Positions 1-60,855 of a stretch of 60,855 nucleotides of DNA are shown here, in pieces. The notes under the pieces were generated by a model. The model was not told the origin of the DNA. It was given only the letters and a program-made list of their open reading frames with translations, and did not search any database. The position numbers and the translations under genes were made by a program. Origin of the DNA: Nitrobacter sp. 62-23 (GTDB lineage: Bacteria > Pseudomonadota > Alphaproteobacteria > Rhizobiales > Xanthobacteraceae); assembly GCF_001897285.1 (NCBI RefSeq), contig NZ_MKSM01000112.1:1-60855 (forward strand). Direction: 5' to 3'. Positions within the stretch are counted from its first letter, which is position 1; each line of letters starts with the position of its first letter.

Positions 1-219
1 CCGTTTGATGAACCTACGTGAGAGATGATAAAGCCTTCTCGGCCTGGTGAAGCGGTCAGCGCGGCTACACCATAGGAGCCTGTGGCGTATGCAACAGGTT
101 CACCCGAACTAAAGGCCATAGGGCCGTCTCGTACGGTTTCGAACTCCCCGATCACCAAGAGTCAGCGAGGGTTCGTTTGCGGGGGCGCACCGCAGACACT
201 GCCCGCCGGGAGAGTTCGA
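1..219. other. Left edge, no gene assigned
   Basis: I find no convincing gene here. The first few codons could be the tail of a gene cut by the window edge: frame 2 runs seven codons to a TGA at about 26. A luxR/traR-type regulator would be expected beside traM and traI, but nothing in these bases proves it. The frame of the next gene stays open upstream to a GTG at 82, but the composition there does not look like protein. Confidence 0.3.
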
Positions 220-516
220 GTGGTTAGGGAGCGACCTGAAACCTCGCTCGAGTCGCGGGCGGTCGCGGCCCACCGCGCCTATGTTGAGGCGCTGGCGGCA
301 TTGGAACGCGCGGTTCACATCGCGAATTGCCCGACCTGTCAGCCCGACGGCACCACAGACCGCGAGCACGCTCTTCGCTGCGCCTCCGCGGAGGCCGAGA
401 AGGAGCGCCGGCGCGTTCTCTTTCGCGACCTGTGCGACAAGCTCGGCTACGTACCCGTCGGTCACGGGATCGCCCTGCCGTCCGCCCATTGCCCCTCGCG
501 ATCCCGCGCCGGCTAA
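220..516 (+). CDS. TraM-like quorum-sensing anti-activator (candidate)
   Basis: 98 aa from GTG 220, which has a GGGAG ribosome site 6-7 bases upstream; the same frame is also open to GTG 82. The predicted protein is mostly helical. A segment at about residues 12-30 (AVAAHRAYVEALAALERAV) is followed by a Cys-containing linker, and a helix runs into DKLGYVPV near the C-terminus. This layout, the near-100-aa length and the place directly before an AHL synthase resemble TraM of Agrobacterium, which binds TraR and blocks conjugation at low cell density. The similarity was judged by eye and is modest. If right, the protein keeps transfer off until enough autoinducer accumulates. Otherwise it is an unknown small helical protein. 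Confidence 0.5.
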   Translation: MVRERPETSLESRAVAAHRAYVEALAALERAVHIANCPTCQPDGTTDREHALRCASAEAEKERRRVLFRDLCDKLGYVPVGHGIALPSAHCPSRSRAG

Positions 517-738
517 CGTGACACCCGGGTCGCCAGCTTGCGGCATCATCTCCCTGTCGCCGCCTGCGGCTGCAAGGACAAACCTAAAGGCTGGCACTCC
601 GAGTCTTCTGCGCCGACACGAGCAACGCGCAACAGCAACTGACGTCGCAACTTCCGGCGGCAATGGTCTTTTCTGACCATACCGGCGCGCCGCCATACGT
701 GGCCAACTCGGCTCATTCAACAAGCCGAGGAGACGCCC

Positions 739-1362
739 ATGCTCATGGTCATTCCCGGCTCGGACATCAGCCGCCATGCCGCGCTGATGGATCGGGCCTT
801 CCGCTTCCGCCACGCCGTGTTCGTCGACGAGAAGGGCTGGGAGGACTTGCGCCAGCCCGACGGTCTTGAGCGCGATCGGTTCGACGACGTACATGCAACT
901 CACCATATCTGCCTGCGCGGCGACGAGATCGTAGGCTACCAGCGCCTGCTTCCGACGACGCGTCCGCACTTGCTCACCGATGTGCTGTCTGACCTGTGCC
1001 GTCAGCGCCCGCCGCGCGGACCGCGTGTATTCGAGTGGACACGCTTTTGCGTCGCGCACGGCCATCGCGAAATGCGTCCGCGCGGCGACAGCCCCTTTCT
1101 CGAGCTCGCGCAGGGCGTTGTCGAATGGGGCATGGCGAGCAAGGTCGACACCGTCACGGTCGCGATCGACTGGCGATTGATGGTAATCGCGATGCAGCTC
1201 CGTTTCTTTGTCCGTCCTCTCGGATTTCCGAAACGCATCGGCCGCGACGAGGTGGTCGCGCTTCGCATGTCTTTCAACCGCGAGACGCTCGCTGCGATCC
1301 GGCAGGCGCGCGGCTGCGAGGACCGCGTGCTTCCCGACGCCACGCTGCCTTCGGCTGCGTGA
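739..1362 (+). CDS. traI: Acyl-homoserine lactone synthase (LuxI/TraI family)
   Basis: 207 aa, the usual size for LuxI enzymes, which make N-acyl-homoserine lactones from S-adenosylmethionine and acyl-ACP in the cytoplasm. Family features are visible: an N-terminal FRFRHAVFVDEKGWE block (residues 20-36) with the conserved R, F and W; a DDVHATHHICL segment; GYQRLLPTTRPHLLTDV; and an E-x-TRFCV block around residue 98. ATG 739 has a GAGGAG ribosome site 8 bases upstream. The gene sits beside a VirB/VirD4 cluster, so it probably links mating-apparatus expression to cell density, as traI does on Ti plasmids. I saw no clear tra box upstream. Confidence 0.93.
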   Translation: MLMVIPGSDISRHAALMDRAFRFRHAVFVDEKGWEDLRQPDGLERDRFDDVHATHHICLRGDEIVGYQRLLPTTRPHLLTDVLSDLCRQRPPRGPRVFEWTRFCVAHGHREMRPRGDSPFLELAQGVVEWGMASKVDTVTVAIDWRLMVIAMQLRFFVRPLGFPKRIGRDEVVALRMSFNRETLAAIRQARGCEDRVLPDATLPSAA

Positions 1363-1393
1363 ACGAGACATCAACAAGAGAGGAGGTCGCCTG

Positions 1394-1639
1394 GTGATCC
1401 GCACTGCAGACACGAAGATCGTCGCCCAGGAACTTCACATGCGCTACGACCACGTCCGCGCTGTAACCATCATTGGCCGCACGCTGCAGAAGGCGCTCTT
1501 CGCCGGGCGTTCCGACGAAGTCGTCTTCTGGGCCCTAGTGCACGCGCACTATCGCGGCGGCGATTTATGTTCCGTCGCCGAGGAGCAGTTGCACGCCTTC
1601 GCCGACTTCATCATCCGGGATCCGTCAGAGGTGAACTGA
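1394..1639 (+). CDS. Small conserved-looking protein downstream of traI
   Basis: 81 aa from GTG 1394, with AGGAGG ending 8 bases upstream; it starts 31 bases after the traI stop and is probably co-transcribed. No signal peptide or membrane segment is visible. The protein is mostly helical with an aromatic segment (VVFWALVHAHY) and an acidic C-terminus. I do not recognise the family. The strong ribosome site and its place in the traI transcription unit support it as a real gene, perhaps a regulator or accessory of the AHL system; that role is inference only. It converges on the leftward operon, whose last stop is only 12 bases away. Confidence 0.6.
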   Translation: MIRTADTKIVAQELHMRYDHVRAVTIIGRTLQKALFAGRSDEVVFWALVHAHYRGGDLCSVAEEQLHAFADFIIRDPSEVN

Positions 1640-1650
1640 GGCAGTGATCG

Positions 1651-2355
1651 CTAGACGTCGGTCGGCGCCACGATAATCGAAGCACTCCCGGCGGTCGGCG
1701 GGTTTGCAGCGATGCCGGTCGAGGTCGGGAAGTCGCCTGGCCCTGACGGCCCGCACACGGCTTGGCCGTCTTTGCAGTTCGGGTCCGCGAGGGCGCCCGC
1801 ATTGTTGGCCATCTTGCAGATGGTCGTCCCGTTGATGTCGGCGAAACCGGAGCATGTGCCTGAATTGAGCATCTTCTGGCAGTTGCCGGTGCCGAGCTGG
1901 ATGCAGGCCGCGATAAGGCTGGCATCGACCTTCTGACCGTCGAACGTCGACATCGAGGCCAGTTGCCTGACTGCGGATGAATTATAGCCGTCGTTGGTCA
2001 GCTTGGCCCATGCGTCGACTTGGTCCTGCAGCGACATGCAGCCGTAGACCGAGCGGTCGGTCCCCGCGTATTTCTGGACGTTGGCGTTGTTGAGCTGGAA
2101 AATGCCGGTGCAGCAGCTGCCATTATAGTTGCCTTTGTTGCCGCCCGACTCGAAGCGTCCCAGGCCGCCGAGTGAGCAGGACGTTCCCTTGAGATCATCC
2201 CGCAGCGGAGAATTCCTCACCGCATCCGTTATCTGCTGAGCGGAGTAATTGGTGCGTTCGCAATATTGTCCCGCAACTGCCCGCCCGGCGCCGAACCACG
2301 AAATGCTCGCGCAAAGAACAACGACGAACATTAGACCGCTAAGTCGCGTGCACAT
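1651..2355 (-). CDS. Exported lysozyme-fold protein of the transfer cluster
   Basis: 234 aa from ATG 2355 with GGAGGGAAC just upstream; the frame is open further up, but this start gives a clean signal peptide (hydrophobic FVVVLCASISWFGAG, cleavage near AVA-GQ). The mature part is Cys-rich and carries GRFESGGNKGNYNG followed by CCTGIFQLN, which recalls the catalytic Glu and GxxQ regions of lysozyme/SLT-type transglycosylases. This suggests a second peptidoglycan-cutting enzyme besides the virB1 product. It is the last gene of the leftward operon. The many Cys residues imply periplasmic disulfides. The fold assignment is by motif only. Confidence 0.6.
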   Translation of the reverse strand: MCTRLSGLMFVVVLCASISWFGAGRAVAGQYCERTNYSAQQITDAVRNSPLRDDLKGTSCSLGGLGRFESGGNKGNYNGSCCTGIFQLNNANVQKYAGTDRSVYGCMSLQDQVDAWAKLTNDGYNSSAVRQLASMSTFDGQKVDASLIAACIQLGTGNCQKMLNSGTCSGFADINGTTICKMANNAGALADPNCKDGQAVCGPSGPGDFPTSTGIAANPPTAGSASIIVAPTDV

Positions 2356-2380
2356 GAAGTTCCCTCCGCATCCTAGAACG

Positions 2381-2947
2381 TCATTTGAGCGAATAGACAC
2401 GTGCGCAGCTCGGCACGTCATGGCCACCGATCGTGGTGCGGAAGCTGATCGTGCCGGCGGCCGGATCGTAGCGCGTGTAGGAATTATCGTTGCGGTTCTT
2501 CGCCGGCAGGTCGGGATCGGCGTGATCCGTGTAGCAGCCGGTATCTGACTTGATGGATATCACTTTGCCGTTCTCGATCGTGACGATGCGCAGAGGGCAG
2601 ACAGACGGCTCGATCTCGGCCCCTTTGTCGTTCGCCCCGCTATCACATGCGCGCGACAGCGCCGTGCTCACGATGATGGTGCGGCTGCCGTCGCGATAGG
2701 TCGAGGCGAGCGCGGTCACCAGCGCGTTTTTACCGCCGAGGCTCCGCTTGAGCTCGGTGGTCACGTAGGCATTGGCCTCCCGGATGACGTCGGGCCAAAT
2801 CAGCGTCTGTAGCGGGTCGGTGGTCGACGGGATCTGGAAACTGTAATAGCTCATCGCCTGCCAGCGGCTGGCAGCTTGATCCTGCGCGGCTGCGAGGCAA
2901 GGAGTCGCGAGTAGCGCGACGATCGGAAGGATGAACCTAAATCGCAT
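2381..2947 (-). CDS. Secreted protein, paralogue of the next upstream gene
   Basis: 188 aa from ATG 2947, preceded by AGGAGGCTTCG. The signal peptide is clear (RFRFILPIVALLATPCLAAAQ). The open frame extends to an ATG at 3094 overlapping the previous stop, but that extension is Arg/Pro/Gly-rich and has no signal sequence, so I reject it. The mature protein starts with WQAMSYYSFQ, has a central CPLRIVTIENG and pairs of Cys residues, and ends with an SCARVYSL stretch. The same W-x-AMSY, CPLRI and late Cys pattern occurs in the gene at 3091-3702, so the two are duplicates. No function recognised; probably a periplasmic factor of conjugation or entry control. Confidence 0.7.
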   Translation of the reverse strand: MRFRFILPIVALLATPCLAAAQDQAASRWQAMSYYSFQIPSTTDPLQTLIWPDVIREANAYVTTELKRSLGGKNALVTALASTYRDGSRTIIVSTALSRACDSGANDKGAEIEPSVCPLRIVTIENGKVISIKSDTGCYTDHADPDLPAKNRNDNSYTRYDPAAGTISFRTTIGGHDVPSCARVYSLK

Positions 2948-3090
2948 CGAAGCCTCCTGATGCTGAGATTGCCGACCAGCATGGCACGGCCGCGAGCGCG
3001 GTCCAGGCCGCGCGCCAGCGCGCCCCGCTGGGGTCGCCTTGACGGCGCCGTCAGCGGGCGTGGCACCATGATGGACCGGCGGGCGGCGTT

Positions 3091-3702
3091 TCATTGGGGG
3101 TGCAGCGCGATGTTTTGAGAGCAGCCATCCACGGCCTGGTGATCGATGATGACACCGGTCTTCACGGTCTTGGTGGCGACATCGTAGGAAGCGTAAGAAG
3201 CAGTCTGCGGGTCACCGCTGGTGCCGACGGCGGGCGAAGCGAGTTCGAGAAAGCAGGCGCGGCCGCCGTCGAGGGTCCGCACCTGAATCCCTTCGTAGAT
3301 GGCTATCCGCAGCGGGCAGAGTTTTACCGTCGCGCCGGCGACCGCCCGCAGCTCCTTGAGCGTGCAGCCGGTGACCGTGTTGAGGATTGAGAGGACGACG
3401 GACTTCGTGGGACTCCAGATCACGAAATGCGCTTCCGTGGCGGGCGCGTTACCATCGGCAAATCTCTGGTCGCCACGCGCTTTGTAGGCGCGATTGTTGG
3501 CGTCGATGGCGTCCTTCCAGATATCGGCATAGGTCGCCGTTTCCGCCGAGCGCTGTTGCAGATTGGCATAGCTCATCGCACGCCATGCACCGGGGTCGGG
3601 TGTCAGCGGCCGCGCCGTGACGGCACTGGTGATTTCGGTCATCGCAATCAAGCTCGCGGCCAGGATGCGCGCCGAACGTCTGGCAATGCGTGCGGCCGGC
3701 AC
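3091..3702 (-). CDS. Secreted protein, paralogue of 2381-2947
   Basis: 203 aa if started at GTG 3702, which gives a signal-like N-terminus (two Arg-rich turns, then ILAASLIAM, cleavage near VTA-RP). A GTG at 3762 has a stronger ribosome site (AGGAGAG) but would add about 20 residues across an AT-rich promoter-like stretch, so I favour the shorter form with reservation. Motifs shared with its neighbour are WRAMSYANLQ, CPLRIAIYEG and a late Cys after an Asp (VDGCSQNI). Function unknown. It lies in the middle of the leftward exported-protein operon and may begin a second transcript from the element at 3716-3728. Confidence 0.65.
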   Translation of the reverse strand: MPAARIARRSARILAASLIAMTEITSAVTARPLTPDPGAWRAMSYANLQQRSAETATYADIWKDAIDANNRAYKARGDQRFADGNAPATEAHFVIWSPTKSVVLSILNTVTGCTLKELRAVAGATVKLCPLRIAIYEGIQVRTLDGGRACFLELASPAVGTSGDPQTASYASYDVATKTVKTGVIIDHQAVDGCSQNIALHPQ

Positions 3703-3715
3703 CGTCTCGGTATGA

Positions 3716-3728
3716 CAATATCTAATAT
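3716..3728 (-). promoter_or_regulatory. AT-rich element shared with the divergent T4SS promoter
   Basis: On the minus strand this reads ATATTAGATATTG. A near copy (ATATTAGATGTTG) lies at 6432-6444, also on the minus strand and also ahead of leftward genes. Both islands are strongly AT-rich in otherwise GC-rich DNA, and TATATT could serve as a -10 box. Probably a promoter or a common regulator site for the two leftward transcripts. Inferred from sequence only. Confidence 0.4.
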
Positions 3729-3773
3729 AATATCTTTGTGTTGTCGATGCTAGCACGCCCACGACCGGCTCTC

Positions 3774-4322
3774 CTATTCATAACGGGATCGGCCTGGCAC
3801 CCACCACCAGAAATCCTTGGGCGAGTGCTCGCGATTGCGCCACGGGGCGGCCGTCACAGGCGGATGGATAGACTGCATATTCCAGACGGCGCCGTAGTAG
3901 TAGAAGTTCGCGGTCTCGCGCCGCAACCGCCTTCCGGAAGCATCAAGGAAATCCGTGGCGCAATGCACGACCGGACCGCGGTAACGGGTCACGCGCGCGG
4001 TCTGCTCATCAAGAGCACCGGGCTTGCATCCGAACAGCCAGATCGACGATGGGTAGAGGCGGTCCGCCGGCGCGGCCGCGATCAGGCGAAGATAGGCGGC
4101 GTTTGCCTCCGGCTGCGTGGGATAGGGGAAGCGCTCGGTGAGCAGCGGCGCGAAGGTCGAGCGATCCGGCGCGTATTCGAGTCGGCCCGGCCTGACCTGA
4201 GCAGGGCTGTAAAGCGGCTCCGGCGCAAACGGTCCGAGGTCGACCACCGGCGCGGCCGGTGTGGCGCAGCCGGCCAGGGTAATCAGCAGCGGCACCATCA
4301 GACCATGGGTTCGGTGGATCAT
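3774..4322 (-). CDS. Lipoprotein of the transfer cluster
   Basis: 182 aa from ATG 4322, which overlaps the upstream stop as ATGA and so implies translational coupling with the nuclease-fold gene. The lipobox is LLITLAGC (Cys about residue 18), so the protein should be lipidated. The mature part is Pro- and aromatic-rich (FAPEPLYSP, NFYYYGAVWNM, PKDFWWWVPG) with two Cys residues that may pair. I do not recognise the family. Its place among exported conjugation proteins suggests an envelope role, such as outer-membrane anchoring or entry exclusion; that is inference. Confidence 0.72.
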   Translation of the reverse strand: MIHRTHGLMVPLLITLAGCATPAAPVVDLGPFAPEPLYSPAQVRPGRLEYAPDRSTFAPLLTERFPYPTQPEANAAYLRLIAAAPADRLYPSSIWLFGCKPGALDEQTARVTRYRGPVVHCATDFLDASGRRLRRETANFYYYGAVWNMQSIHPPVTAAPWRNREHSPKDFWWWVPGRSRYE

Positions 4323-4912
4323 GGTGTTGCCTCGCCGCTCGCCGTCGCCCGGCGTTTGCCGTCGGAACCAGCCCGCCAATCCCACGGCATCTGAAAGGTG
4401 CTGGACCATAGACCGCGGTAGGCCTTGCGGGCGTCCTGTTCAGCGAGCGCGTAGACGCGGATGCCGGGATCGTCCGGGGAGGGCGGCCGCGCGACAGCGA
4501 TGCCCTCGCGCACCATGTCCGCGGCGATATCCGGATGACCCGCCGAAGCGCAACGCACGAGACGTTCACCGTCGTCATCGCGCAGCGTCCTGCAAGCGAG
4601 CCAGACGTTAAGCGTCGCAGTCACGAGCCAGGCGGTCGCCATTGTACCGCAAGGCCAAGGCTGGCGGCCGAGGTGCGCGGTTTGATCGGGCGCGCAGGTG
4701 TCGATTCCGTACAGCCGATAGACCGCGTGAGTCTCGATGTCGCGGAAGCGCGTGCCGTCAATCACCTCAACGCGCAATGGTGGCGACTGTACCGCGGCCT
4801 TCGGCGAATAGATTCCGGAAGCCGCATTAGGCGTCTGAGCAAAGCTCGCTCGACCGCTGAGAACAGCCAGCCCCGTCAGCGCGGCAACAACGAGTTTAGG
4901 CGGCGACATCAT
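4319..4912 (-). CDS. Secreted SNase-fold (thermonuclease-like) protein
   Basis: 197 aa from ATG 4912 (the next codon, 4909, is also ATG), followed by a signal peptide (KLVVAALTGLAVLSGRASFAQ). The body follows the staphylococcal nuclease pattern: VEVIDGTRFRDIETHAVYRLYGID, then a DDGERLVRC strand and a helix MVREGIAVA, ending in an AYRGLWSSTFQMPWDWR tail common in secreted SNase proteins. Arg residues equivalent to two catalytic Arg are present, but the catalytic Glu after GID is not obvious, so activity is uncertain. The start overlaps the ssb end by 17 bases. It may process DNA in the periplasm during mating. Confidence 0.8.
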   Translation of the reverse strand: MMSPPKLVVAALTGLAVLSGRASFAQTPNAASGIYSPKAAVQSPPLRVEVIDGTRFRDIETHAVYRLYGIDTCAPDQTAHLGRQPWPCGTMATAWLVTATLNVWLACRTLRDDDGERLVRCASAGHPDIAADMVREGIAVARPPSPDDPGIRVYALAEQDARKAYRGLWSSTFQMPWDWRAGSDGKRRATASGEATP

Positions 4913-5234
4913 CGCGCGATCCGAGATCGAGCTTGTGAAAGACGTTGGCGATAATGTCGGTCGTGTAGACCGTCTCGCCATCTTTCTTGTAGGAGCCGTC
5001 CGCGATGCGACATTCGGCATAGACCGCATCGCCCTTCGCGATATTTGCGATCGCCCATTCGGCGGCCTTTTCATTGAGGATCGTGACCGTCACCCAATCG
5101 GTCTCTTCCCGGCGCTCGCCCTTGGCGTCGGTCCAGGCGCGATCAGTCGCCACGTTGATCTTGGCAGCCTTGTTGAAAGCCTTCGGCGTTTGGCCGACGC
5201 GTCCGCGCAAGATGAACAGATTTGTCGTTCTCAT
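4896..5234 (-). CDS. ssb: Single-stranded DNA-binding protein (OB fold)
   Basis: 112 aa from ATG 5234, preceded by AAGGAGGAAGATCC. The sequence shows the SSB OB-fold: NLFILRGRVGQTPKAF, then KINVATDRAWTD with an acidic/basic linker, TDWVTVTILNEKAAEWA, and GDAVYAECRIADGSYKKDGE. Chromosomal SSBs end in an acidic DDDIPF-type tip that recruits repair proteins; this one ends HKLDLGSRDDVAA, so that tip is missing and the C-terminal tail is short. Element-borne SSBs often protect transferred single strands in the recipient. It is the third gene of the leftward operon, between the two nuclease-fold genes. Confidence 0.85.
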   Translation of the reverse strand: MRTTNLFILRGRVGQTPKAFNKAAKINVATDRAWTDAKGERREETDWVTVTILNEKAAEWAIANIAKGDAVYAECRIADGSYKKDGETVYTTDIIANVFHKLDLGSRDDVAA

Positions 5235-5265
5235 GGATCTTCCTCCTTGGGTTGCTGGATGGTTA

Positions 5266-5877
5266 TCAGGGCGTTGGCGCCTGCGAGCGCAACGTTGCAG
5301 GCGCAGGCGAAGTGGCAGGCACACTCCGATGCAGCGCGCGCAGGATGATGGCGTTTGGATCGGGCAGGTCGGCAAAATCCCAAAGCCCCGCTTTAGCGCG
5401 CTGCGCCACGAGCTCCGCGATGAAATAAGGTGGATGTACCGGCTGGCCGTCAGGCTTCAGGGCCGCGAAGGCAAAGCCCGTCGCGATCAAAGCGGTGCCG
5501 AGGTCGATTCGCGACCCGGCGCCGGCACCACTGATGCGCGTTGCCACGCAGAACACGAAGACGGTGCGCGTCTCAGGTTGCTCGGCCGCATCATAGCATA
5601 CAGGACGCAGATCGCGCGTCAGCGCCACCAGCATCGTGAGCGACGCCTCACCGCAGTCGCGCTTGAGACCATGGCCATTGGTGAAGCTCGTTCCGCGAAG
5701 GCAGGCCTGCACACCGTAAAGCCGGTAGGTGACGCCGGCGTCGGACCAACTGTCTCCGGTGAGGTAAAGGGCCGTGGTGGGAACTGCAAACCAGTGGGAC
5801 TCAGCGGTCCACGTCGGTGCGGCGCCGAAGCCGATGAGCAGCGCAAAGAAGGCGACGACGGCGCGCGTACACCGCAT
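5266..5877 (-). CDS. Secreted SNase-like protein, divergent
   Basis: 203 aa from ATG 5877, one base after the upstream stop. The signal peptide is visible (RAVVAFFALLIGFGAAPTWTAE). The body keeps the SNase outline: VTYRLYGVQACLRG, a CGEAS helix start, a PVCYD strand, and a LIATGFAFAA helix with a KAGLWDFADLP tail. Active-site positions are only partly conserved and four Cys residues are present, so it may be a structural relative rather than an active nuclease. It is the second SNase-fold member of the same operon, separated from the other by ssb. Role unknown; probably periplasmic DNA handling. Confidence 0.65.
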   Translation of the reverse strand: MRCTRAVVAFFALLIGFGAAPTWTAESHWFAVPTTALYLTGDSWSDAGVTYRLYGVQACLRGTSFTNGHGLKRDCGEASLTMLVALTRDLRPVCYDAAEQPETRTVFVFCVATRISGAGAGSRIDLGTALIATGFAFAALKPDGQPVHPPYFIAELVAQRAKAGLWDFADLPDPNAIILRALHRSVPATSPAPATLRSQAPTP

Positions 5878-5878
5878 G

Positions 5879-6376
5879 CTAGTAGCCCCGTAAAGAGAAG
5901 TAGAAGCGTTGGCTGCCGTTCGCCGTGCTGATATCAACGTAGTAGGGCTCGCTGCGTGGATCGCGCGGTGTCGTTGGATAACTCGTGGTACAGCCACCAT
6001 CCCCGCCCGAGCAGATCTGCTGTGGCTTGGAGAGATCGGCGCAGAGACTGCCGTTCGGCGCAGGCATGAAGTCGGCCCCACCATCCGTCGGTGACTGCAC
6101 TGACGTCAGGCCGGCAGGACAGGCCTGATAAGGCTCATAGCCGAGACCGCTGGCGTTGCCCTCCGGGCAGGATGGCCAGCCGCCGCCTTTCGCCAGGTGC
6201 CGAAACAGCGCCTGCATAACCGGTACGCAGTAAGGGATGCCCTGCCAGCTCGGGGCAGCCGCTGCGCATAACAGCACCTTGCACCCAAACGACGCGTCTT
6301 GGGCGCGGGCTCCGATCCCGACGCCGGGCGCGAATCCAAGTCCGAAAGCCACGAGCAAAGCTGCACTGCGCTTCAT
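5879..6376 (-). CDS. TrbM/KikA-like conjugal transfer protein
   Basis: 165 aa from ATG 6376, with a signal peptide (RSAALLVAFGLGFAPGVG, cleavage near ARA-QD). The mature start FGCKVLLCAAAAPSWQ, then PYCVPVMQALFRHLAKGG and SCPEG, gives the Cys spacing of TrbM-family proteins, which are small periplasmic proteins required for, or accessory to, mating. A Gly/Pro-rich tail follows. It is the first gene of the leftward operon and faces virB1 across a 98-bp promoter region. The family call rests on the Cys pattern and context; the C-terminal half is not recognised. Confidence 0.6.
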   Translation of the reverse strand: MKRSAALLVAFGLGFAPGVGIGARAQDASFGCKVLLCAAAAPSWQGIPYCVPVMQALFRHLAKGGGWPSCPEGNASGLGYEPYQACPAGLTSVQSPTDGGADFMPAPNGSLCADLSKPQQICSGGDGGCTTSYPTTPRDPRSEPYYVDISTANGSQRFYFSLRGY

Positions 6377-6474
6377 CTGGTACCCGGGGTTAGAGTTGCA
6401 GCAGGCGTGCTGCACGCTATTGCCAAGGTACCAACATCTAATATATTGTCTATCAGATAATGGGGTTGGGTGGT
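6377..6474. promoter_or_regulatory. Divergent promoter region between the two transfer operons
   Basis: This 98-bp gap separates the leftward trbM-like gene and rightward virB1. It contains an AT-rich core at 6432-6460 with the minus-strand element ATATTAGATGTTG (6432-6444), a near copy of one at 3716-3728, and loose inverted repeats (CCAAC at 6431-6435 with GTTGG at 6465-6469; ATCT with AGAT). Probably the main switch for both operons. No clear 18-bp tra box was found. Confidence 0.5.
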
Positions 6475-7215
6475 ATGTCAGTCCGCTTCGCGGCAATCGG
6501 GTTTAGCGTCCTGGCGGGTATGGCAATGGCCAACGCGCAGGACACCAAGCCAGCGCGCGTGGCCGCCGTGGACGCTGACGGCCGTATCCTGCCGCTCGCG
6601 GACGCGCCAGTCGCGATTGAACGGATCGACGGCACATCGGTTGGCACATCGCCCTGCCCGAACGCCAGAGCGATGGCGGCGGATGAAGCCCGCGCGCTGG
6701 TCGTTCGCATCGCTACGGCGGAGAACTTCTATCCTGACTTCGTCCAATCGGTCGCCAAGATCGAAAGCCATTTCAATTCTACCGCACTGTCGGACAAGGG
6801 TGCGGTCGGCTTGATGCAGTTGGAGCCGGAAACGGCGCAACGCTTCAAGGTCGATCGATGCGATCCCGCCGACAATGTCCGTGGCGGCGTGCGCTTTCTC
6901 CGCGCCCTCCAAAACAAGTACCGGAATCCGCTTTTTATCCTCGCGGCCTACAACGCCGGCGAGGGCGCCGTGGACAGCAATCGCGGCGTGCCCCCGTTTC
7001 CCGAAACCGTCCGTTTCGTCGCGCGGGTGATCAACGACTTCTACACCTGGCCGGCGCCGGGCCACGCGGATTCCCGGCGCGCACTCCACCGCAAAGTCGC
7101 CGATCGGCCTGACCTGATCGAACCGGGGTCAACGCGCGCTCCGCCGCAGACCTCCGCGCCGACGCCGCCGGGCCAGGCACGCTGGGATGACGGCTTTGTC
7201 ATGCATGTCGATTGA
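6475..7215 (+). CDS. virB1: VirB1-type lytic transglycosylase
   Basis: 246 aa from ATG 6475; an in-frame ATG at 6460 is possible, but 6475 gives a standard signal peptide (RFAAIGFSVLAGMAMANA). The SLT domain lies at about residues 75-190: catalytic Glu in KIESHFN (about residue 97), GAVGLMQLEPETA, the NVRGGVRFLRAL helix and FILAAYNAGEGAVD. The protein cuts peptidoglycan so the secretion channel can cross the wall. A Pro-rich tail ends the protein. It opens the virB operon and is followed after 14 bases by the pilin gene. Confidence 0.92.
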   Translation: MSVRFAAIGFSVLAGMAMANAQDTKPARVAAVDADGRILPLADAPVAIERIDGTSVGTSPCPNARAMAADEARALVVRIATAENFYPDFVQSVAKIESHFNSTALSDKGAVGLMQLEPETAQRFKVDRCDPADNVRGGVRFLRALQNKYRNPLFILAAYNAGEGAVDSNRGVPPFPETVRFVARVINDFYTWPAPGHADSRRALHRKVADRPDLIEPGSTRAPPQTSAPTPPGQARWDDGFVMHVD

Positions 7216-7229
7216 AAAGAGAGGACTGG

Positions 7230-7535
7230 ATGAAGAGATTGCTTTCACGCGCGCCATTGGCCGGAGCGCTTCTGTTACAGACCATCACGAAGGCCGCGGC
7301 GCAGTCGAGTGGCGGGACGCTGCAACCCGTTCAATCGACGCTGACGCAATTGGTCTCAGCGCTCACGGGGCCCATTGCGACAGCATTGGCGACGCTCGCC
7401 GTGATCGCCTGCGGATTCTTCGCCTGGTCCGGCCGGCTGACCTGGGGCATCGCCGGCAGCGTCATTTTCGGAATCGTGCTGGTGTTCGGCTCGGCGCAGA
7501 TCGTCCAGTTCTTCCAGTCAGCGGTCGGGCAATGA
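7230..7535 (+). CDS. virB2: VirB2/TrbC-type pilin
   Basis: 101 aa from ATG 7230 with GAGAGGAC upstream. An N-terminal leader (about 27 residues, ending KAAAQ) is followed by two hydrophobic segments: PIATALATLAVIACGFFAWSG and GIAGSVIFGIVLVFGSAQIVQFF. They are separated by a short polar loop, the layout of processed T4SS major pilins. The pilin forms the conjugative pilus and the outer part of the channel. Its stop overlaps the virB3 start as ATGA. Confidence 0.88.
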   Translation: MKRLLSRAPLAGALLLQTITKAAAQSSGGTLQPVQSTLTQLVSALTGPIATALATLAVIACGFFAWSGRLTWGIAGSVIFGIVLVFGSAQIVQFFQSAVGQ

Positions 7536-7828
7536 CCGAAGACGAACTCGAGGATCCGCTGATCACACCGCTCGTCAAAGCGTTGACGCGCGCGCCCACG
7601 CTGATGGGGGTGCCATACATGTATTTCATGTTCAGCGGCGTGGTCTCCAGCGTCTGCTTCCTGGTCACGCATAACCTCTTCATGCTGCTGGTGGCCATCC
7701 CGCTGCACCTGTTCGGCTACGTGATGACGCTGCGCGACGACCGCATCTTCGAAATCCTGTTCGTCAAATCCACTAAATGCCCGCCCCGCTCGCGCGCCTT
7801 CTGGGCGGCCGACAGCTATTCGGCGTGA
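7532..7828 (+). CDS. virB3: VirB3 inner-membrane T4SS protein
   Basis: 98 aa from ATG 7532, in a 4-base overlap with virB2. The N-terminal DPLITPLVKALTRAPTLMGVPY motif is the VirB3 signature. Two adjacent hydrophobic stretches follow (MYFMFSGVVSSVCFL and LFMLLVAIPLHLFGYVMTL), then a DDRIFEILF cytoplasmic tail. VirB3 works with the VirB4 ATPase in pilus assembly. Good length match and the expected place directly before virB4. Confidence 0.9.
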   Translation: MTEDELEDPLITPLVKALTRAPTLMGVPYMYFMFSGVVSSVCFLVTHNLFMLLVAIPLHLFGYVMTLRDDRIFEILFVKSTKCPPRSRAFWAADSYSA

Positions 7829-7838
7829 GGAGGAAGCG

Positions 7839-10250
7839 ATGGTTGCGCGTGCCCTGCTTGACGAGTTGACCTTCGGCGCCGTTTCACGGCGCGAGCGTCC
7901 TGTCGCCTCCCATGTTCCCTATACGCGCCATGTCGACGACCACATCATCAAGACCCGCGATGGCCTTGTCATGACGGTCCTCAAGCTCGATGGTTATTCG
8001 TTCGAGACGTCCGACATGAGCGAAGTCAACTCGCGCCTGCTGGGACGCAACGACGTCATTCGGACTCTTGCCAATTCGAGATTCGCGCTCGTATCCCACA
8101 TCATCCGACGGGAGGTCCAGCCAAGGATCGACTCGACCTTCGACAATCCGTTGTGCCGCGAGCTTGACGAGCGCTACGACGCAGCGCTGTCGCAGCGGCG
8201 CATGTTCGTCAACGATATCTACCTGACCATCGTGCGGCGGCCCTTGCAGGGTCAGGCCGGCACCTTCGATCTCATGCTGACGAAGTTGCTCGGCCGCAAG
8301 GACGAGGCCGGCGAGTCGGTCGCGATGCAGACCGCACTGACCGAGCTGCGTGATGCGGCGACCGCGGTGCGCGAAACTCTCGCCGGCTATGGCGCCCGCC
8401 AGCTCGGTGTGGTGCGGCGCGATGGCGTCTGGTTCTCCGAGCCGCTCGAGTTCCTGGTGCAGATTCTTGATGGCGGCATCCCGCGCCCGATGCATCTGCC
8501 ACGCCTGGACATCGCCGATGCGCTGTCAATGAAACGCATCTTCTTCGGTCGTAACGCCATCGAAATTCGCGGCGCGGGCCCCGAGGATACCCGCTTCGGC
8601 GCCATGGTCTCGATCCGGGAATACCCGGCGCAGACCGGTCCCGGCTCGTTCGACAACCTGCTGCGCGTGCCGCACGAATTCATTGCCACACAGAGCTTCG
8701 CCATCGTCGACCGGCCCGAGGCTGCCAAGCAGATCGATCGGGTGTCGCGCCAAGTCGACATGTCGGATGAGGCCGGATCGATTGTCGCGGAGCATCTCGA
8801 TGATGCCCGCGATGAACTGCTGGCCTCGGAAGCGATCTATGGCGAGCACCACATGACGGTGATGTGCCTCGGCCGCAACTTGTCGGAGGTCGGCGCCGCC
8901 GTCACGGTGGTCGGCGCAGCGCTCACGGACCGCTCGGTGATCTGGACGCGCGAGGACCTCAATTGCGAGCCGGCGTTCTGGGCGCAGCTTCCCGGCAATT
9001 TTGCCTATATCGCCCGCAAGGGCGTGATCTCATCGAAGAACTTTGCCGGCTTTGCCTCACTGCACAATTATCCGAGCGGTCGGCCGACCGGCAATCACTG
9101 GGGGCCGGCGATCTCCGTGTTCGAGACGACGTCGCAGACCGCCTATTATTACAACCATCATGTCCGCGACATCGGCAACTTCACCGTCGTCGGCCCGACC
9201 GGGTCGGGCAAGACGGTGTTTCTGTCCTTCATCGCGGCGCAGACGCAGCGCATCCAGCCACGGCCGAAGCTGCTGTTCGTCGACAAGGATCGCGGCGCCG
9301 AGATCTTCATCCGGGCGCTCGGCGGGCAATATGAGACGCTCGTCCCCGGCGAGCCGACCGGCTTCAATCCACTGTCGCTCCCGGACACGGCGCCCAACCG
9401 GGAATTTCTCTATCAGCTGTTCGCCTTCATGTTGCGGCCTGCGAATGGCGCGGATCTGACCGCGTCCGAAGAGCAGGTCATCCGCAACGCCATCGCGGCG
9501 GCGCTCACCGGCGGTCCAGCGGGTCGGACGCTGAAAGCCTTCTCCACCTTGCTGCGCGGCCGCATCCGGGCGGGGGAGGGGGACCTGCTGGCGCGACTCG
9601 AAAGCTGGATGCGGCCCGATCAGCGTGGCTGGCTGTTCAACAACGACGAGGATCAGTTCTCGTTGTCGAGCGTGTTCGGATTCGACATGACGCGTGTGCT
9701 CGACGATCCGGTGATCCGCACTGCGGCGCTGATGTACATTTTCCACAGGACAGAAGAGCTCCTGACCGGTGACCCGGTGATGATTTTCCTCGATGAAGGC
9801 TGGCGTCTGCTCGACGATGACGTATTCGCCTTCTTCATCCGCGACAAGCTCAAGACCATTCGCAAGCAGAACGGCATCGTCGGCTTCGGCACGCAATCGG
9901 CCGCCGACATCGTGCGCTCGAAAGCCTCGAACACGCTAATCGAACAGACCAGCACCAACATCTTCTTTCCGAATCCGAAAGCCGATGACGAAAGCTACAA
10001 GCAGGCTTTTCGTTTGTCGGGACGGGAAGTCGCCTGGATTCGCGGCACCGTGCCGGAGAGCCGTTCCTTCCTGATCAAGCATGGCCGAGACAGCGTGGTG
10101 GCGAAGCTCAATCTCGCCAGCATGCCGGACCTGATCAAGGTGCTGTCCGGGCGCACCGAGACGGTCGCCGAGCTCGATGCGCTGCGGGCGCGGGTCGGCA
10201 ACGACCCCGCCGTGTGGTTGCCGCTCTTCATGGGCAGGAGCGAGGCATGA
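7839..10250 (+). CDS. virB4: VirB4 T4SS ATPase
   Basis: 803 aa, the usual VirB4 size, from ATG 7839 after GAGGAAGCG. The N-terminal half is the VirB4/CagE domain; the C-terminal half is a RecA-like ATPase with Walker A GPTGSGKT (about residues 453-460), a Walker B strand MIFLDEGW (about residue 648) and a conserved FGTQSAADI segment. It powers pilus biogenesis and substrate transfer at the inner membrane. The gene follows virB3 by 10 bases and overlaps the next start (ATGA). All expected motifs are intact. Confidence 0.97.
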   Translation: MVARALLDELTFGAVSRRERPVASHVPYTRHVDDHIIKTRDGLVMTVLKLDGYSFETSDMSEVNSRLLGRNDVIRTLANSRFALVSHIIRREVQPRIDSTFDNPLCRELDERYDAALSQRRMFVNDIYLTIVRRPLQGQAGTFDLMLTKLLGRKDEAGESVAMQTALTELRDAATAVRETLAGYGARQLGVVRRDGVWFSEPLEFLVQILDGGIPRPMHLPRLDIADALSMKRIFFGRNAIEIRGAGPEDTRFGAMVSIREYPAQTGPGSFDNLLRVPHEFIATQSFAIVDRPEAAKQIDRVSRQVDMSDEAGSIVAEHLDDARDELLASEAIYGEHHMTVMCLGRNLSEVGAAVTVVGAALTDRSVIWTREDLNCEPAFWAQLPGNFAYIARKGVISSKNFAGFASLHNYPSGRPTGNHWGPAISVFETTSQTAYYYNHHVRDIGNFTVVGPTGSGKTVFLSFIAAQTQRIQPRPKLLFVDKDRGAEIFIRALGGQYETLVPGEPTGFNPLSLPDTAPNREFLYQLFAFMLRPANGADLTASEEQVIRNAIAAALTGGPAGRTLKAFSTLLRGRIRAGEGDLLARLESWMRPDQRGWLFNNDEDQFSLSSVFGFDMTRVLDDPVIRTAALMYIFHRTEELLTGDPVMIFLDEGWRLLDDDVFAFFIRDKLKTIRKQNGIVGFGTQSAADIVRSKASNTLIEQTSTNIFFPNPKADDESYKQAFRLSGREVAWIRGTVPESRSFLIKHGRDSVVAKLNLASMPDLIKVLSGRTETVAELDALRARVGNDPAVWLPLFMGRSEA

Positions 10251-11128
10251 GATCTGCAATCATTGTTAGCGTTCTCGCGCTCGGCGCTACGCCGGCGCTG
10301 GCCGATATCCCGGTCAACGACGCCGCGCAACTGACGCTGCGTTCCCAGACGGCCAGCACGACGGTGAAGCTCTTACCGGTCACAACACGGCGACAGGATG
10401 CCAATAACGGCGTCAAATGCGCGGTGACCACGGGCAAGAAAGTCAGCGTCATCGACCCGACCGTGCAGCCGCAAAGCGGGGCCGGTAGCCAGGCGATCCG
10501 GTCCTACGCTCCTGATCTTCCGGTGACCTCCAATCCGAACGCGCAAGGCGCGACCCTCAACAGCCAGACGCTCTTCAAGTCGAGCGGCGATGTCGTCGCC
10601 GGCCTTGATGCCAGCCGCCAGACCATGAGTGCGGCGCAGTCGGCGTTCCAGGCTGCCGGGCAGCAGGTCGGGACCGCGCAGACGGTGATGGCGGCGATCG
10701 ACATGAACAGCGCCGCGCGATTGCAAAACAATCTTGTCTGGAACGGCGCGATCGGCTCCGCCAACCTCTGGGTCACGGCGCTGAACGCGCTGAACTTGGC
10801 GGTCAACAGCGACATGAGCCGGGCCGCGACGGGGATGCGGGCGACCGTGACCAGCACCCAGCCGGGGCCGGCCTGTCCCGTCGGCATGGTCGGCGCGGGG
10901 ACAGCCGCGCAACCTTGCCGGACGCCGACGGCCTGTTCGACCACGGCGCCCGGCGCGCGGGTCGATCCGTCCTGTGTCAGCGCCCGCACCGTCGATAGCG
11001 ACGGCAACGTCATCTTCTACCTCGTTCAGGCGCAGAACACCGCGAACGCAGGACGTAATTCCATCGCCGCGCTCACTGCCGCCGACGTCACTGCGGCTCT
11101 TGCCGCGATTGCCGCCAACAGCCGCTAG
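10247..11128 (+). CDS. Exported protein between virB4 and virB5
   Basis: 293 aa from ATG 10247, overlapping the virB4 stop by 4 bases. A signal peptide (SAIIVSVLALGATPALA) is followed by a Thr/Gln-rich mature region with long helical repeats of small residues (AAQSAFQAAGQQVGTAQTVM) and a Cys-containing segment around residues 203-245. The composition and helical layout resemble its downstream neighbour, the VirB5-like protein, so it may be a second minor pilin or channel accessory. I do not recognise a named family. The four-base overlap suggests co-translation with VirB4. Confidence 0.72.
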   Translation: MRSAIIVSVLALGATPALADIPVNDAAQLTLRSQTASTTVKLLPVTTRRQDANNGVKCAVTTGKKVSVIDPTVQPQSGAGSQAIRSYAPDLPVTSNPNAQGATLNSQTLFKSSGDVVAGLDASRQTMSAAQSAFQAAGQQVGTAQTVMAAIDMNSAARLQNNLVWNGAIGSANLWVTALNALNLAVNSDMSRAATGMRATVTSTQPGPACPVGMVGAGTAAQPCRTPTACSTTAPGARVDPSCVSARTVDSDGNVIFYLVQAQNTANAGRNSIAALTAADVTAALAAIAANSR

Positions 11129-11138
11129 GGAGGCTTCG

Positions 11139-11855
11139 ATGCGCTTGATTGTCCTGCTCACGTTGTACGCGCTGGCCGTAGTGGGGGCCTCGCCTGTGAT
11201 GGCGCAGGTTCCTGTGCTCGACAACGCCAACCTCGCCAAGGCGCAGCAGATCGCGACCAGCACGCAGCAGATTCTTGCCGCGGATCAGCAGATTTTGCAG
11301 TTTACGCAAAAGACCTTGCAGGCCGTTACCGGCGATCGGTCGTCGCAGGCCCAAGGCACGCTCGCCCAGATGGCGCTCGGCGGCGGCTTCTCGATGGCGC
11401 AGGCACCCTCCCTCGGCTCGGTGATTTCCGGGGGCGCCTTATCATTTGCCGGTATGGGCTCGGCGTCTCAGAATATTGTCTCGACGCTGATCAACGGCTT
11501 GCAGCTCGTCCAGACCATCACCGGCCTCGTCAATGGCCAGAGCCATCCTGCCGACACCGCATACAAGAATTCCGTCAACGTCGCCGCGACCCTGTCGGGC
11601 CTCATCAACTCGACGCAGGGCGCCGTGCAGCAAAGGTCCTCGGCGTTCACGCAGGGCGGCCAGCAGATCGGCAAGGCGCAAGACCTCAAGGGCAGCGTCG
11701 ACCAGAACACGCAGGTGCAGATTCAGACGGGGCAGACGATCAACGAGCTCAACGGCGTCGTCAACAACGCGGCAGCCGCGGCCAACCAGGCCAACCTCGA
11801 CCGGATCGCGGCAGAGTCGTCGGCGGCGCGCGCCATGAAATTCACACAGCAGTAA
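11139..11855 (+). CDS. VirB5/TrbJ-like minor pilin candidate
   Basis: 238 aa from ATG 11139 with AGGGAGGC upstream. The signal peptide is LIVLLTLYALAVVGASPVMAQ. The mature protein begins PVLDNANLAKAQQIATSTQQIL, a long Gln-rich amphipathic helix of the kind seen in VirB5/TrbJ proteins. A Gly/Ser-rich middle and a C-terminal coiled helix (NNAAAAANQANLDRIAAES) follow. It lies where virB5 is expected, before virB7 and virB6. VirB5 sits at the pilus tip and may contact recipients. Assignment is by layout and position; sequence signatures are weak in this family. Confidence 0.7.
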   Translation: MRLIVLLTLYALAVVGASPVMAQVPVLDNANLAKAQQIATSTQQILAADQQILQFTQKTLQAVTGDRSSQAQGTLAQMALGGGFSMAQAPSLGSVISGGALSFAGMGSASQNIVSTLINGLQLVQTITGLVNGQSHPADTAYKNSVNVAATLSGLINSTQGAVQQRSSAFTQGGQQIGKAQDLKGSVDQNTQVQIQTGQTINELNGVVNNAAAAANQANLDRIAAESSAARAMKFTQQ

Positions 11856-11875
11856 GCCGAGCGGGAGAGCGAAGC

Positions 11876-12061
11876 TTGTCCAAACGTATTGCCATCCTTG
11901 TCGCCATCGTCGCGATCGCTGCCGTCTTCATCAGTCGCTATGGCTTCAACCGCGCGCCGGCACCGGCAGTGGGCGTCAGCGCAACCAGCGCGCAGGGCGA
12001 GGCAGCAAAGGCCGCCTCACGCGCCATGACGTTCACGCAGCCGAAGGCGTCGGCGCAATGA
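11876..12061 (+). CDS. Small single-pass membrane protein
   Basis: 61 aa from TTG 11876, with GGGAGAG upstream. One hydrophobic segment (IAILVAIVAIAAVFISRYGF) is followed by an Ala-rich tail. The C-terminus SRAMTFTQPKASAQ echoes the end of the preceding VirB5-like protein (ARAMKFTQQ), hinting at a duplicated tail or shared interaction motif. The stop overlaps the lipoprotein start as ATGA, which supports it as a real gene. Function unknown. Confidence 0.6.
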   Translation: MSKRIAILVAIVAIAAVFISRYGFNRAPAPAVGVSATSAQGEAAKAASRAMTFTQPKASAQ

Positions 12062-12252
12062 AGCTGATCACTTCGTTTGCGTTCATGACGCTGATGGCGA
12101 CGCTGCTCGCAGGCTGCGCCTACAAACCCCTCAAAGCGCCTTGCTCGCCGGATGAGGGCGGAGCGCCGCTCGCCTATTCAGACGCGACGCCGCCTACCGA
12201 GCCTGATGATCTGAAAAGGTTCGCCCGCTGCGGCCCGATGCGGCCGATCTGA
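12058..12252 (+). CDS. virB7: VirB7-like small lipoprotein
   Basis: 64 aa from ATG 12058. The lipobox LLAGC puts the lipidated Cys at residue 20. The mature part of about 45 residues has two more Cys, one in APCSPDEGG and one in FARCGPM. Small lipoproteins at this spot act as VirB7, which stabilises VirB9 at the outer membrane, or as entry-exclusion factors; size and position favour VirB7. Overlaps of 4 bases on one side and 8 bases spacing to virB6 on the other fit a polycistronic gene. Confidence 0.7.
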   Translation: MKLITSFAFMTLMATLLAGCAYKPLKAPCSPDEGGAPLAYSDATPPTEPDDLKRFARCGPMRPI

Positions 12253-12260
12253 GAGGGGCG

Positions 12261-13391
12261 ATGGGAAACAGCTTCAGCATTACCTCGCTTCTGCAATCGG
12301 TCGACCAACTCGGTCAGAACTATGTATCGACCGCCTACCAGGCCTTGGCAAACGCGGCGACCTCGGGCGGCGCCACCAGCGTCGCCGGCTTGCTGCTCAC
12401 GCTCTACGTGATCTTCTGGGGCGTCGGCATCTGGCAAGGCACCGCGACGGGCGGTCCCGCTGACCATGCGTTTCGCCTGTTCCGTGCCGTGCTGATTTAC
12501 GCCATGGCCACGAAGTGGGGCGACTTCCAAACGCTGGCGTACAATTTCCTCAATGATGGCCCTTCAGCGATCGGCAACGCGTTGCTCAGCGCGGTGACGT
12601 CGGCGAACAACACCGGAATGTCCGTAAATCTGAACTCCGTGAACGGTGTCCAGTCGGCGTTGCAGAACATGTGGGACACAACCAACAGCGCGACCGAGGC
12701 GTTCCTGCAGAATGCCGGCATCACCAACTGGGGGCCCTACATCTTTGCCGCTGTCTTCTATGTGGTGATGGCCCTCCTGATCGGCTTCGCGATCTTTCTC
12801 ATCGTGCTGTCGAAGATGTTCATGTGGTTGCTGCTGGCGTTGGCGCCGCTGTTTATCATTCTGCTGCTGTTTGGCGTCACGACACGGTTCTTCAGCGGCT
12901 GGATGAGCGCGCTGGTCCAGTATTTCCTGGTGCAGGTCCTCGTCTATGCGTTCCTCGCCTTCTATGTCTCGCTGATCCAGCAGACGATCGACACACTCAA
13001 CGGCGTCGCCAACTCCAAATCCGCAACCTGGGCCACCATCGGCCCGGTCGTGCTGCTCGCGATCATCGGCATTTTGCTGCTCAGCCAGATCAACAACATG
13101 GCAGCGGCGATCGCCGGCGGCGTCCCAATATTTGCGCCGCGCATCGGTGCGGTGCTCGCGACCGCCACCGGCTATCGGCTCGGCGCCGCCGCCAACCGGG
13201 CGCGCCTTGCCTTCCGTAACCCGCTCAATCCTGTCTCGATGTCCCGGCGGGAGGAGCTGGCTTCCCGTCAGCGCGCGCGCGTCGGATTGCGCGCCGCGTC
13301 CTGGGCTCAGTCCGCGGAATTTCGTCGTCTGGCTGACCAGCTGCGCAATCCCGGCGTCCCGCCGGCGTCGAGTGGGGGAGGACGGCCATGA
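12261..13391 (+). CDS. virB6: VirB6/TrbL polytopic channel protein
   Basis: 376 aa from ATG 12261 (GAGAGGGGCG upstream). An N-terminal periplasmic part is followed by about six membrane segments, including AGLLLTLYVIFWGVGIW, a pair at about residues 160-215 (FAAVFYVVMALLIGFAIFL, then FMWLLLALAPLFIILLLF), VQYFLVQVLVYAFLAFYV and IGPVVLLAIIGILLL. The central W-x-LLALAPLF element is typical of VirB6. The tail is basic and cytoplasmic. VirB6 forms part of the inner-membrane channel. The stop overlaps virB8 (ATGA). Confidence 0.92.
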   Translation: MGNSFSITSLLQSVDQLGQNYVSTAYQALANAATSGGATSVAGLLLTLYVIFWGVGIWQGTATGGPADHAFRLFRAVLIYAMATKWGDFQTLAYNFLNDGPSAIGNALLSAVTSANNTGMSVNLNSVNGVQSALQNMWDTTNSATEAFLQNAGITNWGPYIFAAVFYVVMALLIGFAIFLIVLSKMFMWLLLALAPLFIILLLFGVTTRFFSGWMSALVQYFLVQVLVYAFLAFYVSLIQQTIDTLNGVANSKSATWATIGPVVLLAIIGILLLSQINNMAAAIAGGVPIFAPRIGAVLATATGYRLGAAANRARLAFRNPLNPVSMSRREELASRQRARVGLRAASWAQSAEFRRLADQLRNPGVPPASSGGGRP

Positions 13392-14104
13392 CCGAGACGA
13401 CAGCCCCGGAGCCGGCACAGGTCGATTCACGCTATTACACGGATGGCGTGACGTGGGAGCGGGATATCGCGCGCCGCAACCGCAACTCGCGGGCGCTCGC
13501 CTGGATCGTCGCCGCGGTGATGGCGGTCGTGGCCGTCGGCGCGCTCGGAACCCTAGCTTTGCTGGTCCCGCTCAAGACCTACGAGCCGTACATGGTCGTG
13601 GTCGACAAGACCACCGGCTTCGTCGAGGTAAAGCGGCCCATGGCCGAGGGTTCACTGAGCCAGGACGAAGCCATCACGACGTTTAACGTCGTGCGCTACA
13701 TCAAGGCGCGCGAGACCTATGATCCCAAGGCCCTGAAGGATAATTTCGATCTGGCGCAGTTGCTCGCGACCGGCGACGCGGCGCGCGAGCTCACGGAAAT
13801 CTACTCGCCCGCCAATCCTAACAATCCGGTGAAGGCCTTTGGCTCGAACACCGTGGTCGCCGTCAACATCAAGTCCGTGACCTTCCCGAACAACCGAACC
13901 GCACTCGCTCGATTTTCGACGGAGGAAAAGTCGTCGACCAACATCATCACCCGCAACTGGGTGTCGCTGGTGCGCTTCCGCTACACCTCCGCTCCGATGC
14001 GCAACGAATGGCGCTTCGACAACCCCCTCGGCTTCCAGGTCCTCGAGTATCGTCGCGATCAGGAGACCGCACCCTCGCCGGGAACGGTAGGTGTGCAGCA
14101 ATGA
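13388..14104 (+). CDS. virB8: VirB8 inner-membrane scaffold
   Basis: 238 aa. A short N-terminal cytoplasmic part with YYTDGVTWERDIARRN is followed by one membrane anchor (LAWIVAAVMAVVAVGALGTLAL) and a periplasmic NTF2-like domain. Typical VirB8 motifs are visible: VPLKTYEPYMVVVDKTTGFVE, RYIKARETYDP and NWVSLVRFRYTSAP. VirB8 nucleates channel assembly and contacts VirB10 and VirB6. It overlaps both neighbours by 4 bases. Confidence 0.94.
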   Translation: MTETTAPEPAQVDSRYYTDGVTWERDIARRNRNSRALAWIVAAVMAVVAVGALGTLALLVPLKTYEPYMVVVDKTTGFVEVKRPMAEGSLSQDEAITTFNVVRYIKARETYDPKALKDNFDLAQLLATGDAARELTEIYSPANPNNPVKAFGSNTVVAVNIKSVTFPNNRTALARFSTEEKSSTNIITRNWVSLVRFRYTSAPMRNEWRFDNPLGFQVLEYRRDQETAPSPGTVGVQQ

Positions 14105-14904
14105 TCAAATGTTGCGTCGCCTCCATTCTCATTCTGTGCATCACGAGTGGCGCCGCCTTCGCCGAGGCTTTACCGCGGCCGGGCCACATCGACTCGCGGG
14201 TGCGCGACGTCGTCTACAACAAGGACAACGTCACCGCGATCGACGCCAGCTACGGCACCTCGACGATGATCGAGCTGCAGCCGGACGAGAAGATCGAAAC
14301 GCTGGCGCTCGGTGATTCGATTGCCTGGAAGGTCGAGCCGAACCGCAAGGGCGACATCATCTTCGTCAAGCCGGTCGAAAAGAACGCCCAGTCCAATCTC
14401 AACGTCGTCACCGACAAGCGCATCTATTCGTTCCTGCTGCGGTCGAACACGCGGTCGCCAGGCGGGCAAATCTATGCGGTGCGGTTCCGGTTTCCGGATG
14501 ATGAGGCGAGCGCCAAGCTGTTAGCCGAAGCCAAGCAGCGCGCCGCCAATCCGAATCTCAAAGACCTCAATATCGCCAACGCCAACAGCGATTATGGCTA
14601 CAAGGGATCGTCGGTGAACAAGCCGGTTGCGGTGTTCGATGACGGCACCAAGACCTGGTTCCGCTTCGAGGGCGAGACGCCGACGATCTACATCGTCGAT
14701 GGCGAACGCAACGAGAGCCTCGTCAATTTCCGGACCGAGGGACCCTACATCATCGTCGACAAGGTGTCGCCGCAGTGGACGTTGCGCAACGGCCAGGAAT
14801 CGACCTGCATCTTCAACCGCCGTCTGACCAACGTGCATGAACCGAGCGGACTCGAACCCTATGCGCCGCAGCGTGTGGGCTCGGCCACAACTCTGGGAGG
14901 TTGA
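14101..14904 (+). CDS. virB9: VirB9 outer-membrane-complex protein
   Basis: 267 aa from ATG 14101. The signal peptide is CCVASILILCITSGAAFA. The N-terminal domain shows DSRVRDVVYNKDNVTAIDASYG and the C-terminal domain GYKGSSVNKPVAVFDDGTKTWFRF, NFRTEGPYIIVDKVSPQWTLRNG and ESTCIFN, all VirB9 features. It forms the periplasmic/outer-membrane core ring with VirB7 and VirB10. It overlaps virB8 by 4 bases and virB10 starts 6 bases after it. Confidence 0.94.
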   Translation: MIKCCVASILILCITSGAAFAEALPRPGHIDSRVRDVVYNKDNVTAIDASYGTSTMIELQPDEKIETLALGDSIAWKVEPNRKGDIIFVKPVEKNAQSNLNVVTDKRIYSFLLRSNTRSPGGQIYAVRFRFPDDEASAKLLAEAKQRAANPNLKDLNIANANSDYGYKGSSVNKPVAVFDDGTKTWFRFEGETPTIYIVDGERNESLVNFRTEGPYIIVDKVSPQWTLRNGQESTCIFNRRLTNVHEPSGLEPYAPQRVGSATTLGG

Positions 14905-14910
14905 CGCGCA

Positions 14911-16257
14911 ATGCCGAGCGCCGACGACTATCGCTCATTCGAACTCGAAGCGGCGGCGACCTCCGTCGCGCGTGGCCGCACAGCGCTTGGCAGCTTTTTG
15001 AAATTAGGGGTCCCGATCGGCGTTCTCGTCGTGGCCGCCTGGATAATCTACGGCTCGGTGGTGCGGCGTTCGCCCACCCTGACGACGCCCGACAAGGAGG
15101 AATTCACCACCACGCAGTTTCCGCCGCCATCCCTGTCTGCGCCGCGGACGCGAACCAATCAGGGCACCATCGTCATCCCACAGGCGCCGGTCGAACCTGT
15201 ACTACCGCCCCCTCCGGTGGCCCCTCCCTTGGCGCTTCCGGCACCACCGCCGCCTGAACCACCGCTGGCCGCAGCAGTACCGAACGACGACGAAGCGCGG
15301 CGTCTCGCGGAGCTTGAACGTCAACGCCAGGAGGAAGAGCGGCGAAAATGGGCGCGCCTGCGGGCGCCTCAGGTGATCGCCGACAACGCATCGGCGACGG
15401 CGAACGCTGCAAATCCGGACGGTGGAAGCAACGCCGCCGCAGGCCCAGAGGACGATCCCAATCGTCGCTTTTTGGCGTCGGTGTCGGCTGCCGGCGTCGA
15501 GGTCTCACGCGCCACCAAGAACAACCGGATCGACGCGCTGGTGGCGCAGGGTACCATGATTCGCGGCGTACTCGAGACGGCCGTTCAAAGCGACCTGCCG
15601 GGCATGGTGCGCGCGGTCGTGACCGAGAACGTCTGGTCGTTCGACGGGCGCCGCGTGCTGATCCCGGCGGGAAGCCGCCTTGTCGGGGAATACAAATCGG
15701 GCATCGCCCAAGGGCAGACGCGTGTGTTTGTGGTCTGGACGCGAATGCTGCGGTCGGACGGCGTCTCGGTCCAGATCGGATCGAACGGCACGGACGATTT
15801 AGGCCGCGCCGGCAATGCCGGCTTCGTCGACAACCACTACGTTGAGCGGTTCGGCTCCGCGATCATGCTCTCCATCGTGGGTGGCGCGGCGCAGTTCCTG
15901 AGCGCTTACGGACAGAACGCCAACAACACGGGCAACGGCACGATCATCACCACGACTGATCCGATGACGGGCGCGGTGACGCAGACGCAGACGGGCGTGA
16001 ACCAGAACCAGCTGTCGCTGCAGGCGCGTCAGATCGCGGCGCAAAACGTGTCGCAAACGCTCACCAACATCGCCCAGCAGGCGCTGCGGAACTCGATCAA
16101 CATTCCGCCGACGATCTATCTCGACCAAGGGACGCGGATCATCGTCTTCGTGCGGCGCGATCTCGACTTCTCGGCGCTCTATCCCGATCCGGTGAAAGAG
16201 GCCCTAAGGGAGCTCAAGCGTGAACGCGCTAGCACGAAGTCTGACAGTCTTCATTGA
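14911..16257 (+). CDS. virB10: VirB10 core-complex energy sensor
   Basis: 448 aa. One N-terminal membrane segment (FLKLGVPIGVLVVAAWIIYGS) is followed by a Pro-rich stretch at about residues 70-125 and a charged coiled segment (AELERQRQEEERRKWARL). The C-terminal VirB10 domain has GTMIRGVLETAVQSDLPG, RRVLIPAGSRLVGEYKSG, WTRMLRSDGVSV, DNHYVERFGSA and the end motif PPTIYLDQGTRIIVFVRRDLDF. It spans both membranes and transmits energy from the ATPases. The end overlaps virB11 by 38 bases. Confidence 0.95.
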   Translation: MPSADDYRSFELEAAATSVARGRTALGSFLKLGVPIGVLVVAAWIIYGSVVRRSPTLTTPDKEEFTTTQFPPPSLSAPRTRTNQGTIVIPQAPVEPVLPPPPVAPPLALPAPPPPEPPLAAAVPNDDEARRLAELERQRQEEERRKWARLRAPQVIADNASATANAANPDGGSNAAAGPEDDPNRRFLASVSAAGVEVSRATKNNRIDALVAQGTMIRGVLETAVQSDLPGMVRAVVTENVWSFDGRRVLIPAGSRLVGEYKSGIAQGQTRVFVVWTRMLRSDGVSVQIGSNGTDDLGRAGNAGFVDNHYVERFGSAIMLSIVGGAAQFLSAYGQNANNTGNGTIITTTDPMTGAVTQTQTGVNQNQLSLQARQIAAQNVSQTLTNIAQQALRNSINIPPTIYLDQGTRIIVFVRRDLDFSALYPDPVKEALRELKRERASTKSDSLH

Positions 16258-17278
16258 TCGGGCGCTCGATCCCGTTCGGCCCTGGCTCGAGGACGACCGG
16301 GTCGTCGAGATCTGCGCCAACGGCCCCGGCGAAGTCTGGGTCGAGCGCTTCGGTCAGTCGGCGATGGAACGTCATGAAGTGCCAAGTCTGACCGAACATG
16401 CGATCCGCCATCTGGCGGAACGCGTCGCCGGTCATTCCGGCCAGAGCGTCAATGAGGAGCATCCGCTGCTTTCCGCCGCGCTGCCGACAGGGGAGCGGTT
16501 TCAGGGCGTGATGCCGCCCGCGACGACGGCCGGCGGCGCCTTCGCGATCCGCAAGCAGGTCATCAAGGAAATGCGGCTCGACGACTATCGCAAGCTCGGA
16601 TCGTTCGACAAGGTGACGACAGCAAGCGAAGGAGCGCTGTCGGAAACCGACCGGCATCTGTGCGAACATCTCGACGCCGGCCGGATCGAGGAGTTCATCC
16701 GTCTCGCGGTCGTTAACCGCTATTCGATCCTGCTGTCGGGCGGCACAAGCTCGGGCAAGACCACTTTCCTGAACGCGATCCTCAAGGAAGTGCCGGTCGA
16801 CGAGCGCATCATCACCATCGAGGATACGCGCGAAGTCAACCCGATCCAGAAAAACTACCTGCCGCTCGTTGCCTCCAAGGGCGACCAGGGAGAGGCCCGC
16901 GTGACCGTTGAAACGCTGCTGCAGGCCTCCATGCGTTTGCGACCGGACCGCATCTTTCTCGGCGAGATCCGCGGCGCCGAGGCCTATTCGTTCTTGCGCG
17001 CTATCAACACGGGCCATCCGGGCAGCATTACCACCGTACATGCCGACAGTCCGGCGGGCGCGTTCGAGCAGCTCGCGCTCATGGTGATGCAGGCGGGCCT
17101 CGGGCTGCGGCGCGACGAGATCGTCGGCTACATCAAATCGGTGCTGCCGATCGTCATCCAGCAGACCAAGGTTGGCGGCTGGCGCGGCACCTCGGCCATC
17201 TATTTTTCCCGCGTGGCGGAGTGGCGGCAGGAACGGGCAGGGGGGAAAGGCCGCCATGGCGCGCGTCGTCGCCTATAG
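16220..17278 (+). CDS. virB11: VirB11 hexameric T4SS ATPase
   Basis: 352 aa from GTG 16220, inside the end of virB10. The N-terminal domain (residues 1-150) has EDDRVVEICANGPGEVW. The RecA-like domain has Walker A GGTSSGKTT (about residues 174-182), an Asp box IITIEDTREV, Walker B DRIFLGEIRGAEA, and a His box NTGHPGSITTVHADS. All motifs are intact. It is a traffic ATPase that couples VirB4/VirD4 activity to secretion. The C-terminus overlaps virD4 by 23 bases. Confidence 0.95.
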   Translation: MNALARSLTVFIDRALDPVRPWLEDDRVVEICANGPGEVWVERFGQSAMERHEVPSLTEHAIRHLAERVAGHSGQSVNEEHPLLSAALPTGERFQGVMPPATTAGGAFAIRKQVIKEMRLDDYRKLGSFDKVTTASEGALSETDRHLCEHLDAGRIEEFIRLAVVNRYSILLSGGTSSGKTTFLNAILKEVPVDERIITIEDTREVNPIQKNYLPLVASKGDQGEARVTVETLLQASMRLRPDRIFLGEIRGAEAYSFLRAINTGHPGSITTVHADSPAGAFEQLALMVMQAGLGLRRDEIVGYIKSVLPIVIQQTKVGGWRGTSAIYFSRVAEWRQERAGGKGRHGARRRL

Positions 17279-19421
17279 GATCGGCATCGCGATCCTTCTT
17301 CTTCTCGGCTTCTGGCTATTGTGGAGCATGGCCTACGAGGTCGTCGTGGCGCTCCGCTGGGCGCCGACCCGATTTCCCAGCGAAGGTACCAGCCGCTGGG
17401 CTCTCTTCCGGATGCAGAACGCCGATCGCTCGGCGGACTTTTTCCTTGTCGCCTGGCGTCATTTCTATGACCGCCTCATCTTCACGCCAACCCGGGTTGA
17501 GGCGCTCATTCGCGCGGGCTACGCCGCGGCGGCTGTTGTCGCGCTCGGCCTGGGCGGCCTACTGTTCGCCTTCGTCAACCGGCGCCAGATGCCGTACGGT
17601 GCCGCGCGCTTCGGCACGGTGATGGAGGCGGCGAAGCAAGGCCTGACGGCCAGGCAGGGCATCGTGCTCGGAACGCTGGGCGGGGCGACGATCCGCTCCG
17701 ATGAACCCGCGCATATTCTGGTCGTCGGGCCATCACGCTCCGGAAAAGGCACCGGCTTTGTCCTCCCGAACGGTTACTTCTGGCAGGGTTCGGCGGTGTT
17801 CTTCGATCCCAAGCGGGAGAACTTCGGCGCGTTAGCAAATCATCGGGCAACGATGGGCAACAAGGTCTTCATGTTTTCGCCGGGCTCGAATGACACCCAT
17901 CGCTACAACCCGCTGGATTTCGTGCGACGTGACGAGCGCATGGCGACCGACTGCCTGGTCGTCGCTTCCTTCGTGATCCCTGAAAAGGCGGACGATACCT
18001 GGGCCGGGGCAGGGCGGCTCCTGCTGTCTGCCCTGATCGGCTACGTGCTGTCGTCGCCTCTGATTGCTGGTGCTCAGCACATGCGCAGCGTCGCGCGGAT
18101 GACCACGACCGGCAAAGACATTTCATCGGTGCTGCGCGCCATCGTGAGGACCGAACGGCCGCATTTGCCGACATGGGTGGTCGACAGCTTTAACCAGTAT
18201 ATCGCCTTGGAACCTGAGACGCGCAACAGCGCCGTCTTCAATGTCAACATGGCGATGTCGCTGTGGAATAACGGGCTGATCTCCGCAGCGACCGAGACGT
18301 CCGACTTCGATATTCGCGAGTTACGCCGCCAGCCGATGACGATCTTCATCGGCTGCACCATCGCAGAACTCTCGATCTTCCGGCCGCTGATACGAATTCT
18401 GTTCCAGCAGATCCACGATCTTCTGATGGTGAAGATTCCTGGCGACGATGAGCCCCATCAGGTGCTGCTGATGCTCGACGAATTCTACCACGTCGGGCGG
18501 ATGGACTCGTTGATCTCGAAGATCACGATCAGCGCCGGCTACGGCTTCCGCATGGCGATCGTCATGCAAGACATCGCGCAGCTCGACGAGCTCTACGGCC
18601 GCAACACGCGCATCACCACGGTGTCGGGCTCGCAGATCAAGTTGTTCATCCAGATCAACGATCTCGAAACGTCGGAGTTTGTCTCCGAGATGCTGGGCGA
18701 GACGACGCAGATTTACAAAACACCGATCAAGCGGCCGGGGCAGGGCATCTTCGCGCCGCGGGTCTGGGCGCCGCATTACACGCCGCGGCCGCTGCGCAAC
18801 CCGCTTGAGCTTCGAGAAATGTCCGCGCGGCTGTCGATCCTGATGGTCAAGAACTCACGATCGTTCGAATTGACGAAGATTCGGCATTACGTCGACAAGC
18901 CGTATCGCCGGTATTATCAAGCAACGAAGGGGCACCCTCCACAGCTTCCCGCCTTGCGGGCGTGGCAGGACGAAGTGCTGGGCGGCGCCATCAATCCGGC
19001 GCCAGAGGCGGTCGAGGGCGCAGACACCAGTGTCGGGATCACCGCGGCCGCGCCGGCGAAAGTCCGGCAGCTGCGCCGGCCTTCGGCAAAACGCACGCCG
19101 AAGAAGTCACCCGATACCGCCAGGCCATCAGCTCCATTGAACCCCGGGCCGCTTACCATTACAGCGCGGCGCGGGACTCCAAAATCCGAACGCAAGCCGC
19201 TTTCGCTGGGCGAATCCCCGCCATCCACTCCGGGTGATAGCTGCGACGTCCGCGACATTCTTGCGTCCGCCAGCGGGCAACAGGATGAGAACTTCGGAGC
19301 TATGATGAAGACGTTGCATCTCGGGACCCGATCTGGGAGCAATCTGGTGCAAGAGGCCGCCAACACGCTGCTGTCCCTTCACCGGTCGTTTGGGGATGAG
19401 CCGGAGACGGAGGAAGAATGA
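17256..19421 (+). CDS. virD4: VirD4/TraG coupling protein
   Basis: 721 aa from ATG 17256 (GGGGGGAAAGG upstream). Two N-terminal membrane segments precede Walker A VGPSRSGKGTG (about residues 157-167) and Walker B VLLMLDEFYHVG (about residue 404). The sequences FFDPKRENFG and SGSQIKLFIQIND also match the VirD4/TraG family. It brings the relaxase-DNA complex to the channel. The tail from about residue 590 is low-complexity, basic and Pro-rich, and ends in a short helical acidic segment, longer than the minimal family core and perhaps a substrate-recognition tail. It ends the virB operon and overlaps the next start as ATGA. Confidence 0.95.
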   Translation: MARVVAYRIGIAILLLLGFWLLWSMAYEVVVALRWAPTRFPSEGTSRWALFRMQNADRSADFFLVAWRHFYDRLIFTPTRVEALIRAGYAAAAVVALGLGGLLFAFVNRRQMPYGAARFGTVMEAAKQGLTARQGIVLGTLGGATIRSDEPAHILVVGPSRSGKGTGFVLPNGYFWQGSAVFFDPKRENFGALANHRATMGNKVFMFSPGSNDTHRYNPLDFVRRDERMATDCLVVASFVIPEKADDTWAGAGRLLLSALIGYVLSSPLIAGAQHMRSVARMTTTGKDISSVLRAIVRTERPHLPTWVVDSFNQYIALEPETRNSAVFNVNMAMSLWNNGLISAATETSDFDIRELRRQPMTIFIGCTIAELSIFRPLIRILFQQIHDLLMVKIPGDDEPHQVLLMLDEFYHVGRMDSLISKITISAGYGFRMAIVMQDIAQLDELYGRNTRITTVSGSQIKLFIQINDLETSEFVSEMLGETTQIYKTPIKRPGQGIFAPRVWAPHYTPRPLRNPLELREMSARLSILMVKNSRSFELTKIRHYVDKPYRRYYQATKGHPPQLPALRAWQDEVLGGAINPAPEAVEGADTSVGITAAAPAKVRQLRRPSAKRTPKKSPDTARPSAPLNPGPLTITARRGTPKSERKPLSLGESPPSTPGDSCDVRDILASASGQQDENFGAMMKTLHLGTRSGSNLVQEAANTLLSLHRSFGDEPETEEE

Positions 19422-19516
19422 CGTTTCGATTGAGCGCTGATCCAGCAACTGCCGCAGTGACTCTGGAAAAGATGACCTCTGCCCTCAGCGTGAACCGACC
19501 GCTTTTCTTCAGATAA
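19418..19516 (+). pseudogene. 32-codon remnant after virD4
   Basis: ATG 19418 overlaps the virD4 stop as ATGA, the arrangement used for true genes in this operon, but the frame stops after 32 codons at 19516, one base before the convergent ptuB stop. The peptide starts MTFRLSADPATAAVTLEKM. I suspect the beginning of a longer transfer gene cut off when the defence cassette arrived. The N-terminus slightly recalls ribbon-helix-helix proteins, but it is too short to call. It could also be a genuine small protein. Confidence 0.4.
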
Positions 19517-19517
19517 A

Positions 19518-20357
19518 TCAGCTTTCCTCGATCAGTTTGAACCCGCCGTTGCAAAAGTCGTCGCTCGCCGCAAGGCCCCAATAGAGCGCCGCGCGCCACG
19601 CATTCAGATTTCCGCGCTGGCGGCTGCGAGCGGTGTGGTTGAGTTCCGACCGAAGGATGTCTGCACCGGCAGCAAAGTTGCGCCGAAAGGTGTCCTTGGA
19701 TTCGACCAGCTCGACTGCGGCACTTCCCGCGTACAACGACCCGAGTTCGAGCAATTCAAAGTGTTGCTGAGCTCTGGCTATGCGTGCTGCCGGCACACCG
19801 GCGACCTGTTCGATGGAAAAGCTCACCTGCACCGTGTTGGTAATATCGATTGCTGCACGGAGAATGCGGTGCGAACTCCAATCGTCAAAATACGGATGAA
19901 ATGTCTGCTCGGCGTGCGTGCGAGGCGCATGTGCTAGCTTGACCTTGTTACAATCCGAACAGCTCGGCACAAGATTGGCCGGAAACACGGCAAACTCGGG
20001 ATACTCCGATTGCGACAGATAGTGATCGAGCGTTTTGACATCTCGCGCGCCACAGAGCGGGCAACGTCGATATTTCGCGCCTGCCCGCAGGCGGTCGTAG
20101 ACCGGGCGGCCTTTGCCACGGACGAGAACGCGATCGTAGACGTTCGAAAGATCCTCTTTGCTGACGCCGTCCGGGTCCTCAGCCATCAGTCGGAATAGCT
20201 CTGCGCGGACCGCCAAGTCCAGATATTCGGTCGCACGCTCGCTGATCCGCTCGGACAGGGCGAGAAGAGCGCTTCGAAGCTCCGGGTTACGGGTGCGCGC
20301 CGCCGACTCGCGAAACACCGCCTCTGCATCATCAGTTGGACATGAAATCGCAATCAC
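19518..20357 (-). CDS. ptuB: Septu-type HNH endonuclease PtuB (retron Ec78-like)
   Basis: 279 aa from GTG 20357, 3 bases after the ptuA stop. A helical N-terminus is followed by an HNH zinc-finger nuclease core: CPLC at residues 99-102, LDHYLSQSEYPEFAVFPANL with the catalytic-type D111-H112 and the N of the NL turn, and SCSDCNKVK with C133 and C136. The DHY...NL..SC..CN..K spacing is that of PtuB effectors. PtuB forms a complex with the PtuA ATPase and cleaves nucleic acid when phage infection is sensed. A long C-terminal helical part (residues 150-279) is not assigned. Confidence 0.85.
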   Translation of the reverse strand: MIAISCPTDDAEAVFRESAARTRNPELRSALLALSERISERATEYLDLAVRAELFRLMAEDPDGVSKEDLSNVYDRVLVRGKGRPVYDRLRAGAKYRRCPLCGARDVKTLDHYLSQSEYPEFAVFPANLVPSCSDCNKVKLAHAPRTHAEQTFHPYFDDWSSHRILRAAIDITNTVQVSFSIEQVAGVPAARIARAQQHFELLELGSLYAGSAAVELVESKDTFRRNFAAGADILRSELNHTARSRQRGNLNAWRAALYWGLAASDDFCNGGFKLIEES

Positions 20358-20360
20358 GGC

Positions 20361-21875
20361 TCAGCGCTCCTCCCAGAGCGCCCGCACTAGCGCGCGGCCC
20401 TCAGCACCCAAATGGCCCTCAAACGCCGCCAGTGCCTGGTCGAAAGTGTTTGATCTTGAAACGACATCCGAGATCAGCGCGTGATATCCGCTCTCAGTGA
20501 ATTCGACCCGAAAAATTTCGCGTGTCAGCAACCCGACATTCTCAGCAAAGGTTTCGACCTCAGGGCGCTCGATCTCAACACTTGCTCCATCGCGGAAAAA
20601 CAGCGACACGCAATTGCTGGGGACTTCCTGAACAATGACGGGTGAGTGAGTGGCCAGAATGGCAACGCCGTTGCGTTGCGCCAGCAAACCCGAGAGCGCG
20701 CGGACGAACGATGCGGCGAGAGGAGGATGAAGATGGGCTTCAGGCTCGTCGATCAGAACCAGCGTTCCCTCGCTGACCAGTTCGACCAACCGCGTCATCG
20801 TGAGCAAGACAATCTTGTGGCCGGAACTTGCCTCGTCAAACAATTGAACTGCAGTGTCCTCGAAGTCGTCTTGCGGCAAGTCGGCAAGTCGTTCCAATCG
20901 CAGCGCGGCAAAAAGCGGATCGCCTTCCAGGACGCGCATGGCAGAGCGCCATCGCGGCTTTCGCGAGCTGCGCAGGCATTTGAGAGTACTCGCGACAAAG
21001 TCGGCGCGCAGATCGGCTGTCGTCTTATTTCGCGCCTCGCGCCTGCCGCTCTTCAAACGCACGTTCTTCTTCAGGCCGATATAGGCGTATTGCAGACCTG
21101 TGGCCGTCCCGTCGTTCGGAATCGCGGGGTCAAATTCATCGAAAGCGCTGAAAGCAACGGTGACAAGATTTGCGAAGCCTTCCTCGCCGCTGAGCTCATC
21201 GTCATCAGTGATGAAGGTCAGGCGTCCGAGTGATCGCTTCCGGCCGACACGCAGCAGGGTACTGATCGAACGAAGGAGTGTCGTCTTTCCAACGCCGTTG
21301 CGGCCGATGATGGCATGAATATTTGTCGGCGGAACCGCGTTGGGGGTCACCTGAACCTCGATGACGGCATCATCCGATTCCGGGAACTTGTAGCGAAAAT
21401 GGAACGGCGTCAGCATCGCTTGCTCGTGCGCAATGGTTCTGAGCTTGGTCAATTCTCGCGCAGAAACAGAGCGCAGAAGCGACGTCTCGAACGCGGCTTC
21501 GTTCTGGAAGGCGGCAAAAATGTCATCATTCCAGACCACGTCCTGCAGTGCTTCCAAGATCGCGATGCGATCCTCTTCATCGACCGCAATCAGATTTTCG
21601 TAATATTCTTGGCTTTGTCCAAGCGACGCATATTCCTGTCCGAGGGCGACGAAGCCGTCTTCGATCTGGGTGTACCCGTGGCTCATGCTACGCCGCATGA
21701 TTTTGACGGCCCCGATGTCGTGACGGGTGCCGTCGCCGTCAAGGTAGACGAGCGAGAACGCCGTTTTATACGAATAGTCGTCCCAATTATCGGCGACGAG
21801 AAAGCATTGCCGACCGCCAGCAATGTCGCGCTCCGCGCGAGAACTGCGCGAATACGGTATGACCGTGAACTGCAA
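20361..21875 (-). CDS. ptuA: Septu-type AAA/ABC-like ATPase PtuA (retron Ec78-like)
   Basis: 504 aa from TTG 21875; CGGAGATC precedes it and no better start is seen. Walker A GRNGVGKTT is at residues 191-199, an SSGHK signature at 350-354, Walker B LVLIDEPEAHLHPP at 372-385, and the H-loop LATHSP with H410. The SSGHK..LLTMTRLVELV...LIDEPEAHLHPP run and the N-terminal ADNWDDYSYKTAF motif are characteristic of the PtuA subgroup that accompanies retron Ec78. Coupled to an HNH partner, it should restrain or trigger the nuclease. In the Ec78 system a reverse transcriptase and msDNA are present; none is encoded here, so this looks like the stand-alone Septu form. Confidence 0.88.
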   Translation of the reverse strand: MQFTVIPYSRSSRAERDIAGGRQCFLVADNWDDYSYKTAFSLVYLDGDGTRHDIGAVKIMRRSMSHGYTQIEDGFVALGQEYASLGQSQEYYENLIAVDEEDRIAILEALQDVVWNDDIFAAFQNEAAFETSLLRSVSARELTKLRTIAHEQAMLTPFHFRYKFPESDDAVIEVQVTPNAVPPTNIHAIIGRNGVGKTTLLRSISTLLRVGRKRSLGRLTFITDDDELSGEEGFANLVTVAFSAFDEFDPAIPNDGTATGLQYAYIGLKKNVRLKSGRREARNKTTADLRADFVASTLKCLRSSRKPRWRSAMRVLEGDPLFAALRLERLADLPQDDFEDTAVQLFDEASSGHKIVLLTMTRLVELVSEGTLVLIDEPEAHLHPPLAASFVRALSGLLAQRNGVAILATHSPVIVQEVPSNCVSLFFRDGASVEIERPEVETFAENVGLLTREIFRVEFTESGYHALISDVVSRSNTFDQALAAFEGHLGAEGRALVRALWEER

Positions 21876-22448
21876 AGGGGATCTCCGAGGGGCGGTGCAG
21901 GTTGTCGAATAAAATTGATACGTGCTTTGTGGCGCTCACGCTAGCGTCAGACCTCTCGTGTGGCGGACAACCGCTCCCGGCCTTGCGGGATTTATGGGGA
22001 GGATGAGGACGGGATGATTCCAGAGAAATGGTGCGCCGCAAGGCAAGACCCAAGGAGCCATTTAACTGGACCTAACGTTCGACATTGCCAGCCATCTGGT
22101 TGCACGGCGGCTTGTGGCAACTCCGACATAGCGAATTAGAAAGAAAGGGTGACGCCCCCAATTAAGCGATGCAGGCATGGCGACCATGATATTCGTCGTG
22201 AAGCGCAGGATCGCTCTCGCGGCTTTTGGGAAAACATGGAAACCCATCATTATGGAAAATAGGTATGCCACATAGCTGAGATACATAATGAAAATGGATT
22301 CGCATAAGACATCTTATGGAACATTTGGCTCGTTCGGTAGTTCGAATTTTTTGTGCCGTTTGAGTGATTTTGAGGCCGGTCCCATCAATAATGAGTCCGG
22401 TGTTTTCGAAATTGAGTCTGCAGGGTCGTGAACGACGCCGGCAGCATT
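21876..22448. other. Gene-poor junction between the defence cassette and metal region
   Basis: No convincing gene in 573 bases. Base composition is more AT-rich than the flanks, especially 22140-22400. A short palindrome (ATAAGA-CA-TCTTAT) lies near 22302-22315. Open frames on the minus strand here (for example 22062-22286) have no recognisable family or good ribosome site. The stretch should include the ptuA promoter just right of 21875 and may hold an old insertion boundary. Confidence 0.3.
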
Positions 22449-23147
22449 TCATCCTGGCTGAAAGCGACGACCTGCTTTGACGTGCGATGGTGCTGGCGTC
22501 CACGTACGGTGTTCGAGCCGATCGCATCGCGCAGTTTCGTTTCGAGTTCGACCAGCAGCACGAAGAAGCTCGATCCGACTCACGAAGCCTTCGCCCGTCG
22601 CGACGACGTCCTGCCCGCCCGAATGAGGATGTCCGATGATCGGCAATGGCAGTTGCCGCGATCCCTTCCCGATGGCCGCAACGAAACGATGTCCGTCCCA
22701 TCGAAAGAAACGGTCCGACTTCCCTCCGGTCACCATCAGACCGACGGCCCCGCCGTCCTCGAACATCCTCAGATCGCGCGCGCGCACGCTGAAGACGAGC
22801 CGGTGTCGGCCACGTGATTCCAGGTACACTTCGTGCAGACACCCGCCGCCATTGCAAACGGCGGCGCGGTTCGCGCAGGCAAAGTCTTCAAAGTGCAGCG
22901 ATACGAAGCGTAGGCCTCCCGCCTCGATCGAGACCGAGAAGTAATGCCCCGCAGCCGCCGCGCTGCCGCACGCGCTTTCGCGCGCGAAAATCCCCCGTCG
23001 TATATCGGCCGGAAGTCCCTCAATATGCTCGGATGCCCACGGGTTCTCAGTGGCGAAGCTGCCGCGAGCGGTCGACTGCCCGCATGTCAGCAGCGAGCCG
23101 AGCAGCAGCAGCGCACCCGCCAGCGAAATTCGTCGAGGCGCTTTCAC
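22449..23147 (-). CDS. Exported protein of the metal region
   Basis: 232 aa from GTG 23147 with AAGGAGGATC upstream; the start overlaps the PilZ gene stop as GTGA. A signal or lipoprotein-like N-terminus (SLAGALLLLGSLLTCGQ) is followed by a mature part with many Cys (RESACGSAA, FEDFACANRAAVCNGGGCLHEVYL) and a beta-strand-rich VRARDLRMFEDGGAVGLMVTGG segment. The last 25-30 residues are Arg-rich and out of character, so the C-terminus may be frameshifted. I do not recognise the family. Last gene of the long leftward metal operon. Confidence 0.6.
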   Translation of the reverse strand: MKAPRRISLAGALLLLGSLLTCGQSTARGSFATENPWASEHIEGLPADIRRGIFARESACGSAAAAGHYFSVSIEAGGLRFVSLHFEDFACANRAAVCNGGGCLHEVYLESRGRHRLVFSVRARDLRMFEDGGAVGLMVTGGKSDRFFRWDGHRFVAAIGKGSRQLPLPIIGHPHSGGQDVVATGEGFVSRIELLRAAGRTRNETARCDRLEHRTWTPAPSHVKAGRRFQPG

Positions 23148-23428
23148 GGAACGATCCTCCTTTTTTGCTTCGGTGCGCCGTCGTCGGTTCGATCGAAGCG
23201 GCCCCCGATGCGGCGTTCGGAGGCCCAGATGAGTCGACAGGATCGCGAGATATCTTCCGAAGGGATTACCAGGATGAAATGGTGCGGAATGCCGAGCGGA
23301 CTCTCCACTTCGAGCAGTGCGCCGGAGGCCGTCAGGTTTCGGACGGTGCAATCGATGGCCGCGCCGCCGAACGAGATCATTCCGGCCTTCAAAACGCGCG
23401 TTCGCCGCAGTTTTCGCTTGTCTTCCAT
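23144..23428 (-). CDS. PilZ-domain protein
   Basis: 94 aa from ATG 23428 with GGTGGGAGG upstream. The sequence has an N-terminal basic RKLRRTRV (the RxxxR half of a c-di-GMP site) and C-TVRNLTASGALLEV, matching the D/NxSxxG part of PilZ domains, then a beta barrel ending RIGGRFDR. Single-domain PilZ proteins bind c-di-GMP and pass the signal to a partner. It is translationally coupled to the exported protein downstream. Its presence at the end of a metal efflux operon is unusual. Confidence 0.78.
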   Translation of the reverse strand: MEDKRKLRRTRVLKAGMISFGGAAIDCTVRNLTASGALLEVESPLGIPHHFILVIPSEDISRSCRLIWASERRIGGRFDRTDDGAPKQKRRIVP

Positions 23429-23451
23429 GAGGGCCTCCCACCGGGACATGC

Positions 23452-23766
23452 CTAATCGACTTTCTTTTCGGCCGCCTCTCCCTGTTTCACGATGTCCCCC
23501 GTCGTGAAGAGGATGCTCTGAAGTTCGGTCCGCCAGTCCTTGTTGCGGCGCAGGAGGAATTCGAGGTTCATCCCGAAGTGCTTGAATTCTTCCTTTTGTG
23601 CATTCGCCATGATGGCTTTCGCCTCCTTGTCCTTTTCGAGCGACATCCGCTGTTCGTACCAGCCAATAGCTTCGGCCTCCTCTATGAGCGACGTGATCAT
23701 CCGAGCGAATGTGCGCATTTCCTGCGAAAGTTCTTCCGGCGGTTCGTGATATTGATCGAACCCCAT
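23452..23766 (-). CDS. EncFtn-type encapsulated ferritin-like protein
   Basis: 104 aa from ATG 23766 with AAAGGAGATCAA upstream. The sequence follows the EncFtn family of ferroxidases from encapsulin systems: an N-terminal YHEPPEELSQEMR; a first helix with EEAEAIGWYEQR, whose Glu supplies a metal ligand; a second with KEEFKHFGMNLEFLLRR (the E-x-x-H pair); and an ILFTTGDIV end. Such proteins oxidise Fe(II) and load it into the shell. No encapsulin shell gene is in this window, and the C-terminus (AAEKKVD) does not look like a shell-loading peptide. It follows the antiporter gene by 226 bases. Confidence 0.8.
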   Translation of the reverse strand: MGFDQYHEPPEELSQEMRTFARMITSLIEEAEAIGWYEQRMSLEKDKEAKAIMANAQKEEFKHFGMNLEFLLRRNKDWRTELQSILFTTGDIVKQGEAAEKKVD

Positions 23767-23992
23767 TTTGATCTCCTTTTTTTGATCGAGTGAAGAGATT
23801 GATGTCCGTGAAACCCAGTTGTCGCGCAGCGCCGACTCCAGACTATCTGCACCGAAGCTAGTTATAGGATCCACCTGACGGTCCACGCCGATAGGATTCC
23901 TCCATCGGTCATTGTCCGTCTTGCCGCACGATTTTTTAGAACGTTTAGAGCAAATGCTTGCCTCGAGCTTTCTGACGCCTGGTTCCAAGGGA
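23767..23992. other. Intergenic, nothing recognised
   Basis: 226 bases between the antiporter stop and the ferritin-like gene. AAAAAAAGGAGAT just before 23766 is the ribosome site. I saw no clear terminator hairpin or promoter. The open frame from 23766 continues up to 24054, but the residues are not family-like. Confidence 0.3.
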
Positions 23993-25261
23993 TCAGCGTT
24001 CACCCCGAGCCGGATTCGATGTCTTGGGATTTGCAGCCGCGGTTGACGACCCAAGAGTGAAGCGAATTATTTCTAGTAATCGACGGCCGTTCCATATGAA
24101 GAGCACCGAAGCAAGCGCCAGATAGACCCAGGCTAAGCCCGACAGAGTGGCTATCGTGCGTATTTCCTCGTTCCTGAAGTAGTAGGCCAAGCTCACCTGA
24201 ATCAAAAACAGCAGCGCAAGTGCGGTCGCCGACAGAAGACTGAAACGCAGCCGCATGAGCAGTGCGACCCCGAACAGGGATTGAGAGGCAGTCAGAAAAA
24301 ACTCCTCAATTTGTCGCGCGTCCAACGGCAGTGCTGTCGCACCGCGGGCGCCGACGGTCATCGCCAGCGGTAGCATGCCGACCAAGAGCGTCCACTGATT
24401 GATCTTGTCGCTGATCATGGTGATGAGTCCGCCCGCGGCCCGCCCCTTTAGAACAAACAGGACGGCGATAGATACGGCGGGTGCTTCGCTGGCGAGCGGC
24501 GCCAACCACTGGATGAGAAGGAATTCGTTGATGCCGAAGGCGCGGCCCGCTTCGATCAAGGCTTCCGCGAAAGGCTCGGCGCTCCAGAGAATAATTCCGC
24601 AGGCGGCCAGCCCGAGGCCTGCCATAACTATCCACTGCGTCCGGAGCGGCAATTCATTGAGCGCCGCGGCAGGTCCGGGTTCGTCCTCTCCGTCCGGGTT
24701 CTCGCTTTTGCGAACGTTGCGGACGCGCCAGACATATCCTCCATAGATTGCCACCAACATCGTGAAATCGAAAAGGGTAATGCTGCCTTTGAACAAAATG
24801 ACAAACGCGTAGAGGCTGGCGAGCAAAAGGAACGAGACTTCGATTGCGTTGTCGTTTGTCAGTTCGATGGCGCGATGCCGATCCTTGAGCCAGTGCAGCA
24901 GTGCCAGAAGCGGCCATGCGACGCCGACAAGCAGCCTATTCGCGCCGGTCATGTTGGCCGCAGCATAGTGGACGTACGGCGACTCCGGGCCGGCCTGGCC
25001 CGCCTGAAAAGCGTAGTACATATCCACCGCATATTCTGGAAGGACCGTTATCAAGGCGACGGCCGCAAGGATCAGGCCCTGCGCGATGTGCCGCTCGGCC
25101 GCTTCCGCACCCCACGACAGAAGAAATCCGGCAGCGAGGATCGCAACGCCGAAGATTGCAGTGTCAACGACCGGTCCGAGACGCCAATTCGCTGCTCGCA
25201 AAGCCAAGGCGGGTAGAGCGGCACATGCCGCGATCGCGATGAGGACCAAAAAGCGCTTCAT
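23993..25261 (-). CDS. Cation antiporter of the CaCA (Na+/Ca2+ exchanger) superfamily
   Basis: 422 aa with an N-terminal signal-like first helix and about eleven membrane segments in two halves. The two alpha-repeat motifs are LITVLPEYAVDMYYA with NMTGANRLLVGV in the first half, and LAPLASEAPAVSIAVLF with SDKINQWTLLVGMLPL in the second. Such proteins export Ca2+ or other divalent cations against Na+ or H+. It is co-directional with, and 30 bases downstream of, mgtC, inside the metal operon, so it may export a divalent metal. Substrate not predictable from sequence. Confidence 0.85.
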   Translation of the reverse strand: MKRFLVLIAIAACAALPALALRAANWRLGPVVDTAIFGVAILAAGFLLSWGAEAAERHIAQGLILAAVALITVLPEYAVDMYYAFQAGQAGPESPYVHYAAANMTGANRLLVGVAWPLLALLHWLKDRHRAIELTNDNAIEVSFLLLASLYAFVILFKGSITLFDFTMLVAIYGGYVWRVRNVRKSENPDGEDEPGPAAALNELPLRTQWIVMAGLGLAACGIILWSAEPFAEALIEAGRAFGINEFLLIQWLAPLASEAPAVSIAVLFVLKGRAAGGLITMISDKINQWTLLVGMLPLAMTVGARGATALPLDARQIEEFFLTASQSLFGVALLMRLRFSLLSATALALLFLIQVSLAYYFRNEEIRTIATLSGLAWVYLALASVLFIWNGRRLLEIIRFTLGSSTAAANPKTSNPARGER

Positions 25262-25291
25262 TGCTATCCCGTTCGGATTCAGTGACTTCTG

Positions 25292-25888
25292 TCAAAACTC
25301 ATGCCCATTCCCTTCCCGCTTAGCTTCCTTCGGTCGCCAGCGCCGCGCATCGAGCCGACCGATCAAAGGAAGGAATTGCAGTTCCAGGATTAGGATGACC
25401 AAGACGGTCACTAGTCCGGCAATGAGGAGTTCGCCAATCCCTGCGAGCATGCCAACCGCCGACGTTGCCCAAATGGCCGCTGCCGTGGTCAAGCCGCGAA
25501 CGTTGCCGCCGTCCTTGAGGATCATCCCTCCGCCGAGGAAACCCACACCGGTGACGACGCCCGCCATTATCTTCTCCGCGGTCGCCGGAAAGTTCTCGAC
25601 GCCAACGGCCGTGAACGCGGCCGCTCCCAGGCTGACGAGCATGAAGGTACGGTCGCCGGCCTCCGAACCGCGAAACTCGCGTTCCCATCCGATGGGGAAA
25701 GCCAGCGCGACAGCAACGGCGATCCGGACAAGCAGCGCGAGATCGAACCTGGTAGTACCACCGGCATCGCCTGCCGCTGCGAAGGCGCCACCTGTTGTCA
25801 GTCCGAGCGTGAGAGCGATGACCGCAAGTTGAGTCACCGCATGACGCGCCGCCTCCGTGATGGACAGTCGGCTCAATGCTTGAAACAT
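25292..25888 (-). CDS. mgtC: MgtC/SapB family membrane protein
   Basis: 198 aa. The MgtC domain shows FPIGWEREFRGSEAGDRTFMLVSLGAA (the R-x-x-G-x-R-T motif), KIMAGVVTGVGFLGGGMILKDG and VRGLTTAAAIWATSAVGMLAG, covering four to five membrane helices. It has an extra N-terminal hydrophobic segment. MgtC proteins are linked to Mg2+ homeostasis and growth at low Mg2+, often by acting on ATP synthase. It sits between the P-type ATPase and the antiporter. Confidence 0.92.
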   Translation of the reverse strand: MFQALSRLSITEAARHAVTQLAVIALTLGLTTGGAFAAAGDAGGTTRFDLALLVRIAVAVALAFPIGWEREFRGSEAGDRTFMLVSLGAAAFTAVGVENFPATAEKIMAGVVTGVGFLGGGMILKDGGNVRGLTTAAAIWATSAVGMLAGIGELLIAGLVTVLVILILELQFLPLIGRLDARRWRPKEAKREGNGHEF

Positions 25889-25939
25889 CGCGTCACTCTC
25901 AGGGTTGGGGCACTCAGGAAAGCATTCAATTCTTCTTCC

Positions 25940-28126
25940 TCAAGACTGGAACGGCTCGGTCGTGGGCAAGCGGAGCAAACGCAAGGCGTTCATCGTCACC
26001 AGAACCGTCGCTCCGGTGTCTGCGAGGATGGCCGGCCATAACCCCGTCAATCCGACGACGGTGGTGACAAGAAAGACGGCCTTGAGCCCGAGAGCGACCG
26101 CGATGTTCTGCCGGATGTTGATCATCGTCCGCTTCGACAAGTCGACCATTGCGGCAACGTCGGCGACCCGCCCGTGCAGTACGGCGGCGTCGGCCGTTTC
26201 GAGCGCGACGTCCGTCCCTCCGCCCATAGCGATACCCACATCGGCTGCTGCGAGTGCCGGCGCATCGTTGATGCCGTCGCCGATCTTTGCGACCGACCAG
26301 CCCGCCTTTTGAAACTGGCCGACGATCCGCTGCTTGTCCTCAGGCAGCAGTTCCGCTTCGATATCGATGCTCAATTGCTTGCCGATCGCGTTCGCGGTGC
26401 GCCGATTGTCGCCGGTCAGCATCACAGTCCGGATCCCCGCGTCCGTCAAAAGCTTGAGCCCGCTTTTCGCGTCTGGACGGGGTTCGTCGCGCATCGCGAT
26501 CGCACCCGCAATTTTCCCGTCGAGCGCGACGAGCGAAACGGTTTTGCCTTCGTCGTTCAGGGCTGCGATCTGCGTCTCCTGCTCGGTTGTTAGAGGACAG
26601 AATTCCGCGACGGCCTTGGGCGATCCCAGGAATACTTCCGCTCCTTCCACGGTCGCACGTATCCCTTTTCCGCCGATCGCCTTCGAGTCGGAGGTCGGCG
26701 GAAGCGAGATCTGCTTTACTGCCGCCCGGGTCAGGATTGCGGTAGCAAGGGGGTGACTCGACCCCGACTCGAGCGCCGCAGCGAAGCGCAGTACATCAGC
26801 CTCGCTGCGCGCGAAGCCGATGATGTCCGTGACCTGGGGCTTGCCGGAGGTGAGCGTGCCAGTCTTGTCGAAACAGGCCACGGTGATCTTGCCGATCTGT
26901 TCGAGAACTGCGCCACCCTTCAGCAGCAATCCCCGGCGGGCGCCGGCAGACAGGGCGGCGGCGATTGCAGCGGGGGTGGAGATGACCAGGGCGCAAGGAC
27001 ACCCGATCAGCAGAATGGCCAGACCCTTGTAGATCCACCCGCTCCATTCCCCTCCAAACACTAAAGGAGGAACGACCGCGACCAACGCGGCGGCCGCAAC
27101 CACCCCCGGCGTATAGAAGCGGGAAAACCGGTCGATGAAACGCTCCGTCGGCGCCTTCGACTCCTGCGCCTCCTCGACGAGGCGCACCACGCGCGCGATC
27201 GTGTTGTCCGCGGCTGCGGCAGTCACCCGCACGCGCAGCAGGCCGTCGCCGTTGACGGTGCCGGCAAACACGGTCGCATCCGGTCGCTTCCGGACCGGCG
27301 TGCTTTCTCCCGTGACCGGCGCTTCGTCGATCGCGCTTTCTCCGGACAGGATGACACCGTCGCCGGGAACCCGGTCGCCGGGCCTTATCTGGATCGTCGC
27401 ACCCACTTCCAGGGTGTCGGCCTGGACCTCACGGATTTGGCCGTTTTCTTCGAGGCGGGCCGTCTTCGGAACGAGCTTGGTGAGGTCCTGGATACTGGCA
27501 CGGGCACGGCTCGCGGCAACGCCCTCGAGCAGTTCCCCGATCAGAAACAGGAAAACGACGGTTGCTGCCTCTTCGGTCGCTCCGATGATGACCGCGCCCA
27601 CCGCGGCGATCGACATCAGCATCTCGATCGAGAACGGCGTCCCGGCGCCCGCGGCGGCGACTGCACGACGTCCGATGGGAACGAGACCTACCAGCATCGC
27701 CAGCAGAAACGCCCAGTGCTCGGTCGCCGGAGCGGTTTTGCCGATTATGAAGGCCGTCGCCAGCGCCAACCCCGACCCGATGGTGAGCTTCCCTTTCCTT
27801 GTTTGCCACCAAGCTTGGCCGTCGCCAGCGGGCTCACGACTTTCCGGACGGGGTTCCAGCGACGTTCCGCCACCCGTTGCTCGGGCGGATGTATTCTCGA
27901 CAAATTCACTGCCTGTAACCCTGTATCCGAGTTTCACGATCTGATTTCGGATTAGGTCTTCGTCGTCGTCGGTGACGACCGTCACCGTCCCCGCCGACAC
28001 GGACACGATCACATCGCTGACACCGCGCATGCGGTGCAGGGCATTTTCAATCTTTGTTGCGCAAGAGGTGCAGTCCATGCCCTCCACGCGTAGACGGACT
28101 TTGGCGAGCATAGCGGTTTCAGTCAT
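25940..28126 (-). CDS. zntA: Zn/Cd/Pb-exporting P1B-type ATPase
   Basis: 728 aa. An N-terminal HMA domain with GMDCTSC (C19, C22) precedes about eight membrane helices. The transmembrane metal motif is CPC (C376-P-C378), the phosphorylation site DKTGT (D420), the nucleotide loop SSHPLA, and the hinge GDGINDAPALA. The HMA motif plus CPC in a GCPCALVISTPAAI context fits the Zn2+/Cd2+/Pb2+ group rather than Cu+ pumps. It exports these metals from the cytoplasm to the periplasm, where CzcCBA can carry them outside. Co-directional with czcCBA and probably in the same operon. Confidence 0.95.
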   Translation of the reverse strand: MTETAMLAKVRLRVEGMDCTSCATKIENALHRMRGVSDVIVSVSAGTVTVVTDDDEDLIRNQIVKLGYRVTGSEFVENTSARATGGGTSLEPRPESREPAGDGQAWWQTRKGKLTIGSGLALATAFIIGKTAPATEHWAFLLAMLVGLVPIGRRAVAAAGAGTPFSIEMLMSIAAVGAVIIGATEEAATVVFLFLIGELLEGVAASRARASIQDLTKLVPKTARLEENGQIREVQADTLEVGATIQIRPGDRVPGDGVILSGESAIDEAPVTGESTPVRKRPDATVFAGTVNGDGLLRVRVTAAAADNTIARVVRLVEEAQESKAPTERFIDRFSRFYTPGVVAAAALVAVVPPLVFGGEWSGWIYKGLAILLIGCPCALVISTPAAIAAALSAGARRGLLLKGGAVLEQIGKITVACFDKTGTLTSGKPQVTDIIGFARSEADVLRFAAALESGSSHPLATAILTRAAVKQISLPPTSDSKAIGGKGIRATVEGAEVFLGSPKAVAEFCPLTTEQETQIAALNDEGKTVSLVALDGKIAGAIAMRDEPRPDAKSGLKLLTDAGIRTVMLTGDNRRTANAIGKQLSIDIEAELLPEDKQRIVGQFQKAGWSVAKIGDGINDAPALAAADVGIAMGGGTDVALETADAAVLHGRVADVAAMVDLSKRTMINIRQNIAVALGLKAVFLVTTVVGLTGLWPAILADTGATVLVTMNALRLLRLPTTEPFQS

Positions 28127-28174
28127 GGTTGGGGCTTCCGGAGCGCGAGGTCGAGGGTGCAGCGTAGCGTGCGT

Positions 28175-28627
28175 TCACGTCTTGCCCTCCCGTCTGAGCC
28201 GCTTGTAGAGCGCCTCGACAGCCTCGGAAAAATCGAGCGCCTCGTTTCGCGCGCAGAGATCTTCGAGGAACCGCAATTGAGTGATCAGGTCGAAGGTCGC
28301 CGGATTGAGATCGAGGCCTTCATCCACGCCCGGCGGCCTGCTCAATATGATTCCGCTCATGAAGCCTTGGGCCCAAGCTAGATATTCCCTCCGCACCATG
28401 GGATTGGATACGACGTCGCCGTTGAACTGCTTGCAGGTCGAGGCGCCCAGGCCGACGATCTTGGCAGTTCGCCCTTCTGCCCTCAGGTCCGCCGTGGAGG
28501 ATGTCATCAATGCAAACGCCGTCAATATGAAGCACAGGATCGGACGTCGAACCTTCCGATCGACACCATGGGCTGCGACGGTCGCGTGGCGGCCGTCGCA
28601 GCCTGAAGTTTCCTGTGCGCTCCACAT
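28175..28627 (-). CDS. Exported protein of the czc operon
   Basis: 150 aa if started at ATG 28627; a GTG at 28642 is also in frame and the true start is uncertain. A hydrophobic stretch (PILCFILTAFALMTSSTA) lies at about residues 30-47 and probably ends at a DLRAEG cleavage zone. The mature domain of about 95 residues reads ASTCKQFNGDVVSN, EYLAWAQGFMSGIILSRPPG, then LRFLEDLCARNEALDFSEAVEALYKRL. Two conserved-looking Cys could pair. Family not recognised; the layout recalls small periplasmic helical proteins. It lies between czcA and zntA. Confidence 0.65.
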   Translation of the reverse strand: MWSAQETSGCDGRHATVAAHGVDRKVRRPILCFILTAFALMTSSTADLRAEGRTAKIVGLGASTCKQFNGDVVSNPMVRREYLAWAQGFMSGIILSRPPGVDEGLDLNPATFDLITQLRFLEDLCARNEALDFSEAVEALYKRLRREGKT

Positions 28628-28650
28628 CGGAACCGTACTCACCGTCCGCT

Positions 28651-32572
<3,922 letters not shown>

Positions 32573-32583
<11 letters not shown>

Positions 32584-33520
32584 CGCCGCCCGCTCCCTTG
32601 GTCATTTCCGCCTTCACGATGAAACTGTTCTGTGCCGCGTAGACGTCGCCCTCAAGGACGCCGAAGGTGATCTCGACGAGTTGCGGATCGCGTTGGCCGA
32701 CTTCGACGTCGCGCGCCTCGAACTTGTCGCCGTTGCGCACGAACACCACCGTGCGGTTCTCGACAGTCTGAAGCGCCGACGATTTCACCGCGACGCCGAC
32801 CTTCTTTGCCGACAGCGTCAACCGCCCGGTGACGAACAGGCCCGGACGCAACCGCTGTCCGGTGTTCGGGACCACGGCCCGGGCGATGGCGCTCTGGGTG
32901 TCGCTGCTACCGACCGGCGACAGATAGGAAATCTTGGCGCCGATTGGCGTCCCGCCATCGGCGGGGTCGATCAGCACTTCGTCGCCGACGCTGACCCGGT
33001 TCAGGTCACGCCGATACACCGAAAAATCGACCCACACCGTCGACAGGTCCGCAACGACGAACGCTGGCTTCTGCTCGGAGGCGTATTCACCCAGCGTGAT
33101 CTGGCGATCGATCACAGTTCCAGCCAGCGACGCCTTCAATTCGTAAGGCGTCAAGCTCTGATTGCTCTCGATGATCGCGAGAATGTCGCCCTTCTGGACC
33201 TTGTCGCCGATGCGCTTGCGAACATCGCGGACGATCCCGGCAAACCGCGGCGTCACCTGCACCAGCAATTCCTGGTTGGGTTGCACGATTCCGTTCAAGA
33301 ACATGCTGTTGCGCAACACGCCAGACGACGCCTTGGCAAGCTCAATGCCCGACGCCTCAACTTTGGCGTCGCTGAGAGCCACGCTGTCGGAGTGCTCGCT
33401 TTCCGAGGCTTCGGTTGGCGTCGGCGTCGACGTGGCGGGCTTCAACAGCCGGTAGCCGCCATAGACCAGTCCGGCGGCGACCAGGAGAAATACGAAATAG
33501 CGGGCGAATGCCTTGATCAT
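32573..33520 (-). CDS. czcB: CzcB-type periplasmic adaptor
   Basis: 315 aa with one N-terminal membrane anchor (YFVFLLVAAGLVYGGYRLL). The adaptor domains follow: a barrel-sandwich hybrid with GIVRDVRKRIGDKVQKGDILAIIES and AGTVIDRQITLGEYAS, a beta-barrel (TVWVDFSVYRRDLNRVSVGDEV), and a membrane-proximal C-terminal part with PGLFVTGRLTL. The alpha-hairpin seems nearly absent, making it shorter than usual. It has no His-rich or heavy-metal-binding N-terminal domain. It links CzcA to CzcC and overlaps czcC by 4 bases. Confidence 0.92.
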
Positions 33521-34788
33521 CTTGAACTCTGATGGGTAAGCGAAAACGGATTGCCGACGAGACCTTCGATGGTCGCGACAGCGATATGGAAGTTTTGCAG
33601 GGCTTCCTGCTCGCGCACCAGGGCCTGAAGGACCGAGCCCTTGACGTCGAGTAATTCAAGCAGGGTGAAGCGGCCCTGGGCATAGCCGCTCTGGATGGTT
33701 GCGGCGGCGCTACGGGCTTTCGGAATGACCGAGGAGCGCAACAGTTTAATTTCCGCCAGTGCCCCGTTGATCGAATCGTAGGCTCGTCCGGCGATGCTGA
33801 TGAGAACCAGTTTGTTGATCGAACGTTCGGCTGCGGTCTTGGCGAGGGTTTCCTGAGCCGCGATGACGTTGCCCCTGTTCTGGTCGAACACGGGTAACGG
33901 AATCGATATTCCCAGCCGTACCGCGTTGTCGTTGGTGTCCTGGAAGTGACGCCATCCCGCAGACAGGCGGACGTCCGGAATGATTTTCAAACGCGCGATC
34001 AGCAACTCGGCATTGCGCTGCGCGGTCACGGCGGTCCAGCGCATCAACTGCGGATTGGCTTCGATCGCCTTGAGGACCGACTGGAACGATGGGGGCTGCC
34101 CGACAAGGGCCAGCCGACCAATCGCTTTGCCGAAATGGGGAATACTTTCGCCCATTAGAATAGCGAGATCCCGCCGGGCGGTCGCCAATTGCGTCTTGGC
34201 GCGCTCCCGCTCGACCCGGAACAGGTCGGCGGCCACCTGGGCGCGCTCGGTTTCCGCGGGCGACGACGCGCCTTCCTCCACGCGCTTCTGCAATTGCGGT
34301 ATCAATTGATCGAAGCTCGCAATCTGTTCGTCGAAGATTTCGATCCGGCGTTGCGCGCTGATGACGGTAATGAAGGCGATCGCGGTCTCGGACAGCACCT
34401 CCAGCCGTGTCGCCCGCCGCTGCCAGACCGCGGAACCGACACCGGCCTGGCCTGCGGCAATGCGGGCTTCGCGCTTGCCGCCGAGTTCGACTAGCTGACT
34501 GAGTTGCAGATTAGTTTCCGCGGAACGCGTTCCCCTGTAGGGCCCAGATCCCAGCGCGTTGTCCAATTCGAACGAGGCTTCAGGATTTGGCAACGCGCCT
34601 GACTGAATCCGCAACCCGCCGGCGATGCCGACGTCCCGCTCGGCGGCGGTGAGGCGCGGGTTTGCAGCCAACGCGCGCTGTAAGGCTTGCGGCAATGAGA
34701 TCGGTCGCGACCGTTCCGCAGCAATCGCTGGAATTGTGAGGATAAGCCATGCGCACGCAACGCGCACTGCCCCATTGAATCGATGCAT
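33517..34788 (-). CDS. czcC: CzcC-type outer-membrane channel (TolC-like)
   Basis: 423 aa with a signal peptide (AVRVACAWLILTIPAIAAE). Two OEP repeats are visible: SLPQALQRALAANPRLTAAERDV, with ASFELDNALGSGP and LQLSQLVELGGKREARI, and a second repeat around ALVGQPPSFQSVLKAIEANPQLM with RLGISIPLPVFDQNRGN and AQGRFTLLELLDVKGSVL. It forms the outer-membrane exit duct for the metal RND pump. It follows the small cysteine-pair protein gene by 58 bases in the same direction. Confidence 0.92.
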   Translation of the reverse strand: MHRFNGAVRVACAWLILTIPAIAAERSRPISLPQALQRALAANPRLTAAERDVGIAGGLRIQSGALPNPEASFELDNALGSGPYRGTRSAETNLQLSQLVELGGKREARIAAGQAGVGSAVWQRRATRLEVLSETAIAFITVISAQRRIEIFDEQIASFDQLIPQLQKRVEEGASSPAETERAQVAADLFRVERERAKTQLATARRDLAILMGESIPHFGKAIGRLALVGQPPSFQSVLKAIEANPQLMRWTAVTAQRNAELLIARLKIIPDVRLSAGWRHFQDTNDNAVRLGISIPLPVFDQNRGNVIAAQETLAKTAAERSINKLVLISIAGRAYDSINGALAEIKLLRSSVIPKARSAAATIQSGYAQGRFTLLELLDVKGSVLQALVREQEALQNFHIAVATIEGLVGNPFSLTHQSSR

Positions 34789-34846
34789 GAAATCAACCTG
34801 AAACGCGTAAAGACGACGCGCGGCCTGGCGCGCGTGATGGCGGTCT

Positions 34847-35221
34847 TCAGGTCAGGTGCTTGGGGGGCGGCGTGTCGAGCTTGGGAGGGTCCTCAAGCAA
34901 GCGTTGAGGCGCGACGAAGGCGATCTTGACCGGATGCTCCATTGGCGAGGCCAGGGGCATGGACGTCGGCATCACGACCGGTGTACAAACAGGGCAATGC
35001 TCTGCAAGAATGGGCGCTTTCGTGGAATCGCCCTCATCCGACGCAGTGCCGGTTACGGTGCCAACTTGCGAGAAAACAGTCGCGGCGACCGTTTCCTCGG
35101 TGCAAAAAGCGACATTGCCCAAGCCGACGAATAGATACATCAGGGCAAGCAAAAGCAGCGTCGCCCTACGAAGGTAGGGCGCTTTCAGCTTCGACAAACC
35201 CTGGAGCGGTCGGCGTTCCAT
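34847..35221 (-). CDS. Small membrane-anchored protein with CPVC motif (DUF2946-like)
   Basis: 124 aa. One hydrophobic segment (RRATLLLLALMYLFVGLGNVAFC) anchors or exports it. The periplasmic part has AEHCPVCTPVVMP, a His-Cys-x-x-Cys motif like those in DUF2946 proteins, and a Pro-rich end with Met and His. It is first in the leftward operon before czcC, so it could be a periplasmic metal-binding accessory or sensor. Family call is tentative. The promoter should lie in the AT-rich stretch to the right (35222-35290). Confidence 0.65.
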   Translation of the reverse strand: MERRPLQGLSKLKAPYLRRATLLLLALMYLFVGLGNVAFCTEETVAATVFSQVGTVTGTASDEGDSTKAPILAEHCPVCTPVVMPTSMPLASPMEHPVKIAFVAPQRLLEDPPKLDTPPPKHLT

Positions 35222-35312
35222 GATTCAGAAATAGCAGATCGAATTTGAGAATACTATTACGTTACGCAAATCAGTTGGTAAACTTGACGCCGACCAACCA
35301 CGGAAACTGATT
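35222..35312 (-). promoter_or_regulatory. Probable promoter region of the czc operon
   Basis: This AT-rich stretch right of the first leftward czc-operon gene (about 35224-35290, with TAGTATTCTCAAATTCGATC on the minus strand) is the only plausible promoter location before 35221. I see no unambiguous -35/-10 pair or dyad. Confidence 0.3.
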
Positions 35313-35329
35313 TTAAAGAGATTTTATCA

Positions 35330-35731
35330 TTTGTCCCTGCACTCCTGCGGAGGCAATACGCTGCCTTTCAAAATCGAAACCCGCCTCGGACGCGATCGGC
35401 TTGGTCAGCATCGGGATGCCGCATCCCGGACTGGCGTCAATCCGGAAGAGGCCCTTCGATCTCGTTTTCGAGCACCTGCCCGTCGCGGCGTCGACCCCGA
35501 CTCCTGAACATCGTACCAACCTTGTCCTCCAGCTTCAGCGCCTCGTCTGCCAGCTTCGGATTGCACGCCCCAAGGGTTTTGTAGCGGCGGAAATCGACGT
35601 CGAGCTTGCGCTTGAGCGCTTTCACGTCGATCATCGGTGATGATGCCGAAGCCCTCCTCCAGTGCAGTAGTGGTGTTGGCGACTGCGTCATCGAAGGATG
35701 ACTGGAGTGTTTGCGCGAAGTAGTAGCTCAT
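35330..35731 (-). pseudogene. DUF302 protein gene broken by frameshifts
   Basis: ATG 35731 with AGGAGA upstream starts MSYYFAQTLQSSFDDAVANTTTALEEGFGIITD, the DUF302 beginning. The next block, IDVKALKRKLDVDFRRYKTLGACNP and then LADEALKLEDKVGTM, continues in another frame from about 35632: ACCGATGATCGACGTG appears to carry two extra bases compared with an intact ACCGA-ATCGAC reading. A further break follows after VGTM, and the last third is unrecognisable. Intact members have about 130 residues and are common in metal and sulfur gene neighbourhoods. Either a true pseudogene or sequencing errors. Confidence 0.75.
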
Positions 35732-35773
35732 TGTCCCATTCTCCTATGTGAGAGGCTAAGCGGGCCTGAAGCG

Positions 35774-35887
35774 TCATCGCCGGATGTATTTGGTGAGAGC
35801 CACAATCCCGAGGACCACGAGGACCAGGATAAGGAGCCACACGAACCCCATGCCCCACATCCCAACGCCCATCATGTCGTTCATCAT
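35774..35887 (-). CDS. Small single-span membrane protein
   Basis: 37 aa from ATG 35887 (the next codon is also ATG), with GGAGAAAAGCAG just upstream. The sequence has a Met- and Gly-rich start (MMNDMMGVGMWGMG), one strong membrane segment (VWLLILVLVVLGIVALT) and a basic end (KYIRR). The good ribosome site and clean membrane pattern support a real gene. The Met-rich start could bind Cu(I) or Ag(I), but that is speculation. Confidence 0.6.
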   Translation of the reverse strand: MMNDMMGVGMWGMGFVWLLILVLVVLGIVALTKYIRR

Positions 35888-35914
35888 CTGCTTTTCTCCT
35901 TTGCCAGACCGGAC

Positions 35915-36243
35915 TCACGCGAGTGCGATGATGCTGCGTGCCACCACGTAAACGCCGACACTCAGAACAACGCTTGCGAAGAGAAAGGCGAACACGCGTT
36001 TTCGCCACGCCAGCACGCGGCAAAGCGCAACACCAATTGCTCCTCCCACAACGCCGCCGAGGATGAAAAGTGCCGCGATCCTCCAGTCGATCAGTCCGGA
36101 AGCCGCGTAGCTTGCCGCCGTGGCTGCGCCGAAGGCGGTGACGGCGACGAGCGAAGTGCCGATTGCATACATAAGCGGCATGCTGGTCGCGAACATCAAG
36201 CCCGGCACGATGAGGGAAACCACCGCCGATACCCGCGATTTCT
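35915..36243 (-). pseudogene. Truncated, frameshifted TSUP (TauE/SafE) permease gene
   Basis: The frame encodes SLIVPGLMFATSMPLMYAIG, SLVAVTAFGAATAASYAASG and a final membrane half ending VVARSIIALA, which is the C-terminal half of a TSUP permease. The preceding AGIGGGF motif lies in a different frame: one extra C in the run near 36213-36218 breaks GIGGGF-LIVPG. The N-terminal half is missing, and the homology ends where the ars promoter begins (about 36243). So the gene was cut and later frameshifted, perhaps when the ars operon was joined here. Confidence 0.78.
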
Positions 36244-36253
36244 CTGAAACGGA

Positions 36254-36295
36254 TTGACAAATCTCTGTATTTCCATACATCTGGATATATGGAAA
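36254..36295 (+). promoter_or_regulatory. ars promoter and operator
   Basis: A perfect TTGACA lies at 36254-36259. A weak -10 (TACATC) follows after 16 bases. A perfect 8-bp inverted repeat, TTTCCATA at 36270-36277 and TATGGAAA at 36288-36295, overlaps the arsR start codon (ATG 36289). This is a plausible ArsR operator; repressor bound here would block transcription initiation. No clear ribosome site is present before the ATG, so the message may be nearly leaderless. Confidence 0.6.
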
Positions 36296-36654
36296 ACGAA
36301 CAAGCCATCCTCGCGCTGGGCGCCCTCGCGCAGCAAACCCGCCTCCAGGCCTTCCGGGTCCTGATACAACATGAACCCGATGGATTGGCCGCCGGCGATC
36401 TCGCGCGATTGCTGGAGGTGCCGCAGAATACGCTCTCGGCCCACCTTTCCGTGCTGACGCGAGCCGATCTGGTGACATCCGAGCGGCACAGCCGTTCGAT
36501 CGTGTATCGGGCAAACCTAACCACCTTTCAGGCAATCACCGTCTTCCTGCTGCAGGACTGTTGCGGCGGCCGTCAGGAAATTTGCGCTCCTATTTTCGAA
36601 AGCCTCGTCCCTTGCTGTCCGCCTCCGAGGAAGAAGGAGAAATCCCGTGCCTGA
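36289..36654 (+). CDS. arsR: ArsR-family arsenic repressor
   Basis: 121 aa with an ArsR winged helix: ALAQQTRLQAFRVLIQHEP, LAAGDLARLLEVPQNTLSAHLSVLTRADLVTSERHSRSIVYR. The C-terminal part contains DCCGG, IC and PCCPP, so the As(III)-binding Cys are placed near the end rather than in the ELCVCDL site of the E. coli type. It represses the ars operon until arsenite binds. ATG 36289 lies within the operator-like repeat. The end overlaps arsC by 8 bases. Confidence 0.9.
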   Translation: MENEQAILALGALAQQTRLQAFRVLIQHEPDGLAAGDLARLLEVPQNTLSAHLSVLTRADLVTSERHSRSIVYRANLTTFQAITVFLLQDCCGGRQEICAPIFESLVPCCPPPRKKEKSRA

Positions 36655-37174
36655 CCGCATCTACAACGTCCTGTTCCTATGTACGGGGAATTCCGCACGC
36701 TCAATTCTGGCCGAATCCATCCTGCGCAAGGACGGCGATAGCCGTTTCCACGCCTTCTCGGCGGGCAGTCAGCCCAAAGGAGAGGTCAATCCGATTGCAT
36801 TGCGTGTGCTGTCGAGCCTCGACTATCCTACCGGCGGTTTGCGTTCGAAGAGTTGGCAAGAATTCGCCACTCCAGATGCACCCGTCATGGACTTCGTCTT
36901 TACGGTTTGCGACAGCGCAGCGGGGGAGAGTTGCCCTGTCTGGCCGGAACAGCCAATGACCGCGCACTGGGGCATCGAAGATCCCGCGGCCGTCGAAGGC
37001 ACCGACCTCCAGAAGGAGGCCGCCTTCGTTTCCGCCTTTCGCTACATGCAAAACCGCATTGCGCCATTCCTCGCCCTGCCGCTCGGCTCGATCGATGCGA
37101 TGGCGCTAGGCACCAAGCTTCGCGACATCGGAAATTCAGAGGGCTCGACGTTGGGCCGACCGCGCGTGGCATGA
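36647..37174 (+). CDS. arsC: Arsenate reductase, thioredoxin-linked (LMW phosphatase fold)
   Basis: 175 aa from GTG 36647, overlapping arsR. The phosphatase loop LCTGNSARS (C12-x5-R18) is intact, with a VFTVCDSAAGESCP segment carrying further redox Cys and the D-P loop IEDPAAVEG. This class reduces arsenate to arsenite using thioredoxin or a similar donor. It works with Acr3 downstream, which exports the arsenite. The C-terminal extension after residue 145 is short and not assigned. Confidence 0.9.
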   Translation: MPDRIYNVLFLCTGNSARSILAESILRKDGDSRFHAFSAGSQPKGEVNPIALRVLSSLDYPTGGLRSKSWQEFATPDAPVMDFVFTVCDSAAGESCPVWPEQPMTAHWGIEDPAAVEGTDLQKEAAFVSAFRYMQNRIAPFLALPLGSIDAMALGTKLRDIGNSEGSTLGRPRVA

Positions 37175-37175
37175 C

Positions 37176-38231
37176 ATGAGCGCATTCGAACGATATCTGT
37201 CTCTATGGGTTGTGCTCTGCATCGTGGTCGGGATCAGTCTCGGCCATCTGATGCCAGGTTTCTTTGTCGCGGTTTCAGGCGCGGAAATCGCGAAGGTCAA
37301 CCTGCCGATCGCAGTTCTGATCTGGCTGATGATCATCCCGATGCTCTTGAAGATCGACTTCACCGCCATGCGGAAAGTCACAGAGCATGCCCGCGGGGTT
37401 GGCGTGACACTCTTCATCAACTGGGCGGTCAAACCCTTCTCGATGGCGCTGCTCGGGACGCTGTTGATCGGCCATGTATTCGCGCCGATGCTCCCGGCCG
37501 ACCAAATTCAGTCCTATATCGCCGGACTCATCTTGCTGGCGGCGGCACCCTGCACCGCGATGGTTTTCGTCTGGTCCAACCTCGTTGGCGGCGAACCTCA
37601 CTACACCCTTGGCCAGGTCGCCCTCAATGACGTCCTGATGGTGTTCCTGTTCGCGCCGCTGGTCGGGTTGCTCCTCGGTGTGGCGTCGATTACGGTGCCA
37701 TGGGAAACGCTGTTGCTGTCCGTCGCGCTTTACATCGTCGCACCGGTCATCATTGCGCAGGTGTGGCGGCGGGCCCTGCTCAACATCGGCTCGGCCGCAT
37801 TCACCCGGGCCCTGAGCCGACTTCAGCCGCTGTCCCTGATCGCCCTCCTCGCCACCTTGATCCTCCTGTTTGCCTTCCAGGGCGAGCAGATCGTCGCACA
37901 GCCCGCCGTCATCGCCATTCTCGCGGTCCCGATCCTGATCCAGGTCTACTTCAATGCAGGCCTCGCCTATTGGCTCAGTCGCCGTTTCGGAGTGGCCTGG
38001 TGCGTGGCCGCGCCCGCTGCGCTGATCGGCGCCAGCAACTTCTTCGAACTCGCCGTGGCGGCGGCCATCAGCCTATTCGGCGTCAATTCCGGAGCGGCAC
38101 TGGCGACGGTCGTCGGCGTCCTCGTCGAAGTGCCCGTGATGCTCTCGGTCGTGAAGATCGTGCAGATGTCTCGCGGCTGGTATGAATCCCGCGATCCGGA
38201 CAAAGCCAAAAGCGTTGAGATTCACTCATGA
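37176..38231 (+). CDS. acr3: Acr3 arsenite efflux permease
   Basis: 351 aa with about ten membrane segments, starting 1 base after the arsC stop. The family motif PCTAMVFVWSNL, with the Cys needed for As(III) transport in helix 4, is present; so are VGEPHYTLGQVALNDVLMV-like and LIGASNFFELAVAAAI (helix 9 with E). This is an arsenite/proton antiporter in the inner membrane. The stop overlaps the second arsC by 4 bases. Confidence 0.94.
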   Translation: MSAFERYLSLWVVLCIVVGISLGHLMPGFFVAVSGAEIAKVNLPIAVLIWLMIIPMLLKIDFTAMRKVTEHARGVGVTLFINWAVKPFSMALLGTLLIGHVFAPMLPADQIQSYIAGLILLAAAPCTAMVFVWSNLVGGEPHYTLGQVALNDVLMVFLFAPLVGLLLGVASITVPWETLLLSVALYIVAPVIIAQVWRRALLNIGSAAFTRALSRLQPLSLIALLATLILLFAFQGEQIVAQPAVIAILAVPILIQVYFNAGLAYWLSRRFGVAWCVAAPAALIGASNFFELAVAAAISLFGVNSGAALATVVGVLVEVPVMLSVVKIVQMSRGWYESRDPDKAKSVEIHS

Positions 38232-38632
38232 GCGTCACTATCTATCACAATCCAGATTGCGGAACGTCCCGCAATACTTTGGCGATGATCCGTCAAAGCG
38301 GCGTCGAGCCGGAAATCATTGAATACCTGAAGCAACCGCCGTCGCGCGAAAATCTGATCGAGTTGATGACCCGAATGGGTATCTCCCCTCGTGACCTGCT
38401 TCGCCAAAAGGGTACGCCCTACGACGCTCTCGAACTGGCCGATCCCAAGTGGACCGACGACGAACTGATCGACTTCATGATTGCGCATCCCATTCTGATT
38501 AACCGCCCTGTCGTCGTGACGCACAAGGGCGTCAAGCTCTGTCGCCCGTCCGAAGAAGTGCTGTCCATTCTTTCGAATCCTCATATCGGACGGTTCGTGA
38601 AGGAAGACGGTGAGATCATAAATGCGGACTGA
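38228..38632 (+). CDS. arsC: Arsenate reductase, glutaredoxin-linked
   Basis: 134 aa. The start [17 protein letters not shown] holds the catalytic C11 of glutathione/glutaredoxin-type ArsC, followed by [15 protein letters not shown] and [15 protein letters not shown], which include the conserved Arg region. It belongs to a different family from the upstream arsC, so the operon has two arsenate reductases with different electron donors. It overlaps arsH by 11 bases. Confidence 0.93.
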
Positions 38633-39344
38633 GATGCAAGATTTGCCAAACGTCAATGACGAAGCTTTCGCCCTTCCCGATCCTGAATTGCTGCATCGTC
38701 CAATGCCAACGCACCGTCCGCGCATTCTTCTGCTGTACGGATCACTGCGCGAACGGTCGTTCAGCCGTTTCGCTACGGTGGAAGCGGCCCGTCTCCTTCA
38801 AGCGTTCGGTGCGGAAACCAGGATTTTCGATCCCTCCGGCCTCCCTCTTCCGGACGACGCACCTGCGACCCACGAGAAGGTCCAGGAGCTTCGCGAATTG
38901 TCGGCGTGGTCGGAAGGTCAAGTCTGGTGCAGTCCGGAACGCCACGGCGCGATGACTGGGATCATGAAAGCGCAGATCGACTGGATTCCGTTGTCAATCG
39001 GCGCGGTGCGGCCGACGCAAGGCAAAACGCTGGCCGTGATGCAGGTGTGCGGCGGTTCTCAATCGTTCAATGCCGTCAACCAACTCCGCGTTCTCGGTCG
39101 ATGGATGCGAATGATTACGATTCCCAATCAGTCGTCGGTCGCCAAGGCATACGAACAGTTCGAAGAAACCGGGCGCATGAAGCCGTCGCCTTACCACGAC
39201 CGGATCGTCGACGTCATGGAAGAGCTTATGAAGTTCACGCTGTTGACGCGCGGCGTATCCGGATATCTCACGGATCGTTACAGCGAGCGCAAAGAAGCGG
39301 CCAAAAAACTCGCGAAGCGATTGAATCTCGATCAGGCAGTGTAA
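38622..39344 (+). CDS. arsH: ArsH NADPH-dependent FMN oxidoreductase
   Basis: 240 aa. The FMN-binding loop [13 protein letters not shown] is at about residues 38-50; other ArsH motifs are [55 protein letters not shown] and [19 protein letters not shown]. ArsH oxidises trivalent methyl- and aryl-arsenicals. Last gene of the ars operon; it converges with merA across about 40 bases. Confidence 0.93.
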
Positions 39345-39383
39345 GGACTGGGGACCGACGTGAAGATGGCACAATCCCCGCCA

Positions 39384-40823
39384 TTACCCAGCGCAGCAGG
39401 AGAGTTTCTTCACATCCCGGTCGAACGTCTGCGCCGCAAGCTTCAAGCCCTCGACGGTTGTCAGGTAGGGAAAGATCATTTCTGCCAAATCGTCGATCGA
39501 CAGCCCACAGCGGATTGCAAGCGCCGCCGTCTGGATGCTGTCGGCTCCTTCCGGAGAAAGAATGTGCGCCCCAAGAAGCTTGCGGGTCGCCCCATCCGCG
39601 ACAAGCTTGATCAGACCCCGAGTGTCGCGGGCCGCGAGCGCGCGTGGCACGTTGTCGAGCGAGAGCACTGAGGTACGCACGGCGTGCCCGGCAGCACGAG
39701 CTTGCGCTTCGGTGACCCCGACGCTGGCGACCTGAGGGTCGGTGAAGACAACTGCGGGCATGACAGTGTTGTCGTAGCGCAGGCTGTTGCCATTCAGTGC
39801 GTTCCTGGCCGCGAGCTTTGCGCCATAGGCCGCCATGTAGACGAACTGGTCCTTGCCCGTCACGTCACCAGCCGCATAGACGCCTGCCTTCGAAGTGCCC
39901 ATACGGTCGTCGATGACGACCGCGCCGGACGATGTCTGCGCGACGCCTGCTTCGGAAAGTCCCAGGCCTTGGGTGTTCGGGGTGCGCCCCGTAGCGACAA
40001 GAATCTGCTCGGCGGTCAATACCTCGAGGCCGCCATTCCGAGTGATCGCGAGCGCGACGCCGCCGTCATCGGTCTTGCGGACGAAATCGTAGGTCACGCC
40101 TCTCACGATCGTGACCCCCTCATCGGTCAGATAGTCCGCGAGCGCTTGCCCAATCTCCGGCTCGGCCTCTGGCAGAAGGCGACTGCGGAAGACCAGTGTC
40201 ACCGCGACCCCGGCGCGAGCGAAGGTCTGCGCAAGTTCGGCCCCTACGTAGCCCCCGCCCATCACGATCAAGGAGCGCGGCAGCTCTGTCAGGGCAAGCG
40301 CCATCGTGCTGTCGAGCGGCGACACTTCGCCGATCCCTGGAATTGAAGGCAGCGCGGGACGTGCACCAGTTGCAATGATGATGCGCTCCGACGCGAGAAG
40401 CCGCGCCCCCACATCGACGCCTCCCTCGACGAGCCGTGCCCGACCTTCATGGTAGGCAACGTTGTTATATTCCGAGAGCAAGTCGGCATACTTCGCCTGA
40501 CGCAGGCTCGCGACCAGCGCGTCCTTCTGCGCGACCTGCGCAGCCCAGTCGGTGACGCGCGCGCCGCTTTCGATGCCGTCGAACCTGGTCGATGCAATAT
40601 TGGCGTGATGCACTGCCTCGGTTGCCCGGATCAACGTTTTCGAGGGTACGCAACCGAAATTGACGCAGGTGCCACCGATCGTGCCGTGCCCGACGAGCGC
40701 GACCTGCGCGCCCTGCTCGGCAGCGGTGATCGCGGCCGAGAAGCCGGCCGAGCCGGCGCCGACGACAATAAGGTCGTACCGGCCATTGCCGTTGTTGGCA
40801 CTCGGGTTGCGGGAGTCGGTCAT
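39384..40823 (-). CDS. merA: Mercuric reductase
   Basis: 479 aa. The FAD site is LIVVGAGSAGFSAAITAAEQG, the redox pair GGTCVNFGCVPSKT (C53, C58), the NAD(P)H site VMGGGYVGAELAQTFARAG, and the C-terminal Hg-binding pair C476-C477 in LSCCAG. These are the MerA-specific features that set it apart from lipoamide dehydrogenase. The N-terminal MerP-like domain found in longer MerA proteins is absent. It reduces Hg(II) to volatile Hg(0) in the cytoplasm. Third gene of merTPA, 107 bases after merP. Confidence 0.95.
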   Translation of the reverse strand: MTDSRNPSANNGNGRYDLIVVGAGSAGFSAAITAAEQGAQVALVGHGTIGGTCVNFGCVPSKTLIRATEAVHHANIASTRFDGIESGARVTDWAAQVAQKDALVASLRQAKYADLLSEYNNVAYHEGRARLVEGGVDVGARLLASERIIIATGARPALPSIPGIGEVSPLDSTMALALTELPRSLIVMGGGYVGAELAQTFARAGVAVTLVFRSRLLPEAEPEIGQALADYLTDEGVTIVRGVTYDFVRKTDDGGVALAITRNGGLEVLTAEQILVATGRTPNTQGLGLSEAGVAQTSSGAVVIDDRMGTSKAGVYAAGDVTGKDQFVYMAAYGAKLAARNALNGNSLRYDNTVMPAVVFTDPQVASVGVTEAQARAAGHAVRTSVLSLDNVPRALAARDTRGLIKLVADGATRKLLGAHILSPEGADSIQTAALAIRCGLSIDDLAEMIFPYLTTVEGLKLAAQTFDRDVKKLSCCAG

Positions 40824-40930
40824 CGCTTCGACTTTCGTATGTTTAGATCGCCTGCAGGAATCTGCGGTGGCAGACGGAATGAAATTGTTACTTCGATAGA
40901 ATCCATCCCGATGATCGTTCTGATGCGGCC

Positions 40931-41218
40931 TTACTGCAAGATGTGCGAGGGATAGCCGGCATTGGTGGTCGCGGTGATCAGCGCGGGAACATCCGTGCGA
41001 CTATCCTCGAAGCGCACCTTTGCAATGACAGCCCCCTCAGCCTCCGATATCTGTACATCAAGCACGCCAGATACGCTGCTGAGCGAGCGCTTCACGATCG
41101 GACCGCAAAGCTCACAGGTAGCGTTGGCGACGTTGAGCGTCACGGTTTGCTCGGTGGCGACTGCTGCTCCGGATGACACAAGGACAGCAATCAGTACGAC
41201 GAGCGGTAGAATCTTCAC
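40931..41218 (-). CDS. merP: Periplasmic mercury-binding protein MerP
   Basis: 95 aa from GTG 41218 with AGGGAGATC upstream. The signal peptide is ILPLVVLIAVLVSSGAAVA. The HMA fold has NATCELCGPIVKRSL in which the two Cys are C-x-x-C, and ends TTNAGYPSHI. MerP collects Hg(II) in the periplasm and passes it to MerT. It lies 17 bases after merT. Confidence 0.92.
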   Translation of the reverse strand: MKILPLVVLIAVLVSSGAAVATEQTVTLNVANATCELCGPIVKRSLSSVSGVLDVQISEAEGAVIAKVRFEDSRTDVPALITATTNAGYPSHILQ

Positions 41219-41235
41219 GGATGATCTCCCTATTT

Positions 41236-41637
41236 TCAGGTGTCGAGGAAAAGACGAGCGATGTAAGGAAAGCCCACGGCGATGACGATCAAGAGCGTCG
41301 CCACCCACAACCCGATCTTCGCGTTTCTGCTGGACGATGGACGGGCGCAGTAGGAGCCTTCGACGCAATCATTCGCTTTCGAATTGCGGTAAACGATATA
41401 ATAGCCCCATCCAAGACAAGCGACCGCGAGTCCGACGAACAGGGGCTGATATGGCTTGAGCGCGGTCAGATTGCCGATCCACGCCCCGCTAACGCCAGCG
41501 AGAAACAAACCGAACGGCACCACGCAGCACGTAGCGGCACCGAGTGCCGCCACGATGCCGCCAACCGACAGCAACGCAACGCCGTCCAAGCGCTTTGGCG
41601 CTGGTGGTAGGGCCGAGGTCTCGTCGCGTACCACCAT
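41236..41637 (-). CDS. merT: Mercury transporter MerT
   Basis: 133 aa with three membrane segments. The first contains the paired Cys GAATCCVVPFGLFLAGVSGAWI, and a second Cys pair (NDCVEGSYC) lies in the cytoplasmic loop after LFVGLAVACLGWGYYIVYR. MerT takes Hg(II) from MerP into the cytoplasm for MerA. First gene of the leftward mer operon, under the promoter at 41668-41698. Confidence 0.94.
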   Translation of the reverse strand: MVVRDETSALPPAPKRLDGVALLSVGGIVAALGAATCCVVPFGLFLAGVSGAWIGNLTALKPYQPLFVGLAVACLGWGYYIVYRNSKANDCVEGSYCARPSSSRNAKIGLWVATLLIVIAVGFPYIARLFLDT

Positions 41638-41667
41638 TGAGCATTCTCTCGCAATCGGTCTATGGTG

Positions 41668-41698
41668 ACCCTAGAGTCTGTAGCGACTACAGGGTCAA
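41668..41698 (-). promoter_or_regulatory. mer promoter/operator with 19-bp spacer
   Basis: On the minus strand, TTGACC (41693-41698) and TAGGGT (41668-41673) are separated by exactly 19 bases. The spacer contains the dyad CTGTAGTCGCTACAG, the classic MerR operator form. The overlong spacer is what MerR-family activators untwist on metal binding. It drives merTPA leftward, and merR diverges from it. Confidence 0.88.
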
Positions 41699-41727
41699 GC
41701 GAAATCTCTCACGAATGCGTGACGTCG

Positions 41728-42201
41728 ATGATCAAACAGATTGATGGGTTTTCGATTGGAGTTCTCTCAGAACGCAGCGGCGTGAACGTCGAAACGATCC
41801 GCTACTATGAGAAGATCGGAATCATGCCGTCGCCGGTACGTAGCGCAAGCGGCTACCGCGTCTATCGGCTGGAGCACGCGAGACGATTGCATTTCGTGCG
41901 TCGCGGCCGGGAATTGGGCTTTAGTCTCGACGAACTGCGGGGGCTGCTGCTTGTTGTCGACGGCCATACCTGCAGTTGCCGAGAGGTGCACGAACTCACA
42001 GTCCAGCATCTCGCCGATATTCGTCAGAAAATTAAAGATCTTCGGCGCCTGGAACGAGTGATGTCGGATATGGCAGCGCAGTGCACGCGGGATCTGGTAC
42101 CGGAGTGTCCGATCATCGATGCACTCTTCGAGATGCGGCCCGGCGCCTACGAAACGGGCTATGCAAGAGTTCGCGCTGAGAGAAGCTCGAAGAGCAAATG
42201 A
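41728..42201 (+). CDS. merR: MerR mercury-responsive regulator
   Basis: 157 aa from ATG 41728; earlier in-frame starts cross the operator. The N-terminal MerR helix-turn-helix reads FSIGVLSERSGVNVETIRYYEKIGIMPSP, RSASGYRVY. The metal-binding Cys are C in GHTCSCREVHE and C in ECPIID, the three-Cys pattern of MerR. It binds the operator between merR and merT and activates merTPA with Hg(II). Confidence 0.93.
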   Translation: MIKQIDGFSIGVLSERSGVNVETIRYYEKIGIMPSPVRSASGYRVYRLEHARRLHFVRRGRELGFSLDELRGLLLVVDGHTCSCREVHELTVQHLADIRQKIKDLRRLERVMSDMAAQCTRDLVPECPIIDALFEMRPGAYETGYARVRAERSSKSK

Positions 42202-42523
42202 TCCGAAGCCCGCTTGGCGCGAGAGCGCCTCGCTTGCGCGTCATCGGCCAGCCAACTGCAGCGCCGGCCGCCTTGCGACGCCTGCAGCGGCAAACCTAGA
42301 TCGACGCGGCCAAGCGCTTTGATCCGTTTGAAGACTATGGAGCTGCAGCGTAGCCCGATCCAAGCGGCTGATGCCTGCCGTTGCAAGAGCTCACAAATGG
42401 AGAAGTCGACCGACGAGTTGCCAGATGTGGCCGCCGTTTAATTTTTAAGGTCGTCATTTGGTCAAGCGCAGCGACCCAAAGGACGGAGGGCGGGCCTAGC
42501 GAAAAGATTCGAGACTCAGCGAC
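42202..42523. other. Intergenic after merR, no gene seen
   Basis: About 320 bases with no credible ORF. All six frames are broken, though the composition stays GC-rich, so it may be decayed coding DNA. The HMA-gene promoter starts at its right edge. Confidence 0.3.
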
Positions 42524-42554
42524 TTGACCTAGGAGGTAACTCCAGGGGTTAGCA
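42524..42554 (+). promoter_or_regulatory. MerR-family promoter upstream of HMA chaperone and P1B-ATPase
   Basis: TTGACC at 42524-42529 and TTAGCA at 42549-42554 are 19 bases apart. The spacer holds the dyad GGAG-GTAA-CTCC (42532-42543) followed by AGGGG. The dyad and flank closely match those at 46649-46679, so both are probably bound by the regulator encoded at 46699-47118. Confidence 0.78.
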
Positions 42555-42592
42555 TCGCTCCAATACCGCGATATCTCAAATTGGAGCATCGG

Positions 42593-42808
42593 ATGAAAAC
42601 GACAACATTCAAAATCGAAGGCATGAACTGCGACGCCTGCGCCAACACGATCAAGAAGCTCGTGGAAAAGGAACCTGGGGTACGAGTGGCCGAGGTGTCG
42701 TTCGACGAGGGGTCGGCACGCATCCTCTACGATCCCAAATCCGTCAAGGAGGATCGCCTCGTCGATACGATTCAAAAGCCCGGCTTTCGGGTCGTAGCAC
42801 GCGATTAG
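42593..42808 (+). CDS. HMA-domain metallochaperone
   Basis: 71 aa from ATG 42593 with TTGGAGCATCGG upstream. It is a single heavy-metal-associated domain: TFKIEGMNCDACANTIKKL with a C-x-x-C site, VRVAEVSFDEGSARILYDP, and the end TIQKPGFRVV. CopZ-type chaperones hand Cu(I) or another soft metal to a P1B-ATPase, and here the pump gene follows by 67 bases. The usual QKAGF is QKPGF. Confidence 0.85.
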   Translation: MKTTTFKIEGMNCDACANTIKKLVEKEPGVRVAEVSFDEGSARILYDPKSVKEDRLVDTIQKPGFRVVARD

Positions 42809-42875
42809 GCATGGTCGTCACGGCCCCGTCTCGCTTTCCCATTCAGCGCGTGCTCGCGCACTCACGGAGACTCCG

Positions 42876-45329
42876 ATGGCTCTTTCAACGGCAACCGCCT
42901 CCCCATTTGCGCTTTGGACAGAGGAACCGTCGACGCGACCAAATCGCAGAAAGATTCGCGCCCGGATCGGAGGTCTGCATTGCTCGCTTTGCACCGGCAC
43001 CATCGAGAAAGCGCTTGGCCGAATGCCGGGCGTCGACAAGGTGGCCGTGAGCCTGACGCATGAACAGGCGCTGGTTGAGTATGATCCAACAATCGCGCGC
43101 CCCGAACATCTGCTCCAAACGTTGCGCGACATCGGCTACACGATTTCCGACCCCCGCAAGCTCAGGGCCTTTGAAGAGGAAGAGCACGATCTGGTGCGCG
43201 AAGCCCGGCGTTTCGTTCTCGCGGTTGTTCTCAGCGTCGCAGCTATTCCCATCATTGCCGATCCAGCCGTGGGCTGGATCGGATTTCTACCGGCCATGGT
43301 GTGCCTCAGTCTCGGAGGGTTTGTATTCCTGGTGTTGCGATCAAGCGGATTGTGGACCGCCATCGGCGCCGCGTTGGGCCTAACGGTCATGGCACTCAGC
43401 CTGCTTTACCTCAATCTGCAGGGATATCTGACGGACGCGGCACCTTGGCTTGCGGGTGCCTTGGCTCTGATGCTTGTCTTCGGAGTGGGACGGCACATTC
43501 TCTACATGGCCATTCAGGCGCTACGCCGTGGCATCCTTAATCAGCACGTGCTTCTCGAGATCGGCGCGTTCGCAGGTATAGCTGGTGGTGTCATCGGGCT
43601 GGTCCTCGATCGGCCCGGCTATCCCACCGCGGCCTTCTTCGCCGTTTCGGTGATGGTCGGCACCTATCATATTTTCTCAGAGTGGCTTTCACTCATCGTG
43701 AAGACGCGAAGTTCCCAGGCGGTGAAGCGCCTGCTGGACCTGCAACCTGAGACCGCGCGCGTCGTGCGCGGCACCGAGGAACTGGAACTGCCGATTGATG
43801 AGGTGAGGATCGGCGATCTTGTGCGGATTCGCCCCGGCGAGCGCATCCCCGCAGATGGTACGGTGGTCGACGGTCATTCCGGCGTTGACCAATCATTGGT
43901 GACCGGCGAGGCCGTCCCGATCGAGAAGACCGCAGGCGATTCCGTCATCGGCGGCTCGATCAACAGCACGGGCACCCTCCTGCTGCGGATCACGGCGATC
44001 GGAGAAGGCAGCTTCCTGCATCAAGTGATCCGTCACGTTGAGGACGCACGCGCACTGAAGCCCGGTCTTCTTCATCTCGTTGATCGCGTGCTGCGGGTCT
44101 ACACGCCGACCGTTCTTTTGATCGCCGCCCTTGCCTTCATTGGCTGGCTCATCGGCTCCTGGCTCGGCACGGGTTCTGTGGACGTAGAACGTGCGGTGTT
44201 TGCTGGTCTGAGTGTCCTGGTGATGGGTTACCCCTGCGCCATCGGCATCTCAGCGCCGCTCTCCATCGTACGCGGTGCTGGTCAGGCTGCCGAGCGCGGC
44301 ATTCTGATGCGGACTGGCGAGGCCTTCCAGGGCTTCCGAACGGTGACGCAAATCATCCTCGACAAAACGGGTACGCTCACCGAAGGCCGTCCAACGGTGC
44401 GCGAGATCAGAGCGGTGGATGTAAGTGAGCAGGAACTTCTCGCCATTGCCGCCGCCGCCGAGGCATCCTCGGAGCATCCGCTGGCACGGGCGGTGATCAA
44501 GGCGGCTTTCGATTACGGCGCAACGCCTCGCGACGTTGAATCATTCGAGGCGTTCCCCGGAAGGGGTATCATTGCATGCATCGACGCCCGCGAGGTCTTC
44601 GTCGGCAGTCCGCGCTTCCTCGCCGACCTCGATATTGACCTCACGCCTCTTCGTGAGGCCATCGAAAACCTGGAGGCCGCGGGACGCACCGTGATCGCCG
44701 TCGCTCGGGATGGACGCGCGCTGGGCATTGTCGCCTTGGGCGATGCACTCCGACCGGACGCCGTCTCGGCCGTCGCCGCGCTGCGCAAAGCAGGTCTCAG
44801 GACGATCCTCGTCACCGGTGACAACGAGCGCGCGGCACAGCGGGTCGGCCGGGACGTTGGCATCGACGAGATTCACGCGGGAGTCTTGCCACAGGACAAG
44901 GCCAGAATCGTTCGAGAGCTTCAGATCAACGCCCGGGTCGCGATGGTAGGCGATGGCATCAACGACGCCCCCGCTCTCATGCAAGCTGATATCGGCATCG
45001 CCATGGGTAGCGGCACCGATATAGCGATCGAGTCAGCGGACATCATCATCCTGTCCAATCGTCTCGATGCGCTTCCGGTCGCCCGCGATATCAGCCGCCG
45101 GAGCTACAGCAAGATGGTTCAGAACGTCGCCCTCGCCTTTCTCTTCAACGGCCTCGGCATTCCGCTCGCCGCCACCGGCCTGATCCATCCGGTGTGGGCG
45201 ATGGTGGCGATGGCCGTCAGCGTCACTGCGATTTTCATCAACTCGCTATGGGGAACGCCGCGGCTCTTTTTTGATGCGATCCGGAGTGTCGGGCGTCCGA
45301 TTGCTCGCACAACATCGCAGGCGGCGTGA
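42876..45329 (+). CDS. P1B-type metal ATPase with atypical YPC motif
   Basis: 817 aa from ATG 42876 (GGAGACTCCG upstream). An N-terminal HMA domain carries GLHCSLCTGTIEKAL (C36, C39). The phosphorylation site is DKTGT (D496), with TGEAVPI, SSEHPLA and GDGINDAPALM intact. The transmembrane metal site, normally CPC, SPC or TPC, reads Y452-P-C454 in LVMGYPCAIGISAPLSIV. Later helices have NGLGIPLAATGLIHPVWAM and VSVTAIFINSLWG, also away from the Cu(I)-pump consensus. It is therefore a metal pump of uncertain specificity, regulated with its chaperone by a MerR protein. Confidence 0.9.
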   Translation: MALSTATASPFALWTEEPSTRPNRRKIRARIGGLHCSLCTGTIEKALGRMPGVDKVAVSLTHEQALVEYDPTIARPEHLLQTLRDIGYTISDPRKLRAFEEEEHDLVREARRFVLAVVLSVAAIPIIADPAVGWIGFLPAMVCLSLGGFVFLVLRSSGLWTAIGAALGLTVMALSLLYLNLQGYLTDAAPWLAGALALMLVFGVGRHILYMAIQALRRGILNQHVLLEIGAFAGIAGGVIGLVLDRPGYPTAAFFAVSVMVGTYHIFSEWLSLIVKTRSSQAVKRLLDLQPETARVVRGTEELELPIDEVRIGDLVRIRPGERIPADGTVVDGHSGVDQSLVTGEAVPIEKTAGDSVIGGSINSTGTLLLRITAIGEGSFLHQVIRHVEDARALKPGLLHLVDRVLRVYTPTVLLIAALAFIGWLIGSWLGTGSVDVERAVFAGLSVLVMGYPCAIGISAPLSIVRGAGQAAERGILMRTGEAFQGFRTVTQIILDKTGTLTEGRPTVREIRAVDVSEQELLAIAAAAEASSEHPLARAVIKAAFDYGATPRDVESFEAFPGRGIIACIDAREVFVGSPRFLADLDIDLTPLREAIENLEAAGRTVIAVARDGRALGIVALGDALRPDAVSAVAALRKAGLRTILVTGDNERAAQRVGRDVGIDEIHAGVLPQDKARIVRELQINARVAMVGDGINDAPALMQADIGIAMGSGTDIAIESADIIILSNRLDALPVARDISRRSYSKMVQNVALAFLFNGLGIPLAATGLIHPVWAMVAMAVSVTAIFINSLWGTPRLFFDAIRSVGRPIARTTSQAA

Positions 45330-45330
45330 C

Positions 45331-46581
45331 ATGGCACAGGATGATCTTGTGAGAGTGCAGCGAATGGCGCTGGGCGCGATCGACGGTCGGCGGCGCGAGC
45401 GCCTCCTGCGGATGCTCGCCGCGGCGACCTTCATCATCTTCTTTCAGGCCTACATGGTGGCGCCGATCATACCCGTCCTGTCGAACGCCTTCGGAACCTC
45501 GGTCCAAACCGTCGGTCTCATCGTGCCAGCCTACCTGATCCCCTATGGGATCGCGACCCTCGCGTACGGCATTCTGGCGGATCGGCTCGGTATCCATCGC
45601 GTGATGTTCGTGTCCTTGATGGCTTTCTCGGCGCTCACCATGCTGACGGCAACCGCGCAGTCCATTGAGCAGCTCACACTGTGGCGGACCGTGACTGGAA
45701 TCGGCGCGAGCGGCGTCGTTCCGCTTGCGTTAGCACTGGTAGGACGGCTGTATCCCTACGAACAGCGGGGCCGACCGCTCGGTTGGCTGTTCGGCGCGAT
45801 GGCTGGCGGCATGGCCTTCGGTTCGCCACTGGGCGCGATGATTGTGCCGTTCGTCGGCTGGCAAGGCTTGTTCGTCGTGGTCGGGGCTGTCGGCGCGGTG
45901 CTTCTGCTTGTCCTTCTGCCCTATCGATCCGTCATTGCCGCCACGGCTCAATCGGTGACCGGTACGCTCCGGGATCTGGTCCGCGGCTACAAGGATCTAC
46001 TCGGCACGCCGCGTGGGCAGCGCACCTATGGTTTTGTCCTCGTCAACTCGATATTCCATTCCGGCGTCTTCACCTGGCTTGGCGTGTACTTCGAGCAACG
46101 ATACGGCGTCGGGCCCATCGGAATTGGCCTCGCGCTCCTCGGTTATGGCGTGCCCGGCCTCCTGTTCGGGCCGCTGATCGGTCGGGCGGCGGATCGCTTC
46201 GGCCGGGCCAGACTGATACCCATTGGTCTGTCGCTGAGCGCTCTTGCGGCGGCGGCACTGATGCTCGGCTTCCCGATGGTTCTCGCCCCCATCGTCGCGA
46301 TGGTCCTGTCTTTGGGCTACGACATGACCCAACCGCTTTTCGCGGGAATTGTTACCTCGCTCGGCGGCAAACGTGCCGGGCAGGCGATGGGCTTGAACGT
46401 CTTCATGCTCTTCATCGGCTTCGGACTAGGAAGCCTCATCTTCGGCGAACTGCTTCGTTACAGCTTCGCGGCCGCGTTGGGCGTGTTCGCAGTCGTCGAG
46501 ATGACCCTCGCCTTGTTGTCCTTGGCGTTGTTCCGTTCCGAGGTCCCGTCCGCGCGCCCAACGATATCCATCCAAGGGTGA
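45331..46581 (+). CDS. MFS transporter in the P1B-ATPase operon
   Basis: 416 aa from ATG 45331, 1 base after the ATPase stop. It has twelve predicted membrane helices, with the MFS motif GILADRLGIHRVMF after helix 2 and IGRAADRFGRARLIP after helix 8. Substrate is not predictable; related proteins export drugs, and in this context a metal, metal complex or thiol conjugate is possible. Last gene of the unit before the next MerR promoter. Confidence 0.85.
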   Translation: MAQDDLVRVQRMALGAIDGRRRERLLRMLAAATFIIFFQAYMVAPIIPVLSNAFGTSVQTVGLIVPAYLIPYGIATLAYGILADRLGIHRVMFVSLMAFSALTMLTATAQSIEQLTLWRTVTGIGASGVVPLALALVGRLYPYEQRGRPLGWLFGAMAGGMAFGSPLGAMIVPFVGWQGLFVVVGAVGAVLLLVLLPYRSVIAATAQSVTGTLRDLVRGYKDLLGTPRGQRTYGFVLVNSIFHSGVFTWLGVYFEQRYGVGPIGIGLALLGYGVPGLLFGPLIGRAADRFGRARLIPIGLSLSALAAAALMLGFPMVLAPIVAMVLSLGYDMTQPLFAGIVTSLGGKRAGQAMGLNVFMLFIGFGLGSLIFGELLRYSFAAALGVFAVVEMTLALLSLALFRSEVPSARPTISIQG

Positions 46582-46648
46582 TGCAGGCTGGCCTGGATAC
46601 CATATCCAGACCGATGCGCGGCAGGCGGCTGACACCCCAATGATGCGC

Positions 46649-46679
46649 TTGACCCTGGAGTATACTCCGGGGTCTAGAA
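46649..46679 (+). promoter_or_regulatory. MerR-family promoter of the MerR-Trx-CcdA-MerTP unit
   Basis: TTGACC (46649-46654) and CTAGAA (46674-46679) are separated by 19 bases. The spacer holds the perfect 12-bp palindrome GGAGTATACTCC (46657-46668) followed by GGGGT. It precedes the regulator gene by 19 bases, so autoregulation is likely. Confidence 0.82.
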
Positions 46680-46698
46680 CACACGCTGGAGAGACTGC

Positions 46699-47118
46699 AT
46701 GTTCACCATCGGCAAATTGGCTTCCCTCACAAGCGTCAGCAACGACACGTTGCGCTATTACGAACAGGAAGGCCTGGTCGAACCTGCAGGGAAAAGTCCT
46801 GCTGGTTATCGGCTGTACGACAAGGACTCGGCACGGCGCATCCGCTTCATCAAGCATGCCCAGAACTGCGGCTTCACGCTTGCCGAGATACGCGATCTCC
46901 TTGTCTTGCGGGGACGCGACAAGGCTTGTTGCGGCGACGTCCGCACCCGAGCCGTCGAAAAGAAATTGCAGATCGAAAGCAAGATTCGCGCGATGAAGGC
47001 GATGTCCAAGGCGCTCGATCAACTGATAGCCGACTGCGCGAACGAAACCCAGCCAGTAAACGAGTGCACGATTATCGCCGCTCTGGAACGAGCCAACGTC
47101 AAGACACCGGTGCATTGA
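46699..47118 (+). CDS. MerR-family metal regulator (ZntR/PbrR-like)
   Basis: 139 aa. The N-terminal part FTIGKLASLTSVSNDTLRYYEQEGLVEPAGKSPAGYRLYD is a MerR DNA-binding domain, followed by a long dimer helix. Metal ligands are likely in KACCGDVRTRAVEKK (two adjacent Cys) and ADCANETQPVNECTII, a Cys spacing like ZntR/PbrR rather than MerR or CueR. It is transcribed rightward from its own 19-bp-spacer promoter. The adjacent dyads suggest it also controls the unit at 42593. Confidence 0.9.
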   Translation: MFTIGKLASLTSVSNDTLRYYEQEGLVEPAGKSPAGYRLYDKDSARRIRFIKHAQNCGFTLAEIRDLLVLRGRDKACCGDVRTRAVEKKLQIESKIRAMKAMSKALDQLIADCANETQPVNECTIIAALERANVKTPVH

Positions 47119-47121
47119 TCC

Positions 47122-47382
47122 ATGAAAGTCGAGATGTTCTATACCCCCGGCTGCTCCGAATGCGTCGTTGCGCACGCCAGGCTCCGGACAACCGCTCAGG
47201 AAGCGGTGAAGAATCTGGTGTGGCGAGAATTGAATGTTCTCGATGAACTCGATTATGCGGTCGAACTCGGCGTGCTGACGCTCCCATCCATCGCGGTCGA
47301 CGGAAAACTCATTTTCACGTCAATGCCGACTGTAGCGCAACTGCGCACGGCGCTGATCGAGCGAAGTAAAGGGCGCGAATGA
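47122..47382 (+). CDS. Small thioredoxin-like protein
   Basis: 86 aa, 3 bases after the MerR stop. A thioredoxin/glutaredoxin-like fold reads KVEMFYTPGCSECVVAHARLR (C-x-x-C with Ser and Glu between), a central WRELNVLDELDYAVELGVLTLPSIAVDGKLIF with the cis-Pro site TLPSI, and a final helix. No signal peptide, so it is cytoplasmic. It probably exchanges electrons with the CcdA-like protein downstream, which overlaps it by 4 bases. Confidence 0.85.
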   Translation: MKVEMFYTPGCSECVVAHARLRTTAQEAVKNLVWRELNVLDELDYAVELGVLTLPSIAVDGKLIFTSMPTVAQLRTALIERSKGRE

Positions 47383-48077
47383 TGGATGCAGAATCGCTAC
47401 GGCTGGCAGTGGAGCATGCGGGCGGCGCCGCCGCGGGCGTCGCGTTTCTGACCGGGCTTGTGTTCAGCTTCAATCCTGTTGCTTTGGCTTCGATCCCGGT
47501 TTCGCTCGCCTACGTCACCAAGGGTCGGGACAAGGACCAGGCATTCCTGTTCGGCGCCATGTTCATCCTGGGCATGGTTCTCACCCATGTGGTTCTCGGC
47601 CTGATCGCAGGATTGGGCGGGAAATGGGTCGCGGATATCGCTGGACGAGGCTGGGGGCTTTTTCTCGGGCCGTTGTTGATCATCCTGGGCCTCATGTGGG
47701 CTGGTTGGCTTCGGATACCGCTGCCGTCGTTCGGCTTTCGGGCAAGCCGCCCAGCCGCCGCGTGGGGAGCTTTCCTTCTCGGAATCCCGTTCGCCATCGC
47801 GGTGTGCCCGATCTGCACGCCAACCTTGGTGGTGTTGCTCGGTGTCACGGCGGGAATCGGGTCGGTCTGGCTTGGAGTGGTGTTGCTTCTTGCGTTCGCT
47901 CTCGGCCGCGCCGTGCCCATCGCCATCGGCGCCTTCGCCGTCAGTTGGCTTGAAAACCTCAGCCACTTTGCCCGATACCGGCGAGGTTTCGAGATTGCTG
48001 GTGGCGTGCTCCTGATCGCGATGGGCTTCTACATGTTGAACGCGGTGTACATCTGGATTCCCGAACTGGCGGTCTGA
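47379..48077 (+). CDS. CcdA/DsbD-type transmembrane electron carrier
   Basis: 232 aa with six membrane segments. The CcdA pattern is seen in AAGVAFLTGLVFSFNPVALASIPVSLAYV (Pro in the first repeat, but the usual first Cys is absent there) and GIPFAIAVCPICTPTLVVLLGV in the second repeat, with an unusual C-P-I-C pair. CcdA proteins move electrons from cytoplasmic thioredoxin to periplasmic thiols. Here the partners could be MerP/MerT-like proteins. The missing first Cys makes the redox route uncertain. Confidence 0.85.
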   Translation: MMDAESLRLAVEHAGGAAAGVAFLTGLVFSFNPVALASIPVSLAYVTKGRDKDQAFLFGAMFILGMVLTHVVLGLIAGLGGKWVADIAGRGWGLFLGPLLIILGLMWAGWLRIPLPSFGFRASRPAAAWGAFLLGIPFAIAVCPICTPTLVVLLGVTAGIGSVWLGVVLLLAFALGRAVPIAIGAFAVSWLENLSHFARYRRGFEIAGGVLLIAMGFYMLNAVYIWIPELAV

Positions 48078-48089
48078 CAGGCTGGCGTT

Positions 48090-48467
48090 ATGACGAGCAG
48101 AGGTGCCGATAGTTCTCGCGACGTAACGCGCCTACAAAATGCCGCCGCGGCGGGTGGTGCCTTGGGCGCTGTCGCGGCGGCGTCGTGCAGCATGTTGCCG
48201 CTGCTTCTTTTTACCTTGGGAGCCAGCGCTCCATGGATAGGCACGCTGGTTCGGCTCGCCCCTTATCAGCCCTATTTCATTGCCGTAGCGGTTGCCTGTC
48301 TTGGGTGTGGATACTGGCTGTGGCATCGCTCATCGAACCAAAAAAGAGATGCGGCATGCTCAACTCGATCGGCGAGTAAATTCGTAAATCCCACGCTCGT
48401 CGTCGCGACGATATTGGTTGTCGCTGCGATCGCGTTCAACGTCCTTTGGCCCGTGCTGACATCATGA
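48090..48467 (+). CDS. MerT-like protein lacking the CC pair
   Basis: 125 aa with three membrane segments and MerT-like APWIGTLVRLAPYQPYFIAVAVACLGCGYWLWHRSS. In the first helix the MerT CC pair is replaced by AASCSMLPLLLF, giving C-S-M rather than C-C. The loop still has a Cys (DAACSTRS). A metal importer with altered specificity is likely. It follows the CcdA-like gene by 12 bases and precedes the second MerP by 11. Confidence 0.85.
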   Translation: MTSRGADSSRDVTRLQNAAAAGGALGAVAAASCSMLPLLLFTLGASAPWIGTLVRLAPYQPYFIAVAVACLGCGYWLWHRSSNQKRDAACSTRSASKFVNPTLVVATILVVAAIAFNVLWPVLTS

Positions 48468-48478
48468 TGGAGAGATCA

Positions 48479-48763
48479 ATGACGAAGTTCCCCACTTCGC
48501 TTGCGCTCGGGTTGCTTATCATTTCCTCCGGCGGGGCAATGGCGGAGCAACAAACCGTCACCCTGGCGGTGGACAACATGTACTGCGAAGCCTGTCCTTA
48601 CATGGTCAAGAAGACCATCGAGAAGGTTTCCGGCGTCTCAAAAGTCACCGTTTCGTTTAAGGAAAAAACGGCGATCGTTGTGTTCGATGACGCGCGGGCA
48701 GAGGTCAAAGATCTGACGAATGCGACGACCAGCGCCGGCTTTCCTTCGGCGCCGAAACGCTGA
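48479..48763 (+). CDS. Second MerP-like periplasmic metal-binding protein
   Basis: 94 aa from ATG 48479, with GGAGAGATCA upstream; earlier ATGs at 48464 and 48467 are in frame but lack a site. The signal peptide is SLALGLLIISSGGAMA. The HMA domain has VDNMYCEACPYMVKKTIEKV (C-x-x-C, as in MerP) and a final TSAGFPSAPKR. It likely passes a metal to the MerT-like protein. No second merA follows. Confidence 0.9.
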   Translation: MTKFPTSLALGLLIISSGGAMAEQQTVTLAVDNMYCEACPYMVKKTIEKVSGVSKVTVSFKEKTAIVVFDDARAEVKDLTNATTSAGFPSAPKR

Positions 48764-49236
48764 ACGTCCGGGGCGGCATAATCCAACTTTCGCCAATGTG
48801 TGCCTCTCGAGGGCGCTTACGATCGTCTCGCGACGAAGCCCTACCTCTTGACTGATGTCGGAATCGGTCTTGTGACGCGGCGTCATGCGCAACGTCTCTT
48901 CTATCATTTCGCGGAACAATCCGGCGCGATTGCAAAACGGCGGTGCCTTCCTGACAAAAAGCTGGGCATCGACGGGAGCCCGACCTCACCATCTGGTCTA
49001 GCAATGCTGCTCGATAAGCCTGTCGGTCTTTCCCGGCTCGGCGAAGATCACCGCGACACGATCACCCATCCTCCTTGCTGCCGTCGAACGGCTTTTCATT
49101 ACCCCGGCACCAGATGCTGCGGATCGGTCGCCCGCTGATCGAGTGTCCCGTCATTCGAGACAATTCCAGGACATCAATTTATCACCACCACTTTCCGCTG
49201 AGAGAGTCGCCCTGCCGCTCACATCAGCGTGAACTT
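48764..49236. other. Non-coding stretch before the opgC promoter
   Basis: Nearly 500 bases with no ORF that shows family sequence or a good start. There may be decayed coding DNA, but I recognise nothing. The SigF-type promoter begins at the right edge. Confidence 0.3.
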
Positions 49237-49262
49237 GTAACCAACACGGTGATCTCTTCGAA
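49237..49262 (+). promoter_or_regulatory. SigF-type promoter upstream of opgC
   Basis: GTAACC (49237-49242), 16-base gap, CGAA (49259-49262). The upstream flank GTGAACTT resembles the CGTGAG part seen at the other copies. The pattern matches Caulobacter SigF promoters, and sigF-nrsF is encoded 7 kb to the right. Confidence 0.72.
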
Positions 49263-49543
49263 CTTCCTTGTGGGGATTGTCAAATCACCGCGCTGACAGA
49301 CTACATCGCGAGATCGCCGTGAGGGTTAGCCTTCACAGCGGGTGCATAAGGTTATCACTCTGGACAACGGGGCTATCGTCATCGAGCCAAACACAATTTT
49401 CGGGCTACACCGACCTACTTACAAAACGATCCCTCCACAACGCGCCCGGATCCCCGACATCGGTTCTCCAAATGCATTCCGCTTCTTCGAATAGTCGTTC
49501 GAGCGCAAACAGGGCCACCGCACGCAAGCAGTCGGAAGTTAAA

Positions 49544-50851
49544 ATGGTACACACGCCGGCAAACAACACTCTTCCAATCAGCGGACGCGATCATCGTCTT
49601 GATCTGTTTCGCGGCATCGCTAACTGGGCGATCTTTCTTGATCATATTCCAAACAACGTTGTCGCGTGGATCACGATCAGAAACTACGGCTTCAGTGACG
49701 CGGCTGAGCTTTTCATCTTTATGTCAGGATATATGACATCGCTGGTTTGCACGAATATTATGCGGCGGCGCGGCTTTGTTGCGGGAATGTCCTGGTTGAT
49801 GAAGCGCGTCTGGCAGCTTTACGTCGCTCACATTTTCTTGTTTGTGTTGTATGCGGCCATGATCGGCCATATCGCACAAAGTTACGATAATCCTACGCTC
49901 ATAAATGAATTCAATATTGCCGGTTTGGTGAGCAACCCTTTCGACGTCCTTACCCAGGGCTTGCTCCTCCGTTTCAAGCCCCTTAACATGGACGTTCTCC
50001 CCCTCTACATTGTCCTTTTGGCAGGTATCTTGCCAATTTTATGGCTCATGTTGCGGTTGCCCGATGCTACGATGTTGGGATCATTGTATCTCTACCTCGC
50101 TGCGCGACATTTCGGCTGGAATTTGTCCGCCTACCCCGAAGGAGCATGGTATTTCAATCCCTTTACGTGGCAGCTGCTGTTCGTTCTTGGCGCATGGTTT
50201 GCTGTGGGCGGCGCAAAGCGATCACGCCGTCTCATTCGTTCACGAAGTCTTCTTTATGTTGGAGTCGTCTATTTGCTATTTTCATTCGCAATGACGATGG
50301 CCGGTCATATCCCGAATCTGGCGAATGAATTTCCAAAATGGCTCTTTGACGCATTCAATCCAAATGACAAGACCGACCTCGCTCCTTACCGCGTGATCCA
50401 TTTTGCGTTCATTGCACTGTTGGCGACACGGCTTCTGCCCGTGAACTGGAGCGGCTTGCAATGCAGTATTCTTCAACCTCTGATCAAATGCGGAGAACAG
50501 TCTCTCCATGTCTTTTGTTCAGGAATTATCCTGTCATTCTTGGCCCATTTCGTATTGGAGTCAGGCTCGCAGACCGTGTTGGCACAAATCCTCGTCAGTG
50601 TAGCTGGACTTTCGATAATGACGGCAATTGCGTACTTCGCGTCTTGGTCCAAGACGTTCGATAAGCCACGATCGCTCGCATTTTTAGGGCACTCCGGGAG
50701 CGATGTGATCGAGACCGCTGACAGCGATGATGCTGAAGTGCGCTCCAAAACCGTACTTGCCTGGAGCGACCCGACTTTTCTTACGAAAGGTAAGAACGGC
50801 GGGTACGTGGGGATCGGCAGTCGCAAAAACGTTCACTTGAAGTGTCAATAG
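49544..50851 (+). CDS. opgC: OpgC-family glucan modification membrane protein
   Basis: 435 aa if started at ATG 49544 (CGGAAG upstream); ATG 49472 would add 24 residues. The sequence starts ISGRDHRLDLFRGIANWAIFLDHIPNN and has about ten membrane helices, with the motif DAAELFIFMSGYMTSLV and the later KPLNMDVLPLYIVLL, matching OpgC. OpgC transfers succinyl groups to osmoregulated periplasmic glucans. The C-terminal 60 residues are polar and not conserved. The distance from the SigF-like -10 to the ATG is about 280 bases, so either a long leader exists or an upstream start is used. Confidence 0.85.
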   Translation: MVHTPANNTLPISGRDHRLDLFRGIANWAIFLDHIPNNVVAWITIRNYGFSDAAELFIFMSGYMTSLVCTNIMRRRGFVAGMSWLMKRVWQLYVAHIFLFVLYAAMIGHIAQSYDNPTLINEFNIAGLVSNPFDVLTQGLLLRFKPLNMDVLPLYIVLLAGILPILWLMLRLPDATMLGSLYLYLAARHFGWNLSAYPEGAWYFNPFTWQLLFVLGAWFAVGGAKRSRRLIRSRSLLYVGVVYLLFSFAMTMAGHIPNLANEFPKWLFDAFNPNDKTDLAPYRVIHFAFIALLATRLLPVNWSGLQCSILQPLIKCGEQSLHVFCSGIILSFLAHFVLESGSQTVLAQILVSVAGLSIMTAIAYFASWSKTFDKPRSLAFLGHSGSDVIETADSDDAEVRSKTVLAWSDPTFLTKGKNGGYVGIGSRKNVHLKCQ

Positions 50852-51077
50852 CTGGCCGTGATATCCTACTGATCGCCGGCAACGGCGGCTTCAATGCTCT
50901 GCGCTGATAAAATCGCGAACAATTTCTCGCAGGTTGGTTACGCAATGATTGATACTCGGTCGGGTGGAAAGGTAATGTCGCAAACGACACTAGGATCGCG
51001 CGTTCACGAGACACGACGCCTTCTCTCCGGACCGACAGCCACAATTTACCCGGCAACGTTTTTCCTGAGCCTCAGGG
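50852..51077. other. Intergenic, nothing recognised
   Basis: 226 bases between the opgC stop and the small leftward membrane protein gene. A short GC hairpin (GCCG...CGGC) occurs near 50875-50890 without a T-run. No gene or promoter could be supported. Confidence 0.3.
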
Positions 51078-51380
51078 TCAATGTCTGTCGTCAGAATCGG
51101 TTTTGTGAACACCAGTTTTGACATTTGAACTGCCCGTGTCGTTCTGATTGCCACCCATATTTTTCATGCACAACATCATGATTGCACACGGCAGCAAGAA
51201 CAGCAGTGGCAGCAGTTTTCCAGCGCTCTGCGTGCCGAACGCGCCACTGAACACAAGGATCGCACCGACGAAAACGACCGCGCAGACCGCAAGCCCGCTC
51301 CATCCACTGAGCCAACCTCGCTTTCTGCCGGCCGCCGGAGAGCCAGAAGATCGGGTCGTCAGATTTCTATTCAGTTCCAT
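51078..51380 (-). CDS. Small membrane protein, DUF2933-like
   Basis: 100 aa from ATG 51380 with AAAGGAGATGAAAC upstream. Two membrane segments: WSGLAVCAVVFVGAILVFSGAF and LLPLLFLLPCAIMMLCMK. The second, with PC-x-x-M-M-x-C-M, matches DUF2933-type proteins often found in copper and silver clusters. The C-terminus is polar. A related pattern is in the protein at 58203-58553. Possibly a metal-binding membrane protein. Confidence 0.7.
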   Translation of the reverse strand: MELNRNLTTRSSGSPAAGRKRGWLSGWSGLAVCAVVFVGAILVFSGAFGTQSAGKLLPLLFLLPCAIMMLCMKNMGGNQNDTGSSNVKTGVHKTDSDDRH

Positions 51381-51475
51381 TGTTTCATCTCCTTTCAAGA
51401 GGACAATGTAATCTCTCCAACAATTGGAAGGTCAGGGTGCTGGTTCTCGGCCTCGACGCTCCATTGGACGACAAC

Positions 51476-51501
51476 TGGAGTGGGCCCCTGGTGCCGGACA
51501 G
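51476..51501 (+). repeat. IS left terminal inverted repeat
   Basis: 26-bp repeat, identical to the reverse complement of 52701-52726. The orfB stop (51510) is 9 bases inside. Confidence 0.92.
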
Positions 51502-51509
51502 AAATCAGA

Positions 51510-52301
51510 CTACTGATTTGACCATGGCCGGGTATGTTGCTCCTCGAACTGCACGGGGCTGATGTAGCCGAGCGCGGAATGCAGGCGGCGTTGATTGTAA
51601 ACGTCGTCGATGAACCTGGGAAGCTGCTCGGCGATGTCGTCGAAGGTCTCGAATGCCATCGGATAGACCGCCTCGACTTTGAGTGTCTTCATGAAGCTCT
51701 CCGCCTTGGCGTTATCGTACGGGTTTCCGCGCCGGCTCATCGAGCCGACTAAGTTATGGGCCGCCAGCAATGCTTGATAGATACCAGATGCGTATTGCGA
51801 TCCGCGGTCCGAATGATGAATGCATCCTGGTCGCGGACGCCGTCGCTCGATCGCCACCTTCAGCGCCGCGAGCGCGAGCCGCGCGTCGATCGACCTGCCG
51901 ATCGCATAGCCGACGACGCGGCGTGACCAGGCGTCGAGGATGATCGCCACATAGGCAAAGCCGCCGATGATGGCGACGTAGGTCAGGTCCGCTACCCAGA
52001 GCTGGTCCGGGCCATCAAGGATGATATCCTTCGAACGATCCGGGAAGATGGGCTGATCATGGTCGCTGTCGGTGGTGGCGATATAACGCCTGCGGCGGCG
52101 CGGCTGAAGATCGTGCTCGCGCATCAGGCGCTTGATCCGCTTGTGGTTGGCGATCACGCCTCGATGGCGAAGCGCCGCCTGCACGCGGCGCCAGCCATAG
52201 GCTTCGAACTCGTCGCAGATCGCGGTAATCGCGTTCAACAGCTCGACATCGCCAGTGCGCGCCGCAGGCGCATCATAATAGGTTGATCGCGCGATGCCCA
52301 T
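51510..52301 (-). CDS. IS3-family transposase OrfB
   Basis: 263 aa from ATG 52301. This is a DDE/rve domain: D in WVADLTYV, D in [12 protein letters not shown] in [14 protein letters not shown]. The OrfB frame continues upstream ([16 protein letters not shown]-like) over the end of orfA, so OrfAB is probably made by a -1 slip at GAAAAAC near 52378. The strong HTH_21-like start is ARSTYYD. It catalyses element excision and insertion. Confidence 0.93.
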
Positions 52302-52651
52302 CAGCCGGCATCCTTCAGCGATGGACAGGCCGCGGGGCCGGTGATCACGGATGTAGTCGCGCTTCTCTGCCGGGGTACGTTTTTCAGAGCCCCTTTTAAA
52401 AACTCCAGTTCGAGCGCCTGACGGCCGACCAACCGCTCGAGCGCGGCGATGCGCGCTTCATATTCCTGGACCAGATCCGCAGCGCGCGCGTCGTCGCCCA
52501 GCGCGCCGGCCTCGTACTTTTCGACCCAGATACGGATCAGGTTACGCGAAAGGTCGTGGCGCTTGGCCAGGCCGTGAAGCGTCTCGCCACTCAGAAATTC
52601 CTGGGCGACCTGGCGCTTAAACTCAACGCTGTGGGATCGGTGTCTCGGCAT
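52301..52651 (-). CDS. IS3-family OrfA
   Basis: 116 aa. An N-terminal helix-turn-helix reads [41 protein letters not shown], then a leucine-zipper-like helix ([26 protein letters not shown]). The end after residue 95 is in the wrong frame relative to OrfB, as expected for frameshift-regulated IS3 elements. Confidence 0.92.
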
Positions 52652-52700
52652 GGGCTTTTCTCCAAAAGCCCGGCCACCCAGTCAATTCAACTCTGCTTAC

Positions 52701-52726
52701 CTGTCCGGCACCAGGGGCCCACTCCA
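52701..52726 (-). repeat. IS right terminal inverted repeat
   Basis: 26-bp partner of 51476-51501. The right flank begins AAC (52727-52729), completing the target duplication. Confidence 0.92.
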
Positions 52727-52760
52727 AACACTGGTCAGATTGAGCGGTCCTTTGCCGCCT

Positions 52761-53411
52761 TCAAAGCATCCGTCGAAACGAGTAGTTTCTAAAGGCTACG
52801 CGCCAACCGCGGTGATCCGGCCAGAACATCGGCACCCGTCTTTGGTAGCTCCGATATTTATCACCGTACTGTTGGATCATCTGCTTCTCCTCCATTCTGG
52901 CCAGGAGCCAGTACGCGCCGACGATGATAGGGAAGGCCGTCAGTGAGAATAGCGTTGGCCAATGCACAACACTTTCGCCAAACAGCGCCAGAAAGATGCC
53001 AGCGTATTGTGGATGGCGCATCAAGCTGTAAGGGCCACCCCTGGCGAGCCGCCCTCTCGCTCTCGCTCGATACACTTCACGCCAGCCGGCGATGATCAGA
53101 GCGGCTCCAAAAAAGACAACAGTGTAACCGAGAGCCATGGAAGCTGGCATTACCCACCAACTGCCCGTCAGATAAACCCAGAGATTGCCATCCCAAAGAT
53201 TTCCCGCGACGTCCAGATTGAAGACTCGGGCTAATAGGTAAATCGTGAGGGGAAATCCATACATCTCGGCATAAAATGCGATGACGAATGCCTGCACGAT
53301 TCCAGCGCGAGTCCACTCCCGCCAGCCCTTCGGCACGACAAGGCGGTAGAAACACCACGATACGACAACGATTGAAATCGTGGCTCCTCCCCAGAGTATA
53401 TTTTCGTTCAT
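52761..53411 (-). CDS. ICMT/PEMT-type membrane methyltransferase
   Basis: 216 aa with five or so membrane segments. The C-terminal methyltransferase signature is present: GPYSLMRHPQYAGIFLALFGE, then RMEEKQMIQQYGDKYRSYQRRVPMFWP (the E-E-x-x-L..Y-x-x-Y region). Bacterial members methylate lipids, thiols or unknown small molecules. A SigF-type promoter lies 280 bases upstream on the same strand. The IS right end is only 34 bases beyond the stop, so the C-terminus was nearly interrupted but appears intact. Confidence 0.85.
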   Translation of the reverse strand: MNENILWGGATISIVVVSWCFYRLVVPKGWREWTRAGIVQAFVIAFYAEMYGFPLTIYLLARVFNLDVAGNLWDGNLWVYLTGSWWVMPASMALGYTVVFFGAALIIAGWREVYRARARGRLARGGPYSLMRHPQYAGIFLALFGESVVHWPTLFSLTAFPIIVGAYWLLARMEEKQMIQQYGDKYRSYQRRVPMFWPDHRGWRVAFRNYSFRRML

Positions 53412-53687
53412 TTATCTGCCTCGTACCGATTCTTGATCGGCCAAAACGCCCCGTCTCCTGACGCGCGCGTTTGTCTCTGCAATCGCCGCGTTTATGGACG
53501 GCCATCCGATGGCCTCAACGCGATGCCCGACCCCGCGTTTTAATCAATGAGTCGGAACAATAGAAGCAGTGCATATCGTTTCTTTTCTCGGCTCCCGCCC
53601 GAAACGACAAAGCTATGCGTCCTCACCGCTCGCGGCCCGTCTTTTCGCGAACCTCGATCGCTCCTCGCGCGCCTGTTATTAAGTTAG
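53412..53687. other. Leader region between SigF-type promoter and methyltransferase gene
   Basis: No credible gene in 276 bases. If the promoter at 53688-53713 is used, this is a long untranslated leader. I saw no riboswitch pattern or strong hairpin. Confidence 0.3.
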
Positions 53688-53713
53688 TTCGAACAGAGCG
53701 AACGCATGGTTAC
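53688..53713 (-). promoter_or_regulatory. SigF-type promoter, leftward
   Basis: On the minus strand, GTAACC (53708-53713), 16-base gap, CGAA (53688-53691). It faces the methyltransferase gene. It lacks the CGTGAG flank seen in other copies (the flank reads GGCCT), so it may be weaker. Confidence 0.65.
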
Positions 53714-53943
53714 AGGCCGTCGTCGGATTCTTTGAACATCGGCTTCAAACCCGTCATCGCAGGAACGCCCCGCGCCGGCTTGGCTCATGCCGGCCTCTCC
53801 AGCCCCGCGAACGATTAGGCCATGGAGCATGCTATGGCGTTGTCCTCTGGGCTCCCAAGCGGAAACCGCTGGCACATTTCCGTCGAACGAGACTATACTG
53901 TCGTTACAATAGTGTGGTGTGGCCTTCACGAAGCGAGGTCGCC
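53714..53943. other. Upstream region of the SPW-repeat gene
   Basis: 230 bases without a supported gene. A stretch at 53890-53915 (ATACTGTCGTTACAAT) is AT-richer and could hold the SPW gene promoter, but no clear box pair fits. Confidence 0.3.
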
Positions 53944-54345
53944 ATGTTCCAGCGAAACCGGAAAACCGAAGCTTTCGTCGATTTCATCAATCTCGCATTG
54001 GGCGGCTTTCTGATCTTGTCGCCGTGGTTACTCGGATTCAAATCGCAACTCGGATGGCACACATCATGGATGGCCGGCGCCGCCATTGGCGTCGTCGCAA
54101 TCTTTTCGATTGCCGACCTTTTTGACACCGTTTCAATTCCGGCGTTTTTCGAATCGGAAGAATGGATCAATCTGACGATCGGATCGTGGTTGGCAATATG
54201 CCCGTGGGTCCTCAACTTCAACGACGATACCATGGCGATGCAGGTGCATCTCGTGGTGGGGATCGTCGTCGCAGCCATTGGCGCGGTCGAGCTCTGGGTG
54301 ATCCATCACCGCCCCGCGGAAAAGGAGCGTGATAAGCTTTGTTGA
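53944..54345 (+). CDS. SPW-repeat membrane protein
   Basis: 133 aa from ATG 53944 with GCGAGGTCGCC upstream. Four membrane segments form two repeats: FINLALGGFLILSPWLLGF with the SPW motif, and INLTIGSWLAICPWVLNF with the degenerate CPW motif. SPW-repeat proteins are of unknown function and are common in alphaproteobacteria. It ends just before the porin-like gene in the same direction. Confidence 0.85.
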   Translation: MFQRNRKTEAFVDFINLALGGFLILSPWLLGFKSQLGWHTSWMAGAAIGVVAIFSIADLFDTVSIPAFFESEEWINLTIGSWLAICPWVLNFNDDTMAMQVHLVVGIVVAAIGAVELWVIHHRPAEKERDKLC

Positions 54346-54393
54346 ATTCCAAGACAGGACGAAATTGCAAGTAGTCGCGCGGGGGAGCCTACA

Positions 54394-55677
54394 ATGCGGA
54401 AGGGTGTACTGCTCGGACTGGTCGTTTTGGTGTTTTCGGTCGGCGGCGCGGCGGGTGCAGATTTGACGACGAAGGCGCGCACTTCCGTACCCGCGTTGCC
54501 GTCCTGGTGGGATACCGTCACCATAACCGGCCATGTGCAAGCGGGGATCACCTTCAATGAGGGGCCTTCCGGCGGCATTAATTTTGGCCACCTCTTCACC
54601 GATAAGGCCAATTCCCTGTTGATGAACCAGGCGCTGCTGACGGTTCAGCGTCCGCTCGATCCCAAAGCGAGCGGATACGATTTCGGATTCAAGTTCCAGG
54701 CGATGTACGGCTCGGATGCCCGGTACACGCATTTTCTGGGTGAGTTCGATCAATCGATCAGCGGCCGCAATCAGTTTGACATCGTCGAGGCCCACGCTCT
54801 GTTTCATTTGCCGTGGCTCACGTCGGGTGGCGTGGATGTGAAGGTCGGACAATACGTAACCCTGGAAGGCGCCGAAGTTATTTACGCGCCGGACAATGCG
54901 CTCTACTCGCACTCCTACATCTTCAATTTCGGCATTCCGTTCAAGCACACCGGGATCATGACGACCACCCATCTAACGCACCTCCTCGATGTTTATGCTG
55001 GCATCGACACCGGTGTGAATACAACCTTCGGCAACAGGTTCGACCGCTTCAATGGCGGCGACAACAACACGGCTGCGGCGTTCCACGGTGGGATCGGACT
55101 CAATTTGATGGACGGCGCGCTGACCGTGCTGGCGACGACCCACATCGGCCCGGAAAATCCCAATGTCTCGTCGGCCGTGCTTGCGGGTGTCAATCCGAAT
55201 AGGGCTCTGCGTTATCTCAACGATGTGACGATCGTCTGGAAGGCAACCGACAAGCTCACGCTCACCACCGACCTGAACTATATTCGTGAGGACGGCTTCA
55301 ACGCGGTCGGAAGCGGCGTCGCGCAATACGTCACCTATGCCCTCAACGATTGGCTCAAGATCACCGGACGCGGAGAAGTCTGGCGCGACAACAGTGGTTT
55401 CTTCGTTGCCGCATTCCCCGGCAACCTAGACTTTGTCAGGGTCGAGCATGGCAATCCGTTGGGTACGGCGATCGGCGGCGGCGCGACCACCTACGGCGCC
55501 CTGACGGTCGGACTTGCGATCAGGCCCCCGGTACCCAAAGAATTCGACGGCCTGGTTGTCAGGCCCGAAGTTCGTTACGATACTTCGTTGAACGGAACGA
55601 CGCCATTCGGCGCCGGAACGAAGCGTTCGCAATTTACGTTCGGCGGCGACATCATCATCCCGATCAAAATCAGATGA
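54394..55677 (+). CDS. Outer-membrane beta-barrel porin-like protein
   Basis: 427 aa with a signal peptide (GVLLGLVVLVFSVGGAAGA). Repeated amphipathic strands, for example WDTVTITGHVQAGITFN, YDFGFKFQAMYGSD and VDVKVGQYVTLEGAE, and a final FTFGGDIIIPIKIR fit an outer-membrane barrel of the BBP2/putative-porin type. The C-terminal residue is Arg, not Phe, so barrel insertion may differ from classical porins. Substrate unknown. It follows the SPW gene by 48 bases. Confidence 0.8.
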   Translation: MRKGVLLGLVVLVFSVGGAAGADLTTKARTSVPALPSWWDTVTITGHVQAGITFNEGPSGGINFGHLFTDKANSLLMNQALLTVQRPLDPKASGYDFGFKFQAMYGSDARYTHFLGEFDQSISGRNQFDIVEAHALFHLPWLTSGGVDVKVGQYVTLEGAEVIYAPDNALYSHSYIFNFGIPFKHTGIMTTTHLTHLLDVYAGIDTGVNTTFGNRFDRFNGGDNNTAAAFHGGIGLNLMDGALTVLATTHIGPENPNVSSAVLAGVNPNRALRYLNDVTIVWKATDKLTLTTDLNYIREDGFNAVGSGVAQYVTYALNDWLKITGRGEVWRDNSGFFVAAFPGNLDFVRVEHGNPLGTAIGGGATTYGALTVGLAIRPPVPKEFDGLVVRPEVRYDTSLNGTTPFGAGTKRSQFTFGGDIIIPIKIR

Positions 55678-55911
55678 TTACGCCACGAGTGGTTGCGCGA
55701 AACAGTGGGTGTTGAATCGGGTACTCGATCGTTAAGACCCGATGCGATGATCCCATCGCATTGGTTTGATCCCCTGCGCGGCGCTGCCGCACGTTCTCAA
55801 AAAAGACGTAGGTCTCTTTATCGGGATCGGACCGATCGATTGCACTTCGCGGAGCAGTCAGGCAGCCCGCCCCGTGCTGCGGGTGGCCTTGCCCTTGTGA
55901 GGCCGGGAAAA
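55678..55911. other. Intergenic between convergent genes
   Basis: 234 bases with no supported gene between the porin stop and the stop of the small leftward secreted protein. No clear bidirectional terminator with a T-run was seen. Confidence 0.3.
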
Positions 55912-56145
55912 TTATTCGCACGACCAGATACCCGTTTTGGGTCCTCCGCGATAGTTGCAAGTTTTCGGGCGCGGACGTGGAGCAGCGGCCCGATCGGTGC
56001 GGGGCATCACAGGTGCCATCTGCTCCGCGGTCGAGGTCCTCTGAGGACCCAAGCGTGCCTCGGTCCCGGTCGCGCGCGCAAAGCTTGGCGATGCTGAAGC
56101 GACCAATAACAACGACAACAATGCAATCAGGCTTGATCTGCACAT
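55912..56145 (-). CDS. Small secreted protein under a SigF-type promoter
   Basis: 77 aa from ATG 56145 with GTGGGAGGTAAAA upstream. The signal peptide is SSLIALLSLLLVASASPSFA. The mature part of about 55 residues is Arg/Pro-rich and ends KTCNYRGGPKTGIWSCE, with one Cys pair that could form a loop. I do not recognise the family. A SigF-type promoter 58 bases upstream on the same strand supports it as a stress-induced periplasmic protein. Confidence 0.72.
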   Translation of the reverse strand: MCRSSLIALLSLLLVASASPSFARATGTEARLGPQRTSTAEQMAPVMPRTDRAAAPRPRPKTCNYRGGPKTGIWSCE

Positions 56146-56202
56146 TTTTACCTCCCACGATTCCTCAGCCGTCCGATCCTGAATGGACCGCACATGAATG
56201 AA

Positions 56203-56228
56203 TTCGGAAACGAAGCTGCGCCGGTTAC
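56203..56228 (-). promoter_or_regulatory. SigF-type promoter, leftward
   Basis: On the minus strand, GTAACC (56223-56228), 16-base gap, CGAA (56203-56206) followed by T. The upstream flank TCGTGACCT matches the CGTGA element of the other copies. It drives the small secreted protein gene. Confidence 0.78.
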
Positions 56229-56662
56229 AGGTCACGACTATGTGAGCGCGGTTGAATTCCTCGCCGCGCAGACGGAAGTTGCGGGAAAGGAAAGAGGTTG
56301 GGAGATCGGACGGAACGGTATCATTTCCGGCCGACTTCGCATCCACACCTGCATTCAACCCGCCGTCCCGACTGACGCCGGATCAGCAGCTTTCGCTCGG
56401 TGCCGAAGTCGGTCGGGCGCCACGTAGTCGCCTGACTTGGCCTGTGAGATGGAAGATGGTGTTAACGTAGGTCGCTAACGGTTCATCTGACGGCCCGAGA
56501 CATTGCGAATCCGCAACCCGCGCGCAGTCAGATGCAAGCTATACTCCCAGCAGAGTTTTTGAAGTCCGAACGGTTTGATCAATGGACGCATTTCCATCCG
56601 ACCCCCACTTCGCGATTGAGCATGGCTTTCGCGCCGCGCGGGCCTCACGATCTCGTGAGAGT
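56229..56662. other. Region between two SigF-type promoters
   Basis: Some 430 bases with no supported gene. Open frames here lack ribosome sites and family sequence. The divergent promoters at 56203 and 56663 bound it, so it is a control region or decayed DNA. Confidence 0.3.
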
Positions 56663-56688
56663 GTAACCGTGGGCATTCTTCATTCGAA
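56663..56688 (+). promoter_or_regulatory. SigF-type autoregulatory promoter of sigF-nrsF
   Basis: GTAACC (56663-56668), 16-base gap, CGAAT (56685-56689). The flank CTCGTGAGAGT carries the CGTGAG element. It lies 15 bases upstream of the sigF start, so SigF most likely activates its own operon. Confidence 0.85.
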
Positions 56689-56703
56689 TTCAAAGAGGGA
56701 GAA

Positions 56704-57258
56704 ATGACGAAGGAGTCCGACCTCAAAGCGCTCATGACGGCGAGCCTCCAAGGCGACTCCATCGCGCATCGATCGCTGCTGACGGCTTTGAGCGGACATC
56801 TGCGGAGCTACTACAAGAGCAGACTTTTGCGATCCGGACGCCCGGCCGAGGAAACTGAAGACCTCGTGCAGGAAGCCTTGATCGTCATCCACACGCAACG
56901 TCACACCTACGATCCGGAGCAGCCGCTGACGCCGTGGGTGTACGCCATTGCCCGCTACAAGCTGATCGACCATTTGCGGCGCACCAGGACCACGACGGCG
57001 GACGTGCCATTGGAAAACGCCGAATACATCCTGGCATCCGACGACAACGCCGCCGCTGAAAGCCAACTCGATCTCGCCAAGCTCTTTGAGAGGTTACCGG
57101 AACGAATGAGACTTTCGCTCCAATACGTGAAGCTCGACGGCCTGAGCGTGGCCGAGGCCGCCGATCGTAGCGGGATGTCGCCATCCGCCGTCAAGGTCAA
57201 CATTCACCGAGGGCTGAAGATCCTCACCGCATTGATTGCACGGGAGACCAAAGCGTGA
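56704..57258 (+). CDS. sigF: ECF sigma factor, SigF type
   Basis: 184 aa. Region 2 reads LRSYYKSRLLRSGRPAEETEDLVQEALIVIHTQRHTYDPEQPLTPWVYAIARYKLIDHLRR, and region 4 has LPERMRLSLQYVKLDGLSVAEAADRSGMSPSAVKVNIHRGLKIL with its helix-turn-helix. ATG 56704 has GAGGGAGAA upstream. It overlaps nrsF (GTGA). The pairing with an NrsF-type membrane protein and the GTAACC-N16-CGAA promoters match the Caulobacter SigF system, which responds to metal and redox stress. Confidence 0.93.
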   Translation: MTKESDLKALMTASLQGDSIAHRSLLTALSGHLRSYYKSRLLRSGRPAEETEDLVQEALIVIHTQRHTYDPEQPLTPWVYAIARYKLIDHLRRTRTTTADVPLENAEYILASDDNAAAESQLDLAKLFERLPERMRLSLQYVKLDGLSVAEAADRSGMSPSAVKVNIHRGLKILTALIARETKA

Positions 57259-57896
57259 AAACCAATGAATTGATTTCCATGCTCAGTTCGCAGGTCGACC
57301 CGGTCGATACGCGGGAAGTTGTCCGGAACGTCCGGATTGCAATCTTGGTTGGCGCCGCGGCATCCCTGCTGGCGGTGGTTTTTGTCCTCGGCGTTCGCAC
57401 CGACCTCAACGAGATGCACGCCCAAGTCTTCCTGGTCGCAAAACTGGCCTTCAGTTTGTCGGTCGTGATTTTGGCCTCGCATTACCTGGTCAAGTACATC
57501 CGTCCCGGCGGCGAATTCCGGGTCCGGTTCGCCCTCACCGTCCTGCCGTTTCTCGCGGCCATGATCATCGCGGCGATCAGTCTGGCCACGGCACCGCGGT
57601 CGCACTGGGAGACCATGGTATTCGGCAGCTATTGGCTTGAGTGTCTGATCGCCATCCCGACGGTCGCGGTCGTGCCGTTCGCCGCCATCATGTCGGCGGT
57701 TCGCCGCGCCGCGCCTACGGACCTGGTCCGCACCGGCGCGCTTGCAGGACTCGTCGCGGGCGGCGTCAGCGCAACCGCCTACGCTTTGCATTGCATGGAT
57801 GACCTGCTTCCCTTCATTGCGCTCTGGTATGGTGGCACAATCGTTTTATGTACGGTCACCGGCGCCGTGCTCGGGCCCAAATTGCTGCGTTGGTAA
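57255..57896 (+). CDS. nrsF: NrsF/DUF1109 anti-sigma factor
   Basis: 213 aa from GTG 57255, overlapping sigF by 4 bases. Six membrane segments, starting LVGAAASLLAVVFVLGVRT, with the family pattern KTNELISMLSSQVDPVD at the cytoplasmic N-terminus. The segment ATAYALHCMDDLLPFIALWY contains a Cys in the usual region, likely used in sensing. NrsF holds SigF at the membrane and releases it under metal or oxidative stress. Confidence 0.92.
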   Translation: MKTNELISMLSSQVDPVDTREVVRNVRIAILVGAAASLLAVVFVLGVRTDLNEMHAQVFLVAKLAFSLSVVILASHYLVKYIRPGGEFRVRFALTVLPFLAAMIIAAISLATAPRSHWETMVFGSYWLECLIAIPTVAVVPFAAIMSAVRRAAPTDLVRTGALAGLVAGGVSATAYALHCMDDLLPFIALWYGGTIVLCTVTGAVLGPKLLRW

Positions 57897-58121
57897 ATCG
57901 ACGGACCATCCGTCAGGTCGCGGAACTCCCGAAGGCGGCGCGAATCCGACCCGCGGAACCCTCGACAAGATCGGCTGCGTGTTTGGATTCCAGATCGGCT
58001 TCATCTCGAGACGGGAAGCCGTGCCATCGGCGGACGTAAGTGCGAAGACGATACCTGACCTCGGGTTCGTTGATGCCGATGGACTCCTGTCGGCTGCCTG
58101 ATCTCACGAGATCGTGAGCTT
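57897..58121. other. Intergenic after nrsF
   Basis: 225 bases without a supported gene. A palindromic CTCACGAG-ATCGTGAG stretch at 58103-58118 sits just before the next SigF-type promoter and may help its activity. Confidence 0.35.
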
Positions 58122-58147
58122 GTAACCGGACGCACCCTTTTCCCGAA
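58122..58147 (+). promoter_or_regulatory. SigF-type promoter of the DUF2933-like/Met-rich gene pair
   Basis: GTAACC (58122-58127), 16-base gap, CGAA (58144-58147). The flank ATCGTGAGCTT carries CGTGAG. Start codon of the next gene is 56 bases downstream. Confidence 0.82.
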
Positions 58148-58202
58148 CTAACAGATGACGCTCGCTTTCCAGGGTGAGCGCCAAGACGTGGGTGCATAGT
58201 GC

Positions 58203-58553
58203 ATGAACGATCGGGAAGACGCGACGGTGACCATGTTAATGCCAACGTTGGACGTCCAACGCCGAATGCTTGGCACGTTTGATTCTCGCAGCCGTACGCT
58301 GTGGCTGGTCTTGGCTGCATCGGCGTTGCTTGCCGGAATCGCGTTCAACTGGCGGTGGCTCGTGGTATCAGGTGCCCTGCCATTCCTCCTGCCAGTCCTC
58401 CCCTGTCTGGCCATGTGCGCCCTGCACCTATGTTCTCGTGGCAACAATGCCTCGGGATGCGAGCGACGCGAAGCGTCGCAATCTACTCCAAACCGCACCG
58501 CAGCCCGCGTTCACCACCGACGCGCGCCATTCTTTAGAAAGGCAACAAAATGA
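58203..58553 (+). CDS. Small membrane protein, DUF2933-like
   Basis: 116 aa from ATG 58203; no strong ribosome site, and an ATG at 58233 is an alternative. Two membrane segments: TLWLVLAASALLAGIAFNWRWLVV and ALPFLLPVLPCLAMCALHLCSRG. The second has P-C-L-A-M-C-x-L-H-L-C, a DUF2933-like soft-metal-ligand pattern like that at 51078-51380. The tail is basic. The stop overlaps the Met-rich protein start (ATGA), so the two act together. Confidence 0.72.
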   Translation: MNDREDATVTMLMPTLDVQRRMLGTFDSRSRTLWLVLAASALLAGIAFNWRWLVVSGALPFLLPVLPCLAMCALHLCSRGNNASGCERREASQSTPNRTAARVHHRRAPFFRKATK

Positions 58554-58819
58554 AGATCACCACTCTCATCCCGCTCGCATTGATTGCGTCGTTAGCGGCT
58601 TCCGCCGCCGTCCAGGCGGACGAAACGTCCACGCCACCGAAGACGCCGACGGAAACCAATCAACCCATGATGGGCAACGGCTCACAAGGCATGCAGGGAA
58701 TGATGGGCATGATGAGCCAAATGCAGCAGATGATGGAAAGCTGCAATCAAATGATGAAGGCCAGCAACGAGCGTCACGACAAGCAAGATGCACCGAAGCA
58801 AAAAGACCGTCACGGCTGA
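58550..58819 (+). CDS. Met-rich periplasmic protein
   Basis: 89 aa from ATG 58550. The signal peptide is TLIPLALIASLAASAAVQA. The mature part has a Met/Gln-rich core (QGMQGMMGMMSQMQQMM with ESCNQMM) and a basic, His-ending tail (KDRHG). Met-rich small periplasmic proteins bind Cu(I) or Ag(I), for example CusF/CopM-type proteins, though this one has no known fold. Its place upstream of cusBA fits a metal-buffering role. A small hairpin (CGGCTG-AAA-CAGCCG) overlaps its stop. Confidence 0.78.
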   Translation: MKITTLIPLALIASLAASAAVQADETSTPPKTPTETNQPMMGNGSQGMQGMMGMMSQMQQMMESCNQMMKASNERHDKQDAPKQKDRHG

Positions 58820-58960
58820 AACAGCCGCCGTCCGATCATCATGCCAATCGATGAACTTTGCATTCGGAAAGGCGTCCATGAATCGTTCGGCCTCGGCATC
58901 AATCGGCTTTCGGGGCATCGAATGACCATTCAAGTGGGTCTTTCACATCGCCGTGAGCCT
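58820..58960. other. Intergenic upstream of the cusB promoter
   Basis: About 140 bases with no supported gene; a minus-strand frame here lacks a ribosome site and family sequence. The promoter begins at 58961. Confidence 0.3.
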
Positions 58961-58986
58961 GTAACCGGTCCGGTGTCCGGTGCGAT
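58961..58986 (+). promoter_or_regulatory. SigF-type promoter of cusBA (variant -10)
   Basis: GTAACC (58961-58966), 16-base gap, CGAT (58983-58986) instead of CGAA. The flank GCCGTGAGCCT carries CGTGAG. It lies about 240 bases upstream of the cusB ATG. Confidence 0.65.
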
Positions 58987-59050
58987 CTAATCGGTGGTTC
59001 GTTTGTACGATCTTCGACCGGTGGACTGATGTGCCCGGCCGAGCACGGCT

Positions 59051-59136
59051 CGGTCGGGTACGGAGGGATCGCCAGAAACGGGCGACCCGCTTGCGGTCGG
59101 GTACGGAGGGATCGCCAGAAACGGGCGACCCGCTTG
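59051..59136 (+). repeat. Tandem 43-bp palindromic repeat, two copies
   Basis: Identical 43-bp units at 59051-59093 and 59094-59136. Each has outer CGGGT...ACCCG and inner CGCC...GGCG inverted repeats, so each could fold into a hairpin. They lie between the SigF-type promoter and cusB, in the likely 5' leader. Probably a REP-like element or a leader control site. Confidence 0.85.
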
Positions 59137-59228
59137 CGATCGCTTCCCGGGCTGACATCGTTTCTGCCGGAAAGACGCAATCAGGTTCAGTTGCGGCATT
59201 CCGCAGCAGTGCAAGGGGTACACTACTG

Positions 59229-60614
59229 ATGGATAAGTTGACCGAACACCGTCCATTCGAGGATGGATACGTGAGGCCCCGCGCCCAAACCGGAAGATCG
59301 ACCGCGAAACGGATCGTGCTCGTTGCGTTTGCTACAAGCGCACTCGTCGCAATGCTGGGAGTTGGCTATCGACTCGGCCACTCTAACCAAACGTTGCCTG
59401 GCTGGGTCCCGCTTCGTGTCGCAGCCCTCCTCGGATCCCAGCCCGCCAAGCCCGTCGAAGCTGCAACGCCGACCCAGGACGCAAACTCCGGGGCCAAGCG
59501 TATTCTCTTCTATCGCAATCCGATGGGTCTCCCTGACACCTCTCCCGTTCCGAAGAAGGACTCGATGGGGATGGACTACATCCCCGTCTATGAAGGCCAG
59601 AACGACGCCTCCACAATCCAGATTTCACCAGGCAAATTGCAGCGCACCGGCGTGCGCTCCGAGCCCGCCGCTCTGCGCACCGTGACGCGGCCCATCCGCG
59701 CGCCCGGAACGATCAAGCTCGATGAGCGGCGCGTGGCGGTAATCTCGCTGCGAGCCCAGTCATTCATCGAAAGCGTCGAGAACGTCACGACAGGCGATCA
59801 TGTCACCAAGGGACAGCCCCTTCTGAAGCTTTATTCCCCGGATGTGGCATCCGCCGGCGCCCAATATCTCTCCATCGTCGGGGACAGCGCTGGAACTGCC
59901 AATCTCGCGGGACGCAAGCAACTGATCGAGGGCGCGCGGCGGCGACTCGAAAACCTGGCCGTGCCCGCCGACGTAATCGCCGAGATCGATCGCACCAAAA
60001 CGGTCCCGCTGACCATTACCTGGACGGCTCCGCGCGACGGCGTGATTCTGGAGCGAACGGCCGTCGAGGGCATGCGGGCGATGCCCGGCGACGTGTTGTT
60101 TCGGTTGGCTGACACGTCTGTAATCTGGATCATCGCCGACGTCGCCGAACAGGATATCGATGCCGTAAAGATCGGCGCGGCTGCGACGATCAGGGTCCGG
60201 AGCCTGCCGGGTCGGGAGTTCAAGGGATCAGTCGCCTTGATCTATCCCCAGGTCAACACCGAGACGCGCACCACCAAGGTACGTATCGAACTACCCAATC
60301 CGGACGACGTGCTTCTTCCCGACATGTTCGCCGACGTTGAAATCGCGTCGGGTGCGGAAAAGCCCGTCGTCGCGGTACCCAACGGCGCGGTGATCGATAC
60401 CGGAGCCCGGCAGATCGTTTTCATCGACAAAGGCGAAGGCCGTTTCGAGCCGCGTGAAGTCAAGGTCGGCACGCACGGCGAGGACTACACTGAGATCCGC
60501 GAAGGCGTCGGCGAAGGCGATCGCGTTGTCGTTGCCGCCAACTTCCTGATCGATGCCGAAAGCAACCTGAAATCGGCCTTGCAGGCATTTACAGACGGAG
60601 AGAAATCGAAATGA
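59229..60614 (+). CDS. cusB: CusB-type periplasmic adaptor with heavy-metal-binding domain
   Basis: 461 aa from ATG 59229 (AAGGGG 10 bases upstream); the frame is open further up but that part reads through the leader repeats. One membrane anchor (IVLVAFATSALVAMLGVGY) precedes a heavy-metal-binding domain with YRNPMGLPDTSPVPKKDSMGMDYIPVYEG (residues about 95-125). The adaptor domains follow, with VTTGDHVTKGQPLLKLYSPDV, APRDGVILERTAVEGM and DEVLLPDMF-type strands. It is the adaptor of a Cu/Ag or related RND pump. The stop overlaps cusA (ATGA). Confidence 0.93.
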   Translation: MDKLTEHRPFEDGYVRPRAQTGRSTAKRIVLVAFATSALVAMLGVGYRLGHSNQTLPGWVPLRVAALLGSQPAKPVEAATPTQDANSGAKRILFYRNPMGLPDTSPVPKKDSMGMDYIPVYEGQNDASTIQISPGKLQRTGVRSEPAALRTVTRPIRAPGTIKLDERRVAVISLRAQSFIESVENVTTGDHVTKGQPLLKLYSPDVASAGAQYLSIVGDSAGTANLAGRKQLIEGARRRLENLAVPADVIAEIDRTKTVPLTITWTAPRDGVILERTAVEGMRAMPGDVLFRLADTSVIWIIADVAEQDIDAVKIGAAATIRVRSLPGREFKGSVALIYPQVNTETRTTKVRIELPNPDDVLLPDMFADVEIASGAEKPVVAVPNGAVIDTGARQIVFIDKGEGRFEPREVKVGTHGEDYTEIREGVGEGDRVVVAANFLIDAESNLKSALQAFTDGEKSK

Positions 60615-60855
60615 TCGCCCGCCTGATCGCCTGGTCGGCGCGAAATCTGATGCTCGTCCTGATCGGGACAGTGTTCGCGATCGCGGCGGGCATCTATGCG
60701 CTGCGCACCCTGCCGCTCGATGCCATCCCCGACCTCTCCGACGTGCAGGTGATCGTCTACACCGAATATCCCGGGCAAGCGCCGCAGGTCGTCGAAGATC
60801 AAGTGACCTATCCGTTGACCACGGCGATGCTGACGGTGCCGAAATCGAAGGTGGT
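60611..60855 (+). CDS. cusA: CusA-type heavy-metal RND pump, partial
   Basis: The first 81 codons of an RND pump, cut by the window edge. The N-terminus MIARLIAWSARNLMLVLIGTVF, then YALRTLPLDAIPDLSDVQVIVYTEYPGQAPQVVEDQVTYPL, is that of CusA/CzcA proteins. Its overlap with cusB indicates a cusBA operon. The substrate-defining helix-4 motif is outside the window. Confidence 0.93.
   Translation, partial: MIARLIAWSARNLMLVLIGTVFAIAAGIYALRTLPLDAIPDLSDVQVIVYTEYPGQAPQVVEDQVTYPLTTAMLTVPKSKV

Follow-up and report, generated by a model that had tools for sequence, protein, structure and literature searches.

Five of the six SigF-type promoters that lie within 10 kb on a metal-resistance element of Nitrobacter sp. 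62-23 carry a second conserved element, a 14-bp dyad of the form TCACR-N4-YGTGA located 3-4 bp upstream of the -35 box. The window analyzed here is the whole of contig NZ_MKSM01000112.1 (60,855 nucleotides), one of 142 pieces of the genome. The explanation we favor, with a probability of roughly 0.55, is that SigF and a second, trans-acting regulator bound at the dyad jointly activate these five composite promoters. That is, the dyad is likely the predicted operator of a second regulator, and this regulator is probably an activator. The sites, their conservation, their fixed register and their link with NrsF were read directly from the sequence. The features concerned are as follows, with L numbers designating loci compared with the window:

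41709..41722, no strand assigned: GTAAC-free dyad between merR and merT (pattern search)
49219..49262, + strand: opgC composite promoter (dyad 49219-49232, GTAACC 49237, CGAA), kept in L022, L023 and L070
49268..50851, + strand: opgC (OpgC_C, PF10129) as the listed ORF, which begins at TTG; going by the annotated gene of L022, the true start is probably about 49544
52761..53411, - strand: gene for a PEMT/ICMT-like membrane methyltransferase (Pfam search)
53688..53713, - strand: methyltransferase-gene promoter, of the simple SigF type, kept in L022 and L043; a dyad-free GTAACC-N16-CGA also precedes the methyltransferase gene in L024
55912..56145, - strand: small protein whose N-terminus resembles a signal peptide (by eye; start inferred), without a Pfam match of weight
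56203..56245, - strand: composite promoter of this small exported protein's gene (dyad 56232-56245, gap 3 bp, GTAACC, CGAA), kept in L022, L023, L024 and L070
56645..56688, + strand: sigF-nrsF composite promoter (dyad 56645-56658, GTAACC 56663, CGAA), kept in L022, L023, L024, L043 and L070
56704..57258, + strand: sigF, ECF sigma factor (Sigma70_r2, r4_2)
57255..57896, + strand: nrsF, anti-sigma factor (PF06532)
58104..58147, + strand: composite promoter of the membrane/Met-rich pair (perfect palindrome CTCACGAGATCGTGAG, GTAACC 58122, CGAA), kept in L022, L023, L024 and L064, and with one mismatch in L043
58203..58553, + strand: small membrane protein gene (ORF list)
58550..58819, + strand: gene for a methionine-rich, probably exported protein (13 Met in 89 residues), which recalls MrpX by composition only
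58943..58986, + strand: cusB composite promoter (dyad 58943-58956, GTAACC 58961); its -10 box is CGAT here and CGAA in all five aligned relatives
58980..60614, + strand: cusB (HlyD_D23), ORF as listed; the annotated gene of L022 and inspection by eye place the true start probably at 59190-59230. An efflux permease gene follows cusB in L022-L024; the window contig ends at 60855

The sigma factor has sigma regions 2 and 4 only, as in ECF16, and the product of the adjoining gene matches PF06532 over its full length (3e-60). The cysteines of this NrsF, Cys130 and Cys180, are by position rather than by alignment one residue away from the numbering of the known pairs, which are C131/C181 in Caulobacter (PMC3511200) and C129/C179 in OsrA (PMC3420878). 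The GTAACC-N16-CGAA promoter upstream of sigF and its targets likewise matches the SigF-NrsF system, and is the form described in Caulobacter, as the sequence-only reading had said (PMC3511200). The assignment of the pair to the ECF16/SigF-NrsF type is thus supported by its sequence features.

That reading had reported six GTAACC-N16-CGA(A/T) matches in the window, against a chance expectation of about 0.1. All six are present at the coordinates and on the strands reported, with 16 bases between the boxes and the full CGAA at five. The actual number of GTAACC-N16-CGAW matches is eight, where dinucleotide shuffles predict 0.08. The two extra matches were rejected as promoters: 27915(+) is internal to a P-type ATPase ORF and 52520(-) to an IS3 orfA. 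The latter has no aligned counterpart among nine sister loci; these do not cover the place of the former, for which a plasmid search yielded two records that match part of the gene and lack the site. The genome-wide count that had been proposed as a check bears out the clustering: the 3.79-Mb genome holds 14 matches (reversed-pattern control, 6), of which eight fall within this 60.9-kb contig, and the remaining six equal the control. Each of the other six is conserved by alignment in at least two sister loci, and we regard them, as predicted promoters, as well supported.

The bases upstream of the -35 box had also been noticed, as CGTGAG at four sites and CGTGA at a fifth. CGTGA is indeed found at five sites; its extension to CGTGAG holds at three (56663, 58122 and 58961), with CGTGAA at 49237 and CGTGAC at 56203. 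CGTGA is the right half of the dyad, whose left half, TCAC, had gone unreported; the 53688 promoter is the one without a dyad. The exact dyad joined to GTAACC occurs five times in the genome, always here (reversed control, 0), and in none of 100 shuffles. Outside the window contig the exact dyad occurs at six places in the genome, which is near chance (seven strand matches for the reversed control). This counts against our explanation, since a regulator encoded on the chromosome would find hardly any further exact sites. Based on the transcription start of ecfF, 6 bp after the -10 box (PMC3420878), the dyad center would lie at about -42.

The contig also encodes type IV secretion components (VirB4, TrbL/VirB6, TrbI/VirB10, a T2SSE/VirB11-type ATPase and a coupling protein), and the metal-resistance element is common to plasmids of Nitrobacter, Afipia and Rhodopseudomonas. 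The location of the SigF-NrsF block on a conjugative-type metal-resistance element is supported by these genes, in keeping with the horizontal carriage proposed earlier. In L022-L024, found by DNA similarity and not by the dyad, all 14 aligned composite promoters retain both half-sites; L022 has almost the same sequence as the window, and the duplicate L144 is excluded from the count. In L043, L064 and L070, which were fetched by the dyad pattern itself, seven of eight retain both. A figure of 98% from the orthologue segment table was not used, since the orthologues had been picked by the dyad pattern and the argument would be circular. Within the source genus NrsF is patchy, being present in 5 of 9 genomes, in one of which it has an internal stop. 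Next to sigF, only the genome studied and G485 show the composite promoter; L266 and L267 have GTAACA-type promoters there and L268 a GTAACT-type.

Elsewhere, the dyad is found chiefly in Hyphomicrobiales and in association with NrsF. A scan of genome contigs for the composite pattern yielded at least 118 stretches; among the matches listed, several of which come from a single contig, 75 of 80 are Hyphomicrobiales by title. Two results do not favor our explanation: the exact composite was found in 6 of 119 genomes of the family, and in a class-wide scan of 385 genomes in the source genome only. Loci were also chosen by NrsF alone, as the best-scoring matches of 71 genomes (order) and 37 genomes (class), leaving out the genome's own locus and those wanting a sigma ORF (2 of 29 and 3 of 29, respectively). 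A dyad with at most one mismatch lies upstream of sigF in 13 of 27 order loci (0.8 expected from shuffles), including four of one genus (L173, L176, L177, L179) and L188, whose dyad overlaps GTAAC. The class loci gave 5 of 26 (0.8 expected), including L236, with the same overlap, and L247, with no GTAAC nearby. When the gap between dyad and GTAAC was left free in 199 genomes, gaps of 4-6 bp gave 19 matches (control 2.6), gaps of 15-16 bp nine (control 1.8; five of the nine from one genus) and gaps of 10-12 bp nine (control 2.6; partly one genus), the control total of 22 being hand-summed and including one match of the source genome. The excess at 10-12 bp fits poorly with a single helical face. 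NrsF is present in 17 of the 19 genomes with gaps of 4-6 bp, versus 70 of 198, uncorrected for relatedness. In one genome, G687, the gap is 15 at a site about 0.6 kb away from one NrsF match and 4 at a site about 2.8 kb away from another, an arrangement compatible with a shared reader.

In the mechanism we propose, a conjugative-type element would carry SigF, its membrane anti-sigma factor NrsF and the six SigF promoters within 10 kb. Judging from work in Caulobacter and Bradyrhizobium, metal or oxidant stress may act on NrsF through Cys130 and Cys180 to free SigF, whose holoenzyme would then recognize GTAACC-N16-CGAA. The dyad, ending 3-4 bp before the -35 box and centered near -42, would occupy a class II activator position; a trans-acting regulator encoded outside this neighborhood could bind it and aid SigF-RNA polymerase, and full output of the composite promoters would need both inputs. 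We infer the binding of a non-SigF protein, activation by that protein, and its signal. In Caulobacter, SigF accounted for only part of the induction of CC2748, and a further regulatory protein was proposed by the authors (PMC3511200); we count the SigF-independent part in favor of a second regulator. The earlier interpretation, a sigma factor with its own regulon, is partly supported, just as its observation was partly confirmed: the ECF16/SigF-NrsF pair and the clustered matching promoters stand, and five promoters that share a further conserved element at a fixed distance make a second regulator likely and a SigF-only regulon incomplete.

Alternatively, the dyad might be an extended promoter element read by the SigF holoenzyme itself, through sigma region 4 or the alpha C-terminal domain, with no second regulator. 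Island dyads are nearly all paired with GTAACC (5 of 5 in L022, 5 of 6 in L023, 4 of 4 in both L024 and L193) and the 124 kb scanned elsewhere on pOC167 contain none, a pattern that fits an element read by SigF too; the most recurrent neighbors, moreover, are SigF and NrsF. We nevertheless consider this reading unlikely. The sigF GTAACC promoters of chromosomal relatives in Bradyrhizobium and Afipia mostly lack the dyad, which a neighboring target has; the dyad gap differs by lineage, being 4 bp or, in Bradyrhizobium-family loci (many chosen on the dyad and so biased), 15-16 bp; and a palindrome suggests a dimeric protein. Above all, the GTAAC-free dyad between merR and merT is also present, with changed centers, in the four close homologues having upstream sequence, in three sequence groups only; it is the best sign that the reader of the dyad is separate from SigF. 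Bosea-type dyads before GTTGAAC, at five loci, were rejected as further GTAAC-free sites because they fall within the last codons of an OpgC-like ORF, and are clearly coding (SRLREAS-type ends) at four of the five; dropping them lowered our favored explanation and, slightly, its wider extension to Alphaproteobacteria, and raised the SigF-only one. The location of five promoters within 10 kb might also reflect chance or duplication of one promoter, the dyad having no role. This is extremely improbable given the shuffles, the flanks and spacers, which are not alike among the five, and the recurrence of the arrangement in other loci and families.

A repressor operator set against the -35 box, blocking SigF until metal releases it and so acting as a second lock besides NrsF, would suit the abutting position and fixed register, and ArsR and metal-sensitive (CsoR-like) repressors are annotated on pOC167. 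Bradyrhizobium-type dyads, however, lie 11-12 bp further upstream and would block poorly, and the CsoR-like regulator of pOC167, rejected as a candidate, is preceded by a different palindrome and no dyad; a repressor is quite unlikely. As a sub-case of the two-regulator explanation, the second regulator might be a CopR/CusR/HprR-type response regulator. The dyad has the inverted half-sites with a 4-bp center that CopR/CusR-type control requires, and the known operators, TGACA-N4-TGTCA for CopR/CusR (PMC12428095) and ATKACA-N4-TGTMAT for AgrR (PMC7380067), are likewise 5-4-5 inverted repeats beside a promoter; they differ in half-site (TCACR here), in the ECF16 promoter partner and in that this genome has no CopR-family gene over the cut-off. 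The best match in the genome scores 250.6 bits against the TIGR01387 cut-off of 279.2, which is exceeded in one of 119 family genomes and in none of the six with composite promoters. Co-occurrence with this family was uninformative, 114 of the 119 genomes matching at E 1e-60 and one above the cut-off. No such gene is found among the annotated pOC167 genes viewed, from an incomplete gene table with 9.5 kb outside the view. We therefore rate this sub-case as decidedly improbable.

No neighboring gene in the window fits as the regulator of the dyad. Among the at least 118 pattern-chosen loci, no regulator but SigF and NrsF recurs beside composite promoters in at least ten, as judged by eye; a MerR gene occurs in nine. 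By eye, the dyad neighbors in the 13 NrsF loci share no common candidate. A LysR gene near the dyad in three Bradyrhizobium-type loci was discarded, the dyad being upstream of a dapA-like gene and not of the regulator, as was UzcR, for which passages of one paper gave no consensus. The literature searched, excluding figures, supplements and most subscription papers, holds no description of a dyad at ECF16 promoters.

The system resembles Caulobacter SigF-NrsF (ECF16; PMC3511200, PMC8224329) in the families of both proteins, in the boxes and spacing of the promoters, in having two conserved anti-sigma cysteines and in its link with metals. The Caulobacter targets include DUF2282/DUF692 operons and an MsrPQ-type pair, whereas here they are genes of a mobile element, namely opgC, cusB and those for a methyltransferase and small exported proteins. 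Figures aside, PMC3511200 uses none of the words palindrome, inverted repeat, dyad and operator in its main text. Bradyrhizobium EcfF-OsrA (ECF16) shares the DUF1109 anti-sigma factor, autoregulation and Cys129/Cys179, but differs in its promoter, GTAAC(g,a)-N14-15, and in responding to H2O2 with Met sulfoxide reductase targets (PMC3420878). The perchlorate reduction island (sigF/nrsF-yedYZ-mrpX) is a precedent for a mobile SigF-NrsF with linked targets; it also encodes a methionine-rich peptide and differs in cargo (PMC4623255). As a tentative and somewhat doubtful extension, a widespread and so far unrecognized regulator may read TCACR-N4-YGTGA together with ECF16 sigmas in Alphaproteobacteria, at mer, cusB, Met-rich and DUF2282/MNIO copper-buffering genes. 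Parallel ECF16 systems in a cell may be separated by how far the dyad lies from the -35 box (about 4 bp or about 15-16 bp), and the element would bring promoters pre-wired to a host regulator.

ECF sigma factors are usually seen as sufficient switches: the sigma factor is freed and its promoters fire. That ECF16 promoters are accompanied by a conserved element at a fixed distance points to a second input. Such an input fits the induction of CC2748 in Caulobacter, part of which is independent of SigF (PMC3511200), and, we suggest, might bear on the predicted ECF16 targets of S. meliloti RpoE7, some of which were unresponsive in tests (PMC6180224). If true, it would change the view of how regulons for copper and hypochlorite work in many bacteria, among them soil, symbiotic and nitrifying ones.

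The six GTAACC-N16-CGA(A/T) promoters that the sequence-only reading had placed within 10 kb are all present as claimed. The CGTGA it reported upstream of five sites also holds, but the longer CGTGAG is common to three rather than four. In the window we counted 8 motif matches, where dinucleotide shuffles predict 0.08. Across the genome (3,794,033 bases, 142 contigs) there are 14, and the reversed pattern gives 6; the motif is therefore at background outside the window's contig, C112, to which the excess is confined. Two candidates in the window were rejected. The match at 52520 lies inside IS3 orfA and has no aligned place among nine loci compared. That at 27915 lies inside a P-type ATPase ORF, which the nine aligned loci do not cover; in a plasmid search, two records match part of this gene, not the site. 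The cusB -10 box is CGAT in the window and CGAA in all five aligned relatives. The genes of the block are as follows.

49268-50851, OpgC (Pfam)
52761-53411, PEMT/ICMT-type methyltransferase (Pfam)
56704-57258, ECF sigma factor, SigF (Pfam)
57255-57896, NrsF (PF06532, 3e-60, full length)
58550-58819, 89-residue protein with 13 methionines
58980-60614, CusB-type adaptor (Pfam)

NrsF contains Cys130, Cys180 and Cys199, the first two of which match by position C131/C181 of Caulobacter NrsF (excerpts of PMC3511200) and C129/C179 of OsrA (excerpts of PMC3420878). The methionine-rich protein resembles MrpX in composition only. An efflux permease gene lies 3' of the adaptor in L022, L023 and L024, sister islands on plasmids found by DNA similarity; the window contig stops 241 bases past the adaptor.

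The promoters and a mobile ECF16 regulon, in line with the horizontally carried regulon that had been proposed, are well supported; both are of a known kind. Plasmid 2 of Nitrobacter hamburgensis X14 is 96% identical to the block over 83% of an 11.9-kb query, and the block is also present on pOC167 (Afipia carboxidovorans) and pBAL398.3 (Rhodopseudomonas sp. BAL398). Its contig, which carries the metal genes, also holds type IV secretion genes, with VirB/Trb-type conjugation genes at 7839-19421; 50 plasmid records match the contig's first 25 kb, 30 of them typed conjugative. NrsF is found in five of nine genomes of the genus, once in our own; one copy (L268, genome G466) is interrupted by an internal TAG. 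Within the genus, a composite-type sigF promoter, as described below, was seen in our genome and G485, and the sigF promoters of L266-L268 are of other GTAAC types without the 4-bp dyad. Excerpts of PMC4623255 provide a precedent for mobile SigF-NrsF with linked genes, the perchlorate reduction island.

Five of the six promoters carry a dyad, TCAC-N6-GTGA, that ends 3-4 bp before GTAACC; two of the five are perfect 16-bp palindromes. All five genomic copies of the composite TCAC-N6-GTGA-N3,4-GTAACC lie in this block, and its reversal has no match. Both half-sites are intact in 14/14 aligned composite promoters of L022-L024, and in 7/8 of L043, L064 and L070, which had been fetched by the composite pattern itself (duplicate L144 left out); the exception is one base in L043. 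The methyltransferase promoter lacks the dyad in the window, L022, L043 and L024, and a composite site precedes the methyltransferase gene in Microvirga VF16 (L193).

We scanned genome contigs of bacteria and archaea for the composite and obtained at least 118 stretches. Among the matches listed, 75 of 80 tabulated stretches are Hyphomicrobiales by title, several sharing one contig, and 126 of 134 distinct sites (those of L022-L024 included) have a 4-bp gap, with the consensus TCACGTCNNCGTGAGC-T before GTAACC. In the dyad, the search itself fixed the eight outer letters; the free letters in this 126-site alignment, again among the matches listed, are conserved at 57-70% (inner G, T, C) and 87% (the C before GTGA). 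Inspection of clustered ORFs by eye shows SigF-type proteins at 65 of the 118 loci among the matches listed, and NrsF-type proteins at 66.

As the pattern itself had selected these loci, we tested two sets selected by NrsF alone. Allowing up to one mismatch in ten, we found a dyad no more than 350 bp upstream of sigF in 13/27 loci of the order and 5/26 of the class, with 0.8 expected by shuffling in each. The dyad overlaps its own GTAAC in L188 (one of the 13) and L236 (one of the five), and L247 has no nearby GTAAC. In L163, L164, L166, L175, L238, L241 and L245 it lies 3-5 bp from a GTAAC pointing away from sigF. On the other side of the dyad from sigF, the genes as named by eye are of the DUF2282/MNIO (bufferin-type) kind in L175, L189-L191, L238, L241 and apparently L245; L163 and L164 have Met-rich or b561-type genes there, and L166 a DUF1223-like one. 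At chromosomal loci of Bradyrhizobium and Afipia it is the target that carries the dyad, and sigF's own GTAACC promoter mostly lacks it. In three Bradyrhizobium-type genomes (L203, L205, L217, near 1501) a dyad stands upstream of a dapA-like gene, a LysR-family gene adjoining (by eye).

A free-gap scan of 199 genomes of the order gave 51 matches outside our genome, where the reversed control has 22. Gaps 4-6 account for 19 of the 51 (control 2.6) and gaps 15-16 for 9 (control 1.8); gaps 10-12 are raised too (9, control 2.6). NrsF (E 0.001) is present in 17/19 genomes with gap 4-6 versus 70/198 (Fisher P 5e-7, which ignores relatedness). The exact composite occurs in 6/119 family genomes (control 0) and in 1/385 class genomes, our own.

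Island dyads are paired with GTAACC in 5/5 cases in L022, 5/6 in L023, 4/4 in L024 and 4/4 in L193, and 124 kb scanned of the remaining pOC167 holds no dyad, which favours an element read by SigF itself, the main rival to a separate regulator. Against this pairing, the merR-merT divergon (41662-42201) has a dyad without GTAAC at 41709-41722, as do 4/4 close homologues (L023, L070, L073, L097; MerR 71-79% identical; L091, cut upstream, was left out), and for one SigF target of Caulobacter a further regulatory protein was inferred by its authors (excerpts of PMC3511200). The mer dyads form three sequence groups, with half-sites kept and centres changed; more distant MerR genes lack the dyad. We therefore favour a separate regulator, which may also act at the mercury operon. 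Class II activators bind near -42. Using the start spacing of ecfF, 6 bp past its -10 box (excerpts of PMC3420878), the dyad centre would lie near that position.

Coding explains the dyads that precede GTTGAAC at five Bosea-type loci, since 4/5 of them form the final codons of an OpgC-like ORF. Bosea-type sigF in L084, L098, L119 and L120 has no GTAACC promoter; a dyad-like TCACGGGCTTGTGA lies ~70-90 bp upstream. Six dyads elsewhere in our genome look like chance; one, C104:17795 (L221), is intergenic with no adjoining GTAACC, and a gene that looks peroxiredoxin-like by eye lies about 300 bp downstream. In our genome too, C103:2657(-) (L232) is a GTAACC-N16-CGAA without dyad ~100 bp before a lipoprotein-like gene, background by count.

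With two half-sites and a 4-bp centre, the dyad is like the boxes of AgrR (ATKACA-N4-TGTMAT; excerpts of PMC7380067) and CopR/CusR (TGACA-N4-TGTCA; excerpts of PMC12428095). The TIGR01387 cut-off is exceeded in 1/119 family genomes and in 0/6 with composites, so we do not claim CopR/CusR-type membership. No regulator other than SigF and NrsF recurs beside the sites in the clustered ORFs of the 118 loci among the matches listed, by eye.

We infer binding at the dyad, the direction of its effect and its signal. We found no description of a dyad in fixed register at ECF16 promoters in the open literature searched; the dyad makes this a variant ECF16 regulon, one that is probably under dual control.
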